Origin: Prostheceraeus crozeri
Taxonomy: Eukaryota; Platyhelminthes; Polycladida; Euryleptidae
Reading direction: 5' to 3'
NCBI GenBank assembly: GCA_907163375.1
Contig: CAJQUW010016185.1
Span: 124,001 to 188,000, forward strand
Length of the DNA: 64,000 bases
Made by a program: the position numbers and the translations under genes. Positions 1 through 64,000 of this stretch are shown here, piece by piece (positions within the stretch are counted from its first letter, which is position 1; every line of letters begins with the position of its first letter). Below the pieces are notes generated by a model that was not told the DNA's origin, did not search any database, and saw only the letters and a list, made by a program, of their open reading frames with translations.

Positions 1-529
1 CGCACTGGAAACTCTTGCTCGTCTTGTGATTGGACGAGAGGTCTCATCCATTCACCGCTTAGGAAAATCTTATCAATGGTAGTGCACCAGCTCTGCTCTT
101 CACATTTATCTTTCACAATGTGAGTGTCGGTGAGCTCCTGCTATCAGGTTGTTTTGACTTGCTATCAAGTTGAATAGTCTCTTGCTATCAAGAGATTCAC
201 TTCTGCTCATAAAGCATATCATCGCTGTAATACCTCCTTTGCTCGAGCGTTCCTTCGGGACGGCGGGTACTACCGTAGAGGGATTGCGTTGCACGGGTTG
301 TTCGTCGTTTGTTAGACCGAAACCTCTGAGCCGTTGCTCATGTCGGGCGTTCGACTTCATACTCAACGTGACACTTTCTCTCGCCAGGTCAGAGTACTTC
401 AGCCATTCGACAAGGGTTAGTCTTTATGGTATGGAGCATTTCGAAGTGTTGATTGACTCATGTTCATTGAATGACTATTCACATGATCATCATAGGTAAA
501 ATGAAATAAATCTTACGTGTCCGTTTCAG
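1..529. other. No gene assigned; intron-like and possible upstream exon sequence
   Basis: Both strands show only short open frames here and nothing I recognise. An acceptor-like pyrimidine tract ending in AG at 528-529 opens the first exon that I can place in the pPolB gene downstream. The frame at the very start (positions 2-85) is open and may be an exon of the same gene, but without a second splice site it cannot be assigned. Confidence 0.3.
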
Positions 530-1768
530 TGAATTTGCCTTCGACGTCGAATCTAACTGCTTTAATCTTCGATATGGATACGAGTATCACGAGAAAAATT
601 GAATCTTATCGCGTCTCTGCCAAGATGGAGGAAAGTCTCATTGAGCAATGTAAGTTTTTGTGTGATGGGGCAAGGATGTAGGTTGTGCTAATATAACTCT
701 TGAACTAACATCATTCGGTTATCATATGTGTTGAGCATAGGAATTAATTTTCATAAACCTTTGAATAACATCAAAAATGTAAGAATCATATCCTTATTAA
801 TTTTCAACGAAAGACCCTTAACGTCTTTTTACTCCGCGTTTTTCAAAACCGAAGCTCATTTTCTAAAATTTATAATGCACTCTAATATCTCCCTCGAGAA
901 ATCTCTCACCAATATCTCCCTCCCTTTTTCAGTACAGCAGCGCATCATGAACTGAGAACCTGTTCCTGAAGGGGCACTTGGTCGAGTCTATGAACGACTG
1001 GGAATATGTAAGTATCTTAATGAATGAATGCTGTCATGTGTTCTGTATCATCATGGTTGATAGCATGCATTCCATCATTCATCAATCTCATCTCTTTTCG
1101 ACTCTACAGTTTTGGCAAGGCAGGAGAAGTGGGAGGAAGTCGCGAGGTGGAAATATGATGATGATTTTCCGGCCATACCCTCTCGCCCATCTACCTCAGC
1201 TCCACCATCTGAGCAGCCATCCACCTCGGGTATGGTCATCGCCCAACCTCCAACACCACCCATACCAGCTCCTCGTCGCCACATCCCTCCAACACACAAG
1301 GCGCGGACTCTTCCACCCTCGGCTCGCATCCCCTTCTACCTCCTCTTGAACCATCGGTGATGGCGGAAGTAAATTCTCTTGATGGCAAGTTACAGTGATG
1401 GTAAAGGGGGACAAGGACTTAAACAAAACTCACGCCACACTTGGAATTGAATAGTCATGTTACTGATCGCTTTCCTTTCTTTTCTCAACAGATCTCGCAA
1501 CGGTATTTCTGGGCGACGACGTTCCTAACCGCCCCGTCAACTCTCACATTCCACCACCGGCTACAGCAGGCGACTTCCCTCCCATCTCCAACAAGTCGGT
1601 AGAAATGGAGATCGAGGTGTGTGACCACACCATTAAAATGGTAGGTTGAAGATTTCCTCACTCATCTCCCTCAAACGTTTGGCTAATAGCGTCTTCCTCA
1701 ATTTCAGGCATCGACTTCATCACGAAAGCCCTCCTTCCTCAAGGAAAGTTTAGAGCTGTTGACTGAAG
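530..1768 (+). CDS. 5' exons of the Polinton A pPolB gene (spliced leader region)
   Basis: Several stretches flanked by good GT-AG sites lead into the polymerase frame: 530-649 (acceptor 528-529, donor GTAAGT at 650), 933-1007 (donor GTAAGT at 1008), 1110 to about 1356, 1492-1640 (donor GTAGGT at 1641) and 1708-1768 (donor GTAGGT at 1769). The last two join in frame with the exon beginning at 1828, which carries the zinc finger of the polymerase. The second exon has stops in all frames, so either its boundaries differ or the copy is decayed. The encoded protein is proline- and serine-rich with no domain I recognise. Introns at the start of a Polinton polymerase gene imply nuclear transcription and splicing. 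Exact exon limits are inferred from splice consensus only. Confidence 0.55.
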
Positions 1769-1827
1769 GTAGGTTGTAACAAGACACTAAGACTTTAATA
1801 GAGATGATAGAATGATTTCTCTTTTAG

Positions 1828-4800
1828 GTGATGCTAGTTCCAGCTCAACACTATCGCGGGAAGGCAACGAGCGGGAATGTGCTGACTGTGGGCACATCTT
1901 CACGAGGAAACGCGATCTGCTCCGACACATCAGACAACGTGTGTGTCAACCCAAGTCGCCATCAATCTCCCGAGGTGAGGATGACTCTATTGAACACGTC
2001 TCCTTTACTTGCGACTTTTGCATTCAATCATTTGAAACACGATTTGAATTATCTTCACACAGACTTCGCCACACACATACAGATGAAAGTTACAGTAACA
2101 GCATCTCCTCTATCCGACTCACTGAAATATCAATGAACAATTTAGTGAGGGACTACAATATGGAATCTTCAGAAACCATTGCTGACTTTGAAGAGTGGTT
2201 TCATCAAAGTTCATCCTTGATAGATGCGCTCTTTAGAAATTTAGACAACTTTAGAATAAAAGCGCGCATCTACCTAAAAATAAAATATGTAAAAATTGAT
2301 CATCATACTGGTCAAATAGTAGAGCGGTTGGAGTTACTCTCCTGCTACAGAAGTAATCGATGAAGATTCTTGGTTAAATTTTCATATCCAAGGACTAAAA
2401 CTAAATATAGTTAAATTCAACGAACGCGATAGTGGCCTCATTTTTGATGGTATAGAATCTGCCAAGTTTAAAATCACTTTGCTAGAAAGTTATAGTGGGC
2501 GAGGCTCCTTCAATCTTCCAAAAATTTTAAAAGACAAAAAAGCAGTCATTTCTGTAGATTGCGAATCGCAATGTTTTAAGTATGCAGTGTTATCCATTCT
2601 CCACTACAATGATGTAAATGATAATCGTTTCCGTAGAAGTAAGTATCAAGAGTCGGAGAATGAATTAAAGTTTGATGACTGCAATAGTGAAGACATGAAA
2701 TTGAAAGATATAGAGAAATTTGAGAAATTAAATAAAATTAAGATAGTGGTACACGTCTGGGAGAAAGGACTAAAAGGCGTTAGGTATAACAACCGCCAAA
2801 GTAGCTATGATCGAGTTGTCAACCTCTTGCTAGTGTATGAGGACAATACTCAACAGTGGCATTACTGTGGCATTCCAAAAATTCATCGCCTTTACAACCA
2901 TATACAAAAATCGATTAAAGGTGAACATTTCATATGCGACCGCTGCACGCGACCATTTTGGTCGAAAAATACATTTCTAAGTCATTATGAATGGTGCAAG
3001 CGAGGTAAATTACAAATGGAACGCATGCCCAAAGACAAAATCTTTTCACATAGAGATAATGGTGACGAATTAAGTCCCCTGCGTGTCATTTACGCAGACA
3101 TAGAATGCTACATTGATGATATCATCCAAAGGCAGCAGCCATATCATGCTATGAAGTATGGCATGACCACTTTAGAAATAGGCAAAACAAAATGCATACT
3201 TGGCAAGGTGAAGATTGTGTTTCAAAATTTCTAGAATTTCTCGATAAAGTTGCTAAATTTCAACAATCATATGATTCCCAGTTGAAGCGTAAGTCTCTAC
3301 ATATGTCAGATGAGGACAAACAGAAATTCGAAAGTTGCACATCCTGTCCTAAATGTCATGAAACGTTTGATGACGATAAAATCAAGAAAGTGCGTGATCA
3401 TGATCACATCAATGGCAAATTTAGAAACGCACTCTGCTCCAAGTATAACTTTTCACATAAGTTGAGACGTCGCGTACTACCCGTCATTTTTCACAACTTT
3501 AAGGGCTATAACAGTCATATGCTCATAAAAGGAGGGTTGAGCCAGATGAAATCGTGGCAGTTCAATGTTATAGCACAAACGAGAGAAAAATTCATGGCAA
3601 TGACAGCAAAAGTACCAGTTGATAAAACTAAAGAAAATAAGACAGTCTTCTTCGAAATAAAATTTTTAGATTCATTTCAATTCATGTCAGCGTCACTAGC
3701 TTCTCTCGTTCGAAATCTCAAGTTTCTTCCACATAGTCAAACTTTGAAGAAACACTATCCAAATTTAACAGATGACATGATCACTCGCAAAGGTGTCTTT
3801 CCCTATGCGTATTTTAGCTCAATGTCTAAACTATATGAAACAACACTTCCTTCCATTGACAAATTCCAAAACGATTTGACGGGTGAAGATTGTCCAGTAG
3901 AGGATTATGAACATCCTCAAGAGGCATGGACAAAATTTGATTGTAAAACGTTTGGCGATTATATGATCGCTTACTTAGAATTAGATGTCATTTTGCTGGC
4001 TGATGTCTTTCAGGAATTTCGACGAGTGGCATTAGAAGAAGACAAATTAGATCCTATCCACTTTGTCAGTCTACAAGCCATGTCCTTTAAATCAGCCTTT
4101 AAAATGACTGGTGAGACCATTCATCTCTTACAAGACCCCGAGATGTATAACATATTTGAGCGCGGAATACGCGGTGGTCTCACATTTGTAAATAAACATC
4201 ATATAAAATCTGAAACAGTAGGTGATGATCATATCCACCTAAAGTACTATGACCAAAATAATTTACATGGCAGTTCACTGTCTAAACCACTACCTCATTC
4301 CGAGTTTAGTTGGTTAAATCAAGATGAGCTTGAGTATTACTCCAACCCTTTAAACATACTGAAGATTCCAGATGAAGGTGATTGGGGATATTATTTTGAA
4401 GTGGATTTGATTTATCCAAATAGCATTAAAAATAAAACTGCTGATTTCCCACTCGCACCTGAATCTGGTGAAGTGACTGAAGATATGTTTCACCATTCAT
4501 GTCACAATTTCATAATAACTTAGCAGAGTGTGGACAGCCAAGGTACAAACCATGCCGCAAACTTTTATTCACTCAATATGATAAGGAAAACTATCTAGTT
4601 CACTTAAGCATCTTAAAATTTTATTTAGGAATGGGCATGATTTTAAAAAGAGTTCACCGCATCATCAAATTTAGACAGAAAGCCTTCCTCAAGCCATATA
4701 TTGATAGCAACAGCCAGAAACGTGCACTAGCCCAAAATAATTTTGAAAAAGATTTTTATAAGTATAAGAATAATAGTCTATTTGGTAAGACGATGGAGGA

Positions 4801-5064
4801 TGTTAGAAAACGTGTAAACTATAAACTAGTCATTGATGATCAAAAATATCACAAATTGACCTCATCACCTCTTTTCATTGATAGAGACATCATCGATGAG
4901 GATCTTGTAGGTGTTAAATGATAAAAGCTGAAGTTGAGTTGTGCAAGCCCATCTATATTGGGCAAGCCGTTTTAGATTATTCCAAGCTTGAAATGTATCA
5001 ACTCTTCTACAAAATATCAAAACCATGCCCTCTCGTAAAAGAGGTTCGCTTGCTGGGTGGTGAT
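1828..5064 (+). pseudogene. Polinton A protein-primed DNA polymerase B (pPolB), truncated and frameshifted
   Basis: This is the family B, protein-primed polymerase that replicates Polintons. Order seen: C2H2 finger (CADCGHIF...RHIRQRVC, ~1880-1950), second CxxC finger (~2010-2075), N-terminal domain, another finger at ~2935-3000, Exo I YADIECYI (~3090), CxxC plus DHDHINGKFR (~3350-3430), Exo II HNFKGYNSHM (~3490), Exo III YLELDVILLADVF (~3970), palm motif A DQNNLHG (~4250) and motif B KNNSLFGKT (~4770). Motif A departs from the usual DxNNLYG. The frame changes near 2350, 3205, 4505 and 4918, so no full protein can be made. The gene stops at 5064 just after GGD, where motif C (DTDS) would be, because Polinton B begins at 5065. 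The remainder is not in the window. Confidence 0.9.
5059..5064. other. Presumed target site of Polinton B (GGTGAT)
   Basis: These six bases immediately precede the AGTAGTAA start of Polinton B and are the last bases of the interrupted polymerase gene. Polintons duplicate 6 bp on insertion. The second copy, at the right end of B, is not visible in the window, so the duplication is unconfirmed. Confidence 0.5.
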
Positions 5065-5094
5065 AGTAGTAATAAAACGGCGAACACTCTACCG

Positions 5095-5265
5095 GCGCAC
5101 CCCCCCTCTGGAACGACAGAGTGTTGTGGTCGGCCGCCGTGGTGCTTCGAGTCTGACTCCCCCCCCCCTCTGGAACGACAGAGTGTCGTGGTGTGCCGGC
5201 CAAGTTGGTCCGAAAGGTTCGCTGACGTCCCCCCCCCTCTGGAACGACAGAGTGTCGTGGTGGAC
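5095..5265 (+). repeat. Three GC-rich direct repeats (C-run plus CTCTGGAACGACAGAG)
   Basis: A C-run followed by CTCTGGAACGACAGAGTGT occurs at about 5099, 5165 and 5234, spaced about 65-70 bp. A single related copy (C-run, CTCTGGAAGGAAGTC) lies close to both ends of Polinton C, so this is an amplified TIR module. Confidence 0.75.
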
Positions 5266-5377
5266 TTGGGCGACCGCCAGATTTTGTCTTGAGGCTATAG
5301 TGTGTGATGTTTTTCGTGCAATCTGCTGAATGTTGGGTTGAAAATGGGCTGTTTCGAGTGGAAGCAGTGCTCGGATG

Positions 5378-8310
5378 TGAAAACGGAGGCCAGATTCGGA
5401 TTCAGCGTGAAATTCTGCATCTGTATGGTGAATTTGAAAGCAATCGGAGAGAAAAAGTTTCGCTGACGTCCCCCCCCTCGGCACCGACCTTCCAACTTTG
5501 GTTGTAGAGATAGTAGAAAGTCGTGCAATAGCTCGTTTGAAAGCTAAGAGTGAGACAAATTCATTGAAAGAATCTGCTTGTTCATATCTGTCTTCGTTTA
5601 GATGTTAGACGCCATTTAATATTTCGGGACATTGGCGAAAAACGACAGAGTTAGAATTTTGGACGTTTTGGGATGTAGCGTCAAAATGAAGTATCGGATG
5701 GGAAAACGGAGGCCAGATCTGGAATCAGCATGAAATTCTCTATCTGTATGGTGAGTTTCAAGTCAATCGGAGAGAAAAAATTTTTCTTCACGAAATTTTT
5801 TCGAAAAAACGACAGAGTTAGAATTTTTGCGATGGCTGTAGAGCCAAAACGAAGCATCGGATGGGAAAACGGAGGCCAGATTCGGATTCAGCGTGAAATT
5901 CTGCATCTGTATGGTGAATTTGAAAGCAATCGGAGAGAAAAAGTTTCGCTGACGTCCCCCCCCTCGGCACCGACCTTCCAACTTTGGTTGTAGAGATAGT
6001 AGAAAGTCGTGCAATAGCTCGTTTGAAAGCTAAGAGTGAGACAAATTCACTGAAAGAATCTGCTTGTTCATATCTGTCTTCGTTTAGATGTTAGACGCCA
6101 TTTAATATTTTGGGACATTGGCGAAAAACGACAGAGTTAGAATTTTGGACGTTTTGGGCTGTAGCGTCAAAACGAAGCATCGGATGGGAAAACGGAGGCC
6201 AGATCTGGAATCAGCATGAAATTCTCTATCTGTATGGTGAGTTTCAAGTCAATCGGAGAGAAAAAATTTTTCTTCACGAAATTTTTTCGAAAAAACGACA
6301 GAGTTAGAATTTTTGCGATGGCTGTAGAGCCAAAACGAAGCATCGGATGGGAAAACGGAGGCCAGATTCGGATTCAGCGTGAAATTCTGCATCTGTATGG
6401 TGAATTTGAAAGCAATCGGAGAGAAAAAGTTTCGCTGACGTCCCCCCCCTCGGCACCGACCTTCCAACTTTGGTTGTAGAGATAGTAGAAAGTCGTGCAA
6501 TAGCTCGTTTGAAAGCTAAGAGTGAGACAAATTCACTGAAAGAATCTGCTTGTTCATATCTGTCTTCGTTTAGATGTTAGACGCCATTTAATATTTTGGG
6601 ACATTGGCGAAAAACGACAGAGTTAGAATTTGGGACGTTTTGGGCTGTAGCTTCAAAACGAAGCATCGGATGGGAAAACGGAGGCCAGATTTGGAATCAG
6701 CATGAAATTCTCTATCTGTATGGTGAGTTTCAAGTCAATCGGAGAGAAAAAATTTTTCTTCATGAAATTTTTTCGAAAAAACGACAGAGTTAGAATTTTT
6801 GCGATGGCTGTAGGGCCAAAACGAAGCATCGGATGGGAAAACGGAGGCCAGATTCGGATTCAGCGTGAAATTCTGCATCTGTATGGTGAATTTGAAAGCA
6901 ATCGGAGAGAAAAAGTTTCGCTGACGTCCCCCCCCCCTCGGCACCGACCTTCCAACTTTGGTTGTAGAGATAGTAGAAAGTCGTGCAATAGCTCGTTTGA
7001 AAGCTAAGAGTGAGACAAATTCACTGAAAGAATCGGCTTGTTCATATCTGTCTTCGTTTAGATGTTAGACGCCATTTAATATTTTGGGACATTGGCGAAA
7101 AACGACAGAGTTAGAATTTTGGACGTTTTGGGCTGTAGCGTCAAAACGAAGCATCGGATGGGAAAACGGAGGCCAGATCTGGAATCAGCATAAGTCAATC
7201 GGAGAGAAAAAATTTTTCTTCACGAAATTTTTTCGAAAAAACGACAGAGTTAGAATTTTTGCGATGGCTGTAGAGCCAAAACGAAGCATCGGATGGGAAA
7301 ACGGAGGCCAGATTCGGATTCAGCGTGAAATTCTGCATCTGTATGGTGAATTTGAAAGCAATCGGAGAGAAAAAGTTTCGCTGACGTCCCCCCCCCTCGG
7401 CACCGACCTTCCAACTTTGGTTGTAGAGATAGTAGAAAGTCGTGCAATAGCTCGTTTGAAAGCTAAGAGTGAGACAAATTCACTGAAAGAATCTGCTTGT
7501 TCACATCTGTCTTCGTTTAGATGTTAGACGCCATTTAATATTTTGGGACATTGGCGAAAAACGACAGAGTTAGAATTTTGGACGTTTTGGGCTGTAGCGT
7601 CAAAACGAAGCATCGGATGGGAAAACGGAGGCCAGATTTGGAATCAGCATGAAATTCTCTATCTGTATGGTGAGTTTCAAGTCAATCGGAGAGAAAAAAT
7701 TTTTCTTCACGAAATTTTTTCGAAAAAACGACAGAGTTAGAATTTTTGCGATGGCTGTAGAGCCAAAACGAAGCATCGGATGGGAAAACGGAGGCCAGAT
7801 TCGGATTCAGCGTGAAATTCTGCATCTGTATGGTGAATTTGAAAGCAATCGGAGAGAAAAAGTTTCGCTGACGTCCCCCCCCCCTCGGCACCGACCTTCC
7901 AACTTTGGTTGTAGAGATAGTAGAAAGTCGTGCAATAGCTCGTTTGAAAGCTAAGAGTGAGACAAATTCACTGAAAGAATCTGCTTGTTCATATCTGTCT
8001 TCGTTTAGATGTTAGACGCCATTTAATATTTTGGGACATTGGCGAAAAACGACAGAGTTAGAATTTTGGACGTTTTGGGCTGTAGCGTCAAAATGAAGCA
8101 TCGGATGGGAAAACGGAGGCCAGATTTGGAATCAGCATGAAATTCTCTATCTGTATGGTGAGTTTCAAGTCAATCGGAGAGAAAAAATTTTTCTTCACGA
8201 AATTTTTTCGAAAAAACGACAGAGTTAGAATTTTTGCGATGGCTGTAGAGCCAAAACGAAGCATCGGATGGGAAAACGGAGGCCAGATTCGGATTCAGCG
8301 TCCAATTCTA
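5378..8310 (+). repeat. Satellite array, about six units of ~487 bp
   Basis: Near-identical units recur every 486-488 bp; the marker CAGCATGAAATTCTC, for example, occurs at 5727, 6213, 6699, 7646 and 8134. Each unit has two diverged ~160-bp half-repeats sharing CATCGGATGGGAAAACGGAG, then a ~165-bp unique part. The unit near 7190 has a ~28-bp internal deletion. Open frames in the array (65-147 codons) repeat with the units and are by-products. The C-run in each unit varies from seven to nine bases. The array lies inside the terminal region of Polinton B. Confidence 0.95.
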
Positions 8311-8390
8311 CATGAACATGGTGTATTTCCAGCTCCATTGGACCTCTAGAATCGGTGATAGAAGCGTTTTAAGTTTTTGGATGATGGGTA

Positions 8391-8478
8391 TTACGTCATC
8401 AGCTGATCGCCACACACTATATAAGCGGGAACCGACAGAGACTTTTCATTTAGAGGAGAACGATTGTCAAAGGTAGGT
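8391..8478 (+). promoter_or_regulatory. TIR promoter copy of Polinton B: CRE-like site, TATA box, leader and splice donor
   Basis: TTACGTCATC (8391-8400, ATF/CREB-like) is followed by TATATAAG (8418-8425), a ~45-nt leader and an AAAG|GTAGGT donor at 8473. The same arrangement lies in both TIRs of Polinton C. The nearest strong acceptor is at 9136-9137, just before the open frame of 9138-9718. Confidence 0.65.
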
Positions 8479-9137
8479 CGTCTCTCTGAGCTCCGATGAT
8501 AGCTTCGGACATTCCAAATTCCGGGTTTCTGTAAGAAACCGACTTAGAAAATTTCATTGCTGAAGTCAGCTAAGGCGTCAGACTTAGAGGTTAGCCAGGA
8601 GATGGCCTTCGTCTCCAGGCCATAAAAGACTCCAAAACTTTAAAGGCTTGTAACTTTGCTTCTACAAGTCCGTTTGACTTGATTCAAAAAAGGTTCGGTC
8701 GCTATTGACCTGCCCTAAGTGATAGACTACTTATTAAATTTCATAAGTAGTTCTAAAAAGTTGAAAAATTTAAATTCACTAGTTTTGGAGGTTTTCTGGG
8801 GTTTTCGACCCTGCTGAATTCAACTAAGACATTTATAAAGTTGTGGGAGGCGAGCTTCGGCTTGGAATTTGCAACCTTTGTAAACAATCCACTGGTTTTC
8901 ATGTCAAAATCAGGGTCCGGATACCAACACAGTGATATGATGACGCACGCTCTTTCCGCTGGAGGTTGGATTTGTGGGTCGAGGCCTTGGAGTTGGGATA
9001 AGATCCCCTCTGAGTAATGCCTGTAACGGATTCAAAGGTTCGACACTTTCCACCAATCTCACAATTTAGCTGTATGATTATAAGAATGACTGCCAATGTC
9101 GCCTGTCAGTAATTCCATTTTATCCTTCCTTCTACAG

Positions 9138-9718
9138 ATAATGGGAGGCAACTCAAAATTTTTGATCAAGAAGTGTCTATGTGGGGGGCTGAAAAGAGGG
9201 GTGCTGAGTTCAAGCGCCATTTGAATAAGTATAAGGATGCTCCCAATGAGCATAAAGAATTAGCTGTAATATCTGGCTGTATTCATTGCTTAAAATTTAG
9301 CAAAGGCAAGCAGAATGAGGAATTTTACGCTACTCACTTAGCATGTCCAACCACAAAGGTTGCCAATTACACGACATCGGACGTTGGCAAAATGGTAGTC
9401 AGATACTTCAACGAAACATCCGACGGTGTAGAAACGGATCTAGATAAAGTGATACAGTCAATCATAGGGTCCGATCACAGTGCAGCATGCAATGATAAAA
9501 ACGTTGATACTGAATCTGAGGAAGGAGTCGCCACAAACAAAGCTGTCGAGAAGCCAATACTCGACGATGTAGAAACGGATCTAGATAAAGCGATACAGTC
9601 AATCATAGGGTTCGATCACAGTGCAGCAGGCAATGATGAAAACGATGATAGCGAATCTGAGGAAGTAGTCGTCACAAACAAAGCTATCAAGAAGCCTATC
9701 TTTAAAAAGATATTCTGA
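9138..9718 (+). CDS. Unknown acidic protein of Polinton B with a duplicated 47-residue segment
   Basis: The frame opens after a good acceptor (TTCTACAG, 9130-9137). The first in-frame ATG is at 9179, but the frame is open back to the acceptor, so the true start is probably in the leader exon downstream of the promoter at 8391-8478. The N-terminal half is basic and contains CxxC-type spacing (GCIHCLKF). The C-terminal half is two copies of a 141-bp unit (starting 9428 and 9569) with the core DLDKxIQSIIG, each followed by an acidic SE-rich stretch. An alternative ATG at 9141 reads an MGGNSK start in another frame but stops after 27 codons, and a G-run at 9182-9187 lies between the two frames. 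I do not recognise the family. Confidence 0.55.
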
Positions 9719-12700
9719 CGAGAGAATTTTCGTGGTCTACGTTATATATAAGCTATAGACATAGACCTAAGCTTGGCATATGACGCGTAACTGTCTAACT
9801 GGGCTATTTGCCTCCTGAAAATTATTTGGATGATGACGAACTTCAGAGCATAATTCACATTCAATTCACCTAAGCGCTATCAGGCTTAGATGTGGATGTC
9901 ATTGCGGTAATAGTGTCAAATGAAAAATAATCGACAGTCTGCAGATGACCCAGCTACTACGTCACAGTTCAAACAAATCATTGTGTGGGCAGCAATAAAA
10001 ATGCATGAATAATCAAAGGTTCCAGAGGGCACAGTATATTTCTGGTATTGAATACAACACAACAAAACACTTATCAGCTACTATTATGAGTTTCAGAAAC
10101 ATTTTATACAGCTGCTTGTGGAATCAAAATTTGTAAAAGAATCATTTAGAATGATTTTTCATATTTAGATATTATCGCCATCAATTTAACTATTTTGTTA
10201 TCGCTGAAAACTTCAAGAAAATACTTCACAATTCGTTTCGACAATTAATAAAAACGTCGGTTCATGAATTACGTCGATTTGAGCTTAAAATGTGGAAGGC
10301 ATAGATTATAGCAAACGTGTGTTTAATCCCGTTGTATTTACAACAACATCTTGACTTGAGTTATCAGCATCGATCGATGAAAAAGATTTGCTTGATGAGG
10401 GTATACACAAATGAGAATGCAGAAGGATTTCTCAAGACAAGCATCTTTCAAGCAGCCGCGAATTTTACCAAGCATCCAGAAAATGGCGAGCGTCCGGCTA
10501 CTAGGATATAGTGTGTTTGACACAATATTAGATGATCACAATTTCCTACATTTTCTAGTCTGGAGAACTTGACAATTTAATGAAATCGTTTTTCATCATA
10601 AATTGTGATAATCAATCCATTGTTTAAGATTTGAGTTTCGAGTGGGCATTCTATTAACTAGATTATTAGATCATATTTTGCTTATTCTTTTGTCTATTAA
10701 TTAAAATTACCTAAATGCTTCAAAAAAATGACTTGAAACTTGAATGGGATTGCAGATGGTCATTGGCATAAAATCATTAAGGCCAATGAAATATAAATTA
10801 TGAACACTGTAAGATAGCCTTTCTAAATGTGCCAAGTAAAATTATAGGAGAGAAAATATTATTCATGGAGTTGTCTGAAAGTTCATGAGTGTGAAGAAAG
10901 GATGCGCAGTCATTTTTGTAGGACTCCGACTCCGGTAGGGCCCCTGCGAACTGCGAAAATTATGTGGGCTACTTGGCTTGCTCTAAGCCTATGTCAGTTT
11001 ACTTTTAATTTAGTACATGAAATAATGTTAGCTTGCGTATTTGACATGAATGTAAGCAAGGTGAAAAAGTCGCTATTAATTATGGGCTTATGCAGAGTGC
11101 GACATAAAGATGTGACCTTTTTTAGTAGCAATTAACTTTCTAATTATCCAACATAAATTGACAAATATTGTCTGATTTTGAAGCCAACACATCTCTATAT
11201 AGTCAACATCACTACTACGACTGCATTTGAGGAAGAGAGCATAATATGCACACAAAGTATAAAGCTAGAAAGCTAAAAAGACTAGATGAAAAGAGCATCG
11301 ACTAAATATAAAAAAGTTGTTTCCAATTCTTCACTTAATAAACGATAATGATCATGAGGAAGTCTTTCACGATCGTTGCGATGACGAGCTTTCATTTCAA
11401 TCATGCAGAAATGAATGTGTAGTACATAAAGGAATCGATGTGGTGAATCAAATATCTTTAGAGAAAACATTTTTCGAGTAATCAATACCCAGAGCATTGT
11501 GGCACTCATCAGAAAACAATGTAACTTGCATATCTACGATTTATCAGCAAATTCGAATTTCAAATTTAGAGTGAGAAGTAATTACTGAAGGGCCTGTAGC
11601 TCTCAATCATTGTTCAATTTTGTCACTGAATTATTTCACACTAAGTAGATAAAAAAATACTATTATACGATGGGTGTAGAATATCTGCATTACCTGTATC
11701 CGCACTACATGTCGACACCCCTTATATAGTTGTGCTAAAGCTAGAGATCCCTCGATGAGGAGCTCTATGATCGACCTTGAACGCATTGAATGTAGTCTAA
11801 TGGTTAAGCGCTCGTCTGAAGACATTATGCTAAATGAAACTGTTTGGGGTTTACCTTGGAATTAGAGACGTGGAGACTTTGGAAGAAACAAAACAGGAAA
11901 ATACGAAATTTCAGGCCTTCCGTTATTATAAGGGTGATTGCTGATGGTTGATCAAGTCATTACCCAAATGATCATTTGTAACAATTGTGAAAAACTTAGC
12001 CATGGAGACTATCGTTTAAGTGAAAAATTGGAAACAATTAACTTTTCTATTCAGCCGCTGTTCTTTCATCTAGTTTTTTAGCTTTTGAGTTCTCATACTT
12101 TGTGTGCATTATTATGCTCTCATCCTCAAATGCAATCGTAGTAGGAATGTTGACTATATAGAAATGTGTTGTCTTCAAAATCAGACAATATTTGTCAATT
12201 TGTGTTGGATAATTAGAAAGTTAATAGCTAATAAATAAGTCACATCTTTATGCCGCACATATACACCTACATGGATGTAGAATTGACAAGAACGAGGAAA
12301 ATCATTTTCACATTGGAATCAGCCCATTTTATATTGTGGTATGCGAGTGTAACTATGAAGTCTTCATGTCCTTTCACAAGCATATTTTGCGTCCATCCTA
12401 ATTTAGGGGAACTGGTAATCGCAGGGACGGGACATCCTAGAACTAGTCTACGTGGCTATATTATGATCATTTTATCAAGATGACGGCTGAAAGCATTCGG
12501 TTATTTGGAAATTGATTTTTGATTTCTTTTGGCAAAGGTGCCCTTGAACAGAAGTATAGTCATGCGACAACTGTTTTCGAAATTTGACTTCGAATTAGAA
12601 GTACTACTGATGAAATAGTTTTCCTCTTTGCTAATATCGTTTTTTTAGAAATAGAGAATTAATTTTGGAATGAACATAGGGTAGCCAGTTACTTGATAGT

Positions 12701-13812
12701 ACTACTTGATAGTAGGCTTGATGTTACACGCTTGCGTGTATATACACTCATATACCCTTATACTAAATAGATCACGGGCTTAACACTTCGATGCCGCTGG
12801 GGTACAAGTTCGACCCCAACCAGTTTTCGAAGCAATCGCAAACATCCAATGCTTTCATACTAGCCTCCGACAGTCTATGACTTTGTTGCTAGTACACAGT
12901 TATCCTAGTTGCTCGTCCTTACAAAGTACGGGTACTGGATTATCACTTAGAAATGACAATATCAAAAAATCACAACTTTTCCGCATGGGGTCCGGGTTGG
13001 ACCCCAGCCGAAATTATCCATGATAGTGACATATAAAATGCACCAAGAGGTTTCAAAGTGGTGTTGAGTATTGAAGCAACAACTTCTTGCTTCATTTACT
13101 TATCATATATATACTTATAGAATATTCCATTGACGTGACAGCCCTATAAACATACGTCGTAGCAATACCATAAAAAGTCCTAGAATGGAAATTGCATGAA
13201 AATTATGGCACACGCCGGGGGAACTTAGTTGGGACAAAATGCAACTTGTGCGATCGGGCTTCCATGTTTTTTGATTGGCATTTATATTTATCAGGCCAAT
13301 TCTTGATCTGGATTGTTAGTCCTTGTCCAAAGACCATGTACACAAAAGCAATAGTGAATTTACAAAATGCTGCGCCGAGAGGATGACAAATAAGGAAATC
13401 CTTTTAAACGGTCTGTACGTTCATCATTTCGAAATATCGCTCCGATAATCTATCAATAGTATAATCAGACTCTTATGCAACTTGTAATGTCGATTTACAG
13501 AACATGCATAACTGAAGCTTGAAATCAGAGGCCAAGAAATCTTACAGTATTCATTTCACTTTAAAGTGTTCCCCTGTTCACTATATTTGAACAATTTTCA
13601 AAATCTCTACATGCATTCGAATATCAGCTTCCAAAATATCTCATGTGTCATTCAATGATTAATTGAAAAGTTCCAGCGACATTTCATTTATTTGAGAAAT
13701 GATTGTCGGTATAGAAACTTTCAATGTGTTTATTCCAGAAAAGCGCCAGATTTCTTAGCCGCTTGAAGAAGAAATTATCCAATAATTAGACTTTCTATCT
13801 GTGAATTCTTCA
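9719..13812. other. AT-rich host-like DNA without recognisable genes
   Basis: Only short open frames occur, with no shared motifs or splice structure. An inverted-repeat element occupies about 11092-12260. Two T-arm-like GGGGT...ACCCC patterns near 12808 and 12990 are too weak for a SINE call. Whether the first part still belongs to Polinton B cannot be decided. Confidence 0.5.
11092..12260. mobile_element. Inverted-repeat element, arms ~205 bp, ~750-bp spacer
   Basis: The segment 11092-11300 matches the reverse complement of 12052-12260 at roughly 85-90 %, including AACTTTCTAATTATCCAACA and GACAATATTTGTC blocks. The spacer has no coding capacity I can support. It fits a decayed non-autonomous DNA transposon or a local inverted duplication. 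I could not fix exact termini or a target duplication. Confidence 0.6.
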
Positions 13813-13818
13813 GATGTT
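13813..13818. other. Target site duplication of Polinton C, left copy (GATGTT)
   Basis: GATGTT directly precedes the AGTAGTAACC terminus and is repeated perfectly at 49408-49413 after the inverted terminus. Six base pairs is the Polinton hallmark length. Confidence 0.95.
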
Positions 13819-15535
13819 AGTAGTAACCCCGTGGCAAATTCAAGGCCAAAATGCGAAGCGATGAGTCATCAGGCTGACGCGCCCTCCCTCTGGAAGGAAG
13901 TCGCCAAGGATGTGATGGGAGGAATGGGTCCGTGAGGAGGAGCGATGTTCATGAAACCACCCCCCCCCCGACGACTCAACTGGCCAAGTTGGTTGAAAAG
14001 ACCAAAGTTGTTGAGAATCATGTGAAAGAGGCTTCTATCTATGTCTAGAGGCTTCTATGTCAGATTGAAATTCGCACAAAAAATTTTTTCGAAAATGTTT
14101 CACTACGGTGGTCTCGACACTTAGGATTTTTTTCGTGAAAAAAAATTTCAAAATGTTGGAATGGAGTTCCGAGACCCATCGTGTTTGTCGTCAAAAGTTG
14201 GGTCGGTGAAGTTTCGGTGAAAAACCGCCCCCCCCAACGACTCAACTGGACAAGTTGTTCAGAATCATGTGAAACAAACTTCTATCAAGGTTTCAGGTTG
14301 AAATGTGTCCAAAAAAATTTTTCGAAAATTTTTCACTACGGTGGTTGAAAATACTTAGGATTTTTTCAAGTCCAAATGTGAAATGTTGCTTTTTAGCCAA
14401 CTTTGACGATGAATAGCGGAGGATTGGAAGTGAATGAAGAGCTCGGGCTTCTTTTAGGGGCAAGACCGCGCTTTGTCCTCTAGGATCCACTCTTTTCAGA
14501 TGCGTGGCAGGCTCCGTTTCCAAATGAGAGCCTATTACAAATCGAGTTTTTGCGCATTTTCCAAGATTTTGGAACTTTTTGATTAAACGACCGAGCGTTT
14601 TAACCGAGAGGGTCGAGGGATGTCTTGAATGAAAGGGGAGAGCGAGAAAACGTGACACTCAAAATTTGGAGTCAATCGGGGCACTAGAACTGGAGATAGA
14701 CGGGTTTAAAGTTTTTGGATGATGGGTATTACGTCATCAGCTGATCGCCACACACTATATAAGCAGGGAACCGACAGAGACTTTTCATTTAGAGGAGAAC
14801 GATTGTCAAAGGTAGGTCGTCTCTCTGAGCTCCGATGATAGCTTCGGACATTCCAAATTCCGGGTTTCTGTAAGAAACCGACTTAGAAAATTTCATTGCT
14901 GAAGTCAGCTAAGGCGTCAGACTTAGAGGTTAGCCAGGAGATGGCCTTCGTCTCCAGGCCATAAAAGACTCCAAAACTTTAAAGGCTTGTAACTTTGCTT
15001 CTACAAGTCCGTTTGACTTGATTCAAAAAAGGTTCGGTTGCTATTGACCTGCTCTAAGTGATAGACTACTTATAAAATTTCATAAGTAGTGCTAAAAAGT
15101 TGAAAATATAAATTCACTAGTTTTGGAGGTTTTCTGGGGTGTTCGACCCTGCTGAAGTCAACTAAGACATTTACAAAGTTGTGGGAGGCGAGCTTCGGCT
15201 CGAGACTGGTTTCCTGATGTAAATAACTCCACCGATTTTCATGTCAAAATCGGGGCCCGGATACCAACACAGTGACATGACGCACGCTCTGTCCGCTCGA
15301 GGTTGGATTTGTGGGTCGAGGTCTTGGAGTTGGGATAAGATCCCCTCTGAGAATTGCCTGTGACGGATTCATCAGCTTAACTTGTCTTTCCTCAAAGCGA
15401 AGTTGTCTTTGTGATAGCACTGGGCGACTATCGATTCTGTCTTTGTATAGCATGGGCCTTCACGACTGAAAGTCCGGTAACTGTCGATGTGATGTCCAAA
15501 TTTGGTAAAAGCGTCGTTGTCAAGTCAAAAGCATG
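13819..15535 (+). repeat. Left terminal inverted repeat of Polinton C
   Basis: It matches the reverse complement of 47731-49407 at high identity (by eye about 97 %). Within it, two diverged sub-repeats (about 14060-14140 and 14295-14370) share TTCGAAAATxTTTCACTACGG. A C-run lies at ~13963 and the promoter block at 14729-14815. Open frames in the TIR occur in mirrored form at the other end and are mostly incidental. Confidence 0.95.
14729..14815 (+). promoter_or_regulatory. Left TIR promoter (CRE-like, TATA, splice donor)
   Basis: TTACGTCATC (14729-14738), TATATAAG (14756-14763) and donor AAAG|GTAGGT (donor at 14812) point inward. The identical set in the right TIR points inward on the other strand, so both ends can start spliced transcripts. 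Confidence 0.65.
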
Positions 15536-15578
15536 GCCAAATAAGGAAAGTTTGAATCATGGCTTTGTGCTCCCTGGG

Positions 15579-15586
15579 TATATAAA
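15579..15586 (+). promoter_or_regulatory. TATA box of the left-end gene
   Basis: TATATAAA lies 32 bases upstream of the ATG at 15618, implying a very short leader. A matching GGGTATATAA sequence precedes the unrelated gene at the right end (47684-47690, minus strand). Confidence 0.6.
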
Positions 15587-15617
15587 CCGCCGACTCTCAT
15601 TGAATTTCATTTCAATC

Positions 15618-15893
15618 ATGCAGACGCCGAACACTCTGGTCAACTCTCCTGACAAGCCTCTGTTGAAGCCGAGAAATCTATTTCAAGAGTTTCAGCGGGT
15701 TGAAGAGCGAGAAAGGATTTATAACAATCTTGCTCGAATTGGTTCATCGGCTGTTGATGATGATACCGATTCAACAGAGTGGGGCTATATACCGCCCTCT
15801 GACCGTCGGGTGGTAGTAGAGGAGGTTGATGCCGCTGACATAGAGAGACTAAGAGTCTCTCTCAGCAGGATCGGCCAGTCCCACCCAAGTTAG
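15618..15893 (+). CDS. Unknown acidic 91-residue protein at the left end of Polinton C
   Basis: The ATG at 15618 follows a TATA box at the expected distance and the frame is open to 15893. The longer frame from 15411 runs back into the TIR and is unlikely to be used. The protein has a basic/polar start, a helical segment (VEERERIYNNLARIG), an acidic linker (DDDTDS) and a second helical segment with a similar ending (IERLRVSLSRIG), so two related helix units may be present. About 80 bp downstream lies a copy of the last 20-odd codons of the right-end gene (15970-16039), in the same orientation relative to the element end. I do not recognise the family. Confidence 0.5.
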   Translation: MQTPNTLVNSPDKPLLKPRNLFQEFQRVEERERIYNNLARIGSSAVDDDTDSTEWGYIPPSDRRVVVEEVDAADIERLRVSLSRIGQSHPS

Positions 15894-15954
15894 GCGGTAG
15901 TCTCTTTAAAAACATAGGATCAACTTTCATACATGCAACACATTCTTTCATCAC

Positions 15955-16420
15955 CCTTCGTCGGGAACGCCCCATGAGCCTAAAGCGGTCCCAAGCCCGC
16001 CACATATCTTCGGATATGGAATGCAGAGGGGAAGAATAAATGATGAATGGAATGAAGGGAGGACATTCATGCGCCACACGCAACACATCACAAACTTCTC
16101 TCTTTGCTAGTGAACAAGCTCTTGTCAGTGTAGTCAGAAAGTGTATCATGGTTTGTAAAAGTTTTACTGCAGCACAGGTTGATGCATAGTTAGAAAGTTT
16201 GATCATGACGTTCATTCGTAAGTCTAGTCAGAAACTTTATCATGTTGTGCAAAGGTTTTACTAAAGCACAGGTTGATTTATAGTTAGAAAAGTTTGATCA
16301 TGATGTTTTATGAAACACACATGTCATGAAATGCAAGCGTCAGTGTAGTCAACTAGTTTTTACTACAACTCATGTTTGTGAAAGTAAAGTATTAGATTAC
16401 ACAGAGTCATCAATACTGTC
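15955..16420. repeat. Left subterminal inverted block with AGTTAGAAAGTTTGATCATGA iterations
   Basis: This block is an inverted copy of about 45760-46190. It contains the terminal codons shared with the right-end gene (KRSQARHIS...ECRGEE), then two or three ~75-bp iterations of GTTAGAAA(A)GTTTGATCATGA and GCAGCACAGGTTGAT-like sequence (near 16165, 16190, 16265 and 16290). It is separated from the main TIR by non-homologous gene bodies. Confidence 0.75.
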
Positions 16421-16499
16421 AAAGGTGTACAAGTCACATCAAGCATATTCAACTGAGTGTCCATTCCTGACACTCATGATCATTTGAAATTATTTGAAG

Positions 16500-17005
16500 A
16501 TGAAAAGTTGCATTCGTTTCCCAACTTCATGGTCTGTAGCAAGAGAGCTTGGCTATCCGTTGAAGGCTATAGAAAGTGTTACAAATGTAAATGAAAATAT
16601 TAAAGCTGGCGCTTCAGTTGAAAGACTTATGGATCTAGATGAGCATGCTATGAATCATCATTTGGATCGAAGATGGATAGAGGATTTTCCATGCTGAAAT
16701 GTAATGATCGTGAAAATGGGATGAAATTGGTGCGATCTGGAGTGAAAAAGAAAAAAGTTACATTTGCAACTGATTTGTCAAGTAACTCTACCAATAAAAG
16801 TGACTTTAGAAAGAAATTGGAAGAAGAGACGTTTAAATTATTATGTGAACGGAACTGCGTTGAGTGTTTTGAAAGGGAGCGGTCCCTTCTCTTTTTACCA
16901 TGTTGTCATTCTGTTATGTGTTCTACGTGCTATGTACCTTTGGAAACTATGTTGTGTCCCATCTGTGATCAAGAAATAATTTCAACAGTCAATGTATATA
17001 AATGA
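16500..17005 (+). pseudogene. IAP-like protein: UBA-like segment plus C-terminal RING finger, frameshifted
   Basis: The C-terminus (~16850-16995) is a C3HC4 RING of the inhibitor-of-apoptosis type: CVEC, LPCCH, CSTC and CPIC in correct spacing, ending close to the stop as in IAPs. The segment from 16500 (ARELGYPLKAIE...GASVERLMDL) resembles the UBA helices between BIR and RING in cIAPs. No BIR domain is seen. The frame starting at 16500 ends at 16697 and the RING frame is open from about 16673, so a frameshift near 16680 separates them. RING proteins of this kind are E3 ubiquitin ligases, and a virus-like element could use one to block host cell death. The RING call is firm; the UBA call and the IAP assignment are inferred. 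Confidence 0.65.
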
Positions 17006-17043
17006 TGTTGATGCAATCCTAGTCGAATTTAAAACAGTCATCT

Positions 17044-17235
17044 ATGACCATGACACCACTGTATCACCGTCTCATTGAAAAGAGAAAGCATGATTATACA
17101 AGGCAGTGGATTCTTGTGTTGGAAAAACTATTATCATCCAGTGATTGTAGAGAGATGATACATCGTTTGAGTAATGCTATCATTATTCACGCAAACTGTG
17201 AAGATGTTGACTATATGCTATTTTATAATTTTTAA
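17044..17235 (+). CDS. Small unknown protein (63 residues)
   Basis: A short frame begins 39 bases after the RING gene and ends shortly before the membrane protein gene. Its composition is helical and polar, with three cysteines. I see no motif. Its support is position in a tightly packed gene row and an uninterrupted frame, so it may not be real. Confidence 0.3.
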   Translation: MTMTPLYHRLIEKRKHDYTRQWILVLEKLLSSSDCREMIHRLSNAIIIHANCEDVDYMLFYNF

Positions 17236-17275
17236 CCAAAACAGTTTACGAAGACACTTTCATCACTGTTACATC

Positions 17276-17638
17276 ATGGTATTCTTTCATTACCTTGCTT
17301 GGAGTTATGTATTCTACACGTTGCTTATGGGAAGCCTTTTCCACTTAAGCACAATTGATGCAAAGGCATTAAACTTTACAAACATCGTCATACAAACAGA
17401 TTGTTCATGTCGGGCTCATAACATATCAGCAAACGACACAGCTGAACTGTTTCCATTGAACTGTAGTACATCACTGAATAATACATTACAGCTACCCACA
17501 CATGTATCTGCTTCTGACTATCCTACTGGTACTGTGGCTGTTCTCAGTGTATTGCTTTTTACTAGTGCTGTACTCAATGTCTTCCTCTATTTCATTGCGT
17601 TTACGACGGTGATGTTTCGACGCTGCTGTCGTGTTTAA
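17276..17638 (+). CDS. Predicted type I membrane glycoprotein (120 residues)
   Basis: From the ATG at 17276 the protein has a hydrophobic signal-like N-terminus (YLAWSYVFYTLLMGSLFHL) and a ~65-residue ectodomain with five N-glycosylation sequons (NFT, NIS, NDT, NCS, NNT) and three cysteines. A strong transmembrane helix (VAVLSVLLFTSAVLNVFLYF) and a short basic, cysteine-rich tail (FRRCCRV) follow. The upstream extension to 17174 is open but unnecessary. It sits between accessory and virion genes. I do not recognise the family. By layout it could be a surface or immune-interaction protein like the small membrane proteins of adenovirus E3 regions, but this is inference. Confidence 0.6.
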   Translation: MVFFHYLAWSYVFYTLLMGSLFHLSTIDAKALNFTNIVIQTDCSCRAHNISANDTAELFPLNCSTSLNNTLQLPTHVSASDYPTGTVAVLSVLLFTSAVLNVFLYFIAFTTVMFRRCCRV

Positions 17639-17669
17639 GCAAAGAACACTCTAACATCCACCTGTAAAA

Positions 17670-18035
17670 ATGGCTAGACGTTGTTCATCTCACCGTTCAC
17701 GCAGACAAAAGTGTCAATCAAATGCAAACAAAAAATTCTGTCTCACGCTTTGTCGCTTATTAAAATTAAAGCCATCTCATCGATGTGAGGCAATGAAGCT
17801 GGCAAACAATGCCTTCATTCGTAAAATGTGTGCGGAAATACGAAAAGTGCGTTATATGACATTAAATAGCAAAAAGGCCAATGCAATTGCCAGACATGGT
17901 AAAGTTCTTCGCACCTTGAGCAATCCAAAAACATCAATTCCTACAAAGCGCAAACTATTATCACAACGTGGTGGCTTCTTACCACTTTTAGCGCCTATCA
18001 TCATGGCAGCTGCCGGTCCTGCTTTGGGAGGTTAA
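17670..18035 (+). CDS. Adenovirus pX-like core/membrane-active protein
   Basis: The protein is strongly basic for ~95 residues and then ends with SQRGGFLPLLAPIIMAAAGP, a glycine-led hydrophobic helix. This combination is the signature of the pX (mu)-like proteins found in Polintons and adintoviruses, thought to condense DNA or act on membranes. The frame stops at 18035 (TAA), but the same frame continues with more small hydrophobic codons for 13 codons, so the C-terminus may have been shortened by a nonsense change. It precedes the packaging ATPase, as expected for a virion gene cluster. Confidence 0.75.
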   Translation: MARRCSSHRSRRQKCQSNANKKFCLTLCRLLKLKPSHRCEAMKLANNAFIRKMCAEIRKVRYMTLNSKKANAIARHGKVLRTLSNPKTSIPTKRKLLSQRGGFLPLLAPIIMAAAGPALGG

Positions 18036-18110
18036 GCTGGTGCTCTCGCAAATATAGCCATTAATGGATAGATACTAAGTTAAATGGCATGACGTTTCAT
18101 CAAAATCAAC

Positions 18111-18730
18111 ATGGATTTCCGTTTACTCTGTAATCGCACTATGTGTATCGTAGGACCCTCTCATAGTGGGAAGACACATTTAACACTGCAATTGTTGGAG
18201 CGTCGTAATGAGATTTTTGACTGCATACCTAATCGCGTTGTCTGGTGCTATGGAATTTATCAACATAACTTACATCGTGAATTGGTTGGTAAGGGTTACT
18301 TGGTTCAACCGGGATTATCAGCACAGCTGATATTCAACCTTATGATATTATCATTCTTGATGATTTACTTAATGAGAGTAAGAACTCACAAGAAGTAACT
18401 GCTATGTTTACCAAGGCTGCTCATCATAAACCATGCTTTATCATTTTTATTATGCAAAATCTTTTTCCAAGTGTAAAGGAAGCACGGACTCGAAGTCTAA
18501 ACACGCATTACTACATCATCTTTAAAAATCCTCGCGATAAAAGTCAAGTTGAATTCCTATCTCGACAAGTTCTTCCTCGCAAGTCAAAAGCATTGATTGA
18601 AGTATTTGAGGCTGCTACGGAAAAACCCTATAATTATTTATTTTTGGACTTTACCCAGGAGTGTCCTGAAGATTATCGCTTACGCAGTCATCTATTTGAG
18701 AAACCCATGATCATATATAAATTGTTATGA
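18111..18730 (+). pseudogene. FtsK/A32-type genome-packaging ATPase of Polinton C, frameshifted
   Basis: Walker A is GPSHSGKT (~18150-18175). Walker B is IIILDDLL (~18345-18370), and a sensor-like segment FIIFIMQNLF lies at ~18435. The protein would be about 206 residues, within the short range for Polinton ATPases. The Walker A frame ends at 18398, while Walker B and the rest lie in a different frame that is open from about 18325, so a frameshift sits near 18325. In related viruses this enzyme pumps DNA into the capsid. The stop overlaps the ATG of the next gene (18727). Confidence 0.85.
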
Positions 18731-19371
18731 GTGATTTTCAACTCATGATTGCTATTCCACAAGAAGAATATATACATCTGACTTCAATGCAGAGTGTTCA
18801 TCAACCTTGGGCAAATCAAATGTCACAACTTAATCAGCAATATGAACAAGAAGCTGTACAAAGTAAAAATCCATATGATAGTTTGATATAGCAGAGTTCT
18901 ACCTTAGAAGAAATGAAACAATTGAAAGAAAAAATACGCAATGATCTTTCGCTTGGTTCACCCAAACCCCATCGCAATCGCGCACTGAGCTTATATCGAA
19001 GTCTCGAACCCAACTTGAAAATCACACAACGAGGTGAAGTGGTTGGTGATGATGAAGCAGTCATTAGGGACTCAAGAGTGGAAGATTTAATTAATCATGC
19101 TGTTCGTGATCGTCGTCGTCACTTTACACTTACAGGATGGGAGTTCTTTTTAAAAAGTATGAAGAAATTCAATGTCCCAAAAGCAATTCTTGGACGTGAT
19201 ACCTTACAGGAAATGGAAAATGATTCTACACCTAGGAAGAGAAAGTTGCAAAGTATAGAGAAACCTAAAAAGAGAATCAAGCAAACTTTGAAAACACCCG
19301 AGAAGTTACCGAAGCGTATACCAAAACCTTCAACACGTTATCCATCATTTGATTTTATCACAGACTTTTAA
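18727..19371 (+). pseudogene. Conserved Polinton protein of unknown role (IPxEEY start)
   Basis: The ATG at 18727 overlaps the end of the ATPase gene. The protein starts MSDFQLMIAIPQEEYIHL, a pattern I associate with a conserved Polinton virion-cluster protein. It has one in-frame TAG at 18889-18891, then continues in the same frame to 19371. The second half is basic (helical, then lysine-rich RKRKLQSIEKPKKR). A gene of similar size and layout in Polinton D is 40714-41538. Function is unknown; a capsid-associated role is likely from the neighbours. Confidence 0.55.
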
Positions 19372-19565
19372 TGAAGAAGCTATGTTGCATCCCATGTTCA
19401 GAGTTGCCAAACATTCATGTGTCATTGAACTGCTTAAGTACATGTTGTAAAAGTGATTCATACAAGACGGCTCAAAAAAGTAGCAAAAGCAGGACTCAAA
19501 CACAAACGCAAACCCTAGCGGAGAAAAAGACTGATACTTTGAGGCAAATAAACGATCCCTCTTAA
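19371..19565 (+). CDS. Small cysteine-containing ORF between structural and integrase genes
   Basis: Its ATG overlaps the preceding stop (TAATG), and it ends six bases before the integrase ATG. The N-terminal half has six cysteines in paired spacing (CCIPC, CLSTCC) and the second half is QT-rich. I see no known domain. The tight spacing suggests a real gene or a remnant of one. Confidence 0.3.
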   Translation: MKKLCCIPCSELPNIHVSLNCLSTCCKSDSYKTAQKSSKSRTQTQTQTLAEKKTDTLRQINDPS

Positions 19566-19571
19566 TAGACG

Positions 19572-20639
19572 ATGGATGAACATCTGAAATCAATTTACTA
19601 TAACCCAAAGCATTATGCAGGTTATGCTTCAGTGAAAAAGTTGTCACAAGCAAGTGGTTATTCACAGAAGCAAGTGAAGAGATGGTTAAAAGCTCAATCT
19701 GCATATACATTGCACACACAAGCTCGACAACGTTATCCTACCCGTTCTTATATCGTTCATGATATTGATGAACAATGGCAAGCAGATTTGGCTGATGTTT
19801 CTTTATTAGCTAAAAAGAATAAAGGCTATCGCTTTCTCCTAACTGTCATTGACTTATTTTCTCGTTATGCTTGGGTTCAACCACTCAAGACAAAGCGTGG
19901 TGAAGAAGTGGCCGAGGCTTTCCAAAATATTTTCAGTGAAGGACGCATTCCCACACGTATTCAGACTGATCAAGGGAAAGAGTTTGAAAACAGACATGTG
20001 CGTGCTTTATTTCGCGAACACAACATTGAGCTGTTTAGTGTGAAAAGTGCATACAAGGCTGCAGTGGTCGAGCGCTTTAACCGTACACTGAAAAGTCGTC
20101 TATGGCGCTATTTCACTGCAAAAGTAACACAAAAGTGGACAGATGTATTACAAGATGCTGTACACGCTTACAATCATTCTGTTCATCGTATGATTGGTCA
20201 CAAACCTGCTGACATAACTCCAGACATGGTGGATACAATCCGTGAAATCAATGCTAAACGCAAGTAACCATCACAAGGTAAACGTGACATTCAGGTTGGT
20301 GACAAAGTTCGCATTTCCAAGGTGAAAAGCGTGTTTGCGAAAGGCTATCTTCCCAATTGGACGGAAGAAATATTTACTGTCTCTGAGGTTAACAAGAAAT
20401 TCAAGCCTACCACCTACAAGCTTCGCGATTATCATGGTGAAGAGATTGAAGGGAGTTTTTATCGTCATGAGATAGCACCCATCACCAAAGAAGATGATGA
20501 CTACATGGTTGAATAGATACTTCGCCACCAAATGCGAAAAGGGGAAAAGTGGAGCCTGGTGAAATGGGCTGGCTATCCAAATTCAATGAACAGTTGGATT
20601 TGTCATTCTGACCTTCATCGAGTAAGTCAACGTTCCTAA
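19572..20639 (+). pseudogene. Retroviral-type integrase of Polinton C with C-terminal chromodomain
   Basis: The catalytic core has the DDE triad: D in WQADLADV (~19785), D in IQTDQGKEF (~19965) and E in VVERFNRTLK (~20068). A short helical N-terminal region precedes it. After an in-frame TAA at 20265-20267 the same frame continues with an SH3-like segment (DKVRISKVK...YLPNWTEEIFTV). After an in-frame TAG at 20514-20516 it continues with a chromodomain (WSLVKWAGYP...NSW) ending at 20639. The enzyme inserts the element and makes 6-bp target duplications. A chromodomain can direct integration to methylated-histone chromatin. Two nonsense codons mean this copy could make only the core. The family is the F54H12.3-like Polinton integrases. 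Confidence 0.9.
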
Positions 20640-20657
20640 GCAAAGTAATGAATTGTG

Positions 20658-20675
20658 TAAATATAAATAAATAAA
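20658..20675 (+). terminator. Polyadenylation signals after the integrase gene
   Basis: Overlapping AATAAATAAATA lies about 20 bases after the integrase stop and just before the ATG of the next gene at 20681. Confidence 0.5.
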
Positions 20676-20680
20676 TATCT

Positions 20681-21088
20681 ATGGATCAAACTGCTACGTT
20701 TTATTCTGCCCCCTCCTATGCTAGTCATGGAGCTGGCTTTCCCGTTTATGCTGGATCGAGACGTCAAAAAGGGGATAGTCTATTGGCTGATGTCAAAGGT
20801 ATGATGCTCCCCACTATCGCAAATGTGGGAAAATCAGCTTTAAAGGAAGCTGTAGGATTAGCAGCAGATGTAGCAAGTGATGCGCTTTCAGGAAGATTGC
20901 CGATTCGTGAATCGCTAAAGTGTCATGGAATACAGCGTTTGAAGAATGTCGGTAAGGCTGGTATCAGGTCTGTCATCAGTCATATCAATCCACTCTCTAC
21001 GTCAGGCAAACGTAAGCGAAGAGCATCTCGTATACCTCCTAGCAAACGCAGACGACGTGGACTGTTTTGTTTTAAATATGGAATGTAA
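20681..21088 (+). CDS. Polinton PX-like basic virion protein
   Basis: The 135-residue protein has an N-terminal YSAPSYASHGAGFPVYAG stretch, a small-residue helical region (LPTIANVGKSALKEAVGLAA...) and a basic C-terminus (GKRKRRASRIPPSKRRRRG). Proteins with this small hydrophobic plus basic make-up sit immediately upstream of the MCP in many Polintons and are taken as minor virion proteins. The end overlaps the MCP start at 21078. The frame is intact. Confidence 0.55.
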   Translation: MDQTATFYSAPSYASHGAGFPVYAGSRRQKGDSLLADVKGMMLPTIANVGKSALKEAVGLAADVASDALSGRLPIRESLKCHGIQRLKNVGKAGIRSVISHINPLSTSGKRKRRASRIPPSKRRRRGLFCFKYGM

Positions 21089-22360
21089 AACCACATCCCT
21101 TTGCTTATTTGATAGAACACCTATACAGGCGGATACTATTAGAAATTATGTATCCATTCGTTATCCACAGACAAGTATTGATTCTGGTAGTGTCATTGAG
21201 TTTTTAATACCAGGAAATGATGCTGAGTACATCGATGTAAATGACATCAATCTACATGTTAAGTTTAAGATAGTAAATAAGGACGGTACAAACCTTGACG
21301 AGAAGGACAAAGTAGCCGTGAATAACTTGGCAATAGCAACGCCCTTCAAGGATGTATCATTGACCATTGGTGAAACTCGGGTTGAAGGTGGTCAACACAG
21401 TTATCCCTATCTCGGTTATTTTTCAACAGTCATGCAGCTCCAGCCACAAGCACAAAAGAGTCACATGGCTGTTATGGGTTGGTGTAGAGATGAAGCTGGT
21501 GAATTTGATAGTGACAAAAACAAGGGATTTGTCACTCGTGAAAAGTGGACTGCAGAAAGTAGGGTGTGTGAATTATATGGTCCCCTATACTTGAACTTTT
21601 TCCGTCAATCACGTTTCTTAATGGCAAAAGTAGACATGCGAGTTCATCTCTTACCGAGCGATCCTAAATTTGTATTGAATTCTTATGGAGCAAAGACTGA
21701 ATTTAAGATTGTGTTTGAAAGTGTTAGACTTTATGTGCGCCGAATGACAGTGAATCCTTCGGTGATTAATGGTCACGAGATGGGTTTGAAGAAGTATGAT
21801 GCTCTTTATGATGTAAATCATACTGAGATCCATAGTTCACCATTCCTTGTGCGCAAAAGAGCTTTGTTAAAGATAGTTTGTTTCCTATACAATCACCAAA
21901 AATGATCATTGTGGGATTGATTGCAAATGATGCATACAATGGTAATATATCGAAGAATCCCCTCAACTTTGAACACTTTGGTTTAAATCAAATCGGATTG
22001 TATCGCGATACTGATTGCATTCCTGGTACTCCTTTTTCCCCAGACTTCGCTAATGGACATCATTATCGCTCATATCAAAATACTGTGGAGACCTTTAAAT
22101 ACTGGAATACTGATGACACCAATGGTTTGACTTATGATGAATTTGCTAAAGGTTATACACTTTATGCATTTGATTTGACAGCAAACAATGAAGCAGGTGC
22201 TTCTTATCGTCCGGGTACTGCCACGAAGGGTCTTAAACTAGAATTCTTCTTTGAAAAAGATTTGACGAAAACAGTCAATGTACTCATCTATGCTGTGTTC
22301 GATTCCACCATTCGAATTAACAGACTACGTGACGTTTCCGCTTCTTATACAAGTTATTGA
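21078..22360 (+). pseudogene. Double-jelly-roll major capsid protein of Polinton C, one frameshift
   Basis: The ATG at 21078 overlaps the previous gene. The first part has the typical start SIDSGSVIEFLIPGNDAEYI followed by a DINLHVKFKI strand. The later part includes FNHxDFNGLNQ-type segments and ends with FDSTIRINRLRDV. This matches the F54H12.2-like MCP family of Polintons, which builds the icosahedral shell. Length would be about 427 residues. The first frame is open to 21905 and the second from 21878, so a frameshift lies near 21880. The stop (TGA at 22358-22360) overlaps the protease frame. Confidence 0.85.
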
Positions 22361-22818
22361 GTTGGTTATCTGATGCAGAGCTAGAGAGAGTCGTTCAAGA
22401 ATATGGTGATGAACGCACTGTTGCAGCATTTCGAGGTGTGTTTTCCATTAATAATATGCCCACAGTTTTACCAAAACCACCCTCATTCATTATCATGAAT
22501 ACTGATACAGCACACTTACCCGGCAAACACTGGAAAGTTTTGTTTATTGATAAAAACTATTGCGGCGAAATCTTTGATTCATTGGCCTTACCAAACTGTG
22601 ATTATGTCACACGTTTCATGAACCGTCATTCACGAAAATGGATTCGCAATGCTTTGGCCTATCAACATCCCTTGTCTTCAACATGTGGAGCCTATGCCCT
22701 CTACTTTGTAATGCAACGACTACATTATGACTCTTTACTTGATATTTGTAAACATTTTTCACATGATACCCTTGTCAATGAAAAGCGCATTCGTAACTTT
22801 TATAAAAGCCTTCAATAA
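22357..22818 (+). CDS. Adenovirus-type cysteine protease (maturation protease) of Polinton C
   Basis: The catalytic motifs are in order: H in LPGKHWKVLF (~22525), D in GEIFDSLALP (~22570) and C in SSTCGAYALYF (~22680). This is the adenain/Ulp1-like C5 family used to mature virion proteins. The frame is open from 22357 and overlaps the MCP stop, but the codon there is TTG. The usual TGATG-type overlap start is absent and the first in-frame ATG is at about 22456, after which the whole catalytic region still follows. Either TTG is used or the start has been lost. The stop TAA lies inside an AATAAA signal. Confidence 0.85.
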   Translation: MSWLSDAELERVVQEYGDERTVAAFRGVFSINNMPTVLPKPPSFIIMNTDTAHLPGKHWKVLFIDKNYCGEIFDSLALPNCDYVTRFMNRHSRKWIRNALAYQHPLSSTCGAYALYFVMQRLHYDSLLDICKHFSHDTLVNEKRIRNFYKSLQ

Positions 22819-22849
22819 ATATGTACAATTAAAATTTGTTTTCTTTATT
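22814..22849. terminator. Convergent polyadenylation signals
   Basis: AATAAA at 22814-22819 (plus strand, overlapping the protease stop) faces TTTATT at 22844-22849, an AATAAA on the minus strand for the gene at 22936-23286. Confidence 0.6.
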
Positions 22850-22935
22850 ATACTTCAATGGAAAAGTAGATGATGTGATTGAATAGGTTGTATTTAGTCA
22901 TGAAACATGAATAGGTAGAGATGAGAAGACATTGT

Positions 22936-23286
22936 TCACTTGTCGCATTCATGCTTATGAGTGTTGGTTTGTTGAAGGTAAGTCATGATGCGAGGATGTA
23001 TACGTTCTCTATACTTGTTCCAACTTGAGGATGTAAAATGTATAACACCATATTGATCATGAAGAGCAATGAAATCTCGTCGAATAATGAAGAGACGTCC
23101 ACCTAGAGGGATATAGTACATTGGATGATGCATGATATGTACAGCATCGTGGAGGTTATCCATTTGAAAAGGGCATAAACTTATTTTAACATGTCGATGA
23201 GTATCGTAAAAGGTAATGCGTCGAGCCTTCCATGTAACGTGACACTGAGAAGAGAGCTTGGCAATCATGGTTAGTTTTGGACACAT
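22936..23286 (-). CDS. Unknown 116-residue protein on the opposite strand
   Basis: The frame is uninterrupted from an ATG at 23286 and is followed by its own AATAAA. The protein is rich in histidine and aromatic residues (YDTHRHVKI, HIMHHPMYYIPLGGRLF, IALHDQYGVIHF), with an alternating pattern that looks like beta strands. I do not recognise it. It is the only minus-strand gene in the centre of Polinton C. Confidence 0.5.
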   Translation of the reverse strand: MCPKLTMIAKLSSQCHVTWKARRITFYDTHRHVKISLCPFQMDNLHDAVHIMHHPMYYIPLGGRLFIIRRDFIALHDQYGVIHFTSSSWNKYRERIHPRIMTYLQQTNTHKHECDK

Positions 23287-23349
23287 CAAAACGTTTGCTT
23301 AGTCATCTCGTTTAAGCAAAACATTCATAAGAAGTGGATGAAGTCATGT

Positions 23350-23922
23350 TGAGATTCATCATCCTATTTATCATTTGCAATAGTAACATTAGCTGGACGA
23401 GGATTAGATGATGCAGTTCGTCTCATCAAATCACCTATTCATGCAACAAGACCTATTGAAGATGTAATTCTTTCCGGCATAGCCGATCCTTGGCAAAATC
23501 ATGCTTGCAAACTACAGATTTTACGTCAGCGAATGGGTCATGCGTGGGAAATGGTGTTAACAGATTATGGCTTTAAGCGATCGCCTGTAGGTGGCATCGA
23601 TTTGATCAATCCTGTACGTCGCATTGCAATAGAATTAAAAAATAGCTGTCGTGTGAGCTCATCAATAAAACGTGAAATATTTCATACCCTTACAGATTTT
23701 AAACGTAGAAGACCAAGATATCAAGTCATATTTGGTTGTATCAACTATCGCAATATGAAAGAAGGCGGTACAAGCATACTTAGGGGAGTACATTATGTGA
23801 AAGGGCAATCACTCTTAACCAAATTCCTAGGACGAAAGAAAGTGCCTACTGTGAACAGATTGAAAGCAGCAGTTCGTTATGTCATGCGACATAACGCCTC
23901 AGCAAACGACGCTTTATGTTGA
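23350..23922 (+). pseudogene. PD-(D/E)XK restriction-endonuclease-like nuclease
   Basis: The core GGIDLINP...RRIAIELKNS (~23595-23645) gives the D and ExK of the PD-(D/E)XK fold, preceded by an AWEMVL helix and followed by a helix and strand (FKRRRPRYQVIFGCIN). The pattern GxDLxN...ELKN resembles Eco47II/Sau96I-type restriction enzymes. The frame is open from just after a TGA at ~23350, but the first ATG in frame is 23533. The upstream 60 codons look coding (DDAVRLIKSP...), so the original start is probably lost or frameshifted. A nuclease could process element DNA ends or attack host or competitor DNA. No methylase is nearby. Confidence 0.65.
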
Positions 23923-23931
23923 TACTTTAAC

Positions 23932-24079
23932 ATGGAGTTTACAGCAGTGTTTCCCAGTAATGCTCAACCTGAGCGATATGAAAATACAGCTGCTGAGTTT
24001 GAGACTGATTTAACACAGCCGATTGACTTAAATGGTGATTGGGAAGTGGCCCTGCAAGATTTGAGCTATGTGAATAATA
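23932..24079 (+). pseudogene. Large structural protein of Polinton C, segment 1 (5' end)
   Basis: The ATG at 23932 follows the nuclease gene by 9 bases. The N-terminus (FTAVFPSN...F...L.QPIDLNGDWEVALQDLSY) has the FxxxLPSN / WEVALxxxxY pattern of a conserved Polinton virion protein (PY-like). The frame is cut by the mariner-family element at 24080 after the TA target. The frame continues at 25856. Confidence 0.75.
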
Positions 24080-25853
24080 GAGGGTGATACAGAAGTAGTC
24101 TACTGGTTTCAACTAGCTGTAATTTCTTTAGTACTGCAGATATCAACTTGAAATTTGCTGTGTTTAGGCTGAAGACTGGGAAATTTTGCCTGACAAATCC
24201 CTCGTCTATGATAACAGATAAAAGATCTAGTAAAATACATGTAAACATTATACATTTACATTAATTAAGAAGTCTCGATAATTTAGCTTAAAAATGTAAT
24301 TACTAATTAGTCATTAATGCCTGAGTAGTGTCATTCAATATGTCTTCCCTCGACTTGGAGTAGGTTCTGCAGACGACTTTCAAATGCAGTGATAGCATTC
24401 CTTCGTGTTTGAGGTGAAATTCTTCTTATTTCCAGCTCAATACGTCTCCTCAACTCATTCAGATTGGCAATGTGAGTTGTGTAAACTTTCGCTTTGATGT
24501 CGCCCCAAAGCCAGAAGTCAAGGGGTGTTAAGTCTTGACTCCGAGCTGGCCAGTGGATATCTCCCCTCCGTGAAATTAGTCTGCCGGGGAAGATGTCGCG
24601 GAGAAACTCGCACGCAATCTTCGAAGTATGGGGTGTAGCACCGTCCTGCTGGAAGAAAAGCGTACCATTCACGTTCGAATTGCTGCAGTTGTGGGTATAG
24701 CCATGTCTCAAGCATTTTCCTGTAGCCTTGGCCATCAACGTTGGCGTAATTTCCTTTGTCGTCGGTAAAGAAGTATGGACCGAATATGCGATCCCATGTT
24801 ACACCCACCCAGACACAGACTTTTGGCGAGTGTAGAGGATTTTCGATAATGAAATTCGGATCGGAAAGAGCATAATAACGGGTATTCCACTTGTTTACTC
24901 CACCACACGTGTGGAACATTGCTTCATCACTGAAAAGAATTTGCTGGAAAAAGTTAGGATTGCGTTCGAGTTCATTTAACATTTCTGAAGCAAAGTCAAC
25001 ACGATTTTCATGATCCTCCTTATTCATGGAATGGACGGCTCGTAGTCTATAGGGATGGAATTTCGCCTCCTTGAGTATGCGATTCACAGTAGGCTGCGAT
25101 AAGTTGTGCTCGTTCGATAAACGGCGCTGTGAAGTCTGAGGATTATCTTCAATGGATTGAAGGACACGAGAAACGTTCTCATCGCTCCTTGCGTCACGGT
25201 CGCGTCCATTCCTCGGTAATGATGCCAGTCCTAATGTGTGGGCATCTTCTTGGGCCTTTCGGATGGTAGCCGGACAGGGTCGCGGATCACGTGATCTGAG
25301 TCCAAAACGCTTCGCGAATTCTCTCTGCACTGTCGTTGCCCTATCGTGTGTATCCATCAAATGAGCTAAGAAATAGCGTTCCATAGCTGACACAATGCTT
25401 CTGTCTACTGAACAAGAATGAATAAAAGAGAACGATTCACAGATTCAATTTTGAACTTGAAGCTTAAGCTATCGATTGACAATTATTGTTGATGAATAAG
25501 AGACGACATGAGTGAATTTACATAGATAGCTGATGGCATATGACATAGAAAGCTAACACTTGAAGAGTTGAAACACTGTGGTTGCTCGCAATGCACATAA
25601 TTGACGATGAAAAGCAATGTGAGAAACTTCAAATGACTTCATTACTTGGCATCTGCGATTATTACAGGTGTTAATAGCACATGTACATGTACATGTATTT
25701 TACTGGGTCAATTTTCTGTTATCATGAACTAGGGATTTGTCAGGCAAAATTTCCCAGTCTTCTGCCTAAGCACAACAAATTTCAAGTTGATATCTGCAGT
25801 ACTAAAGAAATTACAGCTAGTTGAAACCAGTAGACTACTTCTGAATCACCCTG
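24080..25853 (-). mobile_element. Tc1/mariner-superfamily element inserted in Polinton C
   Basis: The termini are inverted repeats of about 175 bp (left from 24080 GAGGGTGATACAGAAGTAG, right ending ...CTTCTGAATCACCCTG at 25853), flanked by TA on both sides (24078-24079 and 25854-25855). It splits the structural gene in frame; removing the element and one TA leaves an uninterrupted frame. Length is 1774 bp. Confidence 0.9.
24331..25393 (-). pseudogene. Mariner-superfamily transposase, frameshifted
   Basis: An N-terminal helix-turn-helix region (TSQRRLSNEHNLSQPTVNRIL) is followed by a DDE/D catalytic domain: D in LFSDEAMFH (~24930), D in FQQDGATPH (~24660) and D in SQDLTPLDFWLW (~24530). The first frame (from 25393) and the second (to 24331) differ, with the change near 24705, between the first and second catalytic aspartates. 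The transposase is therefore inactive here. Confidence 0.85.
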
Positions 25854-25855
25854 TA

Positions 25856-25971
25856 TAAGAACCATTGCAAATGAAGAGATTACATTAGGCACTGCAACGA
25901 ATCAAGACTTGTACTTTCCAAAACTAGAGCGAAATGATAAAGTACATACCTACAACTTGAATGAACATGCA
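25856..25971 (+). pseudogene. Large structural protein of Polinton C, segment 2
   Basis: This 116-bp piece continues the frame of 23932-24079 after the mariner-family element and is cut at 25971 by Polinton D. The last six bases (CATGCA) are the target duplicated by D. Confidence 0.75.
25966..25971. other. Target site duplication of Polinton D, left copy (CATGCA)
   Basis: It is identical to 42795-42800. Both copies directly abut the AGTAATGGGC terminus of D. Confidence 0.95.
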
Positions 25972-26610
25972 AGTAATGGGCAAAAGACCGTTCCAGGACA
26001 CCATAAAATTCAAAAAATAGCATCTTTAAAAACGACATAAATTCATGAATTTAGACCCTTTTTCAGGTTTTTAAGACCTAAATTCATGAATTTAGTCGTT
26101 TTTAAAGATACCGATTTTTCAAAAAATAGTATTTTTAAAAACGACATAAATTCATGAATTTTGGTCATTTTTCAGGTTATGAAGACCTAAATTCATAAAT
26201 TTAGGCGTTTTTAAAAATACCCAATTTTTCAAATTTTTCAAAATCTGAAATTTGAGAATTACAATTTTCACCCTTAAAATCATGACCGTTCCAGGACACC
26301 GAAAATCATAAAAGTTAAGAATCTCAAATTTGAGAATTAAAATTTTTACCCTTAAAATCATGACCGTTCCAGGACACCGAAAATCATAAAAGTTGAGAAT
26401 TTCAAATTCATGAATTTTATCCATCTTTCAGGTTTTTAAAATATATCATGTGACTAAAAATATTTCTTTAAAAATGGAAGAAACAAAAGTGGATGAAACC
26501 AAAAGACTATATCCTTCGTTATCTCAATTAAAAACAAGTGAAATTGATCTCAATTATTATTAAGATTAGAGCATTATGATAAATTAAGAAGACGCAATTA
26601 TTACTTAGAC
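25972..26610 (+). repeat. Left terminal inverted repeat of Polinton D
   Basis: It matches the reverse complement of the right end almost base for base. The block contains several palindromes of the type TAAATTCATGAATTTA (e.g. 26038, 26082, 26143). One ~80-bp unit (ACCGTTCCAGGACACCGAAAATC) is present twice here (26285 and 26362) and once on the right. The inner part (26474-26610) is a truncated copy of the right-end gene. Confidence 0.9.
26474..26610 (+). pseudogene. Truncated copy of the right-end membrane protein gene
   Basis: Starting with ATG at 26474, this repeats the first codons of the gene at 42370 (MEETKVDET), then diverges by indels and ends. At the position where the right copy has TGA (within ...TTATTATGAAGATTAGAG), this copy has TTA, showing that the right copy carries a nonsense mutation. 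It exists because the gene start lies in the TIR. Confidence 0.7.
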
Positions 26611-27390
26611 ATTCTTCGTTATTGCATTCTCAACGTTATTTAAAGTACTAATTGTGTGAACTAGAAGATCATTGTAACTCATAAACTCAAAATTATTCAA
26701 TGAACCCGTACACTGGCTGATAATTGAAGAGAGACAGAGATTGAAGAGAGAAAGAGATTTATTGTTCTAGCAATGGAAACATCTAACAACTTCTCCCTAA
26801 AATTATCGTGGAGAATCTTTTGTCATTTCAATTTACGCATCCGTAAACTTTTGACATTTCAACTTACGCGTGCGTAAAAGTTTTGACATTTCAATTTACC
26901 CCTACGTAAATTATTTTCAGAATCTGTTTTCAAAATCTATTTTCAAAGTCTGTTTTCAAATTCAGTTTTAGAAATCGATTTGCAAAATTCATTTAGCGTT
27001 TGCCAAACACATACGGGTAGTAAAGTACTTCCCATTGTGAAGACATGAATAGATTAAGCACATAAGAGTGCATTGACAATAAAAGCAAATGACAATAAAA
27101 TTCTTCTTGTGAACTCAGAACGCATAAACGCCGATATGCGGGTTAGTTGTTATGGCAATTTTAAACAATGATTTTAACGATGAAACATATTAACAAATGA
27201 AGTTCATGAAGAAAATGGAAATATGTAAAACAATATAGATTAGAATAATTATAATATGATCATTTCAAAATCGAATAAGTAGTAAGGAAAGTCATCATTA
27301 GAGAACAGTTTTAAATCAATACCCCCTCCCTTCTGACTTCTAGGGGTCCCTTAAGACATTTTTTTATTATAAAATCAGCAACATAAATGA
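26611..27390. other. AT-rich non-coding region of Polinton D with palindromic iterons
   Basis: No open frame of note occurs here. It holds the three-copy iteron array (26832-26910), four ~16-bp TCTGTTTTCAAA-type repeats (about 26920-26970) and a CCCCT/AGGGG hairpin (27321-27347). It lies between the left TIR and the protease gene and is the only long intergenic space in D. Confidence 0.6.
26832..26910. repeat. Three palindromic iterons (TTTACGnnnnCGTAAA), 31-32 bp apart
   Basis: TTTACGCATCCGTAAA (26832), CTTACGCGTGCGTAAA (26863) and TTTACCCCTACGTAAA (26895) are regularly spaced by about three helical turns, with TTTGACATTTCAA between them. Such spacing suggests a binding site for a dimeric protein, as in replication origins or operators. 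Confidence 0.65.
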
Positions 27391-27798
27391 GTTTTTGAAA
27401 TTATATGGAACCAAACAACTACAAATTTTGATCTAAAGAAAATTGCAAATCAATTAGGAATAAAGAATTTTCATGTTCTAATGAGAGCCGAATTACAATT
27501 CCTAAAAAATAAGCCAACTGTAAATTTCATAACAAATCTTCATACGTCAGATGAAAAAGGTGTACATTGGTCTGCAGGTATGTCTAATAAAAATGGAGAT
27601 AATTACTATTTTGACTCATACGGACTTCCACCTACAAATGAAGTCAAAAAATTACTTGGCAATGGAACTTATAATACATTTCAAATTCAAAAACCAGGAA
27701 CTACATATTGCGGTCAATTATGTCTTTATGTTTTATTTAAATTACAGGAAGGAGTACCATTTCTAGATATTATGTTAGAATTGAATAAGGGAATTTAA
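27391..27798 (+). CDS. Adenovirus-type cysteine protease of Polinton D
   Basis: The catalytic motifs are H in GVHWSAG (~27566), D in YYFDSYG (~27610) and C in TTYCGQLCLYV (~27710), the C5/adenain family. The frame is open from 27391, directly after a TGA. The first in-frame ATG is at 27481, but the 30 codons before it look like protease sequence (NFDLKKIANQLGIKNF), so the original start is lost or out of frame. It is the only plus-strand gene in the left part of D. Confidence 0.8.
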   Translation, partial: VFEIIWNQTTTNFDLKKIANQLGIKNFHVLMRAELQFLKNKPTVNFITNLHTSDEKGVHWSAGMSNKNGDNYYFDSYGLPPTNEVKKLLGNGTYNTFQIQKPGTTYCGQLCLYVLFKLQEGVPFLDIMLELNKGI

Positions 27799-27839
27799 TT
27801 CCCGAAAAACGTTAGTTCCAATAATAATGATAATGATAA

Positions 27840-28720
27840 TTAAAAATCACTTCGTTGTAATTCATTTTGATAAAATCGGCCTCTGATATTTTCATCATCT
27901 AAATCTTTGATTTCGTAAGTAATCGGATAAGTTTGATTTATTTTACAAACTTCAAATATTTCTTTAGTCCAATAGCCAACGAAGCCTTTATCAAATTTAT
28001 TCTTATACTTTAATATTCTAACTCTATCACCAATTTTAAACTTCGGCTTAAGTTTCTGCATATTCGGATTACTCTCATTCGAATAATTATTCTCGAATAT
28101 TTTTTTTCTTATCAAATCAGGGTCGTCAGAAGCATTCTTTGGGGTTTCTTCAATACCAGAATGAACTTTATTATTGTACTCTTCTACAACTCCTGGTAAT
28201 ATCTTCAACCATTTCTGATTTCTTTGCTCAGTAAATTTCTTGAATAATTTATTTTTTAACGTCCGATTGAATCTTTCTATCACTACAGCTTTTCCTGCAT
28301 TTTCAGTTGAATAAACAGTTTCAAATAATGGCTGAACGTTTCTGTTATAAAATTCCGACCCTTTATCAACAAACAATTTTTTTGGCTTTCTCTTACTTTC
28401 TTTAAAGATTTCTTCAAACGCATATTTAACTGATAGACCACTTTTATTTTTAAAGGATTTACCCAAGCGTATCGTGTATATAAATCTATAACGGTCAATG
28501 CGTATTTGTAGTCCCTTTCATTCGGAATATTTATTAGATCAGCACTCCAAATATCATCTTTATTAAATACTTTTACTTTCAATAAATATTTAGGCTTTCT
28601 GTATTCCCTATGAATTTCGGACGCGTAGGTTCGAGCGTTGCTCTCAGACAACTTTGCTGTCGTTTCATTTAAACCCTGACCGAATAATATTTTAGCTTGT
28701 AAAGCTTTCTTAACAAACAT
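27840..28720 (-). pseudogene. Retroviral-type integrase of Polinton D, frameshifted
   Basis: The DDE triad is D in IWSADLINI (~28545), D in LFVDKGSEF (~28365) and E in VIERFNRTLK (~28275). A C-terminal SH3-like segment follows (DRVRILKYK...YWTKEIFEV...GRFYQNEL). The first D is in the frame ending at 28283 and the other two in the frame open from 28466, so a frameshift lies at ~28440-28466. The N-terminal part runs directly out of the tail of the PLA2-like protein (VKKALQAKILFGQGL), so the usual integrase N-terminus seems deleted. I see no chromodomain, unlike the enzyme of Polinton C. Confidence 0.85.
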
Positions 28721-29122
28721 TCTTTCAATTTTTTCTCTAAATGTAGGATTCTGAATACTATCTCATTCTTGAATCATCTTCTTATCAGCTGCATGTCGAG
28801 AACTTAGATCATGATTTTGATAAGCTAAATCATGCCTGTAAGCTGCGGCATCTACTCTATTTATTGGTTCTTCACCTGGTTTTGGATTATTATTCTCATC
28901 TAGTCTTATATCTAATCGAGTTCCTGGACCGGTATATGAATGACCAGGAAGATGTTTTTCTTTTGAATATTTACTCCAAATAAATCCAGGAAAGTTTGCT
29001 AATGTTTTTTCTATGTCGTTACCTTCATAAATTTTACAATTTGAGTTTTTATTTTTGTTTAATAGATAATTCAATAAATCTAAATTAGAAATTTTTAATT
29101 TAATTAAATTTTCGGAATCCAT
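28640..29122 (-). pseudogene. Phospholipase A2-like virion protein of Polinton D
   Basis: The calcium-loop motif YTGPGT and the catalytic-type motif HDLAY (in VDAAAYRHDLAYQNH) occur in the order and spacing of the parvovirus VP1-type PLA2 domain (~residues 55-105). The ATG at 29122 is preceded by the AAAATG context common in D. The frame stops at 28763 (TGA) but continues in the same frame with codons typical of the family tail (NPTFREKIER), which then merge with the integrase region. In parvoviruses this domain breaches endosomal membranes during entry. For D only presence of the motif is shown; activity is unknown. Confidence 0.75.
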
Positions 29123-29166
29123 TTTAAAAGATAAAATATTTTTAAGGATAAAATAAAATCAATGTT

Positions 29167-29649
29167 TTACCGAATCATACTAGGACTTAGATATATTCCA
29201 GAACCATCTTTAGTTTCCTTAATTTCAATTAAATCATCAACATTGTGGAGAATATTTTTAAGAACTCGTTTTCCTTCATCAACTAATTTTAATTTACTAA
29301 TAAAATTATCTACTATTCCGTCACCCCTAGCAACTTTCTCTAACTCTCTATTATGACGTTTTTGTTCTTCTAATGCTGCCTTCTCTGATTTATTTTTATT
29401 TACTGCTTGGACAATACCAGCTGTCCCACCTGCAATACTTCCTGCTGCTGCTATGCCTCCTATTATTAGTGGAATTAATGGGAGAATTCCACCGTTCTTT
29501 TCTTCTTGTAATTGAATATTCTCTATCATTGGTTTACCTATGTAATACTTTTTTTTGTTAATCGTAATAGTTTTAGGGGTATTTTTGTCAACAATATTAC
29601 GTAATTTTAATTCAACAGTTTTATTATTATTACTTTTCGCTTGCGACAT
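29167..29649 (-). CDS. Membrane-active virion protein with GGILPLIPLIIGG helix
   Basis: The 160-residue frame is intact. A polar N-terminal half is followed by a glycine-rich hydrophobic segment (GGILPLIPLIIGGIAAAGSI) and a charged helical C-terminal half (NKNKSEKAALEEQKRHNREL). The hydrophobic segment resembles that of the pX-like proteins of Polintons and adintoviruses, including the one at 17670 in Polinton C. A role in core packing or membrane interaction is inferred. It lies between the capsid and PLA2-like genes. Confidence 0.6.
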   Translation of the reverse strand: MSQAKSNNNKTVELKLRNIVDKNTPKTITINKKKYYIGKPMIENIQLQEEKNGGILPLIPLIIGGIAAAGSIAGGTAGIVQAVNKNKSEKAALEEQKRHNRELEKVARGDGIVDNFISKLKLVDEGKRVLKNILHNVDDLIEIKETKDGSGIYLSPSMIR

Positions 29650-29654
29650 TTTTA

Positions 29655-29745
29655 ATAAAAAAATTTTAAGTTAAGAATTTTTAATCTATTCTAGTTATGA
29701 AAAAATTTTAAGTTAAGAATTTTTAATCTATTCTAGTTGTCAAAA
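29655..29745. repeat. Two tandem ~43-bp copies of TTTTAAGTTAAGAATTTTTAATC
   Basis: The unit TTAAGTTAAGAATTTTTA followed by ATCTATTCTAGTT occurs twice between the capsid gene and the 29167-29649 gene, with a third partial copy (TTTTAAGTTATC). It may be promoter-proximal. Confidence 0.7.
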
Positions 29746-29769
29746 TTTTAAGTTATCAAAAAATTTTAA

Positions 29770-31103
29770 TTAATTTATCCTTGCCATCTTTCCATTAAGA
29801 ATTTCAATAGAATATTTTACATCTTCTAGCAATAAACCATAAGCCATCAATGAAGTTGTGGAATCTTTATTTTCAATATTAATTGTTACATCACAACCAG
29901 TCTTGATAATATCTTCAGATTGTGCACTTAAATCGAAACAGAAAACAGGATATAAATGTCTCCAATCTCCAGGAGTTAATTGTGGTTCAACTCCAAATTC
30001 TATACAAAGATTTCGATAAGAATCATATCCTTCCATAAATTGATTATTGGTATCATCGAATCTTAATGGATCAATTGGATATCGGGTTTGATTTAAAGCA
30101 ACTTGTAAACTTCGAATTGTATTAATATGGAAGAGATTATTGTTCTTATCAAAACTTGGAGAATTATTTCTTTGAAAAGTTAGTAATAAATATCTTGGTG
30201 TATTTGAAGTTCTAGTAAAATGCCAGTTAAATCTTTGTTCGGAAAAAGTTACTGAACTAGCAGTACGCTTTAGAAAATTAACTGGAATTGGTTTGTTAGT
30301 ATTTAATCTTTTTGCAATAGCTGTTTCAATCTCTAAACTAGGAGTAATATGCTTAATCCACCATTCAAGTCTATCAATTTTTAAATATTCTTTTTTTCCA
30401 GTCTTACCAAAAAGATTAATTCATTATTTGCTGTGCGATGAATTATTAATTTAAATTTTAATTGATATGATATTTTATCATAATCTAAATATCCGAATAA
30501 TGGAGACAATGACCAATTTACTGTCTGTTTACTTTTCTTGTTAAATTCACGTCTTTCTTTATATGCACTATTGTTTGTTTTATTTAAATGTTTTGCAATA
30601 TTTTCTACATCTTTCGCAATTCCTGCTGCATCTGTTCCAGCGTGAGTTAAATCATCAACAATTATACCATCATTAGTATCAGGAAACCAACCTTCGATTT
30701 CATACTTTTTATTATTTTCACCAATTGTTACAAATCTAAGCATTGTATCAATTACACCTGGAGAATCACTTATTGTTTCTATATTTTGAGTTGCAACATC
30801 TAAACGCATTTGTGTAAATAATCTTGGAAAGAAATTATTCTCTAGTGCAATATTATCGGTATCTGGTAATGGTGTTGTAAAATTGGCATCACTATACAAA
30901 GAATATTCACAGTGTAAAAATTAATCAGGTAAATATAAATAACTCTGCTGATTATCAACTTCAAAAATTAAATCGCCTCCAGTATTTACTCTACTGGAAG
31001 ATCCGGGATTCATAGCAATTCTTATATAGTCATTCTTTTTTTGATTATAACTAACACCTGGTGGTTTATCTAATTCAAATTTATTTTCAATTAGCAAAGA
31101 CAT
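29770..31103 (-). pseudogene. Double-jelly-roll major capsid protein of Polinton D
   Basis: The ATG at 31103 follows TTTTTTATAAAA. The protein contains NNFFPRLFTQMRLDV, NWSLSPLFGYLDYDKISYQLKF and YPVFCFDLSAQ segments that match the insect/cnidarian Polinton DJR capsid group, distinct from the F54H12.2-like MCP in Polinton C. Expected length is about 445 residues. Breaks are an in-frame TAA at about 30923 and a frameshift near 30385-30400. It forms the virion shell in intact relatives. Confidence 0.75.
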
Positions 31104-31213
31104 TTTTATAAAAAATAATTTAACATTTTGTTTTTTCTCACACACAGAAAAAATTTTGCTAAAAAATTTTACTAAAAAAATTTTACTAAAATATATTTTA
31201 GAATTTTGCTAGA

Positions 31214-31250
31214 CCAGCTCCGCTGCAGCTTTGCTGGTTAGACCGAAGGT
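31214..31250. repeat. Twin hairpin 1 (intergenic)
   Basis: CAGC-TTT-GCTG (31226-31236), within an ACCAGC...GCTGGT stem, is followed by ACC-GAA-GGT (31242-31250). It lies just upstream of the capsid gene and is GC-rich in AT-rich surroundings. Confidence 0.75.
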
Positions 31251-31333
31251 TGCTGCTCACACCATTACCTCTTATTTCTTCAATTGAACGTTTTATGGCT
31301 ACGCCTGATTTCTTCTTATGTTTACTATCAGAC

Positions 31334-31346
31334 GGAGCTCCGCTCC
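31334..31346. repeat. Hairpin 2 (GGAGC-TCC-GCTCC)
   Basis: A perfect 5-bp stem with a 3-nt loop, at the end of the 31365-31762 gene. Confidence 0.75.
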
Positions 31347-31364
31347 TCAAGGTTTCCCCCACAG

Positions 31365-31762
31365 CTATGTTAGCAATTTTTTTTTTGTTTCCTCTGAAAG
31401 TTTTTTTAAATTTTTAAGTTCTTCAGAATCATTCCTAAGTTTACGAATAGCTTCTAGTTGTTTTAATTCGTTTTGAGACTTAACAGCATTTGATATTGCA
31501 CTAGCTGTACTACCTATAGCAGCTGCTCCTTTTGCAGCAGATGTAATCAAATCTTTATCATTTTTATTTAGTTAACGATACTTCCAATACCAGAAAAGAT
31601 GCCAGCTCCTTCCGTGTGAACGGCACCTGCGGTGCCTAGGAACTTTTGTGTTCCGACTTTTTCTCTATTATGATAATGATAAACAGGATTCCTACGTGGT
31701 TCATGAGCAATTCTTTGATTTGAAGCAAAATGCTTAAGATTGTGTTTATAAATTATAGGCAT
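31365..31762 (-). pseudogene. Small alanine/glycine-rich virion-type protein, broken
   Basis: The frame from ATG 31762 (context AAAAAAATGCC) encodes a basic start (YKHNLKHFASNQRIAHEPRR) and ends GIFSGIGSIVN at a stop at 31568. A second frame (to 31365) encodes SAAKGAAAIGSTASAIS followed by a charged coiled coil. Together they look like one small-residue helical protein with a frameshift near 31560. In the first frame, the codons for LGTAGAVHTEG come from twin hairpin 3. Similar Ala/Gly proteins in other Polintons are minor virion proteins; the function here is unknown. Confidence 0.45.
31612..31636. repeat. Twin hairpin 3 (inside an ORF)
   Basis: CCGT-GTGA-ACGG (31612-31623) is followed by GGCACC-TGC-GGTGCC (31622-31636). 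It lies inside the minus-strand frame 31568-31762 without breaking it. Confidence 0.75.
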
Positions 31763-31802
31763 TTTTTAGGAATAAATTTGACTTTTGGGAAAAATATTTA
31801 CG

Positions 31803-31835
31803 ATCGGCTAAAGCCTCGAGGAGCATCTCTCCGAT
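31803..31835. repeat. Hairpin cluster 4
   Basis: An outer stem ATCGG...CCGAT (31803-31807/31831-31835) encloses GGCT-AA-AGCC and GGAG...CTCC stems, giving a three-way junction shape. It lies just upstream of the 31762 start codon. Confidence 0.6.
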
Positions 31836-31919
31836 TACGATTTACGTGTGTGAATGTCCAACAACTTCGTGATAACTTTATTAATTTTCCGTTGCACTTT
31901 ATCTATTGCGTCAAGTAGC

Positions 31920-32720
31920 GTGTGATGTACTTTAATTTCTTTTCTATTAACTTGCATTTTCTCCTGATTCATCTTCAACGCCGTTTTAAGAGCATTGAAT
32001 TTAATTTTAAGAACATCTAGTTGTCTTTTAACAGAATCTAACTGTTCTTTATTTTCTTTAGAGTTTTCTTGTAAATTTTCTTTAATTCATTTTCTAAATT
32101 GATTTTAAGAGTTTTCATTTTATCAACTTTTTGATTAAGTGAGTTTACTTCATTTATTATTCTATTCATCTTTTTCATTTGTTGAGTAATTTTAGAACTT
32201 AATTCATCAACACTTTTTTGGAATGTAGTTTGTAACTGCTTTAAATTTTTTTAATTCTTTCAGGAAGTTTTTCTATTTCATCTTCTAATTGTTCTTTTAA
32301 CATTTTTATCTGATGTTTATTTTTAATGACAGCAGATTTTAACTTTATAGAAAGTAATATTAAAATTTTTGATTGTTCAGAAATCTTTTTAAAAAGTTTT
32401 GCTATATCTGCTTCTAGCTCTCTATCCTTTTTATCAAGTTTTAATAATTTTTCCTTTCATGATTTGTCATTAAGTTTAAGCAACTTTAATTCATTCATCA
32501 GTGGAACCAAAACATCGTTTATATATTTTTCTTTTAAGTCATTGATTTGTGTATCAACATATTGTTTATTTGTCAACTCTGTATTTTGTTGCGGAAGAAT
32601 AGAAAGATGCAATGGACCAGATAAAACGTCTCCAGTTTTCATGATATAATTTTCTATCTCTATTTCTAATTCACGATTATTCGGGATATATGCACCTCCA
32701 CCAACATTTGGTAACATCAT
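31920..32720 (-). pseudogene. Fiber-like protein: phage-type fiber motif plus long coiled coil, broken
   Basis: From ATG 32720 the first frame has a GGGAYIPNN start and then TGDVLSGPLHLS...TNKQYVDTQINDL, the (T/S)G.L.L...P......K.YVD repeat of phage tail fibers, followed by coiled coil. A TGA at 32457 interrupts, but the same frame continues with heptad-like charged sequence (KKDRELEADIAKLFKKISEQ) to about 32250, and further fragments of coiled coil follow in other frames to ~31920. A trimeric spike or fiber on the vertex would fit, as in adenovirus. The fiber motif is clear; assembly role is inferred. Confidence 0.6.
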
Positions 32721-32843
32721 TTTTAACAATTAAAAAAAAATTTTTTTATATAATGAGAAAAAAATAAATTTTTTCTAATAAAAATAAAAAATTAAAATTT
32801 TTTCTAATAAAAAAATAAAATTTTTTCTAATAAAAATAAAAAA

Positions 32844-33811
32844 ATGGAAAAAGCAAATTTAAAAAAATTATATTCGTCCGCATCATCCTGTTCTTCTTAT
32901 TCGACGAGATCAACGGGATTTGAAAATAAATGTTTTGATAATAATAATAATAATCATAATAATAATAAATATTTAGAGAACAGACTAAAGGTTTACCTTC
33001 TATAGAAACTAATTATTGCATTTTTCCAGGTGATCCATTTATAAAATTTATGGATATAGTAAGTAAATATAATGATGTAGCTTATGTTGAACTGAATAAA
33101 GAAAATATGGTTATAATAGGTCATAATAACGTTTATGGTTTTATTAGAGCAGTTTTGCCGATTAGTAATACTGATTGGATAGAAAATAAAATTATCAATT
33201 ATATCAATATTAAAGAATTAGTTAAAAAATTAAAATCTTTTTCCAAAGAAAAAATAAGATTATTTGTTGATGAACAAAACCAATATAATATTCATATCGA
33301 GAGTAAAAAGCATAACGAAGAATTATTATGTCAAGTTTATTATAGAGATACAATTTATAAACAAGAAACATTACAAATGCCCCAAAGATATGATGATGAT
33401 GCATATATAGGATTATATTCAAACTTAAATACTAATTTGTTGAAATCTTACATAAATGGTTTAGCTCAACAAGAGAAAATTTATATGTGGACTACACCTC
33501 ATACTATTAACAATGACCATAATCATAATCATAATAAACGAACCGAAGGTTCTAGGGCTTTGCCCGATCTTAAAGAATCTTATAATAATAATGATGATGA
33601 TAATATAGATGATAATAATATAGATGATGATTCTGAAACATCTGAAAATGGTGTAAATGGTAAAAAAGATTATAAAAATATTAGTAATTATAAAAATTTA
33701 AGTGAAGAAAATTTATATCTCATACTGATGTACATGATATTAATACTACATATAATCAAAATTTATCTAAATTTCATTTTCTTACAATTGAAAATAATAA
33801 TGATGGAATAG
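32844..33811 (+). pseudogene. Unknown protein, possibly sliding-clamp-like first half
   Basis: ATG 32844 (context AAAAAAATGG) starts a Ser/Asn-rich frame that ends soon. A second frame open from ~32985 encodes FIKFMDIVSKYNDVAYVELN...INIKELVKKLKSF and an Asn/Asp-rich tail with twin hairpin 5 in frame. The alternation of strands and the following ORF (33812-34198, with F...SKRDQRPIFF) is loosely like a PCNA-type clamp split by a frameshift, but I cannot support that firmly. It precedes the polymerase region. Confidence 0.35.
33540..33566. repeat. Twin hairpin 5 (inside an ORF)
   Basis: GAACC-GAA-GGTTC (33540-33552), TA, GGGC-TTT-GCCC (33555-33565). It reads RTEGSRALPD in the plus-strand frame. 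An almost identical copy in the opposite orientation is at 40704-40729. Confidence 0.9.
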
Positions 33812-34198
33812 TTGAAGATAAAAAATTTAAAAAAAACTACAAAATTTAAATTAGGATTTACATCTAATCAATTTAAAAGTTTATCATCTTTAATAAAAAC
33901 TAAAAGTGATTCAGATTATGGTGGTGTTATTAAATTTTCCAAAAGAGATCAAAGACCAATATTTTTCTCTATTATATTATTATCAGATAAAAAATGTAAT
34001 TTAGAGTTAGATATTCCAATAAGAGAATGGTATCCTATCAGGGAATGGCATCCTATACCAAAAAGTGTAATTTATGATGTTGAAGAATCAATTTATGATG
34101 ATGATGAAGAATCAATTGATGATGATGATGAAGAATCAATAGTTAGTGAAAATAAATTTAAATTATCTTTTGATAAAACGTTATATGATAAAACTTAA
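33812..34198 (+). CDS. Unknown acidic protein with DDDEESI repeats
   Basis: The 128-residue frame directly follows 33811. It starts basic (MKIKNLKKTTKFKLGF) and has an F.SNQFKSLSSLI helix. A doubled IREW(Y/H)PI segment and tandem DDDEESI repeats follow. It ends in a YDKT repeat region that carries on past the stop as TATGATAAAACT copies. The function is unknown. It may be the second half of the gene before it. Confidence 0.35.
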   Translation: MKIKNLKKTTKFKLGFTSNQFKSLSSLIKTKSDSDYGGVIKFSKRDQRPIFFSIILLSDKKCNLELDIPIREWYPIREWHPIPKSVIYDVEESIYDDDEESIDDDDEESIVSENKFKLSFDKTLYDKT

Positions 34199-34612
34199 TA
34201 TGATAAAACTTAATGTGATAAAAATTAATGTGATAAAGAAAATAAAATAACTTAAGAACGTGAAATATATAATAATATATATCAACTCTCAAGACCTTGA
34301 TATTAGAATGTTTATATCTAAAATTAAAACACAATTTTTTCTTTAAAAAATAAAAAAATGGAAAATACCAAGTTTTATTGTAACTTATGTAAAAAAAAGT
34401 TGCAAACAAAAAGAAGTTATCAATCTCATTTAAATAGTAAATTGCATTTACAAAATGTAGATCGAGTTGATGAAGGAAAGATATTAAAATTAAATAGTTA
34501 TAAAAACTATCTAGAAACATTACCTACTGATAAAAAAGTTAAAAAAATGTTTGATGATTATTCACATTCGGAATATAAAAAAGTTTTTAATAGTGAAGAT
34601 GAACATGTACAT

Positions 34613-34645
34613 GGGACATCGGAGATGTCTTCCAGGGCTTCGCCC
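34613..34645. repeat. Twin hairpin 6 (inside polymerase N-terminal ORF)
   Basis: GACATC-GGA-GATGTC (34615-34629), a TTCCA spacer, GGGC-TTC-GCCC (34635-34645). It reads GTSEMSSRASP in frame. Confidence 0.9.
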
Positions 34646-34790
34646 GCACCAGATGGGAGATATATATTTAGCGATACTGATGAATTTAACGAAATAGATG
34701 AATTAAACGAAATTAAAAAAAACAGATGAAGCTGAACGAACCGATGAAGCCGTAACAGATATAAGATATTTATTTAATGAATCTGTACAC

Positions 34791-34823
34791 GGGACATCAA
34801 AGATGTCTTCCAGGGCTTCGCCC
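34791..34823. repeat. Twin hairpin 7 (inside polymerase ORF)
   Basis: GACATC-AAA-GATGTC (34793-34807), then GGGC-TTC-GCCC (34813-34823). It reads GTSKMSSRASP in frame, 178 bp from the previous copy. Confidence 0.9.
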
Positions 34824-35151
34824 GTTGAACATAATGAAACCGATGAAACTTTTTCTGATATTCTAACCAACTTTTATAATATATTTAGGAAATCTTTCAA
34901 ATGTTATATGAATGTAGAAGTACTTTATACAAAAAATGGACCTGATGGAATTCCTGAAGAAATAATACAAGGACATTTTACAAATTCGCAAGAAATTCAT
35001 AATGTAAATGATATACAACCCATATTTGAATCGATGATACTTAAATTAGAAAATTGTATAATTGAAGCCCAGTTACGTGAATCTGGTTGGAGATTTGTTA
35101 AAATACTATCTAAGAAAATAGTAATTGATAAATATAAAGTGCACTGAGGCA

Positions 35152-35164
35152 GCGACTGCGTCGC
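35152..35164. repeat. Hairpin 8 (GCGAC-TGC-GTCGC)
   Basis: A perfect stem four bases after the TGA that ends the frame 34803-35147, enclosed by a GGCA...TGCC stem (35148-35151/35173-35176). Confidence 0.75.
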
Positions 35165-36297
35165 GAAACGTTTGCCGTGTATATATTTTTAGCAACTAAT
35201 TTTATTAAAGCAATTACTAAAGGGAGTGCCGCATTTTGGCTTTCTCATCCTCATCATGAACACCCTCCCGTATAAGGCTATCAACTAGGTTAATAAAGTT
35301 TCATAAAAAGAATAAAAATTTAATAGAAGTAAAGGTTTTTGAATTAAATGTGAATTATGTTTCTACTGGTAAAATTACACCACTTAACTCAGATTCAAAA
35401 AAAATTTATTTGAATAATAAAAATTTATGTCAATCAGAAATAGTATATAATGATACAGGAAATTACATGCATCATAATATTTTTTACCAAGGAAATATAA
35501 TATGTACTGAAAAATTTCAAATTGTTAAAGCATTCTCACCAATAATGATTAATCATAATAATTATAAAGGACGTAATTATAATTATAATTATGATTACGA
35601 TTATTTATCTTTATCTTTAGAATATCAACAAAAATTACAAAATTTAAATAAAAGTTTACAAAAATGTAAAACAGATTATCAACTACAAACAAAAATATTA
35701 GTACAAGAATATGGCCATAAATATCAAAATAAGATAGAAACGATTCAAAAATTAAATGAAGAAAATAATGAAGACAATAAAGAATTAAATAATGAAGAAA
35801 ATGAAACCAATCAAAAAATAAATGAATCTTTAAAAAAATGTCTACAACAATATAAAGAACAATATGATAAAGAATATAGTTATCAGTTACAAATATTAAA
35901 TCAAAATTTTCATCGAAATACATTTAATCTTACAAAAGAAATTGATGAAACACATGAAATATATCAGGATAAATTTGAAAAACTAGAACAGACAAAACAG
36001 CCAGCACAAGTGAATATATTATGTTATCAGGGTCATTTTATATTGTGTAAAGATGTTTCTATATTTACAAAAACTTCAGATAATACAAATTTTCCTTGTC
36101 TCCAATGTATGACGAGCTTTAGAACTTTAGAAGAAATGAATAGACATTTGGAGAATTGCCAAAAAAATGAAGCAGTCAGAAACACATTTCCAAAAGATGA
36201 TTATTTAGAATATAATAAATGGTATTTTAAAAATAAAGTACCCTTTACTATTTATTGTGATTTTGAAGCATATGATGTTAATATGACACAAAATCAC

Positions 36298-36330
36298 GGG
36301 ACATCGGATATGTCTTCCAGGGCTTCGCTC
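36298..36330. repeat. Twin hairpin 9 (after Exo I of the polymerase)
   Basis: GACAT-CGGAT-ATGTC (36300-36314), then GGGC-TTC-GCTC (36320-36330, one G-T pair). It reads GTSDMSSRAS in frame, a few residues after the Exo I motif. Confidence 0.85.
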
Positions 36331-36673
36331 GATTCTGATAATTATAAATATGAAAAAGGTGCATCTGAACAAAGTATGAAAAATATTTATTTGAACAAAA
36401 ACCATTATGTTGGGGAATGTACATTCATTCAAATTATCCTGAATTATTTAAATCAGAATATTTTCAATACTATGGTGAAGATAGTTCAGAAATGTTTACA
36501 AAGAAAGTAGAAGAATTACAAAATTATTTTTCACAATTGCTTGAAACAAATATACCAATGCTTCCATTAACGGATGAAGAAAAAATTAATTTTGTTAATG
36601 AAACAAATTGTTATTACTGTGGAAAAGAATTTACAAAAAATTGTAAAAATGGCAAAGGTAGATATCTTGATAA

Positions 36674-36693
36674 GCGAAGCGGCGGCTCTGCCG
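36674..36693. repeat. Hairpin 10 (inside polymerase)
   Basis: GC-GAA-GC is followed by CGGC...GCCG with an inner GGC-TCT-GCC. It reads KRSGGSADK just before the DHDHINGLYRG motif. Confidence 0.65.
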
Positions 36694-38971
36694 ACAAAGT
36701 AAAGGATCATGATCATATAAATGGATTATATAGAGGTGCAGCACATAATTCTTGTAATTTTAATGCTAATAAATTTAAATATAACTTTGTTCCTCTATAT
36801 TTCTACAATGGTTCTAAATATGATTTCCATCTAGTAATGAAAGATTTATTTTCATCTGAAAAATTACAACAACAACAAATAAATGTACTATGTAAAACAG
36901 AACAAGAATATTTTTCAATGCAATTAGGTTGTATTAGAATTTTAGATGCATTTAGATTTTTTACTCTTTATTCATTAGATGTTATGGGAAAAACTTTGAA
37001 ACCTGAACAATGTAAAATATTAAATAAATATAATTTAAAACCTTTGAAAGGAATATTTCCGTATGAGTACATAACTGGAGATTTTAATTCTGTGAATAAA
37101 ATTATGGAAGAAAAACAACTTCCTCCAATAAATAAATTTAAATCAACATTAAAACAATCACAATTATCTGACGAAGACTATGCAGAAGCTGAAAAGAATT
37201 GGAGAGAGTTAAATTGTAAAACAATGTATGATTATACAATGAAATATCTTCAGATAGATGTATTAATACTAGCTGATCTTTTCGAAAACTTTCGTGACAT
37301 GTGTTTAGAATATTACGGAATAGATCCATGTTATTGTTATTCTATACCAGGTTTAACATGGTTAGCAGGATTAAAACATACAAATGTTAAACTTAAACAT
37401 TATAAAGAAAATACATATGATGAATTATTATTTTTTGAATCTGGAATTAGAGGTGGAGTTTCATCAGTTTTAGGTAATCGTTATGTACAGTGTTACAATA
37501 AAAAAGTAAATCCTGATGATTATGGAATAATGAAACCTTTATCTCCAGAAGAAAGCGATCAGTTTATAAAATTGTTTAATCAAAATATAGAAGGACTTAT
37601 ATCAAATGAAGTTAGTCAAGCAGCAGTTGATGAAATCATGAGAGAAAACTATTTGTTATATTATGATTTTAATAGCTTATATTCTTCTTGCATGATACAA
37701 GAATTACCAACAGGTGAAATGTCATGGTGCAATATTCTAGATTATCAAAAAACATATGATGGAAATTATAATCATGGTTATATATATGAAGTTGATTTAG
37801 TATATCCTGATGAAATAAAAGATAAAACAAAATATTTTCTTTTCTGTCCCGAAAACAAAATTCCCAATATAGAAGATTTTTCAGATTATCAAAAATCTTT
37901 AATTCCTAAAAAATACAGACCAACAAAAAAACTTATGTTAACACAAAGTAATAAAGGAAAGTATGTTGTTGAAGGAAGAATGCTAGATTGGTATTTAGAA
38001 CATGGAATGATTCTCACCAAAATACATCGAAAACTATTTTATCAAAAATCTAAATGGTTAAAAAATTATATAGAGTTCAATATTGAAAAACGTAAAATAG
38101 CTAAAAGAAATAAAGATGATTTTGGAAACGTGTTATTCAAATTAATGAATAATGCATTTTATGGTAAAACTTTAGAAAATGTGCGTAATAGACAAAATAT
38201 TGAAATAGTTTATGATAAAGATAGGTTTCAAAATTTAACAAGGAAACCTACATATAAAAGAACTACTAGATTTAGTGATGAACTATGTGCTGTACATTTA
38301 CGTCGAATTAGCGTAAAACATGATAAGTTTAATTTTATTGGATTCAATATATTAGAATTAGCTAAACTATTTATGTATAAATTTATATATGATTATTTAG
38401 CACCTGCTTATGGCAAAAACTATAAATTACACTTTACAGATACCGATTCTGTTTTCTTAGAATTAACAATACCGTATAATTCTTCACTTGATGAAGAAAT
38501 TAATAAAATAAAAGATATCATTCATCCTTCTGATTTATGTAAAGAAAAAGATGAGTTATAAAATGAAGATTTCATAACAGAAGCTATATTTTTAAAATCT
38601 AAATGTTACTGTTATAATACAACTAATAATATTAAAACACATAGAACATTAAAAGGAATTTCAAAGGCATCAGTGGCTAATCAAATAACATTTCAAGATT
38701 ATAAAAATGTATTATTTAATAATGAAATAAAAACAGCATGTAATTATAGACTTAATTCAAAGAAACATAAAATGTATTTAAAAGAAGAACATAAATTAGC
38801 ATTAGATCCATTTGATGATAAAAGAAAACTTTTACCTGATGGAATAACTACTTCACCTTTTCAATTTTCTAATTTCTAAGATAGACAAATTTGATATATA
38901 TATAAAATAAAATAAAAATATTGTAACACTATATTTGTATATTTTTATCACTCGGCAAACAAATCTTCTAT

Positions 38972-38996
38972 CGACTTTCAGTCGGGGCGAAGCCTA
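38972..38996. repeat. Twin hairpin 11 at the end of the ATPase gene
   Basis: CGACT-TTC-AGTCG (38972-38984) and GGC-GAA-GCC (38986-38994). The ATPase stop codon (TAG on the minus strand, 38994-38996) overlaps the last stem base. Confidence 0.85.
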
Positions 38997-39764
38997 GTCA
39001 GAGAACAATTGTTCGATAACTCTATCATGAATTTTTTTATCAATATTAATTGTGATAAATCCATAATCTTTTGACCAAGCATTGTTACACGATTGTTTAA
39101 ATTCATCTTTATTTCCTACGCATAAATCTCTTAACAAATCACTTAAGTTTCTTGCATTTATTTCAAATAGTATAAATATGTTTGCATTCTTTCTAATAAC
39201 ACTTCCGTCTAATGAATACATACTTTGTGTTAAATAAAAAACACTACGGTTATTATGTCTGCCTCTTGTGAAGTAATTTCTCTGAACTGACTGATTTCTA
39301 TCATTAACACAATCATCAAAAATTACACAATGTTTCATTGTTTTATCTAGTTTACTAGGATCTTGCATATTACCACTATCATCTATTAATTGTATCTTTA
39401 TATGCTTATTTTTATTGGTTTCAACTAATTGATTATTTTTTGCTGCTTCTTCACACCACGAACTTATTTCTTCTTCATCTTCAGATTTTTCATATTCTTT
39501 GAATAATGAAGCAATTGCTGTTTTTTTAAGATTATTTTCAAATCCATATTTTAAAAATTGATAGACAGGTTGTCGTTCTGCTGTTGTTGTATAAATTATA
39601 AGATTGTTATAATCCAAAAAATTTGGAGTCGTTAAAATTTTAAATAATAGATACGTTTTTCCACATCCTGATCTTCCACAAATAACTGACAAAACTTTAT
39701 TAGATAAATTTGGATGATGATTAAATTTAAGTTTTTTTTTATTTAATGGTAGTACTTCACTCAT
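38994..39764 (-). CDS. FtsK/A32-type genome-packaging ATPase of Polinton D (intact)
   Basis: The 256-residue frame is unbroken. Walker A is CGRSGCGKT (~residues 28-36) and Walker B is HCVIFDDCV (~147-155), followed by GRHNNRSVFYLTQS, the sensor-type segment of this family. It pumps DNA into capsids in related viruses. The ATG at 39764 has the upstream context TTTTTTATTAAAAAATG shared by other D genes. The stop lies in a twin hairpin. It is one of few intact long genes in D. Confidence 0.92.
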   Translation of the reverse strand: MSEVLPLNKKKLKFNHHPNLSNKVLSVICGRSGCGKTYLLFKILTTPNFLDYNNLIIYTTTAERQPVYQFLKYGFENNLKKTAIASLFKEYEKSEDEEEISSWCEEAAKNNQLVETNKNKHIKIQLIDDSGNMQDPSKLDKTMKHCVIFDDCVNDRNQSVQRNYFTRGRHNNRSVFYLTQSMYSLDGSVIRKNANIFILFEINARNLSDLLRDLCVGNKDEFKQSCNNAWSKDYGFITINIDKKIHDRVIEQLFSD

Positions 39765-39831
39765 TTTTTAATAAAAAAATTTTATTTTTAATTTTATTTT
39801 TAAAGAAGAAGAAGAAAATTAAACTTCTCTA

Positions 39832-39857
39832 GCTTCGCGTGGGAGTTTATACCTCCC
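39832..39857. repeat. Hairpin 12 spanning the stop codon of the penton-like gene
   Basis: GGGAG-TTTATAC-CTCCC (39841-39857) carries the minus-strand stop TAA (39847-39849) in its loop. A small GC-TTC-GC stem lies beside it (39832-39838). Confidence 0.75.
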
Positions 39858-40635
39858 GAACCAAAAGATCTATCATAATCTCTTCACCTCCAAAATTTAT
39901 TTCTTGTCCTTTCTCATCAGTGATTTTAATGTTGATGTTGTTAATAGTTTTTCTTGTAATAGGGAAATATATTAATGTTTGGGGAAATACATTTAATCTA
40001 TAACCAATGGGTACAGTAAAAGCTGGAAAACTGAATATTAAATTTGATAATTTACCATTTATATATCCTCCTTCAATAATGTCACAATGTACAACAATTG
40101 AATTTATTTCAGTTATTTTTGGAATCTTCTCACCTAAATGATAACCTTGACTATAGGTTTGTTTATCAAATCCTAATAGCTTTGACAATGATCTATCATG
40201 ATTAAAATCAACTTGATGATTTTCGTCTAAAGTAAGAGAAAATTTATTAACTGCCGGTTCAACTGCAAAATGTAATTGTTTCTTATCTTTAAATGGTATA
40301 CCTAAATGTCTCTTAATTTCATTTGATATTGATTCAACTTCGTAAGAACCAGGAAGAAAAGTTAGTATTTTCCATGTTTTGCCTTTATCAGTAGAATATC
40401 TAAATTGATCATTCACATCTTTGATAACATTTTGAATAGTGTTAAATGTAGAGAAACTAGTCAATGCAATTTGATAATTTTTATTCTGTTCTAAATGAAG
40501 AATGAGTTCTAAATTACAAGTGTGTGATGAAGTAGTTGTTATAATTTTTAACGTCGTACTAAATTTTGATGAACCCAAAATCTCTGTCAAATTTTCTAAA
40601 TGATTATTAATTTTGTCTAAATCTGCTGAACGCAT
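39847..40635 (-). CDS. Penton/PY-like virion protein of Polinton D (intact)
   Basis: The 262-residue frame is intact with ATG at 40635. An N-terminal helical region (LDKINNHLENLTEIL) is followed by beta-rich sequence including YQIALTSFSTFNTI, PGSYEVESISNEI, LLGFDKQTY, and a C-terminal part (PAFTVPIGYRLNVFP...INNINIKITDEKGQEINFGGE). The C-terminal organisation parallels the end of the Polinton C protein at 42801-44171 (LGF..., ITDxxGxxIxFxGG). This family is a conserved virion component of Polintons; a vertex or minor capsid role is inferred. Confidence 0.7.
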   Translation of the reverse strand: MRSADLDKINNHLENLTEILGSSKFSTTLKIITTTSSHTCNLELILHLEQNKNYQIALTSFSTFNTIQNVIKDVNDQFRYSTDKGKTWKILTFLPGSYEVESISNEIKRHLGIPFKDKKQLHFAVEPAVNKFSLTLDENHQVDFNHDRSLSKLLGFDKQTYSQGYHLGEKIPKITEINSIVVHCDIIEGGYINGKLSNLIFSFPAFTVPIGYRLNVFPQTLIYFPITRKTINNINIKITDEKGQEINFGGEEIMIDLLVREV

Positions 40636-40703
40636 TTTTTAGTTAAAATTTTGAATAAAAATTTTTAATAAAAAAATTAAAAACAACAACATATTTCAGC
40701 TAC

Positions 40704-40729
40704 GGGCGAAGCCCTAGAACCATCGGTTC
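40704..40729. repeat. Twin hairpin 13 at the end of the 40714 gene
   Basis: GGGC-GAA-GCCC (40704-40714), TA, GAACC-ATC-GGTTC (40717-40729). It is the reverse orientation of the copy at 33540. The minus-strand stop TAG (40714-40716) and the last codons (TNRWF) come from the element itself. Confidence 0.9.
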
Positions 40730-41538
40730 GTTATACTTTTATAATCCTCTTCATTTAGAATCTTCTTTTCTAACAGTCTTCTTAATATAGCACGAATTTC
40801 ATTGAAACTAGAATTATGTCCTTCTTTTATTGCAGATATTAAAATATTTAATCTATTTAGTAATTCTTGTGGATCATCTGGTAAAAATACAGTTGTTTCT
40901 GTTTTCTGTTTTTCAGATAAACCTTTTCCTACTTTAGGTGCCGTTGATAATAAATTTTCTAATTGTTTATAACGTCTAAGAGATTTTACTGCACCAACTC
41001 TATCTAACATAGCTTTATATTTTATAAGATCTTCTACAGCATAATTATTTAAATCTGCTCCTCTTAAAAGATCAACAAAATTTCTATCTAAATTAAAAGG
41101 AGATTTATCTGGTGAAAAAATTAAACCTCGAAAAGGTTGTGGAAATATTTCTTTTTGTCCGAGATAAAATCTAGGTATTGTTTTTCCATCTATAAATGAA
41201 ATAGAATGTTCAAATTGCATAGATTTTGGTAATTTCTTATTAATGTTTGATTCTAGTAATCCATAGTCATCTGATATAGTTTTGTGCTCTGGATCTGTTA
41301 TATCAATTTGTTTATCATTATTTGTACTTTCTTTTTCAAGAGTTTTAAATGGTTTCATAGTTTTTCCAAAATCAATTTTTACTTGTTCGGTTTGCTGCAT
41401 TTTTTCAAACATATCAGATTGAATACCAGCTTTTATCATTCTATGTTGAAGATGATTTTCTTTCATAATATTTCTTTGTTTTATTAACTCTTCTAATTGT
41501 TTTATTCTTTTAAAATTATCAGCTCTAATTTTATCCAT
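40714..41538 (-). CDS. Conserved Polinton structural-cluster protein of unknown role (274 residues)
   Basis: ATG 41538 has the D-type context (ATTTTAAAAATGG). The longer frame to 41604 is open but lacks that context. The protein has an N-terminal coiled coil (FKRIKQLEELIKQRNIMKEN), a charged linker and a central part (PFRGLIFSPDKSPFNLDRNF). A C-terminal helical region (DDPQELLNRLNILISAIKEG...ILRRLLEKKIL) ends it. Size and position resemble the 18727-19371 gene of Polinton C. The last five codons come from an inserted hairpin. I cannot assign a function. Confidence 0.6.
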   Translation of the reverse strand: MDKIRADNFKRIKQLEELIKQRNIMKENHLQHRMIKAGIQSDMFEKMQQTEQVKIDFGKTMKPFKTLEKESTNNDKQIDITDPEHKTISDDYGLLESNINKKLPKSMQFEHSISFIDGKTIPRFYLGQKEIFPQPFRGLIFSPDKSPFNLDRNFVDLLRGADLNNYAVEDLIKYKAMLDRVGAVKSLRRYKQLENLLSTAPKVGKGLSEKQKTETTVFLPDDPQELLNRLNILISAIKEGHNSSFNEIRAILRRLLEKKILNEEDYKSITNRWF

Positions 41539-41659
41539 TTTTAAAATATAATATTTGAATTTTGTGGTAACATTGGAATACAGCAAAAACATTTTACTGA
41601 ACAAATTATTTTTTTATTGCTTTGTTGTCTGACATCTTTTCGTTTAAAGTTTTCTCGTT

Positions 41660-42370
41660 TTAAGTTTTGTTTAATAAAGTTTTGCTTAAATTTTCGCTTA
41701 AAGTTTTTAGCTCTTCTAAAAAAATTTTGTCATTTTCTTCATTAGAAATTTTACCATCACCAGAAATTTTGCCATCCTGTTTATTCTTATCATCAACTTT
41801 TTCTGACTGTAATTGAAATGATATTTGATTTACTTCATTAGCTATTTGATCAAATTTTTCAATCTCATCTAACGTAATAACATTATCATCACATGCTCTT
41901 TGAAAGTAGTAATGCAATTTGTCATAGACTTCTTTAATATGTAAATGCTTAGTTTTTAATGATTTCTGTTTCTTAGTTATTAAAGATTTATCTAACATTG
42001 TAACAAGTGAAGTTGTAAAAACACCCGTACCTGTTAAAGCAGTACCAACTACTGGAATTACTAAAACACCTGAAGATATAACAATTGTTAAAGCACCTAA
42101 ACTTAGTGTTAAGAATATGCCAATTCCTTGTGTTACATTCTTAACATTAGACCATCTCTTTCTTAATTTTTTATAATGCTCTAATCTTCATAATAATTGA
42201 GATTCCTTATCTTTCATATACCTAACTCTGTCTTTATGTTTTTCTTTATTCATTTTTTCGATGTTTATCTTTTCAATGTCCATTAAAGTAGAACTACGTT
42301 CATATGATAACGAAGGATATATTCTTGCGGTTTCTTCCACTTTTGTTTCATCCACTTTTGTTTCTTCCAT
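41660..42370 (-). pseudogene. Right-end membrane protein gene of Polinton D
   Basis: It starts at ATG 42370 inside the TIR with MEETKVDETKVEE. A TGA at ~42186 interrupts, and the same frame continues with a basic segment (LEHYKKLRKRWSNVKN) and two hydrophobic helices (IGIFLTLSLGALTIVISSGV, VIPVVGTALTGTGVF). The charged helical tail ends at 41660 (EELKTLSENLSKTLL). The truncated left-TIR copy has TTA where this copy has TGA. It is a likely membrane protein of unknown role. Similar double-glycine hydrophobic proteins occur at element ends in insect Polintons. Confidence 0.55.
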
Positions 42371-42794
42371 TTTTAAAGAAATATTTTTAGTCACATGATA
42401 TATTTTAAAAACCTGAAAGATGGATAAAATTCATGAATTTGAAATTCTTAACTTTTATGATTTTCGGTGTCCTGGAACGGTCATGATTTTAAGGGTGAAA
42501 ATTGTAATTCTCAAATTTCAGATTTTGAAAAATTTGAAAAATTGGGTATTTTTAAAAACGCCTAAATTTATGAATTTAGGTCTTCATAACCTGAAAAATG
42601 ACCAAAATTCATGAATTTATGTCGTTTTTAAAAATACTATTTTTTGAAAAATCGGTATCTTTAAAAACGACTAAATTCATGAATTTAGGTCTTAAAAACC
42701 TGAAAAAGGGTCTAAATTCATGAATTTATGTCGTTTTTCAAGATACTATTTTTTGAATTTTATGGTGTCCTGGAACGGTCTTTTGCCCATTACT
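42300..42794 (-). repeat. Right terminal inverted repeat of Polinton D
   Basis: It is nearly identical to the reverse complement of 25972-26522; the main differences are one missing ~80-bp repeat unit and indels in the gene start. It ends ...GGTCTTTTGCCCATTACT. Confidence 0.92.
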
Positions 42795-42800
42795 CATGCA
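42795..42800. other. Target site duplication of Polinton D, right copy (CATGCA)
   Basis: It matches 25966-25971. The reading frame of the interrupted structural gene resumes directly after it. Confidence 0.95.
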
Positions 42801-44171
42801 GCAGAGTGGAATTCTATTCCTACAGTAAACAGCCGTCGGGGAAAGCGAGCTGTTGATGAGATTGTAAATGGCCCTACTTTAATTATCACTGCAGATACAG
42901 ACATACCCATTGCTAAAAATGCTTCACCCCTGAAATGGAAACAACCTACAAACCCATCATTCCGTCATCATTTAGAGCAATCCTACTATTACATGAAAAT
43001 TCAACGCCTATTGAATGTTGTGAATGATTTGGCAAATGATCTATGGTTCTGGCAAATGGATCCAAATCTACATAAAGTTACCCTCTACATGAGACCGACT
43101 ACTATTTCCCATGGATTTTATGTGAGTGGGCCTCTGCAAAAGATATTGAATCTTAAATCACGTTTCTTTCTACCTATCACCAAATTTGCAGAAGTAAAAG
43201 GAGGCGGTGCCTTCCCTTTGAGAGCTCAAGTGTCCATGAAAGTATCAAAGCAGATTAAGAAATATCCAAATTGGCACAGGAAAAAATTTAATATTACCCT
43301 TCTTCCCCTTGATCGCATGCATGAGCGCTTTGTGCTTTTTAAAACTGGTACTGTTGATGACTTGATCAAACAGGTAAATGAAATAAATGGATTATCTATG
43401 TCCATCACTCGAGTACACAATAAAGCAAGGATTGATTTCCGAAATGATCATGAGCGTTCACACATTGGATTTGTTCACATCAATTCTAAATTTCGTGATT
43501 TGCTCTCTTTAAAAACAGACGTCTTGTGGTCATACCATGAATGGGGGAATGTGAAAATAACATATGAACAGCAATCCGATTGTCGAATGGTCCTTTATTT
43601 CAAACGTACAGACCCTGTTTTACGTCCCAGTCTTACATGGAAGCCAAATGAAAAGTTACCGATACCTCCAAAGCATCATAGCAATGGTTATGATGTTTGT
43701 ACATACTTAAACAAAGGTGTATCAAATCTACACTAATATCATCTTGACTATGATCCTAAAGAAAATACATTCTGCATCAGTGTACATGGTAAAACGATCA
43801 TTCACATTTCAAAGGAGTTGACAAAGATTTTAGGATTCAAACGTGACATATTCTACGACGAGAAGTATTGTGGCTCAACATCCTTGCTCGATATCAATAT
43901 CAATCACTTTTATATTTACACTAACTTTATCCATTCAACAGAAGTTGATGGTCAAATGGTTCCCCTTTTAAGATATATTCCTACTGACAGTGGCGACTTT
44001 GGTGTGACCATGCACAGGGAGTTCCTGAACAAGGTATACATTCCAGTCAATGTATCACGATTATCCCATTGCAAATTTGGTATCTATGATGATAGGTGTA
44101 ATCCTATTCAATTCATTGGTGGTCGTACTGTCTTAACACTTCATTTTCGTCAGATAACATCAAATCACTAA
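42801..44171 (+). pseudogene. Large structural protein of Polinton C, segment 3 (3' end)
   Basis: The frame of segments 1 and 2 resumes at 42801 and runs to a TAA at 43734-43736. It then continues in the same frame (open to 44171) with LGFKRDIFYDEKYCG...FYIYTNFIHSTEVDGQMVPLLR and NPIQFIGGRTVLTLHFR, the conserved end of the family. Intact length would be about 545 residues, so the gene was hit by two transposons and one nonsense mutation. The C-terminal half corresponds to the shorter 39847-40635 protein of Polinton D. It is a virion protein by family and position. Confidence 0.75.
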
Positions 44172-44280
44172 TGTTGCGTGTGGCGCAGTCAATGTCTTTT
44201 CTTTCTTGATTAGGTGGCCGTTAAGGCCGTAGTCTCATAAAGACCGTTTGGGGCATTCTCTGGTCTTATCAAAGGGCTTT

Positions 44281-44472
44281 TCACTCCTGAAAGTCAGCCT
44301 CGTTTATGAAAGGCTCACTCTCAACCGTTTGTAGAGTGAGCTGCTTGCAGCCTTCAATCATTTGTCTCTCTTCCTCTTCCTCTTTTTGTTGAAACTTTCT
44401 CTCAAGTTCCTTCTTCGTAGGAGTTGAGGTAGCGAGAGGTGTGAATGTTTCCTCTGTGTCGGACATGACCAT
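44281..44472 (-). CDS. Small acidic coiled-coil protein (63 residues)
   Basis: The ATG at 44472 lies about 26 bases below a TATA box (44498-44505, minus strand). The peptide is acidic and helical (KKELERKFQQKEEEEERQM) with a Thr/Ser-rich start (SDTEETFTPLATSTPTKK). It shares a ~150-bp divergent promoter region with the 44622 gene. The longer frame to 44601 would begin upstream of the TATA box and is unlikely. I do not recognise the family. Confidence 0.5.
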   Translation of the reverse strand: MVMSDTEETFTPLATSTPTKKELERKFQQKEEEEERQMIEGCKQLTLQTVESEPFINEADFQE

Positions 44473-44497
44473 GATAGTAAAATGCAATACACTCTTC

Positions 44498-44584
44498 TTT
44501 ATATATGAGAATGATGCAGTGTGATTGATAAATGGCTGTCGTCCAATGAGAGAGCGCGAAGCAGGGAGAGAGAATCTATATAAG
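44498..44584. promoter_or_regulatory. Divergent core promoters
   Basis: TATATAAA on the minus strand (44498-44505) serves the 44281-44472 gene. TATATAAG on the plus strand (44577-44584) serves the ATG at 44622. Confidence 0.65.
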
Positions 44585-44621
44585 TGCGATGCAATGACCA
44601 TTTCCTCATAATATCATTAAA

Positions 44622-44960
44622 ATGGATGCACCACCGAACGCCTATGCCTTACTCATGCCCAATGCCCCTCGCAAGAGGCAAGTGAAAACCATTTACGATG
44701 GTGAGGTCCAGCCGCCGCAGTTCGATGAGGAAATCATCATCATATCCGACGATGAAGAGGACAGTAGTGATACAATCAGAGCTGCCTTCCTGAGTGTGTC
44801 TCCAAAGGACGTGATGATGGAGCGGTGTATTGAGACTCTCCGGAGCTGGCTAGACCTCTTCTCTCCATCTAGTCAGCCCCGCAATCAAGAAGAGTTTGAC
44901 TTAGTAGACGTCATGTACCGTCTTATTACAAAACGTATTACTTTTATTTCTTTTCAATAA
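44622..44960 (+). CDS. Small protein with SUMO-interacting-motif-like stretch (112 residues)
   Basis: A complete transcription unit: TATA 38 bases upstream and a stop inside AATAAA (44956-44961). The protein has a basic patch (PRKRQVK), then EEIIIISDDEEDSSD, a textbook SUMO-interacting motif (hydrophobic core followed by acidic/serine residues), and a helical C-terminus (MMERCIETLRSWLDLF). A SIM would allow binding to SUMOylated host proteins such as PML-body components. The function is inferred from the motif only. Confidence 0.65.
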   Translation: MDAPPNAYALLMPNAPRKRQVKTIYDGEVQPPQFDEEIIIISDDEEDSSDTIRAAFLSVSPKDVMMERCIETLRSWLDLFSPSSQPRNQEEFDLVDVMYRLITKRITFISFQ

Positions 44961-45003
44961 ATGTGTATCATGACAGTGTTGTTTTTTCCTTCATATAAAC
45001 TGC

Positions 45004-45162
45004 ATGGTTTCGAAAGGATCATCGAGTAAACATAGTATCGATTGGGAGCTATTGTTAGAATAAGATATCCTATCATCTAGACACTTAGCACAGTTACTAG
45101 AAATCGTTCATGATATAAAACATGATTTAGGTGAAGCAACGTTATCTGAGAATGAGCCATGA
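45004..45162 (+). pseudogene. Short ORF with one internal TAA
   Basis: The frame MVSKGSSSKHSIDWELLLE is followed by TAA and then continues RHLAQLLEIVHDIKHDL to a TGA at 45160-45162. It is amphipathic-helical in the second half. It may be a remnant of a small accessory gene. Confidence 0.25.
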
Positions 45163-45204
45163 GTTCTGCTTGTCGAAAGGAAGTATTACACCGAACTTCA
45201 TTTG

Positions 45205-45275
45205 CAACGTTCAAGTTGACTGATAGCAGATTCAACTTAATGATAGCATTCTCCAGTCTGAAGACTGCCCAGGGC
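45205..45275 (+). repeat. 70-bp direct repeat, copy 1
   Basis: It is nearly identical to 45663-45733, sharing GCAACGTTCAAGTTGACTGA and the following bases. The two copies flank the gene at 45361-45603. Confidence 0.85.
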
Positions 45276-45360
45276 AAACCGCGAGGAGGTTCTATCATGT
45301 CTTGCCCCATGGTGGCCCTTATTAGGGCCGGTGGTTCGTTCTCGGTGACATTTAAGTTGA

Positions 45361-45603
45361 CTATTGGCTTGAATAGTCAATAGGTATGACCGTTGGGTTG
45401 TCATATACCCTATGCCGCCTAAGTCGTGGTGGTGCATTTGGGACCTTTCGGATGCGGGTGGTATTTGGAGTCCACACCTCATCCGTCCAAACGATCCTCT
45501 TGATCTTCCCCTTCTCTTCACACTCTTTCTCATTCTCTTCATTCCACTCGTCGAGGATGATGAAGTCGGGAATGGTTTCAGTAGGAGATGTTGCTTCCAT
45601 CAT
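45361..45603 (-). CDS. Small acidic protein with a second SIM-like motif (80 residues)
   Basis: ATG at 45603, 39 bases below a minus-strand TATATAAA (45642-45649). The N-terminal half has PDFIILDEWNEENEKE, a hydrophobic core followed by acidic residues like a SUMO-interacting motif; the C-terminal half is basic (TTRIRKVPNAPPRLRRHR). The frame is intact. It lies between 70-bp direct repeats. It is not homologous to 44622 by eye, apart from the motif. Confidence 0.55.
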   Translation of the reverse strand: MMEATSPTETIPDFIILDEWNEENEKECEEKGKIKRIVWTDEVWTPNTTRIRKVPNAPPRLRRHRVYDNPTVIPIDYSSQ

Positions 45604-45641
45604 GACTTAAAACTGAATGAGAATTAAATGAGAGGTAGTGG

Positions 45642-45649
45642 TTTATATA
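45642..45649 (-). promoter_or_regulatory. TATA box of the 45361-45603 gene
   Basis: TATATAAA on the minus strand, in the GGGGTATATAAAC context seen at other C genes. Confidence 0.6.
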
Positions 45650-45662
45650 CCCCTCTAACACG

Positions 45663-45733
45663 TCGCAACGTTCAAGTTGACTGATAGCAGATTCAACTTA
45701 ATGATAGTATTCGCCAGTCGGAAGACTGCCTAG
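45663..45733 (+). repeat. 70-bp direct repeat, copy 2
   Basis: See 45205-45275; four or five differences by eye. Confidence 0.85.
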
Positions 45734-45759
45734 AAAACTTTCAAACACTGAAAGTAAGT

Positions 45760-46190
45760 TACAAGACAATCTGCACTGTGCAGTAAAACCTTTTCGATTA
45801 AACTTTCTAATGCTGTTGTGAGTTCAGTCAGTCATAAAACTTCAATGATCAAACTTTATTTTCACAAACGTGCGTCGCAGTAAAATTATTTGACTACACT
45901 TTGCTTTTGCAAACCATGATACACTTTCTGACTAGACTTATGAATAAACCTTCAATGATCAAACTTTCTAACTATACATCAACCTGTGTTGCAGTAAAAA
46001 CCCTTGTACAACATGTTGGTTTCTGATGACACTGACAAGAGCTTGTTCACTAGCGAAGAGAGATGTCTGTTGTGTTGCATGTGGTGCAAGGGTGGCCTCC
46101 CATTTCATTCCATTCATCATTTATTCTTCCCCTCTGCATTCCATATCCAAAGATATGTGGCGGGCTTGGGACCGCTTTAGCTGCATTAGA
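45760..46190. repeat. Right subterminal inverted block with ATGATCAAACTTTCTAACT iterations
   Basis: It is the inverted counterpart of 15955-16420. It has repeated ATGATCAAACTTT, TTGCAGTAAAA and CTGACTA(G/C)ACTT units (about 45780-46010), then the 3' codons of the right-end gene. Confidence 0.75.
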
Positions 46191-47427
46191 AGGTAGTCCT
46201 TACGAGAGCCCATGGTGCGTTCTCGGGACGTGGGATGTGGTGGGCTTATGACTTTTTCAGCTGGTCTGCAATGAAAGAAGTAAGAGTGAGAAAGATGGTA
46301 CAATGTTATGTTCCAGTCATAATACTTACGAAATTTGTGCGGCTTTCTATAATCTACACGGATGTCCTCCTTGTGATGTACTTTGATGTGATAACATCGG
46401 ACATCCGTGCAGTTAAAACATTCTTGTGTTGTATCTGGAGTCATATCTCCAGAAATTAATGGCCGCTCCGGGACATAGCCCACCACAGGAATGTGAAGGG
46501 CGGTGACCGTTTCAGGCGACACTTCCGAGTGCATACTCAACTGACGCTCCAGCACTGTCACTCGTTCCATCGCCTCTTCCTTCAACTCACGCCCTCGACA
46601 GACCGACTTCTCACAACTCTCCAACTTCGACTCAAGCGTCTCCTTTAACTTTCTCTCATTCACCAGCTTCTGCCTCGCCTCAAACAACTCTCTCTTCACA
46701 CTCGCAAAGTCCTCCAACTCTCTCTTCAAACGATCCCTTTCCACAGTCACTTCTTTCAACGTACACTTTGCAGCATTAAACTTTCCCTGCAACCTGTCAC
46801 ACTCATTCCTCACATTCCCATACGCCAGCGCATCATTCTTCGTCAACACCACTTTACTCGGCACACTCGACTGACTCACTCTCACAACACAATTAGGCAT
46901 CACACGCTCATCTCTCGGCGACGATTGAGCCCGTGGCTTTGCCAATGGCTCAATCGACGCGACAGCTCGCTCAAGCTCATCATCATCACTCAACCTCTCA
47001 ACACATCCCTTCTTCGTTACAACGCTCTCCATAGCCTCATCATCATCATCATCACTCTCGACAATCAACTTCCTCTTTACTTTACTCACCACTTCATCAT
47101 CCTTATCCAAATCAACATTCACGACTGGGGAACGCACTGGTTCGCCTTGAACAAATGCGCCCCCCGTTCACCACTCAACACTTGACTCATCATTTCCTTC
47201 CCAATCACTCGCAGAGGACAATTGGCATGAGCCTTCACAAACTCGACATCGAACGCACTACAACGAACATCACACCACACACAATACATCACCATCAACA
47301 CATCATCATGCCTCATCTCACCCTTCGTCACTCTTGCCAAGACGTGGCGCCTGAAACGGTCACCGCGGAAGGGCATGCCACAACTGCACTTAAAGATTTG
47401 TAGTTTTTTGTTGCATTCCTTCGTCAT
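46121..47427 (-). pseudogene. Right-end zinc-finger and coiled-coil protein of Polinton C
   Basis: ATG at 47427 follows a 5' UTR acceptor (CTTTTCAG at ~47435). The N-terminal ~100 residues have CSCGMPF...RFRRHVLA and YCVWCDVRC...HANC, two Cys/His fingers. The frame ends at 47119 and the next, acidic (DKDDE, SDDDDDE) then coiled-coil part (LKRELEDFASVKRELFEARQ) is in another frame, with the change at a G-run near 47160. A 64-nt GT-AG intron (46266-46329) can be spliced or read through in frame. Spliced, it ends shortly after; read through, it ends ...KRSQARHIS and ECRGEE at 46121. It could be a DNA-binding regulator; the role is unknown. Confidence 0.6.
46266..46329 (-). other. 64-nt candidate intron, also open if retained
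   Basis: On the minus strand, GTAAGTATT at the donor and CTTTCATTGCAG at the acceptor. The length is not a multiple of three, yet the retained form stays open, so the two forms give different C-termini. Confidence 0.55.
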
Positions 47428-47434
47428 TTTCAAA

Positions 47435-47690
47435 CTGAAAAGAGAAGAAATAATGTGTTAAATTGAGACACATTTTAGTGCTCATAAGAAGAGATCGTTA
47501 AAGGATCTCATCAAAAGTCACAGCTTAATAAAAACGTTCATATGAAGCTACTACTGTATCTGCATTAAGACAGAATAATCCTAAGTTCTAAATATTTCAA
47601 AGTTTGATAGCAAACTTCGACAGAGCACTCACCGTTAGTCTTACAACTTGAAACAGGAGTGAAGCCTAGAGAGAAGCAGTGGCTTATATA
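47435..47690 (-). promoter_or_regulatory. TATA box, leader exon and 5' UTR intron of the right-end gene
   Basis: On the minus strand, GGGTATATAAG (47684-47690) is followed by a short leader, an AACG|GTGAGT donor near 47636 and a CTTTTCAG acceptor near 47435, seven bases upstream of the ATG at 47427. The minus-strand ORF 47565-47858 spans the promoter and is not a gene. Confidence 0.55.
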
Positions 47691-47730
47691 CCCTCCCGAC
47701 ACAAAACCTTGCCCTGGTCTTTCTAAATTT

Positions 47731-49407
47731 AGTCGTGCTTTTGACTTGACAACGACGCTTTTACCAAATTTGGACATCACATCGACAGTTACCGGACTTT
47801 CAGTCGTGAAGGCCCATGATATACAAAGACAGAATCGATAGTCGCCCAGTGCTATCACAAAGACAACTTCGCTTTGAGGAAAGACAAGTTAAGCTGATGA
47901 ATCCGTCACAGGCATTTCTCAGAGGGGATCTTATCCCAACTCCAAGACCTCGACCCACAAATCCAACCTCGAGCGGACAGAGCGTGCGTCATGTCACTGT
48001 GTTGGTATCCGGGCCCCGATTTTGACATGAAAATCGGTGGAGTTATTTACATCAGGAAACCAGTCTCGAGCCGAAGCTCGCCTCTGGCAACTTTGTAAAT
48101 GTCTTAGTTGACTTCAGCAGGGTCGAACACCCCAGAAAACCTCCAAAACTAGTTAATTTAAATTTTTCAACTTTTTAGCACTACTTATGAAATTTTATAA
48201 GTAGTCTATCACTTAGAGCATGTCAATAGCAACCGAACCTTTTTTGAATCAAGTCAAACGGACTTGTAGAAGCAAAGTTACAAGCCTTTAAAGTTTTGGA
48301 GTCTTTTATGGCCTGGAGACGAAGGCCATCTCCTGGCTAACCTCTAAGTCTGACGCCTTAGCTGACTTCAGCAATGAAATTTTCTAAGTCGGTTTCTTAC
48401 AGAAACCCGGAATTTGGAATGTCCGAAGCTATCATCGGAGCTAAGAGAGACGACCTACCTTTGACAATCGTTCTCCTCTAAATGAAAAGTCTCTGTCGGT
48501 TCCCTGCTTATATAGTGTGTGGCGATCAGCTGATGACGTAATACCCATCATCCAAAAACTTTAAACCCGTCTATCTCCAGTTCTAGTGCCCCGATTGACT
48601 CCAAATTTTGAGTGTCACGTTTTCTCGCTCTCCCCTTTCATTCAAGACATCCCTCGACCCTCTCGGTTAAAACGCTCGGTCGTTTAATCAAAAAGTTCCA
48701 AAATCTTGGAAAATGCGCAAAAACTCGATTTGTAATAGGCTCTCATTTGGAAACGGAGCCTGCCACGCATCTGAAAAGAGTGGATCCTAGAGGACAAAGC
48801 GCGGTCTTGCCCCTAAAAGAAACCCGAGCTCTTCATTCACTTCCAATCCTCCGCTATTCATCGTCAAAGTTGGCTAAAAAGCGACATTTCACATTTGGAC
48901 TTGAAAAAATCCTAAGTATTTTCAACCACCGTAGTGAAAAATTTTCGAAAAATTTTTTTGGACACATTTCAACCTGAAACCTTGATAGAAGTTTGTTTCA
49001 CATGATGGGGCGGTTTTTCACCGAAACTTCACCGACCCAACTTTTGACGACAAACACGATGGGATGGGTCTCGGAACTCCATTCCAACATTTTGAAATTT
49101 TTTTTCACGAAAAAATCCTAAGTGTCGAGACCACCGTAGTGAAACATTTTCGAAAAAATTTTTTGGACGCATTTCAATCTGACACCTTGATAGAAGCCTC
49201 TTTCACATGATTCTCAACAAATGGTCTTTTCAACCAACTTGGCCAGTTGTGTCGTCGGGGGGGGGGCGGTTTCATGAACATCGCTCCTCCTCACGGACCC
49301 ATTCCTCCCAGCACATCCTTGGCGACTTCCTTCCAGAGGGGGGGCGCGTCAGCCTGATGAATCATCGCTTCGCATTTTGGCCTTGAATTTGCCACGGGGT
49401 TACTACT
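47731..49407 (-). repeat. Right terminal inverted repeat of Polinton C
   Basis: Inverted copy of 13819-15535, ending ...CACGGGGTTACTACT at 49407. It carries the same inward promoter (TATATAAG at 48508-48515 and CRE-like TTACGTCATC at 48533-48542, both minus strand). Confidence 0.95.
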
Positions 49408-49413
49408 GATGTT
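49408..49413. other. Target site duplication of Polinton C, right copy (GATGTT)
   Basis: It is identical to 13813-13818. Confidence 0.95.
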
Positions 49414-49767
49414 CTTACAAACAGCACACCGACCACTTTCAATTATGACTTTGTGAACCAATTTTAAATTCACATTCCAATATTGAAAAATTTGGAAATG
49501 GTTGTCAGTGACTGCTACAAATAGACACTATTAATCCATGGAATAGTAGGCTATTTCACATGAGACAATGCCGCCATCTCACTTGCAATTCTATTCATGA
49601 AAATCTTGTAATTGGGTGTCAACAACCTCCACAACCAACTTGGCAAATAGTTTCACTATGATACATTGTTACCCACTATGTCTGTAGATATCTATTGCAT
49701 AATCATGAAGAAGCATATTACGGACCGAAAAAATTTGCTATTCACACATGCATACATACAGATATTA
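49414..49767. other. Host-like spacer, nothing recognised
   Basis: This is non-coding AT-rich sequence between the right end of Polinton C and the TA target of the next mariner-family element. Confidence 0.5.
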
Positions 49768-51331
49768 CAGGGTGATTATAAAATCTTTACCTGATAGCAA
49801 TCTGATCTCACGAAAAATCTACTTTGTGTATGAACAAGCGGTTTTTTGCACCAGTATCAAGAAGACCCAAAGTTTTGATCACAAAAAAAGCGATGGCTTA
49901 TTAAAAAAAATTGCCAGTTTTATTCATAAATTTCAACATGAGCACCATTTGTGACTCTCAAAACGTCCAGGCGATAGTCAATGTCTCTCCAAACACTCGC
50001 TAGCATTTCGTCAGTGATGGATTCGATTGCATCTCGTATTTTACTCTTTAATGTTGCTAAGTTGCGTATTGGGGAAGAGCATGTATAGACTTTATCCTTA
50101 ACATAGCCCCAAAGGAAAAAGTCTAATGGGGTTATGTCCGGAGACCATGGCGGCCATGCTATTGGTCCGTCTCTTCCAATCCACTGACATGGAAAGGTCT
50201 TGTCGAGACACTCTCGAACACTCAAAGCCCAATGAGGAGGTGCTCCATCCTGTTGAAGCAATACCTCAGGCTGGAGCTCTTCAAATTGAGGTATAGCATA
50301 CTGTTCCAACATGCATGTTAGCATACTGTTCCAACATAGACACCTGATGTAATCGTGTTTTCAGCGAAGAAAAATGGACCAATAACCCTATTGTGCATCA
50401 ATGCACACCATACATTCACTTTTGGACTGTTTCTTCTACGCTCTAAAACAGTGCGGGGCGGTTCAGATCCCCAAAAACGCAAATTATGCCGGTTAACATG
50501 GCCAGAGACATGGAATGTGGCTTCATCAGAAAATGCAATTTTCATAAGAAAGTCGGGATTCTCTGCCACTCTTTCCAATATCTCTGCTGCAAATGCAGCA
50601 CGAATAGGCCGATCATTAGGTTCCAAAGCATGTAGCATTTGAAACTCATAAGCCCGGAACTTAAGATCTTTCTTTAGCACCTTGAAGACCGTTGGCTGAG
50701 GAATTGCAAGGTGATCGGATGCACGCCGAGTTGACATTTCAGGATGGCGTAAAAAAGTGTCTCTAATACCATTAACCTTTTCTGTACTTATTGATGGTCG
50801 ACCTGATCTTTTTAGGTCACCGACACTACCTGTCTCTTCAAACTTTTTGTACCATTCTTTTATTGATTTGACTCTTGGTGGTTCACGATGGTAATGTTTG
50901 CGAAATTTTCGCTGAACAGTCAGTGGCGACTTCGACTCATGATACCACAAAACACATTGCGCTTTTTCTTGCATCTCGAACATTTTCTGAAATTTGTCGT
51001 TTGTTAACGCAGACAACAGTGAAAGTGAAAGAAGTGTATACTGTATCATTGAAGTGACAGGAAAGCTATGACATCCACTCAGTGAATTGCGTAGCGAACA
51101 CAATAGAATTTGATATCTTAGATATTCATTGTGCAACAATTGTCAGTTTCCTCTTTATGACACATACAAAATATTCTCTATTTTACTGAATATGGCGCCT
51201 TTTGCTTTCGTTTTTTGTGATCAAAACTTTGGGTCTTCTTGATAATGGTGCAAAAAACCGCTTGTTCATACACAAAGTAGATTTTTCGTGAGCTCAGATT
51301 GTTATCAGGTAAAGATTTTATAATCACCCTG
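49768..51331 (-). mobile_element. Second Tc1/mariner-superfamily element
   Basis: Inverted termini of about 120 bp (CAGGGTGATTATAAAATC at 49768, inverted ending ...AATCACCCTG at 51331) are flanked by TA at 49766-49767 and 51332-51333. Length is 1564 bp. The first ten bases equal those at the right end of the element in Polinton C, but the internal sequence and transposase differ. Confidence 0.92.
49920..50983 (-). pseudogene. Mariner-superfamily transposase, frameshifted by a small duplication
   Basis: N-terminal helix-turn-helix domains (SIKEWYKKFEETGSVGD, STRRASDHLAIPQPTVFKVL) precede a catalytic domain with D in IAFSDEATFH (~50530), D in LQQDGAPPH (~50245) and D in SPDITPLDFFLW (~50125). 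The reading frame changes at ~50318 where AGCATACTGTTCCAACAT is present twice (50297 and 50320), an insertion of 23 bp between the first two catalytic aspartates. The rest is well preserved, so the break may be young. Confidence 0.88.
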
Positions 51332-51466
51332 TATATATACAGAAGTATATGATTTAAAAGAGCAACAAAACAACAAAGCCATATAGGCCCCTACATGTAG
51401 AATTGAAACAGTCTGATTACGAGAAATGAATCTCGATAATGTTTTCATCACCTCTAAAAACAACTT

Positions 51467-52956
51467 TCATACTTTCATTTTTTTCGTTGATGGTCCGTGT
51501 ATTGTTACGTTTTCTGCAACTTTCATAGATGATATTGTTTGGAATTGTGACTCATCTTGAGAGGTGGAGCTTGACGCAATTTGAAATTCTCGTGTACATG
51601 TAGTACTTGTAGCAGCTTCTGGCCTATCGATCTGTGATGATGTACATGTACTTGATGTCCGCTGTTGTTCTCGTAATTGTAGTTGACTTTGGGAATGTAG
51701 AGAATTGTATAGTGATTTGTTCATGTTGAACATTTCTTGGTCGCTACATCTTTTCCTAATATAGGATTCCAAACTTCTCGAATTCTTGTGTCCAGTGACT
51801 TTGCAAATTTGTTCTTTCGAAAATCCCTTATCATAGAGTTGGTTTATAACTGTAGAACGAACGGAATGATTTGTATAGGTTTTTGACAATGATGCGGCTT
51901 TTGAAATTTCTGGCATCATTTTTCCTAAGGTATTTTTCCAATGACGAGATTCCTGTGATACCATTGGCCGTCATTTTCAAAACTTTTCGAGTCGCTTGGC
52001 CATAATATTTTAGGATCATGGATTCGAGATGAGTAAATGTCAAATGCCTCAACGGGGCAATGGGACTTGTCCTCTTGTTCATACATTTTTGACTTTTTCA
52101 AGTCATCGAATTCCTTAAACGACAATGATGCCTTTACATTTTTCGATAGATGAGTTTCATTTATTTTTATGTAAGTTCTTCCGCTTGAATCTTTTTCTTT
52201 ACTGAAAGTATGCACTGTTAGCTCGCGCATATTTTCCCTTCCTCTCATCCCGAAATTATATTCAATGTTATACCATACTTCTTGCTGTAGGCGAACTGGT
52301 GTTGACCGATTGAAGTATGAAGAAAGACGGGCCAAGTCATTTTGCTCAATTTCAACTGTTTGCTTACGTTGCTCTGCTCCACTCTTGAGATACTGCCCAC
52401 CTTTGGTCTTCAGCATATTATTGGCTGCCTTAAATGCAGACCCGTTGATTATATCAATATTTCGGTTGTTTGGCGCCTGGGTCAAAAATCGATGGATTGC
52501 AGCCCTGATACAGACTAAAGTAGCTGGACAATAATAACTTCCGTCAGTTTTCTTCAAATTGTGGTAGAAATAACGGAGATAATCGGCTATAACAGTTTCT
52601 GGCATGGTCTCAATATTCACAGGGTAATTTATGGATGACAGAAAATCCTTGAACTTCTTCGCATATTGCATCGTTTGGTAAACTGATGACCTTGGCCTCA
52701 TACTCATTTCTGCTTGATCTAATACATTCGTAATTCCCGGGTCTAACTGAGGATATTCAATTTCATTAAGGATTGTTGGGTATTCATATGTCTGTTGTTC
52801 GCTTGTTTTCTTTGCAGTCTCCTTCGTCAACGCATTCAATTCGTTCGTGCTTAATCCCGAAATCACCCCATTCGGCACAAAATCATAATTCATCAAAAAG
52901 TTGTCATCCAAATCAAATCCATCATTATCAATTCTATCATTTAATGACATCGACAT
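51467..52956 (-). pseudogene. Crypton-like tyrosine recombinase (DUF3504 type), one frameshift
   Basis: ATG at 52956. An N-terminal SAM-like helical domain (AKKFKDFLSSINYP...IADYLRYF) is followed by the catalytic region: first Arg in NFGMRGRENMREL (~52240), HSVRST (~51865), TGHKN (~51795) and the nucleophile candidate Y in LESYIRK (~51765), the R-HxxR-H-Y set of tyrosine recombinases. The ordering is like the KIAA1958/Crypton-derived proteins of animals. The frames ending at 51925 and open from 51964 differ, so one frameshift lies between. A Ser/Thr-rich tail ends in KKMKV. Cryptons move as circular DNA by recombination and have no TIRs. Confidence 0.75.
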
Positions 52957-53003
52957 TTCTTACAGGAAATTGTAACTTATTTGCGCTTGCATTGAACTAA
53001 TAT

Positions 53004-53749
53004 AGTCCGGGAGCCAGCGTGAAGTTGTGCAGGGAACGAGGTAGTACATAAAACTTTCACATAGCATAGTACACCTCCAACCTACTGCAAAACTTCGCGT
53101 CTGCCGGATCAGATCATTTGCTTTTCAGAAATAGAGATGATAACAAAATCCTATGTATTTCCAATGGTAAAATTGTGACATTTAAGGTGTTGACTCCATA
53201 TTTTCGAATTTTTGCTCATAAAAGTTACACAAATTGGTATTTTGTTGAACTCGTTATTATGGAAATCATCTACAGATCATGATCTTTCAAATGAGTTATC
53301 ATTCAGTGAGAGAGGATGAAGTAAAGTGTACAAACAGACACTTTTCGTTGGTGTAACTGCAAATTTTAACATAGAAATTTCAGGAAAATTGTTGATATAC
53401 TTTAACGAAAAGTGTCTGTTTGTACACTTTACTTCATCCTCTGTCACTGAATGATAACTCATTTGAAAGATCATGATCTGTAGATGATTTCCATAATAAC
53501 GAGTTTAACAAAGTACCAATTTGTGTAACTTTTATGAGCAAAAATTCGAAAATATGGAGTCAACACCTTAAATGTCACAATTTTACCATTGGAAATACAT
53601 AGGATTTTGTTATCATCTCTATTTCTGAAAAGCAAATGATCTGATCCGGCAGACGCAAAGTTTTGCAGTAGGTTAGAGGTGTACTATGCTATGTGAAAGT
53701 TTTATGTACTACCTCGTTCCCTGCACAACTTCACGCTGGCTCCCGGACT
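53004..53749. mobile_element. Near-perfect 746-bp palindromic element (MITE/foldback type)
   Basis: The arms 53004-53345 and ~53400-53749 are almost perfect inverted copies with a ~55-bp spacer. Termini are AGTCCGGGAGCC and its inverse, flanked by AATAAT-type sequence giving a 5-bp duplication AATAT (52999-53003 and 53750-53754). It has no coding capacity. Confidence 0.88.
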
Positions 53750-53754
53750 AATAT

Positions 53755-55259
53755 TCTTTTCTAGATGATTTTAAAATTCAGACGAAGATACAATTTTGAT
53801 GATATCAATGTATCAAGATATCGGTTGTGCAGCTTAAGTAATTATCAAAAACATTAATAAACAAAGATGCTGTGTGCTCTAGCCATGCAATGACGTTCTG
53901 TGAGAGAGATGATCAATGATATTTTTTTTTGAAATTAAAATCAATTAATTGTTGGCCTATTAGCCCTTCTTCCGCAAATAAAACAATTGGGTAGTTCTCC
54001 CAAATTTTCACCATAGGCTTTATCAATGTCTGTGTATCAAAGATGATATCTGTGTATCAAGATATCATTTTTATGAATGCTTGCATATTGCGGACCGCTC
54101 ATACTCAAAATAGCTATATTTTGCTAAACTTTTTTATGCATAGGGGCATATTACGGAATGATGATCATAGAAAGATGAAAGCTTCGATGAAATGGGTAAC
54201 AATAGCAATATAGACCTTGAAGTCGGTCTGTAATGGACAAAGAAATCCAAGGGCGCTGCGCGCTCTTGCCTCGTAGCCTAGTAAAGAGGCCTATATGTGC
54301 ACTACAGGGAGTAGAACGCTTGGCTTCAAAATCCGCGGAAATGCCACATACCAACTTTTTCATACTACTAGCATTTATCGATACTTTGTGATCTAATTTT
54401 GGCAAGGCAATTTTCTAAAGATTGAGTTCCTCCATAGAAAAAAACAAAATTCAAATGCGACTTTCAATTTCTAAACTTTAAAAACACATCAACAGACAGT
54501 CAACAACGAGGAAGTTTCTGCACATGCGAATCAGTGAAAACATTTCAGATACATGTAGAAGACAACCAGCTGTATTATTCATTAACATGAGCATAGTAGC
54601 CTAGTTCCTAATCTAGGCTTGAATTTATATTTTTTCACATAATTTGACAATTTTCGGAAAGTTACCCATTTTGCTGATAAACGTTTGTAAGTTGCCTAAA
54701 ACAACTTACAGTCGCAAAAATCCAAATAACAGAAAACATTTTCTGTAAAGGAAAAGTGAGACTTAACTAATTCATGCTCACATGACGCAAGCTGTATGCT
54801 ATACGAGTATATACTTGCTTAACGGAAAGTTTTTTATTGACACCTAACAATTTTCGGGTACCCCTACCCGAACCCCTCCATTTTCTATTCCGTATTTGCA
54901 CGAAATACGAGACTGACCATTTCCATCAGGAAATCCGCGGATTCCTTGCTATTGAGAGCAGTGTGATCATGCTCTCTTTTACATGTATAAACTAAATTTA
55001 TGCATGACTGCCTGAGTATGGACACTGTGTATTTTCTTCATGCAGTGCATCATTTTTCAAAATGCCATTATCCAATTTGAAAATCCAGCAAAGATATCAT
55101 GGTATTGTTATCAACTGCCTTTTGCATACATGAAATGAAGTTCTGCATGACAAAGATGATACTTTCACGTTGAATCTCTTCGTCAATCTCAGTGTCTGCG
55201 GTGCATGTCGGCGGTAGCGAGGGGCTTGTGCAATCATGACAGCCAATGAGATTTCTACT
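53755..55259. other. Host-like DNA without recognised features
   Basis: Short open frames only, no splice or domain pattern I can support. Confidence 0.5.
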
Positions 55260-57890
55260 AATTTGTCACGATCCGAGTATTGAAAAGCACTCTTTGGATG
55301 ATATTCGAGTCAGGACAGTGATGGAAAGACAACGGCGTCAGAATACGGCCACAAGTGTAGTGGAATAGATCTGCTGATGATAATGAGCTACCATCCGATG
55401 TGGAAGAAGATTGAGATGAAAGCAGTCAGTCTGCGATGGGCCTACATCATAGCAGCCAAAGCAGCAGTGATAGCTCAGCGTCTGGCGACGATGTGCCCGC
55501 GTTGCGATATTCAGTTTCTCTCAATTTTATTTTCCAATCGGAAATTGTAATCTTGGTTTTATATTCCTGTTATTAAAAAGAGTCCTTGGTCTCATTTTCC
55601 TAGTAGGAAACTTAAAACCGTTATACACGGTTCTAAGTTTCCGTAGTATACCTTTTCCGTTTCCTCTATTGAGACATTATTTGACCTCATTATGATGGTG
55701 TCATTGTGATGGTCTAATGAACATAATTGGTGTTCCATGACTCCGAACGTTTGCAACAAGATAAATAGCCTCGTGTCTGATCGAAGAATGTCTAAAACTG
55801 AATGGGAGTTGACAACATGTCAATCACAGATTTGATGATCTTGGAATATCTGGTGCGGAAGAAGTATCCAGGTAGCATCGATGAAATAAAAAATGGCAAG
55901 CTATGTATCAGACCATGATGTCCAAAATTAAGGCTTCCCAGGTGAAGATGATACGATACCACAGTCTGAAGAGAAAAATGGAATCGACATGGTCGCCTGA
56001 TATCTATAAAACAGTGAAGGTTCGAGGGCGGAGCACCTTTAAATTGATGAACATGACAACCAATTTTTTTTACAGAAAATTGTAAATGGAGTACATCTGA
56101 AGAAATACTAGAAATAGGTAGGACTTTTTTATTGAAGGGAATTCTTCCCTTGGGAAAGTAAGACAGTGGGGAAAATGTATCGGCTGACTTTAAGAAACTG
56201 TTTTTTAAACCAACAAGGCCAATAGGAAAATGAAAGAGACTAGGAAAATGAAATAGAGTACAAGGAGCATGGTTAAAATTTCCGATCAGAAAATGCAACC
56301 GAGCCGGTAGGAAACTGAAGCACAGGGAGAGCGAGTACTGTAACACCGGTAGGCCTACAAAACGATGAACCTACCAAAGTGACGTCACCATCAGCTGGGA
56401 CTTCGGATCTTTGCGGAAATCATGGTGAAGACTACATGATAGATATATCAGCGAATTCTGGAAGCTGCACCATTCAATTTTATTAGTGGAAGGACTGGAC
56501 CTACAAAGGATTGCAGAAAGAGTCACAAACGTCTTGGCGACTGCTGATGGACATCATGGAAACGCACACAAACGAGGGGAAAGAAAAGCAGAGAAATGAC
56601 AACAGGGCGAAGAGTATGACAGCAGTCGACGGAGCTTATAGGTTTATCGGACTTCTCTACTTTGGTGGCAGTCAGCTGGACATTCGTTGCAAAGCCTTTT
56701 GGAACAATTAGAGCGTACATGACCGCAAGGAATTCAATGCTGCTGAGTCTACATAGGATGAGAGAGCTGCTACATAATCTACTTATATTGCAAAACGGAA
56801 CGCGTGAGTAAACGAAAAACAGATAAGATGGCTGCGATAAGAGAATGCTCACTTTTTCGAAAACCAATTGCCGAAGTTCTTAAACAGACAGCCAAGTATG
56901 CGGACTGTAAATTCTTTATGAGGCACTGCAGCAGAGAACTTATTGTATGATGGGAATAATATCATATTGTGGAAAGGATTATGACACAATCACTTTCACT
57001 CGACACTGTTTGTAAACTCATCCGCTCAGTAGAAGACAGTGGCTGCAAAATGTAGGCCTCTGACAGCTTCTACTCAATTGTCTTTTGTAAGATGACAGCG
57101 CTTACTCTGGTTGGAACGATGAACTCAAGCAAAAGAGAATTGCCGCGTCATGCTTTACAGAAGGCAGATCGAGAAATGGGCAGCACTAGATTTTGCTACA
57201 AAGGTGGAGGCCACCTCTTTTTTGGAGGAAGTCTGCATTGTAAACGCCTCGCCACGAAAAGAATAATTGTTGACAACTCGTGAAAGGAAACTTGCCGCCG
57301 ATGGCCCTTCAATATATAAGCACTTAAAATATTCAACAAAGTCGACATGCTGTTTGCTAGAAGCCTTTACATAGATTTTATGGGATTTCAGTGAATTTTA
57401 GACACGAATCTAATGTGATAGATCAGGGACAGATAGACCAAACTATTCATGACATAAACTTATCAATGTCCCATATATTTTCGAACTTGCTTGTATTTCT
57501 TCAGAAATATCTTGTCAGTTCGATCGGAAGTATAGTCTTGAGCTGTCATACGATAGGCGATTTATTCACATAAATATAATGTTAATGAAAATACGAGATA
57601 GGAGTTATTATGCAAGCATCTACATGTAGGGATGCTGTGGACTTTATACAAGCTGTTTCTTTCATTTTCAGCCTTTCGTTCTCTTGAGCTCTCAGTGTTT
57701 TGGATGTGGGGAAATCTATGTACATGATGAAGCCTGAATTCTTTCACTCAACGAAAGGTGAAGTCGCTACCGTCAATAAGTGGTCTTCAACATACACAGT
57801 TAAACGAGCGACTCAACGATGGTCAATGGTGACTTTCAGTAGGCCTAACGTCCCTGGCTCAGCAGGCAGGGCTAATTCGTTGTTTTAGGT
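55260..57890 (+). pseudogene. piggyBac transposase relic
   Basis: Scattered pieces in different frames match the piggyBac order: an acidic Ser-rich N-terminus (~55320-55500), AYRFIGLLYFGG (~56640), a TDKMAAIRECSLF segment (~56822), MTALTLVGTMNSSKRELP (~57092), STRFCYKGG (~57185) and a C-terminal VNKWSSTYTVKRATQRW (~57772). Stops and frameshifts occur throughout and an inverted-repeat element sits inside. The aspartate of the catalytic triad cannot be placed with confidence. It is long dead. Confidence 0.6.
55511..56317. repeat. Inverted-repeat element inside the piggyBac relic
   Basis: TTCAGTTTC...GATCGGAAATT-type sequence at the left is repeated inverted at the right (~56260-56317), with further matching blocks (CTAGGAAAATGA). 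A strong inner hairpin GGAAACTTA...TAAGTTTCC lies at ~55607-55643. Divergence is moderate. It is probably a non-autonomous element. Confidence 0.45.
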
Positions 57891-59094
57891 TTTAGTAAGT
57901 ACAGGATCTTGATTGTCTTATATAAATATCTTGTTTAGTTTTCAGGAATCAATGCGTGTGATTCTATGTTCATTTACATTCCTCTGGAATCAAGGAATCA
58001 GTCAACACGGACGATTTTCCTGATGTAATCTGCGGTCTCCCGACTTCTAGATAATCAGCCTGTCAATTGAACAGCGTCTTTTTCCGGAAGAACAGTCGTC
58101 AAAGAACAATCGAAACTATGGAATTTTTAAAGAAGTTTTGACTCTGCTACTGAAATAATAATAATAACTTGGGGTCCACAGTGAACCCCGGCATGTACTA
58201 AACTTGTAAGTTTATATCTGCGGTATCGGAGGGTTAGCACTATCACCACCTTTAGTTTAGATAATTTTAGTTAGTAGGCTATTTTTTCATTGTGTTTTTC
58301 TCAAGTGCGAAACCCGTCGTGTTGATATTTAAGTGTAGGCTCCCATAAAGATTTAGATTAAACGACTGCCTTAATTTAAGCACCGTTTGCTTCTGTCACA
58401 TATCTATAAGAATTGCATCATATACACGCCGTATTGTGGTGCATGCACCACAAATTTTAATGATAGCTTAACGACGCCATAAATTTTAACTAGGCTACGA
58501 GTACGCTTTTCAACTCTCATATGCTGTGTATCAATTTGAAATTAACAAATTTAATATAACCTCGCATTTGTGATAATGATAGCCTACTGTGCGACCGCCA
58601 GAAAAACTGTAACTACCATATAACTAATTTCTACCGTGATCACACTGCATTTGCAGAACTACCACTAATTTAAAAAATTATCTTTAATATGCCTACTACA
58701 CGAATATTTCGAAAAATAGAATCTTCCTTTCGAATCCATAATTTCAAAAATGATGAATTGTGTTCTAAAACAACACTAGTCAGAAGTAGGCTTTTTTTGA
58801 AACAAAACTCTTTCCACGGTTAGTCAATCTTTTCATCTTCTCATGTATGTCCTAATTTATACAGCTAGTTGTGAAACATGCACATGAAAACTGGCGTGTA
58901 AATCTGTACGTCTTACAATCAATTGAACATACATAGCTTATCTTGAAATAAACATTTCATTTTGAAATGAAAACTTCAAAGAGAAATCGTTCACTCCTGA
59001 TTCAAAATAAGGGTTGATCTTTTAAAGATATACACAGTTATTTTGGAAAACATGCAGAAAACACAGGCGTTGAGAAAAACAAACAAGAAGCTTC
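57891..59094. other. Host-like DNA without recognised features
   Basis: AT-rich with a short AATAATAATAATAA run near 58150. No gene is seen. Confidence 0.5.
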
Positions 59095-59319
59095 TCAAAA
59101 GACGGTTTTGGATCGAGCCATTTGAAAACCTCCAGGAATTCCATTTCTGGTATAGAAGGTATCACTAATAAGGCGAGTACGAACAAATGGCGACTTTTTG
59201 ATATCTTCTTTTTTAATTACTTGATCAAGACACCAGCCATATTCATTTGAACTAAGAATAGGAAAAGTAAACTTGTCCTCCGGACTTTGCTTGTATCTTT
59301 GACTCAGATATTGAACTCT
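59095..59319 (-). CDS. Terminal exon of a host gene (possible small ciliary-type protein)
   Basis: On the minus strand a clear acceptor (TTTTTCTGTTTTCCAG) precedes an open exon that encodes about 74 residues to the stop at 59095: YLSQRYKQSPEDKFTFPILS, EYGWCLDQ and a basic end (GGFQMARSKTVF). The look (PxxKFxxPxxxxxEYGW) is like small microtubule inner proteins of cilia, but I cannot name a family member. No upstream exon is identified. It is the only plausible single-copy host coding sequence in the window. Confidence 0.5.
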   Translation of the reverse strand, partial: RVQYLSQRYKQSPEDKFTFPILSSNEYGWCLDQVIKKEDIKKSPFVRTRLISDTFYTRNGIPGGFQMARSKTVF

Positions 59320-59868
59320 GGAAAACAGAAAAATCAATGCATTAAAATATTTGGTGATAATTGTGAGATGCATGACATTTTTAGGTGCATCGCAATTTAA
59401 CCCCATAACTTCGGTGGGAACGACCCCACTGACTTCTTCTCAGGCTTTCCGTGGGAGCGGAATTTATATACTATTATAACAAAACTTATTTGGGCCGAAG
59501 TACTTTATAACATGTACCCATAAAAAGGCATATTATATCTAATAAAGAAGCTAGCTTAGCTATTCGAAATGTAATTTTCAGGGTAGTCTGATAGTAGGTC
59601 TACAATGGATTAATATGTCACTTTACCTAGGGGCTTGCTGTCAGCTAAGCTTTATCAAAGAAATATATTTGGCCAATGGGAATTATTATGTGAGGTAATC
59701 GTACATTTTGAAAAATCCTGAGAGAATGGGATTTCCCATGGGAATTTCCATTACAATCCTGTAAGAATGGAATGTGAATGGAACGAAGAAATCTCGTCCT
59801 ACGGCAAGCCCACAGTCCTTCCCCTTCCAATATTATTGCTAGTATTATTCTCATCTAGCTCATGGCGG

Positions 59869-60967
59869 CGGCGAATCAACAGCTTGGCACAAGGATCCGT
59901 ATTAGCCCCGATCCTTTTTAACCTTTACATCAATGACCTCCCAATGACAAAGAGCAGGAAGTTCATTTATGCAGACGACATCTGCATAGCTTACCAAGCA
60001 AAGGAATTCAACCAGTTGAACACCGTTATCAACGCCGATATGAGCCAGATTGCCAACTACTGCAAAACGTGGCATCTCCAACCAAGCACATCAAAAACTG
60101 AATCGTGTCTTCCACCTACACAATGCAAGAAAAAATTCTGAGCTGGACATCTTTGTCAACAGTAACCGATTGAAGCACGATCCTAAGCCCGTCTATCTCG
60201 GCGTAACACTCGACAGATCCCTAACCTACAAACACCACCTCCAGAAGACCGCAGCCAAAGTGAGAACAAGAAACAATCTGTTAAGTATGCTGGCAGGAAC
60301 GACATGGAGAGCCAATGCCGAAACTTTACGAGCCTCTGCTCTTGCGCTGTGTTATTCTGCTGCTGAATACAGAGAACCAGTTTGGAAAAACTCCATTCAT
60401 TGCAGTGCAATCGATGTTCACCATTAGCGGCACAATCCGGTGAACCAATACGGCATGGCTACCAGTGCTTTGCAACATCCCCCCTCCACCACTCCGAAGA
60501 GAGAAGGCAACATCAAACCTCCTAGAGAAGCTTCAGCGCAACCCCGACCTTCCCATTCACGAAGACCTACGGAACCCACCTGCCCTGCGATTGAATTCCC
60601 GCCAACCGATTTGGAGAAAAACCCCTGTTCAAAATTCGACCTGAACCTGGCTTGGAAGGAGAGTTGGCAGAACAGCAATGTGCAAAATAAATTCCTGATT
60701 GACGACCCAACAATGCAAATCCCTGGTTTTGATCTTCAACGAGCCCAGTGGACCCTGCTGAACCGTTTCAGAACAAGTGACGGCCCTTGTAAGGATTCTC
60801 TACATCGCTGGGGAGCTCGGGAATCCCCTTTATGCTCCTGTGGAGAGGTGCAGACGATGTCGCACATCGTGGAGAACTGTCCGATTAAATCCTTCCGTGG
60901 CGGACTAAAATATCTACACCAGGCCTCCAATGACGCTATCCTGTGGCTGAAGTACTTCAAATTTTGA
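59869..60967 (+). pseudogene. Non-LTR retrotransposon reverse transcriptase, 5'-truncated and frameshifted
   Basis: RT motifs in order: QGSVLAPILFNLYINDLP (~59886), YADDICIAY (~59968) with the catalytic YADD, and a thumb region (YLGVTLDRSLTYKHHL, ~60195; ALALCYSAAEYREPVW, ~60345). A C-terminal domain with zinc-binding spacing follows (CSCGEVQTMSHIVENCP, ~60838). Three frames are needed (changes near 60110 and 60430). The endonuclease and RT N-terminus are missing, the usual 5' truncation of LINE copies. It is most like the jockey/RTE-like elements of aquatic invertebrates. Confidence 0.85.
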
Positions 60968-61011
60968 CTTGCTGTATTTCTGCTTATTCTTTGTACTGTC
61001 TTCTAGCATAC

Positions 61012-61016
<5 letters not shown>

Positions 61017-61060
<44 letters not shown>
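61017..61060. repeat. (TA)n microsatellite
   Basis: Uninterrupted TA repeat. Confidence 0.95.
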
Positions 61061-61061
<1 letters not shown>

Positions 61062-61064
61062 CAG

Positions 61065-61599
61065 CAAAGTGTTCCCAGTCTTTTCATATTTCGTGTAAAA
61101 GAAAAAGCACAGCTTTCCGGACTAGTTTCGATGTTTTTTATCACATCATCTTCAGCGGTAAAAAGAGTTACAAACATCTGTACACATCATTTACATACTT
61201 GCTATCTACAATTCATTTTCAACATTAACACAACTAAAACACGATAAAATACGTCATTAATTGCATGTCACATGCCACTGACGTCATGCATGTCATTTCG
61301 TCACCTTTCATGTAATTTCATAAATCTAGAGACAATTGATATGAACCATTTCGTTCATTCGAGAGGCAATCTTTGTTTTGATTCATGATTATAGTTTCAA
61401 GAATGAATGGAATTTTGTAACGACCTAGAATTCTAAAGTTTTCATATTTCGGTGCATGTTCATGCATCGAAACTTCAGTGGGAGTTGGGTAGCCTCTAAG
61501 ATGCTCGCTAATACGGGTATTTAAATGTCTTTTGGATGCGCCAATATACCGCATCGAACAGCGGTCACAACTGTATTGGTAAACAATGTTGGCTTTCAA
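61065..61599 (-). pseudogene. Penelope-like element fragment: GIY-YIG endonuclease and 3' tail
   Basis: The minus-strand frame 61318-61599 encodes VYQYSCDRCSMRYIGASKRH, a CCHH-containing GIY-YIG endonuclease start as in Penelope-like retroelements, followed by LNTRISEHLRGY. The RT part upstream is absent (the frame begins at the fragment edge). Downstream, 61065-61160 on the same strand carries a CTGAAGA...GAAAC sequence like the hammerhead-type cores reported in such elements. It is flanked by (TA)n on both sides. Confidence 0.7.
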
Positions 61600-61681
61600 T
61601 CCATCAGAAATACTATCATTATTTTGAAAAAAGTTTTGAAGTTTGAAAGTTTTGTACGCGGGTCTGATCTAGGAGGTTCCA

Positions 61682-61683
<2 letters not shown>

Positions 61684-61753
<70 letters not shown>
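61684..61753. repeat. (TA)n microsatellite
   Basis: About 70 bp of TA repeat directly abutting the inverted-repeat element to its right. Confidence 0.95.
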
Positions 61754-61758
<5 letters not shown>

Positions 61759-62394
61759 CAATTCTCAAAATATGCAAAACTTTTAACTATAGCACGAGCG
61801 CTTTCTATTACTCTTCAGGTGCATTTAATAGTGTAACAGATGACATAAGATGGTAAATGTTCACTATTTAAAATGTGCATATAGGTCAAAGATATCAGAG
61901 TTGGTTTAGCTTGGGAGAAAAGACGTCGATGAAATATCATCCCTTGCATTTGCGTGCTATGGGATTATTTTTGTGCATTTTATAGAATGGAAGGATTGTA
62001 AATTTCTTTTGTCCACAGATATCAATATGTTCACTGAGTTTGAGTTGTCTATAATTTGGTTGGTTAATTTGTGGTTTATGAATTCGAGTTAAATTATAGA
62101 CAACTCAAACTCAGTGAACATATTGATATCTGTGGACAAAAGAAATTTACAATCCTTCCATTCTATAAAATGCACAAAAATAATCCCATAGCACGCAAAT
62201 GCAAGGGATGATATTTCATCGACGTCTTTTCTCCCAAGCTAAACCAACTCTGATATCTTTGACCTATATGCACATTTTAAATAGTGAACATTTACCATCT
62301 TATGTCATCTGTTACACTATTAAATGCACCTGAAGAGTAATAGAAAGCGCTCGTGCTATAGTTAAAAGTTTTGCATATTTTGAGAATTGATAAT
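61754..62394. mobile_element. 641-bp palindromic element, arms ~305 bp
   Basis: ATTATCAATTCTC at 61754 is the inverse of GAGAATTGATAAT ending at 62394, and the arms match almost perfectly to within ~30 bp of the centre (62063-62089). It has no coding capacity. TA-rich flanks hide any TA target duplication. It is probably a MITE. Confidence 0.85.
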
Positions 62395-62441
62395 TTATTT
62401 ATATTTTACCGAATATTGAGTTGATCCATTGTTGTTGATAG

Positions 62442-62472
62442 TTGTATATATATATATATATATATATATATA
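62442..62472. repeat. (TA)n microsatellite
   Basis: Short TA repeat. Confidence 0.9.
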
Positions 62473-63115
62473 AGAGTAATTTTTCTTAGGTGTATTAACT
62501 GTGCCTAAATGTTGTTTTCAAAAGATTATTGCCGCCCAGTCAAAGATTGCAAAGTATGTTAAAAACTTAAAAAAATTCAAAGTTGCTTACGGAGGGGTCG
62601 CTGGCAACACCAGCGCAAATTCTAAATATTTTTTGCCATAATAAAGACTTCATTTTTCATGGATAATGGCTGGTAGAATTACTAACGGCATAGCGCATTG
62701 GCATTTTTGTTCGTGCATCAAGTGAACCTAGAGATAATGATTGGACCTTACGTTGCAGTATTTGGCGCTTGATTGTATAATAGGCCAAATGCATGCATTC
62801 CAACAACTGATTATATTCGCACGACGCAAGATGACAAGATAGCCTCCCACTCATTACGGCTACTCAAGATTAAGGTGCTGTCCCTGTAACAAGCATGTAC
62901 ATGTACATACATTATTTTGATGTTTAACCACTATTACATGAATGAAATAAAATACACAAATACAGTAGTCGCAAAAAAGGCAGTATGGGTCATCCGCTTC
63001 AAAGTTGCCTTACTAAGTGGCGTGGTAGATTACTGACGTCCGTCGATTTTAAGCTAATTAGCATCGTTTTTCGCAATTCTTCAGACCAAACGTAATTTAA
63101 TTTGCAAACGAAAGT
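62473..63115. other. Host-like DNA without recognised features
   Basis: Nothing coding. A short palindromic ACATGTACATGTACAT run lies near 62896. Confidence 0.5.
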
Positions 63116-64000
63116 ACAGACCCGCTCAAAAGTCTTGACCCACCCTTAGTTTTCTCGTTTTCTTTTCTTAGTGTCTCTCGCACGGGTAACTGATCACATG
63201 TACATGAATCAGTTTGCTTGTAATTGAAAGCAAACATCATGCTTTGAACAAAATGCTCAAAATATTTACGAAAGTTGCAAAATATCGGGAGAATAAGACT
63301 TTGTTGCCGTACAAACCTGATATCATGTTCAGTATCTTTTTTAGACTTCCCCTCCAAATTATGGATTTCCGATGTTGTAACCTGCATCATGCGCTTCAAT
63401 TATATTTACAGTGGTTCCAAATGTCCTCTTTTCGCATCACTAAATAATTGGCTATGGTTGCTATAGACGACGATTAGCGATTGGTTGGTCAAAACATCAG
63501 TTTTTGGTTGGTCGCTCAATAATGTCATGCGAGTACAATGACACACATTTCCTCTGATGCTGTTTGCAATGCCAGGACGATACACAACTCCGCCTGATAT
63601 TGCTGTTATTAAAGCACTTTCGAGGGAAGGACTAAGCAACAGAGAAATATCAAAACGTGTCAAGAAAAGTAGAAGGACTGTGGATCGTGTAGCTTGCAAG
63701 ATGAAGAAAGGACAACCCTGTGAACCACTTCATAAGTCGGGAAGGCCAACAAAGCTGACAGTTCGAGCTAAACGAAGATTGAAGAGCATGGTCCTGAAAG
63801 ATCGCCGAGTAACGTCTACGGAAATGGCATCAAATCTGACCAAAGTAGGAGTTCACGCGAGTCCTCAGACTGTTCGGCGTGCCCTGTGCCAAATGGGATA
63901 CGTTGCTAGACGTCCAAAGCGAAAACCTCTGTTGACCAAGGGGATGATGCTTGCGCGCCTTACTTGGGCAAGGAAATACTCATCTTGGACCGAAGATCAG
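63116..64000 (+). mobile_element. Tc1-like element, cut by the window edge
   Basis: A terminus-like CAGACCCGCTCAAAAGTC after TA at ~63116 resembles Tc1-family ends; a second candidate start (CAGTGGTTCCAAATG after TA at ~63411) is nearer the gene. The right end is outside the window, so the true terminus is undecided. Confidence 0.5.
63557..64000 (+). CDS. Tc1-like transposase, N-terminal part, open to the window edge
   Basis: From ATG 63557 (or 63569) the frame is open for 148 codons to the last base. A first helix-turn-helix (LSREGLSNREISKRVKKS), a basic GRP(T)K linker and a second paired-like helix-turn-helix (VTSTEMASNLTKVGVHASPQ) lead to RLTWARKYSSWTEDQ, where the first catalytic Asp segment would follow. 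No stop or frameshift is seen, so this may be the least damaged transposase in the window. The DDE domain is outside. Confidence 0.85.
   Translation, partial: MLFAMPGRYTTPPDIAVIKALSREGLSNREISKRVKKSRRTVDRVACKMKKGQPCEPLHKSGRPTKLTVRAKRRLKSMVLKDRRVTSTEMASNLTKVGVHASPQTVRRALCQMGYVARRPKRKPLLTKGMMLARLTWARKYSSWTEDQ

What the first reader, a model, noticed from the sequence alone, without database searches (positions are those of the whole stretch)
33540..40729. A family of GC-rich twin hairpins inserted in frame in the genes of an AT-rich Polinton
About a dozen short elements made of two adjacent stems with 3-nt loops (mostly GAA, TTC or TTT) occur in Polinton D at 31214, 31334, 31612, 31803, 33540, 34613, 34791, 35152, 36298, 36674, 38972, 39841 and 40704, and I saw none elsewhere in the window. 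Four copies lie inside plus-strand ORFs, and all four are read in the same frame, giving (G)TS(E/K/D)MSSRASP or RTEGSRALPD. The second stem (GGGC-loop-GCCC) is shared while the first stem varies with compensating changes (GACATC/GATGTC, GAACC/GGTTC), so structure rather than sequence seems to be kept. This is like the Rickettsia palindromic elements that insert in frame into proteins. I know of no such family in Polintons.
Basis: partly seen in the sequence, partly recalled or inferred. Interest (0 to 1): 0.92.

Follow-up and report, generated by a model that had tools for sequence, protein, structure and literature searches.

The report
Jumping twin hairpins inside a Polinton
A virus-like transposon, repeated many times in the genome of an unidentified eukaryote, carries tiny (about 28-letter) double-hairpin DNA elements that have jumped into many sites, including the middle of its protein genes, where they add ten or so amino acids without breaking the reading frame.

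Summary
The finding is real and largely as read. Polinton D (25972-42794) carries ultra-short mobile twin hairpins, 28-37 bp: stem-loop, short linker, stem-loop. Comparing the window copy with 20 sister copies gives empty and filled alleles of the same site. Nine sites show a 2-bp target duplication (AT x4, TA x3, TT, AC). One exact 27-mer occurs 3,211 times in the genome (reversed control 0), and 40 of 40 sampled loci lie in Polinton D copies. Copies 99% identical differ by insertions, so movement is recent. Several sequence types share the shape, two of them (E, F) not recognisably alike to any other, and hairpin modules are swapped at fixed sites. Inserts in open ORFs keep the frame; polymerase ORFs of up to 1522 aa contain them, while the two closest relatives lack the encoded peptides where they cover the sites. 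Of 13 listed places 8 are confirmed; 35152 and 39841 are something else; 31214, 31334 and 36674 are doubtful. Closest known kinds: yeast mitochondrial GC clusters and Allomyces double-hairpin elements; the in-frame habit resembles Rickettsia palindromic elements. Ten literature searches showed no such family in Polintons. The mover is unknown; an endonuclease VII-like stretch in the Polinton's own polymerase is an untested candidate.

The parts
25972..42794 (.). Polinton D, carrier of the elements; flanked by 6-bp duplication CATGCA
   Evidence: terminal inverted repeats; flanks printed; 4629 first-look candidates for its polymerase DNA, 40 of them scored
25972..26503 (+). left terminal inverted repeat; empty in this copy, filled by the exact 28-mer with AT duplication in other copies
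42341..42794 (-). right terminal inverted repeat; empty in this copy
31622..31655 (.). type E twin hairpin, 34 bp, 2-bp duplication AC, total insert 36 bp, inside a minus-strand ORF in several copies
   Evidence: found in 7 of 21 rows
31805..31833 (.). decayed type D twin hairpin, 29 bp, AT flanks; the same site carries C, D or hybrid elements, alone or in tandem, in other copies
33539..33566 (+). type A twin hairpin, 28 bp, in frame (KRTEGSRALPD); target duplication not clean (AA/AT)
   Evidence: found in 15 of 21 rows
34610..34646 (+). type B twin hairpin, 37 bp; other copies carry type A (TA duplication) or nothing at this site
   Evidence: 10 A, 2 B, 9 empty of 21
34788..34824 (+). type B twin hairpin, 37 bp; other copies carry type A (TT duplication, L016 against L017) or nothing
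   Evidence: 6 A, 2 B (one decayed), 13 empty of 21
36295..36331 (+). type B twin hairpin (decayed stem) shortly after the DFEAYN motif of pPolB; other copies A (AT duplication) or empty
   Evidence: 7 A, 12 B, 2 empty of 21
36673..36695 (+). GC-rich hairpin present in all 21 copies, inside the endonuclease VII-like stretch of pPolB; perhaps an older insertion
38972..39015 (.). type F twin hairpin (28 bp, AT duplication in L016/L019 against empty L017) with a further hairpin nested in it in the window copy
40703..40730 (-). type A twin hairpin, minus-strand sense, overlapping the end of the ORF 40714-41604; other copies type B, a hybrid, or empty
   Evidence: 7 A, 11 B or hybrid, 3 empty of 21
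34358..38880 (+). pPolB gene (broken in this copy, open in L017-L019) that receives the inserts; carries an endonuclease VII-like stretch
   Evidence: ends read by eye
38994..39764 (-). A32-like packaging ATPase of Polinton D
   Evidence: Pox_A32 match of the L017 orthologue

Best explanation
The hairpins are non-autonomous, ultra-short mobile elements of Polinton D. SHOWN: they are present or absent at many sites with a 2-bp target duplication (so a 2-nt staggered cut is the simplest origin), in both orientations, in genes, spacers and terminal repeats; identical copies sit at unrelated sites; hairpin modules are exchanged at fixed sites; sequence types of little or no likeness share one build and often the same 28-bp length. 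INFERRED: what is recognised is the folded shape more than a sequence, and movement happens while Polinton DNA is replicating (long single strands are expected from protein-primed strand displacement), which would explain why only Polinton DNA was found hit. The mover I think most likely is a structure-specific nuclease made by the Polinton itself: the endonuclease VII-like stretch in its DNA polymerase, which would cut at the hairpin base and make staggered target cuts that the polymerase fills in. Selection keeps inserts that stay in frame and encode short hydrophilic peptides.
For: Filled/empty alleles with a 2-bp duplication at nine sites: terminal repeat AT, 34613 TA, 34751 TA, 34791 TT, 35816 AT, 36293 AT, 36349 TA (one flank base differs), 38972 AT, 31612 AC (read by eye). 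Exact 27-mer 1670+1541 times, reversed control 0/0. 40 of 40 sampled loci in Polinton D copies: 28 in terminal repeats, 12 at five gene sites. L016 and L017 are 99.07% identical over 9720 bases, yet L016 and not L017 has inserts at 35816 and 34791. Of 162 twin hairpins in the fetched copies 60 have identical dinucleotides outside a 1-nt cap, against 9.5% background; copies of one site are not independent there. Types fold alike. A/B swap at five sites; C/D hybrid at 31803. Endonuclease_7 bits: P0004 32.5 (cut-off 23.6), P0001 23.4, L017 fragment 18.9, P0002 14.8; the domain is reported in insect Maverick POLB (PMC5803895, passages).
Against: No transposition or excision was observed. The nuclease role rests on a domain match that is below cut-off in this family, and the whole L017 polymerase (P0121) did not list the domain even at E up to 5; the domain also occurs in Polintons not known to carry hairpins. 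Recombination between copies spreads alleles, so sites filled in many copies are not independent events. The 40 loci were picked by me, not at random, from the roughly 100 places listed of 3,211, and for one sequence type; types B to F were not counted genome-wide because the search machine stopped answering. Duplications are unclear at 33537 and 40704; the type A variant of 33537 is 0 of 12, type D29 1 of 4 and minor C variants 0 of 3 for identical flanks. 28 bp plus 2 is already a multiple of three in the non-coding terminal repeat, so divisibility by three in ORFs is weak evidence of selection. L011 has 28-bp inserts at 34613 and 34791, not multiples of three, in broken ORFs.
Confidence: 0.55

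Rival explanations
1. They are ordinary MITE-like non-autonomous DNA transposons moved by a host transposase (for example a Tc1/mariner relative) that happens to act on Polinton DNA.
For: Duplications of A/T bases only at 8 of 9 sites; a Tc3-like transposase fragment lies in the window.
Against: 28 bp is little room for two transposase sites; types share at most one or two terminal bases (CG...CG in A, D and F; not in C and E); duplications are AT, TT and AC as well as TA; 40 of 40 sampled loci are in one Polinton family.
Confidence: 0.15
2. Hairpins arise and change in place by template switching at palindromes during replication, and alleles then spread only by recombination between Polinton copies; there is no transposition.
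For: At 31284 a GAACGTTC palindrome is expanded to a hairpin in L029; modules are swapped at fixed sites; broken matches suggest that copies recombine.
Against: The same exact 28-mer stands at six unrelated sites (terminal repeat, 34613, 34791, 36293, 37735, 40704), and the 28-bp type D at two (35816 in L016, terminal repeat in L048); switching at local palindromes does not give that.
Confidence: 0.12
3. They move through an RNA copy (as was suggested for Allomyces double-hairpin elements): a short structured RNA is reverse-transcribed into a staggered break.
For: They fold as RNA and would be transcribed with the genes.
Against: No reverse transcriptase among the Polinton D proteins scanned (nine, one; several small ORFs were not scanned); no tail at the inserts.
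Confidence: 0.08
4. They are fixed regulatory hairpins, such as transcription terminators or 3'-end signals like those of giant viruses.
For: 38972 lies at the 3' ends of the convergent polymerase and ATPase genes, 40704 at a gene end.
Against: Presence/absence between near-identical copies, both orientations, and positions in the middle of ORFs.
Confidence: 0.05
5. They are skipped by ribosomes, like mitochondrial byp elements.
For: Hairpin inserts in coding genes.
Against: In L012, L017, L018 and L019 the polymerase frame is the same on both sides of the inserts and open through them, so skipping is not needed.
Confidence: 0.04

Closest known systems
GC clusters of Saccharomyces mitochondrial DNA (e.g. 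GC42; PMC4478555, passages read)
   Same: Short GC-rich palindromic mobile DNA in an AT-rich genome; short flanking direct repeats (AG or ACT); presence/absence at homologous sites; merging and shuffling of units; a cluster in a protein gene (var/rps3).
   Different: Here in a nuclear-integrated, virus-like transposon; mostly A/T duplications at varied sites; a two-hairpin build shared by sequences of little likeness; in-frame inserts in several genes.
Double-hairpin elements of Allomyces mitochondrial DNA (Paquin 2000, known to me only through passages of PMC2800124)
   Same: Two hairpins, optional between close relatives, also inserted in genes and not removed from transcripts.
   Different: Those lack flanking duplications and an RNA route was suggested; here there is a 2-bp duplication.
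Rickettsia palindromic elements (passages of PMC10969869)
   Same: Palindromic elements inserted in frame into unrelated proteins, giving a repeated peptide.
   Different: About 150 bp and bacterial; here 28-37 bp, twin hairpin.
Pandoravirus submariner MITEs (mentioned in passages of PMC5799277)
   Same: Palindromic mobile elements in a DNA virus, some in coding genes.
   Different: Described as MITEs; I saw no twin-hairpin build reported.
Magnusiomyces mitochondrial inserts (byp elements; passages of PMC5009743, the name partly recalled)
   Same: Block inserts in many coding genes.
   Different: Those disrupt the frame and are bypassed; here the frame is kept.

Membership tests
Yeast mitochondrial GC clusters | short GC-rich palindromic element in AT-rich DNA with a short direct flanking duplication | tested here: met
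   nine sites with 2-bp duplication
Yeast mitochondrial GC clusters | mitochondrial location | tested here: not met
   sampled elements lie in Polinton copies of a 2.05-Gb assembly, so not filed as a member
Yeast mitochondrial GC clusters | sequence of a known cluster class | not tested
   no cluster sequences were compared
Allomyces double-hairpin elements | two adjacent stem-loops | tested here: met
Allomyces double-hairpin elements | no duplication of flanking bases | tested here: not met
   2-bp duplications
Rickettsia palindromic elements | in-frame insertion into ORFs giving a repeated peptide | tested here: met
   type A in the same frame at five ORF sites (inserts not in an open stretch of 330 nt were left out of that list)
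Rickettsia palindromic elements | about 150 bp | tested here: not met
   28-37 bp
MITE | terminal inverted repeats shared with an autonomous transposon | tested here: inconclusive
   at most one or two terminal bases are shared between types; no autonomous partner was searched for
byp elements | insert skipped during translation | not testable with these tools
   the preserved frame argues against a need for it

The most novel reading that the evidence does not exclude
A class of mobile DNA defined by shape instead of sequence: twin-hairpin sequences of different origin (A/B, C/D, E, F) are all moved inside one virus-like transposon by a structure-recognising nuclease that is part of its own replicative polymerase, with hairpin modules freely exchanged, and the transposon's proteins evolve by absorbing the resulting 10-13 residue peptides.
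Probability: 0.3. Interest if true: 0.93.

Novelty: new variant of a known kind. Interest (0 to 1): 0.8.

Why it matters
Ultra-short hairpin mobile elements are described mainly from organelles and bacteria, and how the mitochondrial ones move was still open in the papers I read passages of (PMC4478555, PMC2800124). Here they live in a nuclear virus-like transposon with very many similar copies, so insertion, exchange and loss can be read directly, and a candidate enzyme sits in the same small genome. It also shows protein genes repeatedly gaining short foreign peptides without loss of the frame. That makes the questions of how such elements move, and how proteins tolerate them, directly testable.

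Tried and rejected
A first twin-hairpin scan with a gap limit of 4 found only 2; I relaxed it. Single-hairpin counts are raised outside D too, so I dropped them as evidence. Viral contigs: 0 exact matches for types A and B; a 16-mer of hairpin 2 gave 3 hits without a twin hairpin, taken as chance. Prokaryote genomes: 0 for type A. Relatives of pPolB in viral contigs: 4 stretches matched a pattern, none encoded a relative. Phage records: none. The 469-aa protein had no homologue; ATPase relatives were mostly unnamed sequences, so the host stays unidentified; the rRNA search failed twice. No solved structure by sequence. Regulatory hairpins and ribosome bypass were considered and ranked low. In print: searches of the held library listed no such family in Polintons; subscription papers are not held, and I looked at listings, and at passages of eight papers and the abstract of one.
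Full report
What the window is. The window is a piece of a 2.05-Gb, 14,165-contig assembly, taken to be a eukaryote from its size and content. Polinton D spans 25972-42794, with terminal inverted repeats about 0.5 kb long (98% complementary over the outer 367 nt) and a 6-bp flanking duplication CATGCA (flanks printed). Sister copies encode a DNA_pol_B_2 polymerase (pPolB) and an A32-like ATPase; an integrase fragment at 28286-28720 matches rve weakly, below the cut-off. Protease-like, phospholipase-like and capsid-like ORFs are my reading of translations, not tested. Its polymerase DNA gave 4629 first-look candidates in the genome, of which 40 were scored, at 95-100% identity; the true copy number was not measured.

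The observation. A strict twin-hairpin scan finds 5 in D against 0.17 expected and 3 outside against 4.0 expected (100 shuffles). 35152 and 39841 are something else; 31214, 31334 and 36674 are unresolved.

Insertions. I fetched 20 sister copies and aligned them with the window copy. Best single case: at 35816 L017 reads AAAGAAT-TAAATG and L016 reads AAAGAAT-[28 bp]-ATTAAATG; none of the other 19 rows has an insert there, and the two copies are 99.07% identical over 9720 bases. L016, L019 and L028 have a 28-bp type F element with AT duplication at 38972 where L017 is empty; L017 and L019 are 99.55% identical over 9673 bases. Nine sites have a 2-bp duplication: terminal repeat AT, 34613 TA, 34751 TA, 34791 TT, 35816 AT, 36293 AT, 36349 TA (reverse orientation; one flank base differs between alleles), 38972 AT, 31612 AC. 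At 33537 and 40704 it is not clean; at 31803 and 37735 it looks like AT, but the flanks of the empty allele differ. Whether each difference is a gain or a loss was not tested on a tree; the duplication argues for gain.

One family by behaviour, several by sequence. Type A (28 bp) has stems GAACC/GGTTC and GGGC/GCCC; B (37 bp) has a GACATC/GATGTC first hairpin with the same second hairpin; D (28 or 29 bp) and C (29 bp) have other stems; E (34 bp) and F (28 bp) yet others. Seven representatives all fold as two hairpins; six oligos did so as RNA and as DNA, with z-scores from -0.9 to -3.7, so folding energy alone is modest evidence for the short GC-rich ones. E and F are at most 0.54 alike to any other type; shuffled pairs average 0.35 with maximum 0.54. 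A-D (0.56-0.64), C-D (0.66-0.68) and A-B (0.71) are higher and may be related. Among 162 twin hairpins in the window copy and 60 fetched stretches, 60 have identical dinucleotides just outside a one-base cap, against 9.5% at random positions: exact type A 32 of 42, D28 10 of 10, F 3 of 3, exact C 4 of 4; against this the type A variant found at 33537 is 0 of 12, D29 1 of 4 and minor C variants 0 of 3. B and E score 0 there because the one-base cap does not fit them. These are copies, often of one site, not independent events.

Exchange of modules. At five sites (34613, 34751, 34791, 36293, 40704) different copies carry A or B, sharing the second hairpin. At 40704 both types share the same irregular right flank, and at 34791 most A copies and the B copy of the window share a mismatched duplication, which favours exchange in place over repeated insertion. 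At 31803 L026 has hairpin 1 of C and hairpin 2 of D. Merging and shuffling of units is also reported for yeast GC clusters (PMC4478555, passages).

Where they live. The exact type A 27-mer occurs 1670 times forward and 1541 reverse; the reversed pattern never. I picked 40 loci, not at random, from the roughly 100 listed places: 40 of 40 are in Polinton D copies, 28 in terminal repeats and 12 at 34613, 34791, 36293, 37735 and 40704 (the element was masked, not, but every locus there matched beyond the element). There was no exact type A match in viral contigs or in the prokaryote collection. Other types and other Polinton families of this genome were not surveyed.

Effect on proteins. pPolB ORFs of 1505, 1522 and 1497 aa (L017, L018, L019) and a 1338-aa one (L012) run through their inserts; most other copies are broken into shorter ORFs. 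The closest relatives, P0001 (72% by local alignment, 76% in the multiple alignment) and P0002 (61 and 60%), have no residues matching the insert peptides where they cover the site: P0002 at the N-terminal insert, both at the inserts after DFEAYN and at 36674 (P0001 starts after the N-terminal sites). Inserts at ORF sites are 30, 36 or 39 bp, or 27 at 36349 in L016, L017 and L019; exceptions are two 28-bp inserts in L011, whose ORFs are broken. The terminal-repeat insert is also 30 bp, so this length is partly intrinsic. Outside ORFs 31 and 38 bp also occur (31803, 40704). Type A is read in the same frame at five ORF sites by script, which listed only inserts in an open stretch of at least 330 nt, and at 34751 by eye; two of its three frames are stop-free, so six sites would agree by chance about 1 time in 32 if independent. 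The reverse-oriented type A at 36349 and type D at 35816 are read in another phase.

How it may work. A 2-bp duplication points to a 2-nt staggered target cut. That all sampled copies lie in one Polinton family suggests that movement happens when Polinton DNA is separate or replicating, or needs a Polinton product. pPolB of this group carries an endonuclease VII-like stretch (CxxC...DHDH...GAAHNSCN): P0004 passes the Pfam cut-off (32.5 against 23.6), P0001 is just below (23.4), the L017 fragment 18.9, P0002 14.8, and the whole L017 protein did not list it at E up to 5; the hairpin at 36674 sits inside this stretch. The domain is reported in insect Maverick POLB (PMC5803895, passages). T4 endonuclease VII cuts branched DNA and cruciforms (recalled, no call). 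A polymerase-borne, shape-recognising nuclease is therefore my preferred mover, at perhaps 30%; that the elements are mobile and essentially confined to this Polinton family I hold at about 90%.

Known or new. Nearest kinds are yeast mitochondrial GC clusters and Allomyces double-hairpin elements; Rickettsia palindromic elements share the in-frame habit. Ten literature searches listed nothing of the sort in Polintons. I call it a new variant of a known kind.

Noticed in passing
window 35138-35286: A segment peculiar to the window copy; in 20 of 20 sister copies the match to the window breaks here, and the copies printed have about 220 bp of polymerase-coding DNA instead.
   Followed up: partly
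window 39838-39862: Tandem repeat (unit about 21 bp, CGGGAGTTTATACCTCCCGAA) of variable copy number between Polinton copies, at the 3' end of the ORF 39847-40635.
   Followed up: partly
window 31284 and L029, L018, L026: A GAACGTTC palindrome has become GAACCGTAGGTTC by 9 extra bases in L029, and a 21-bp insertion with this hairpin is in L018 and L026: possible birth of a hairpin by template switching.
   Followed up: no
window 38972-39015 and L022: Elements nested in an element: a further hairpin sits inside the type F twin hairpin in the window copy, a longer one in L022.
   Followed up: partly
G000 contig C205, 1194013-1194255 (place listed): The exact 27-mer stands three times about 108 bp apart, and again three times on the other strand about 21 kb away, so the element seems to have been multiplied with a tandem unit of the terminal repeats.
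   Followed up: partly
window 19572-20264, 24521-25393, 50321-51139: Other transposon genes in the window: integrase core, Tc3-like transposase, DUF4817.
   Followed up: no
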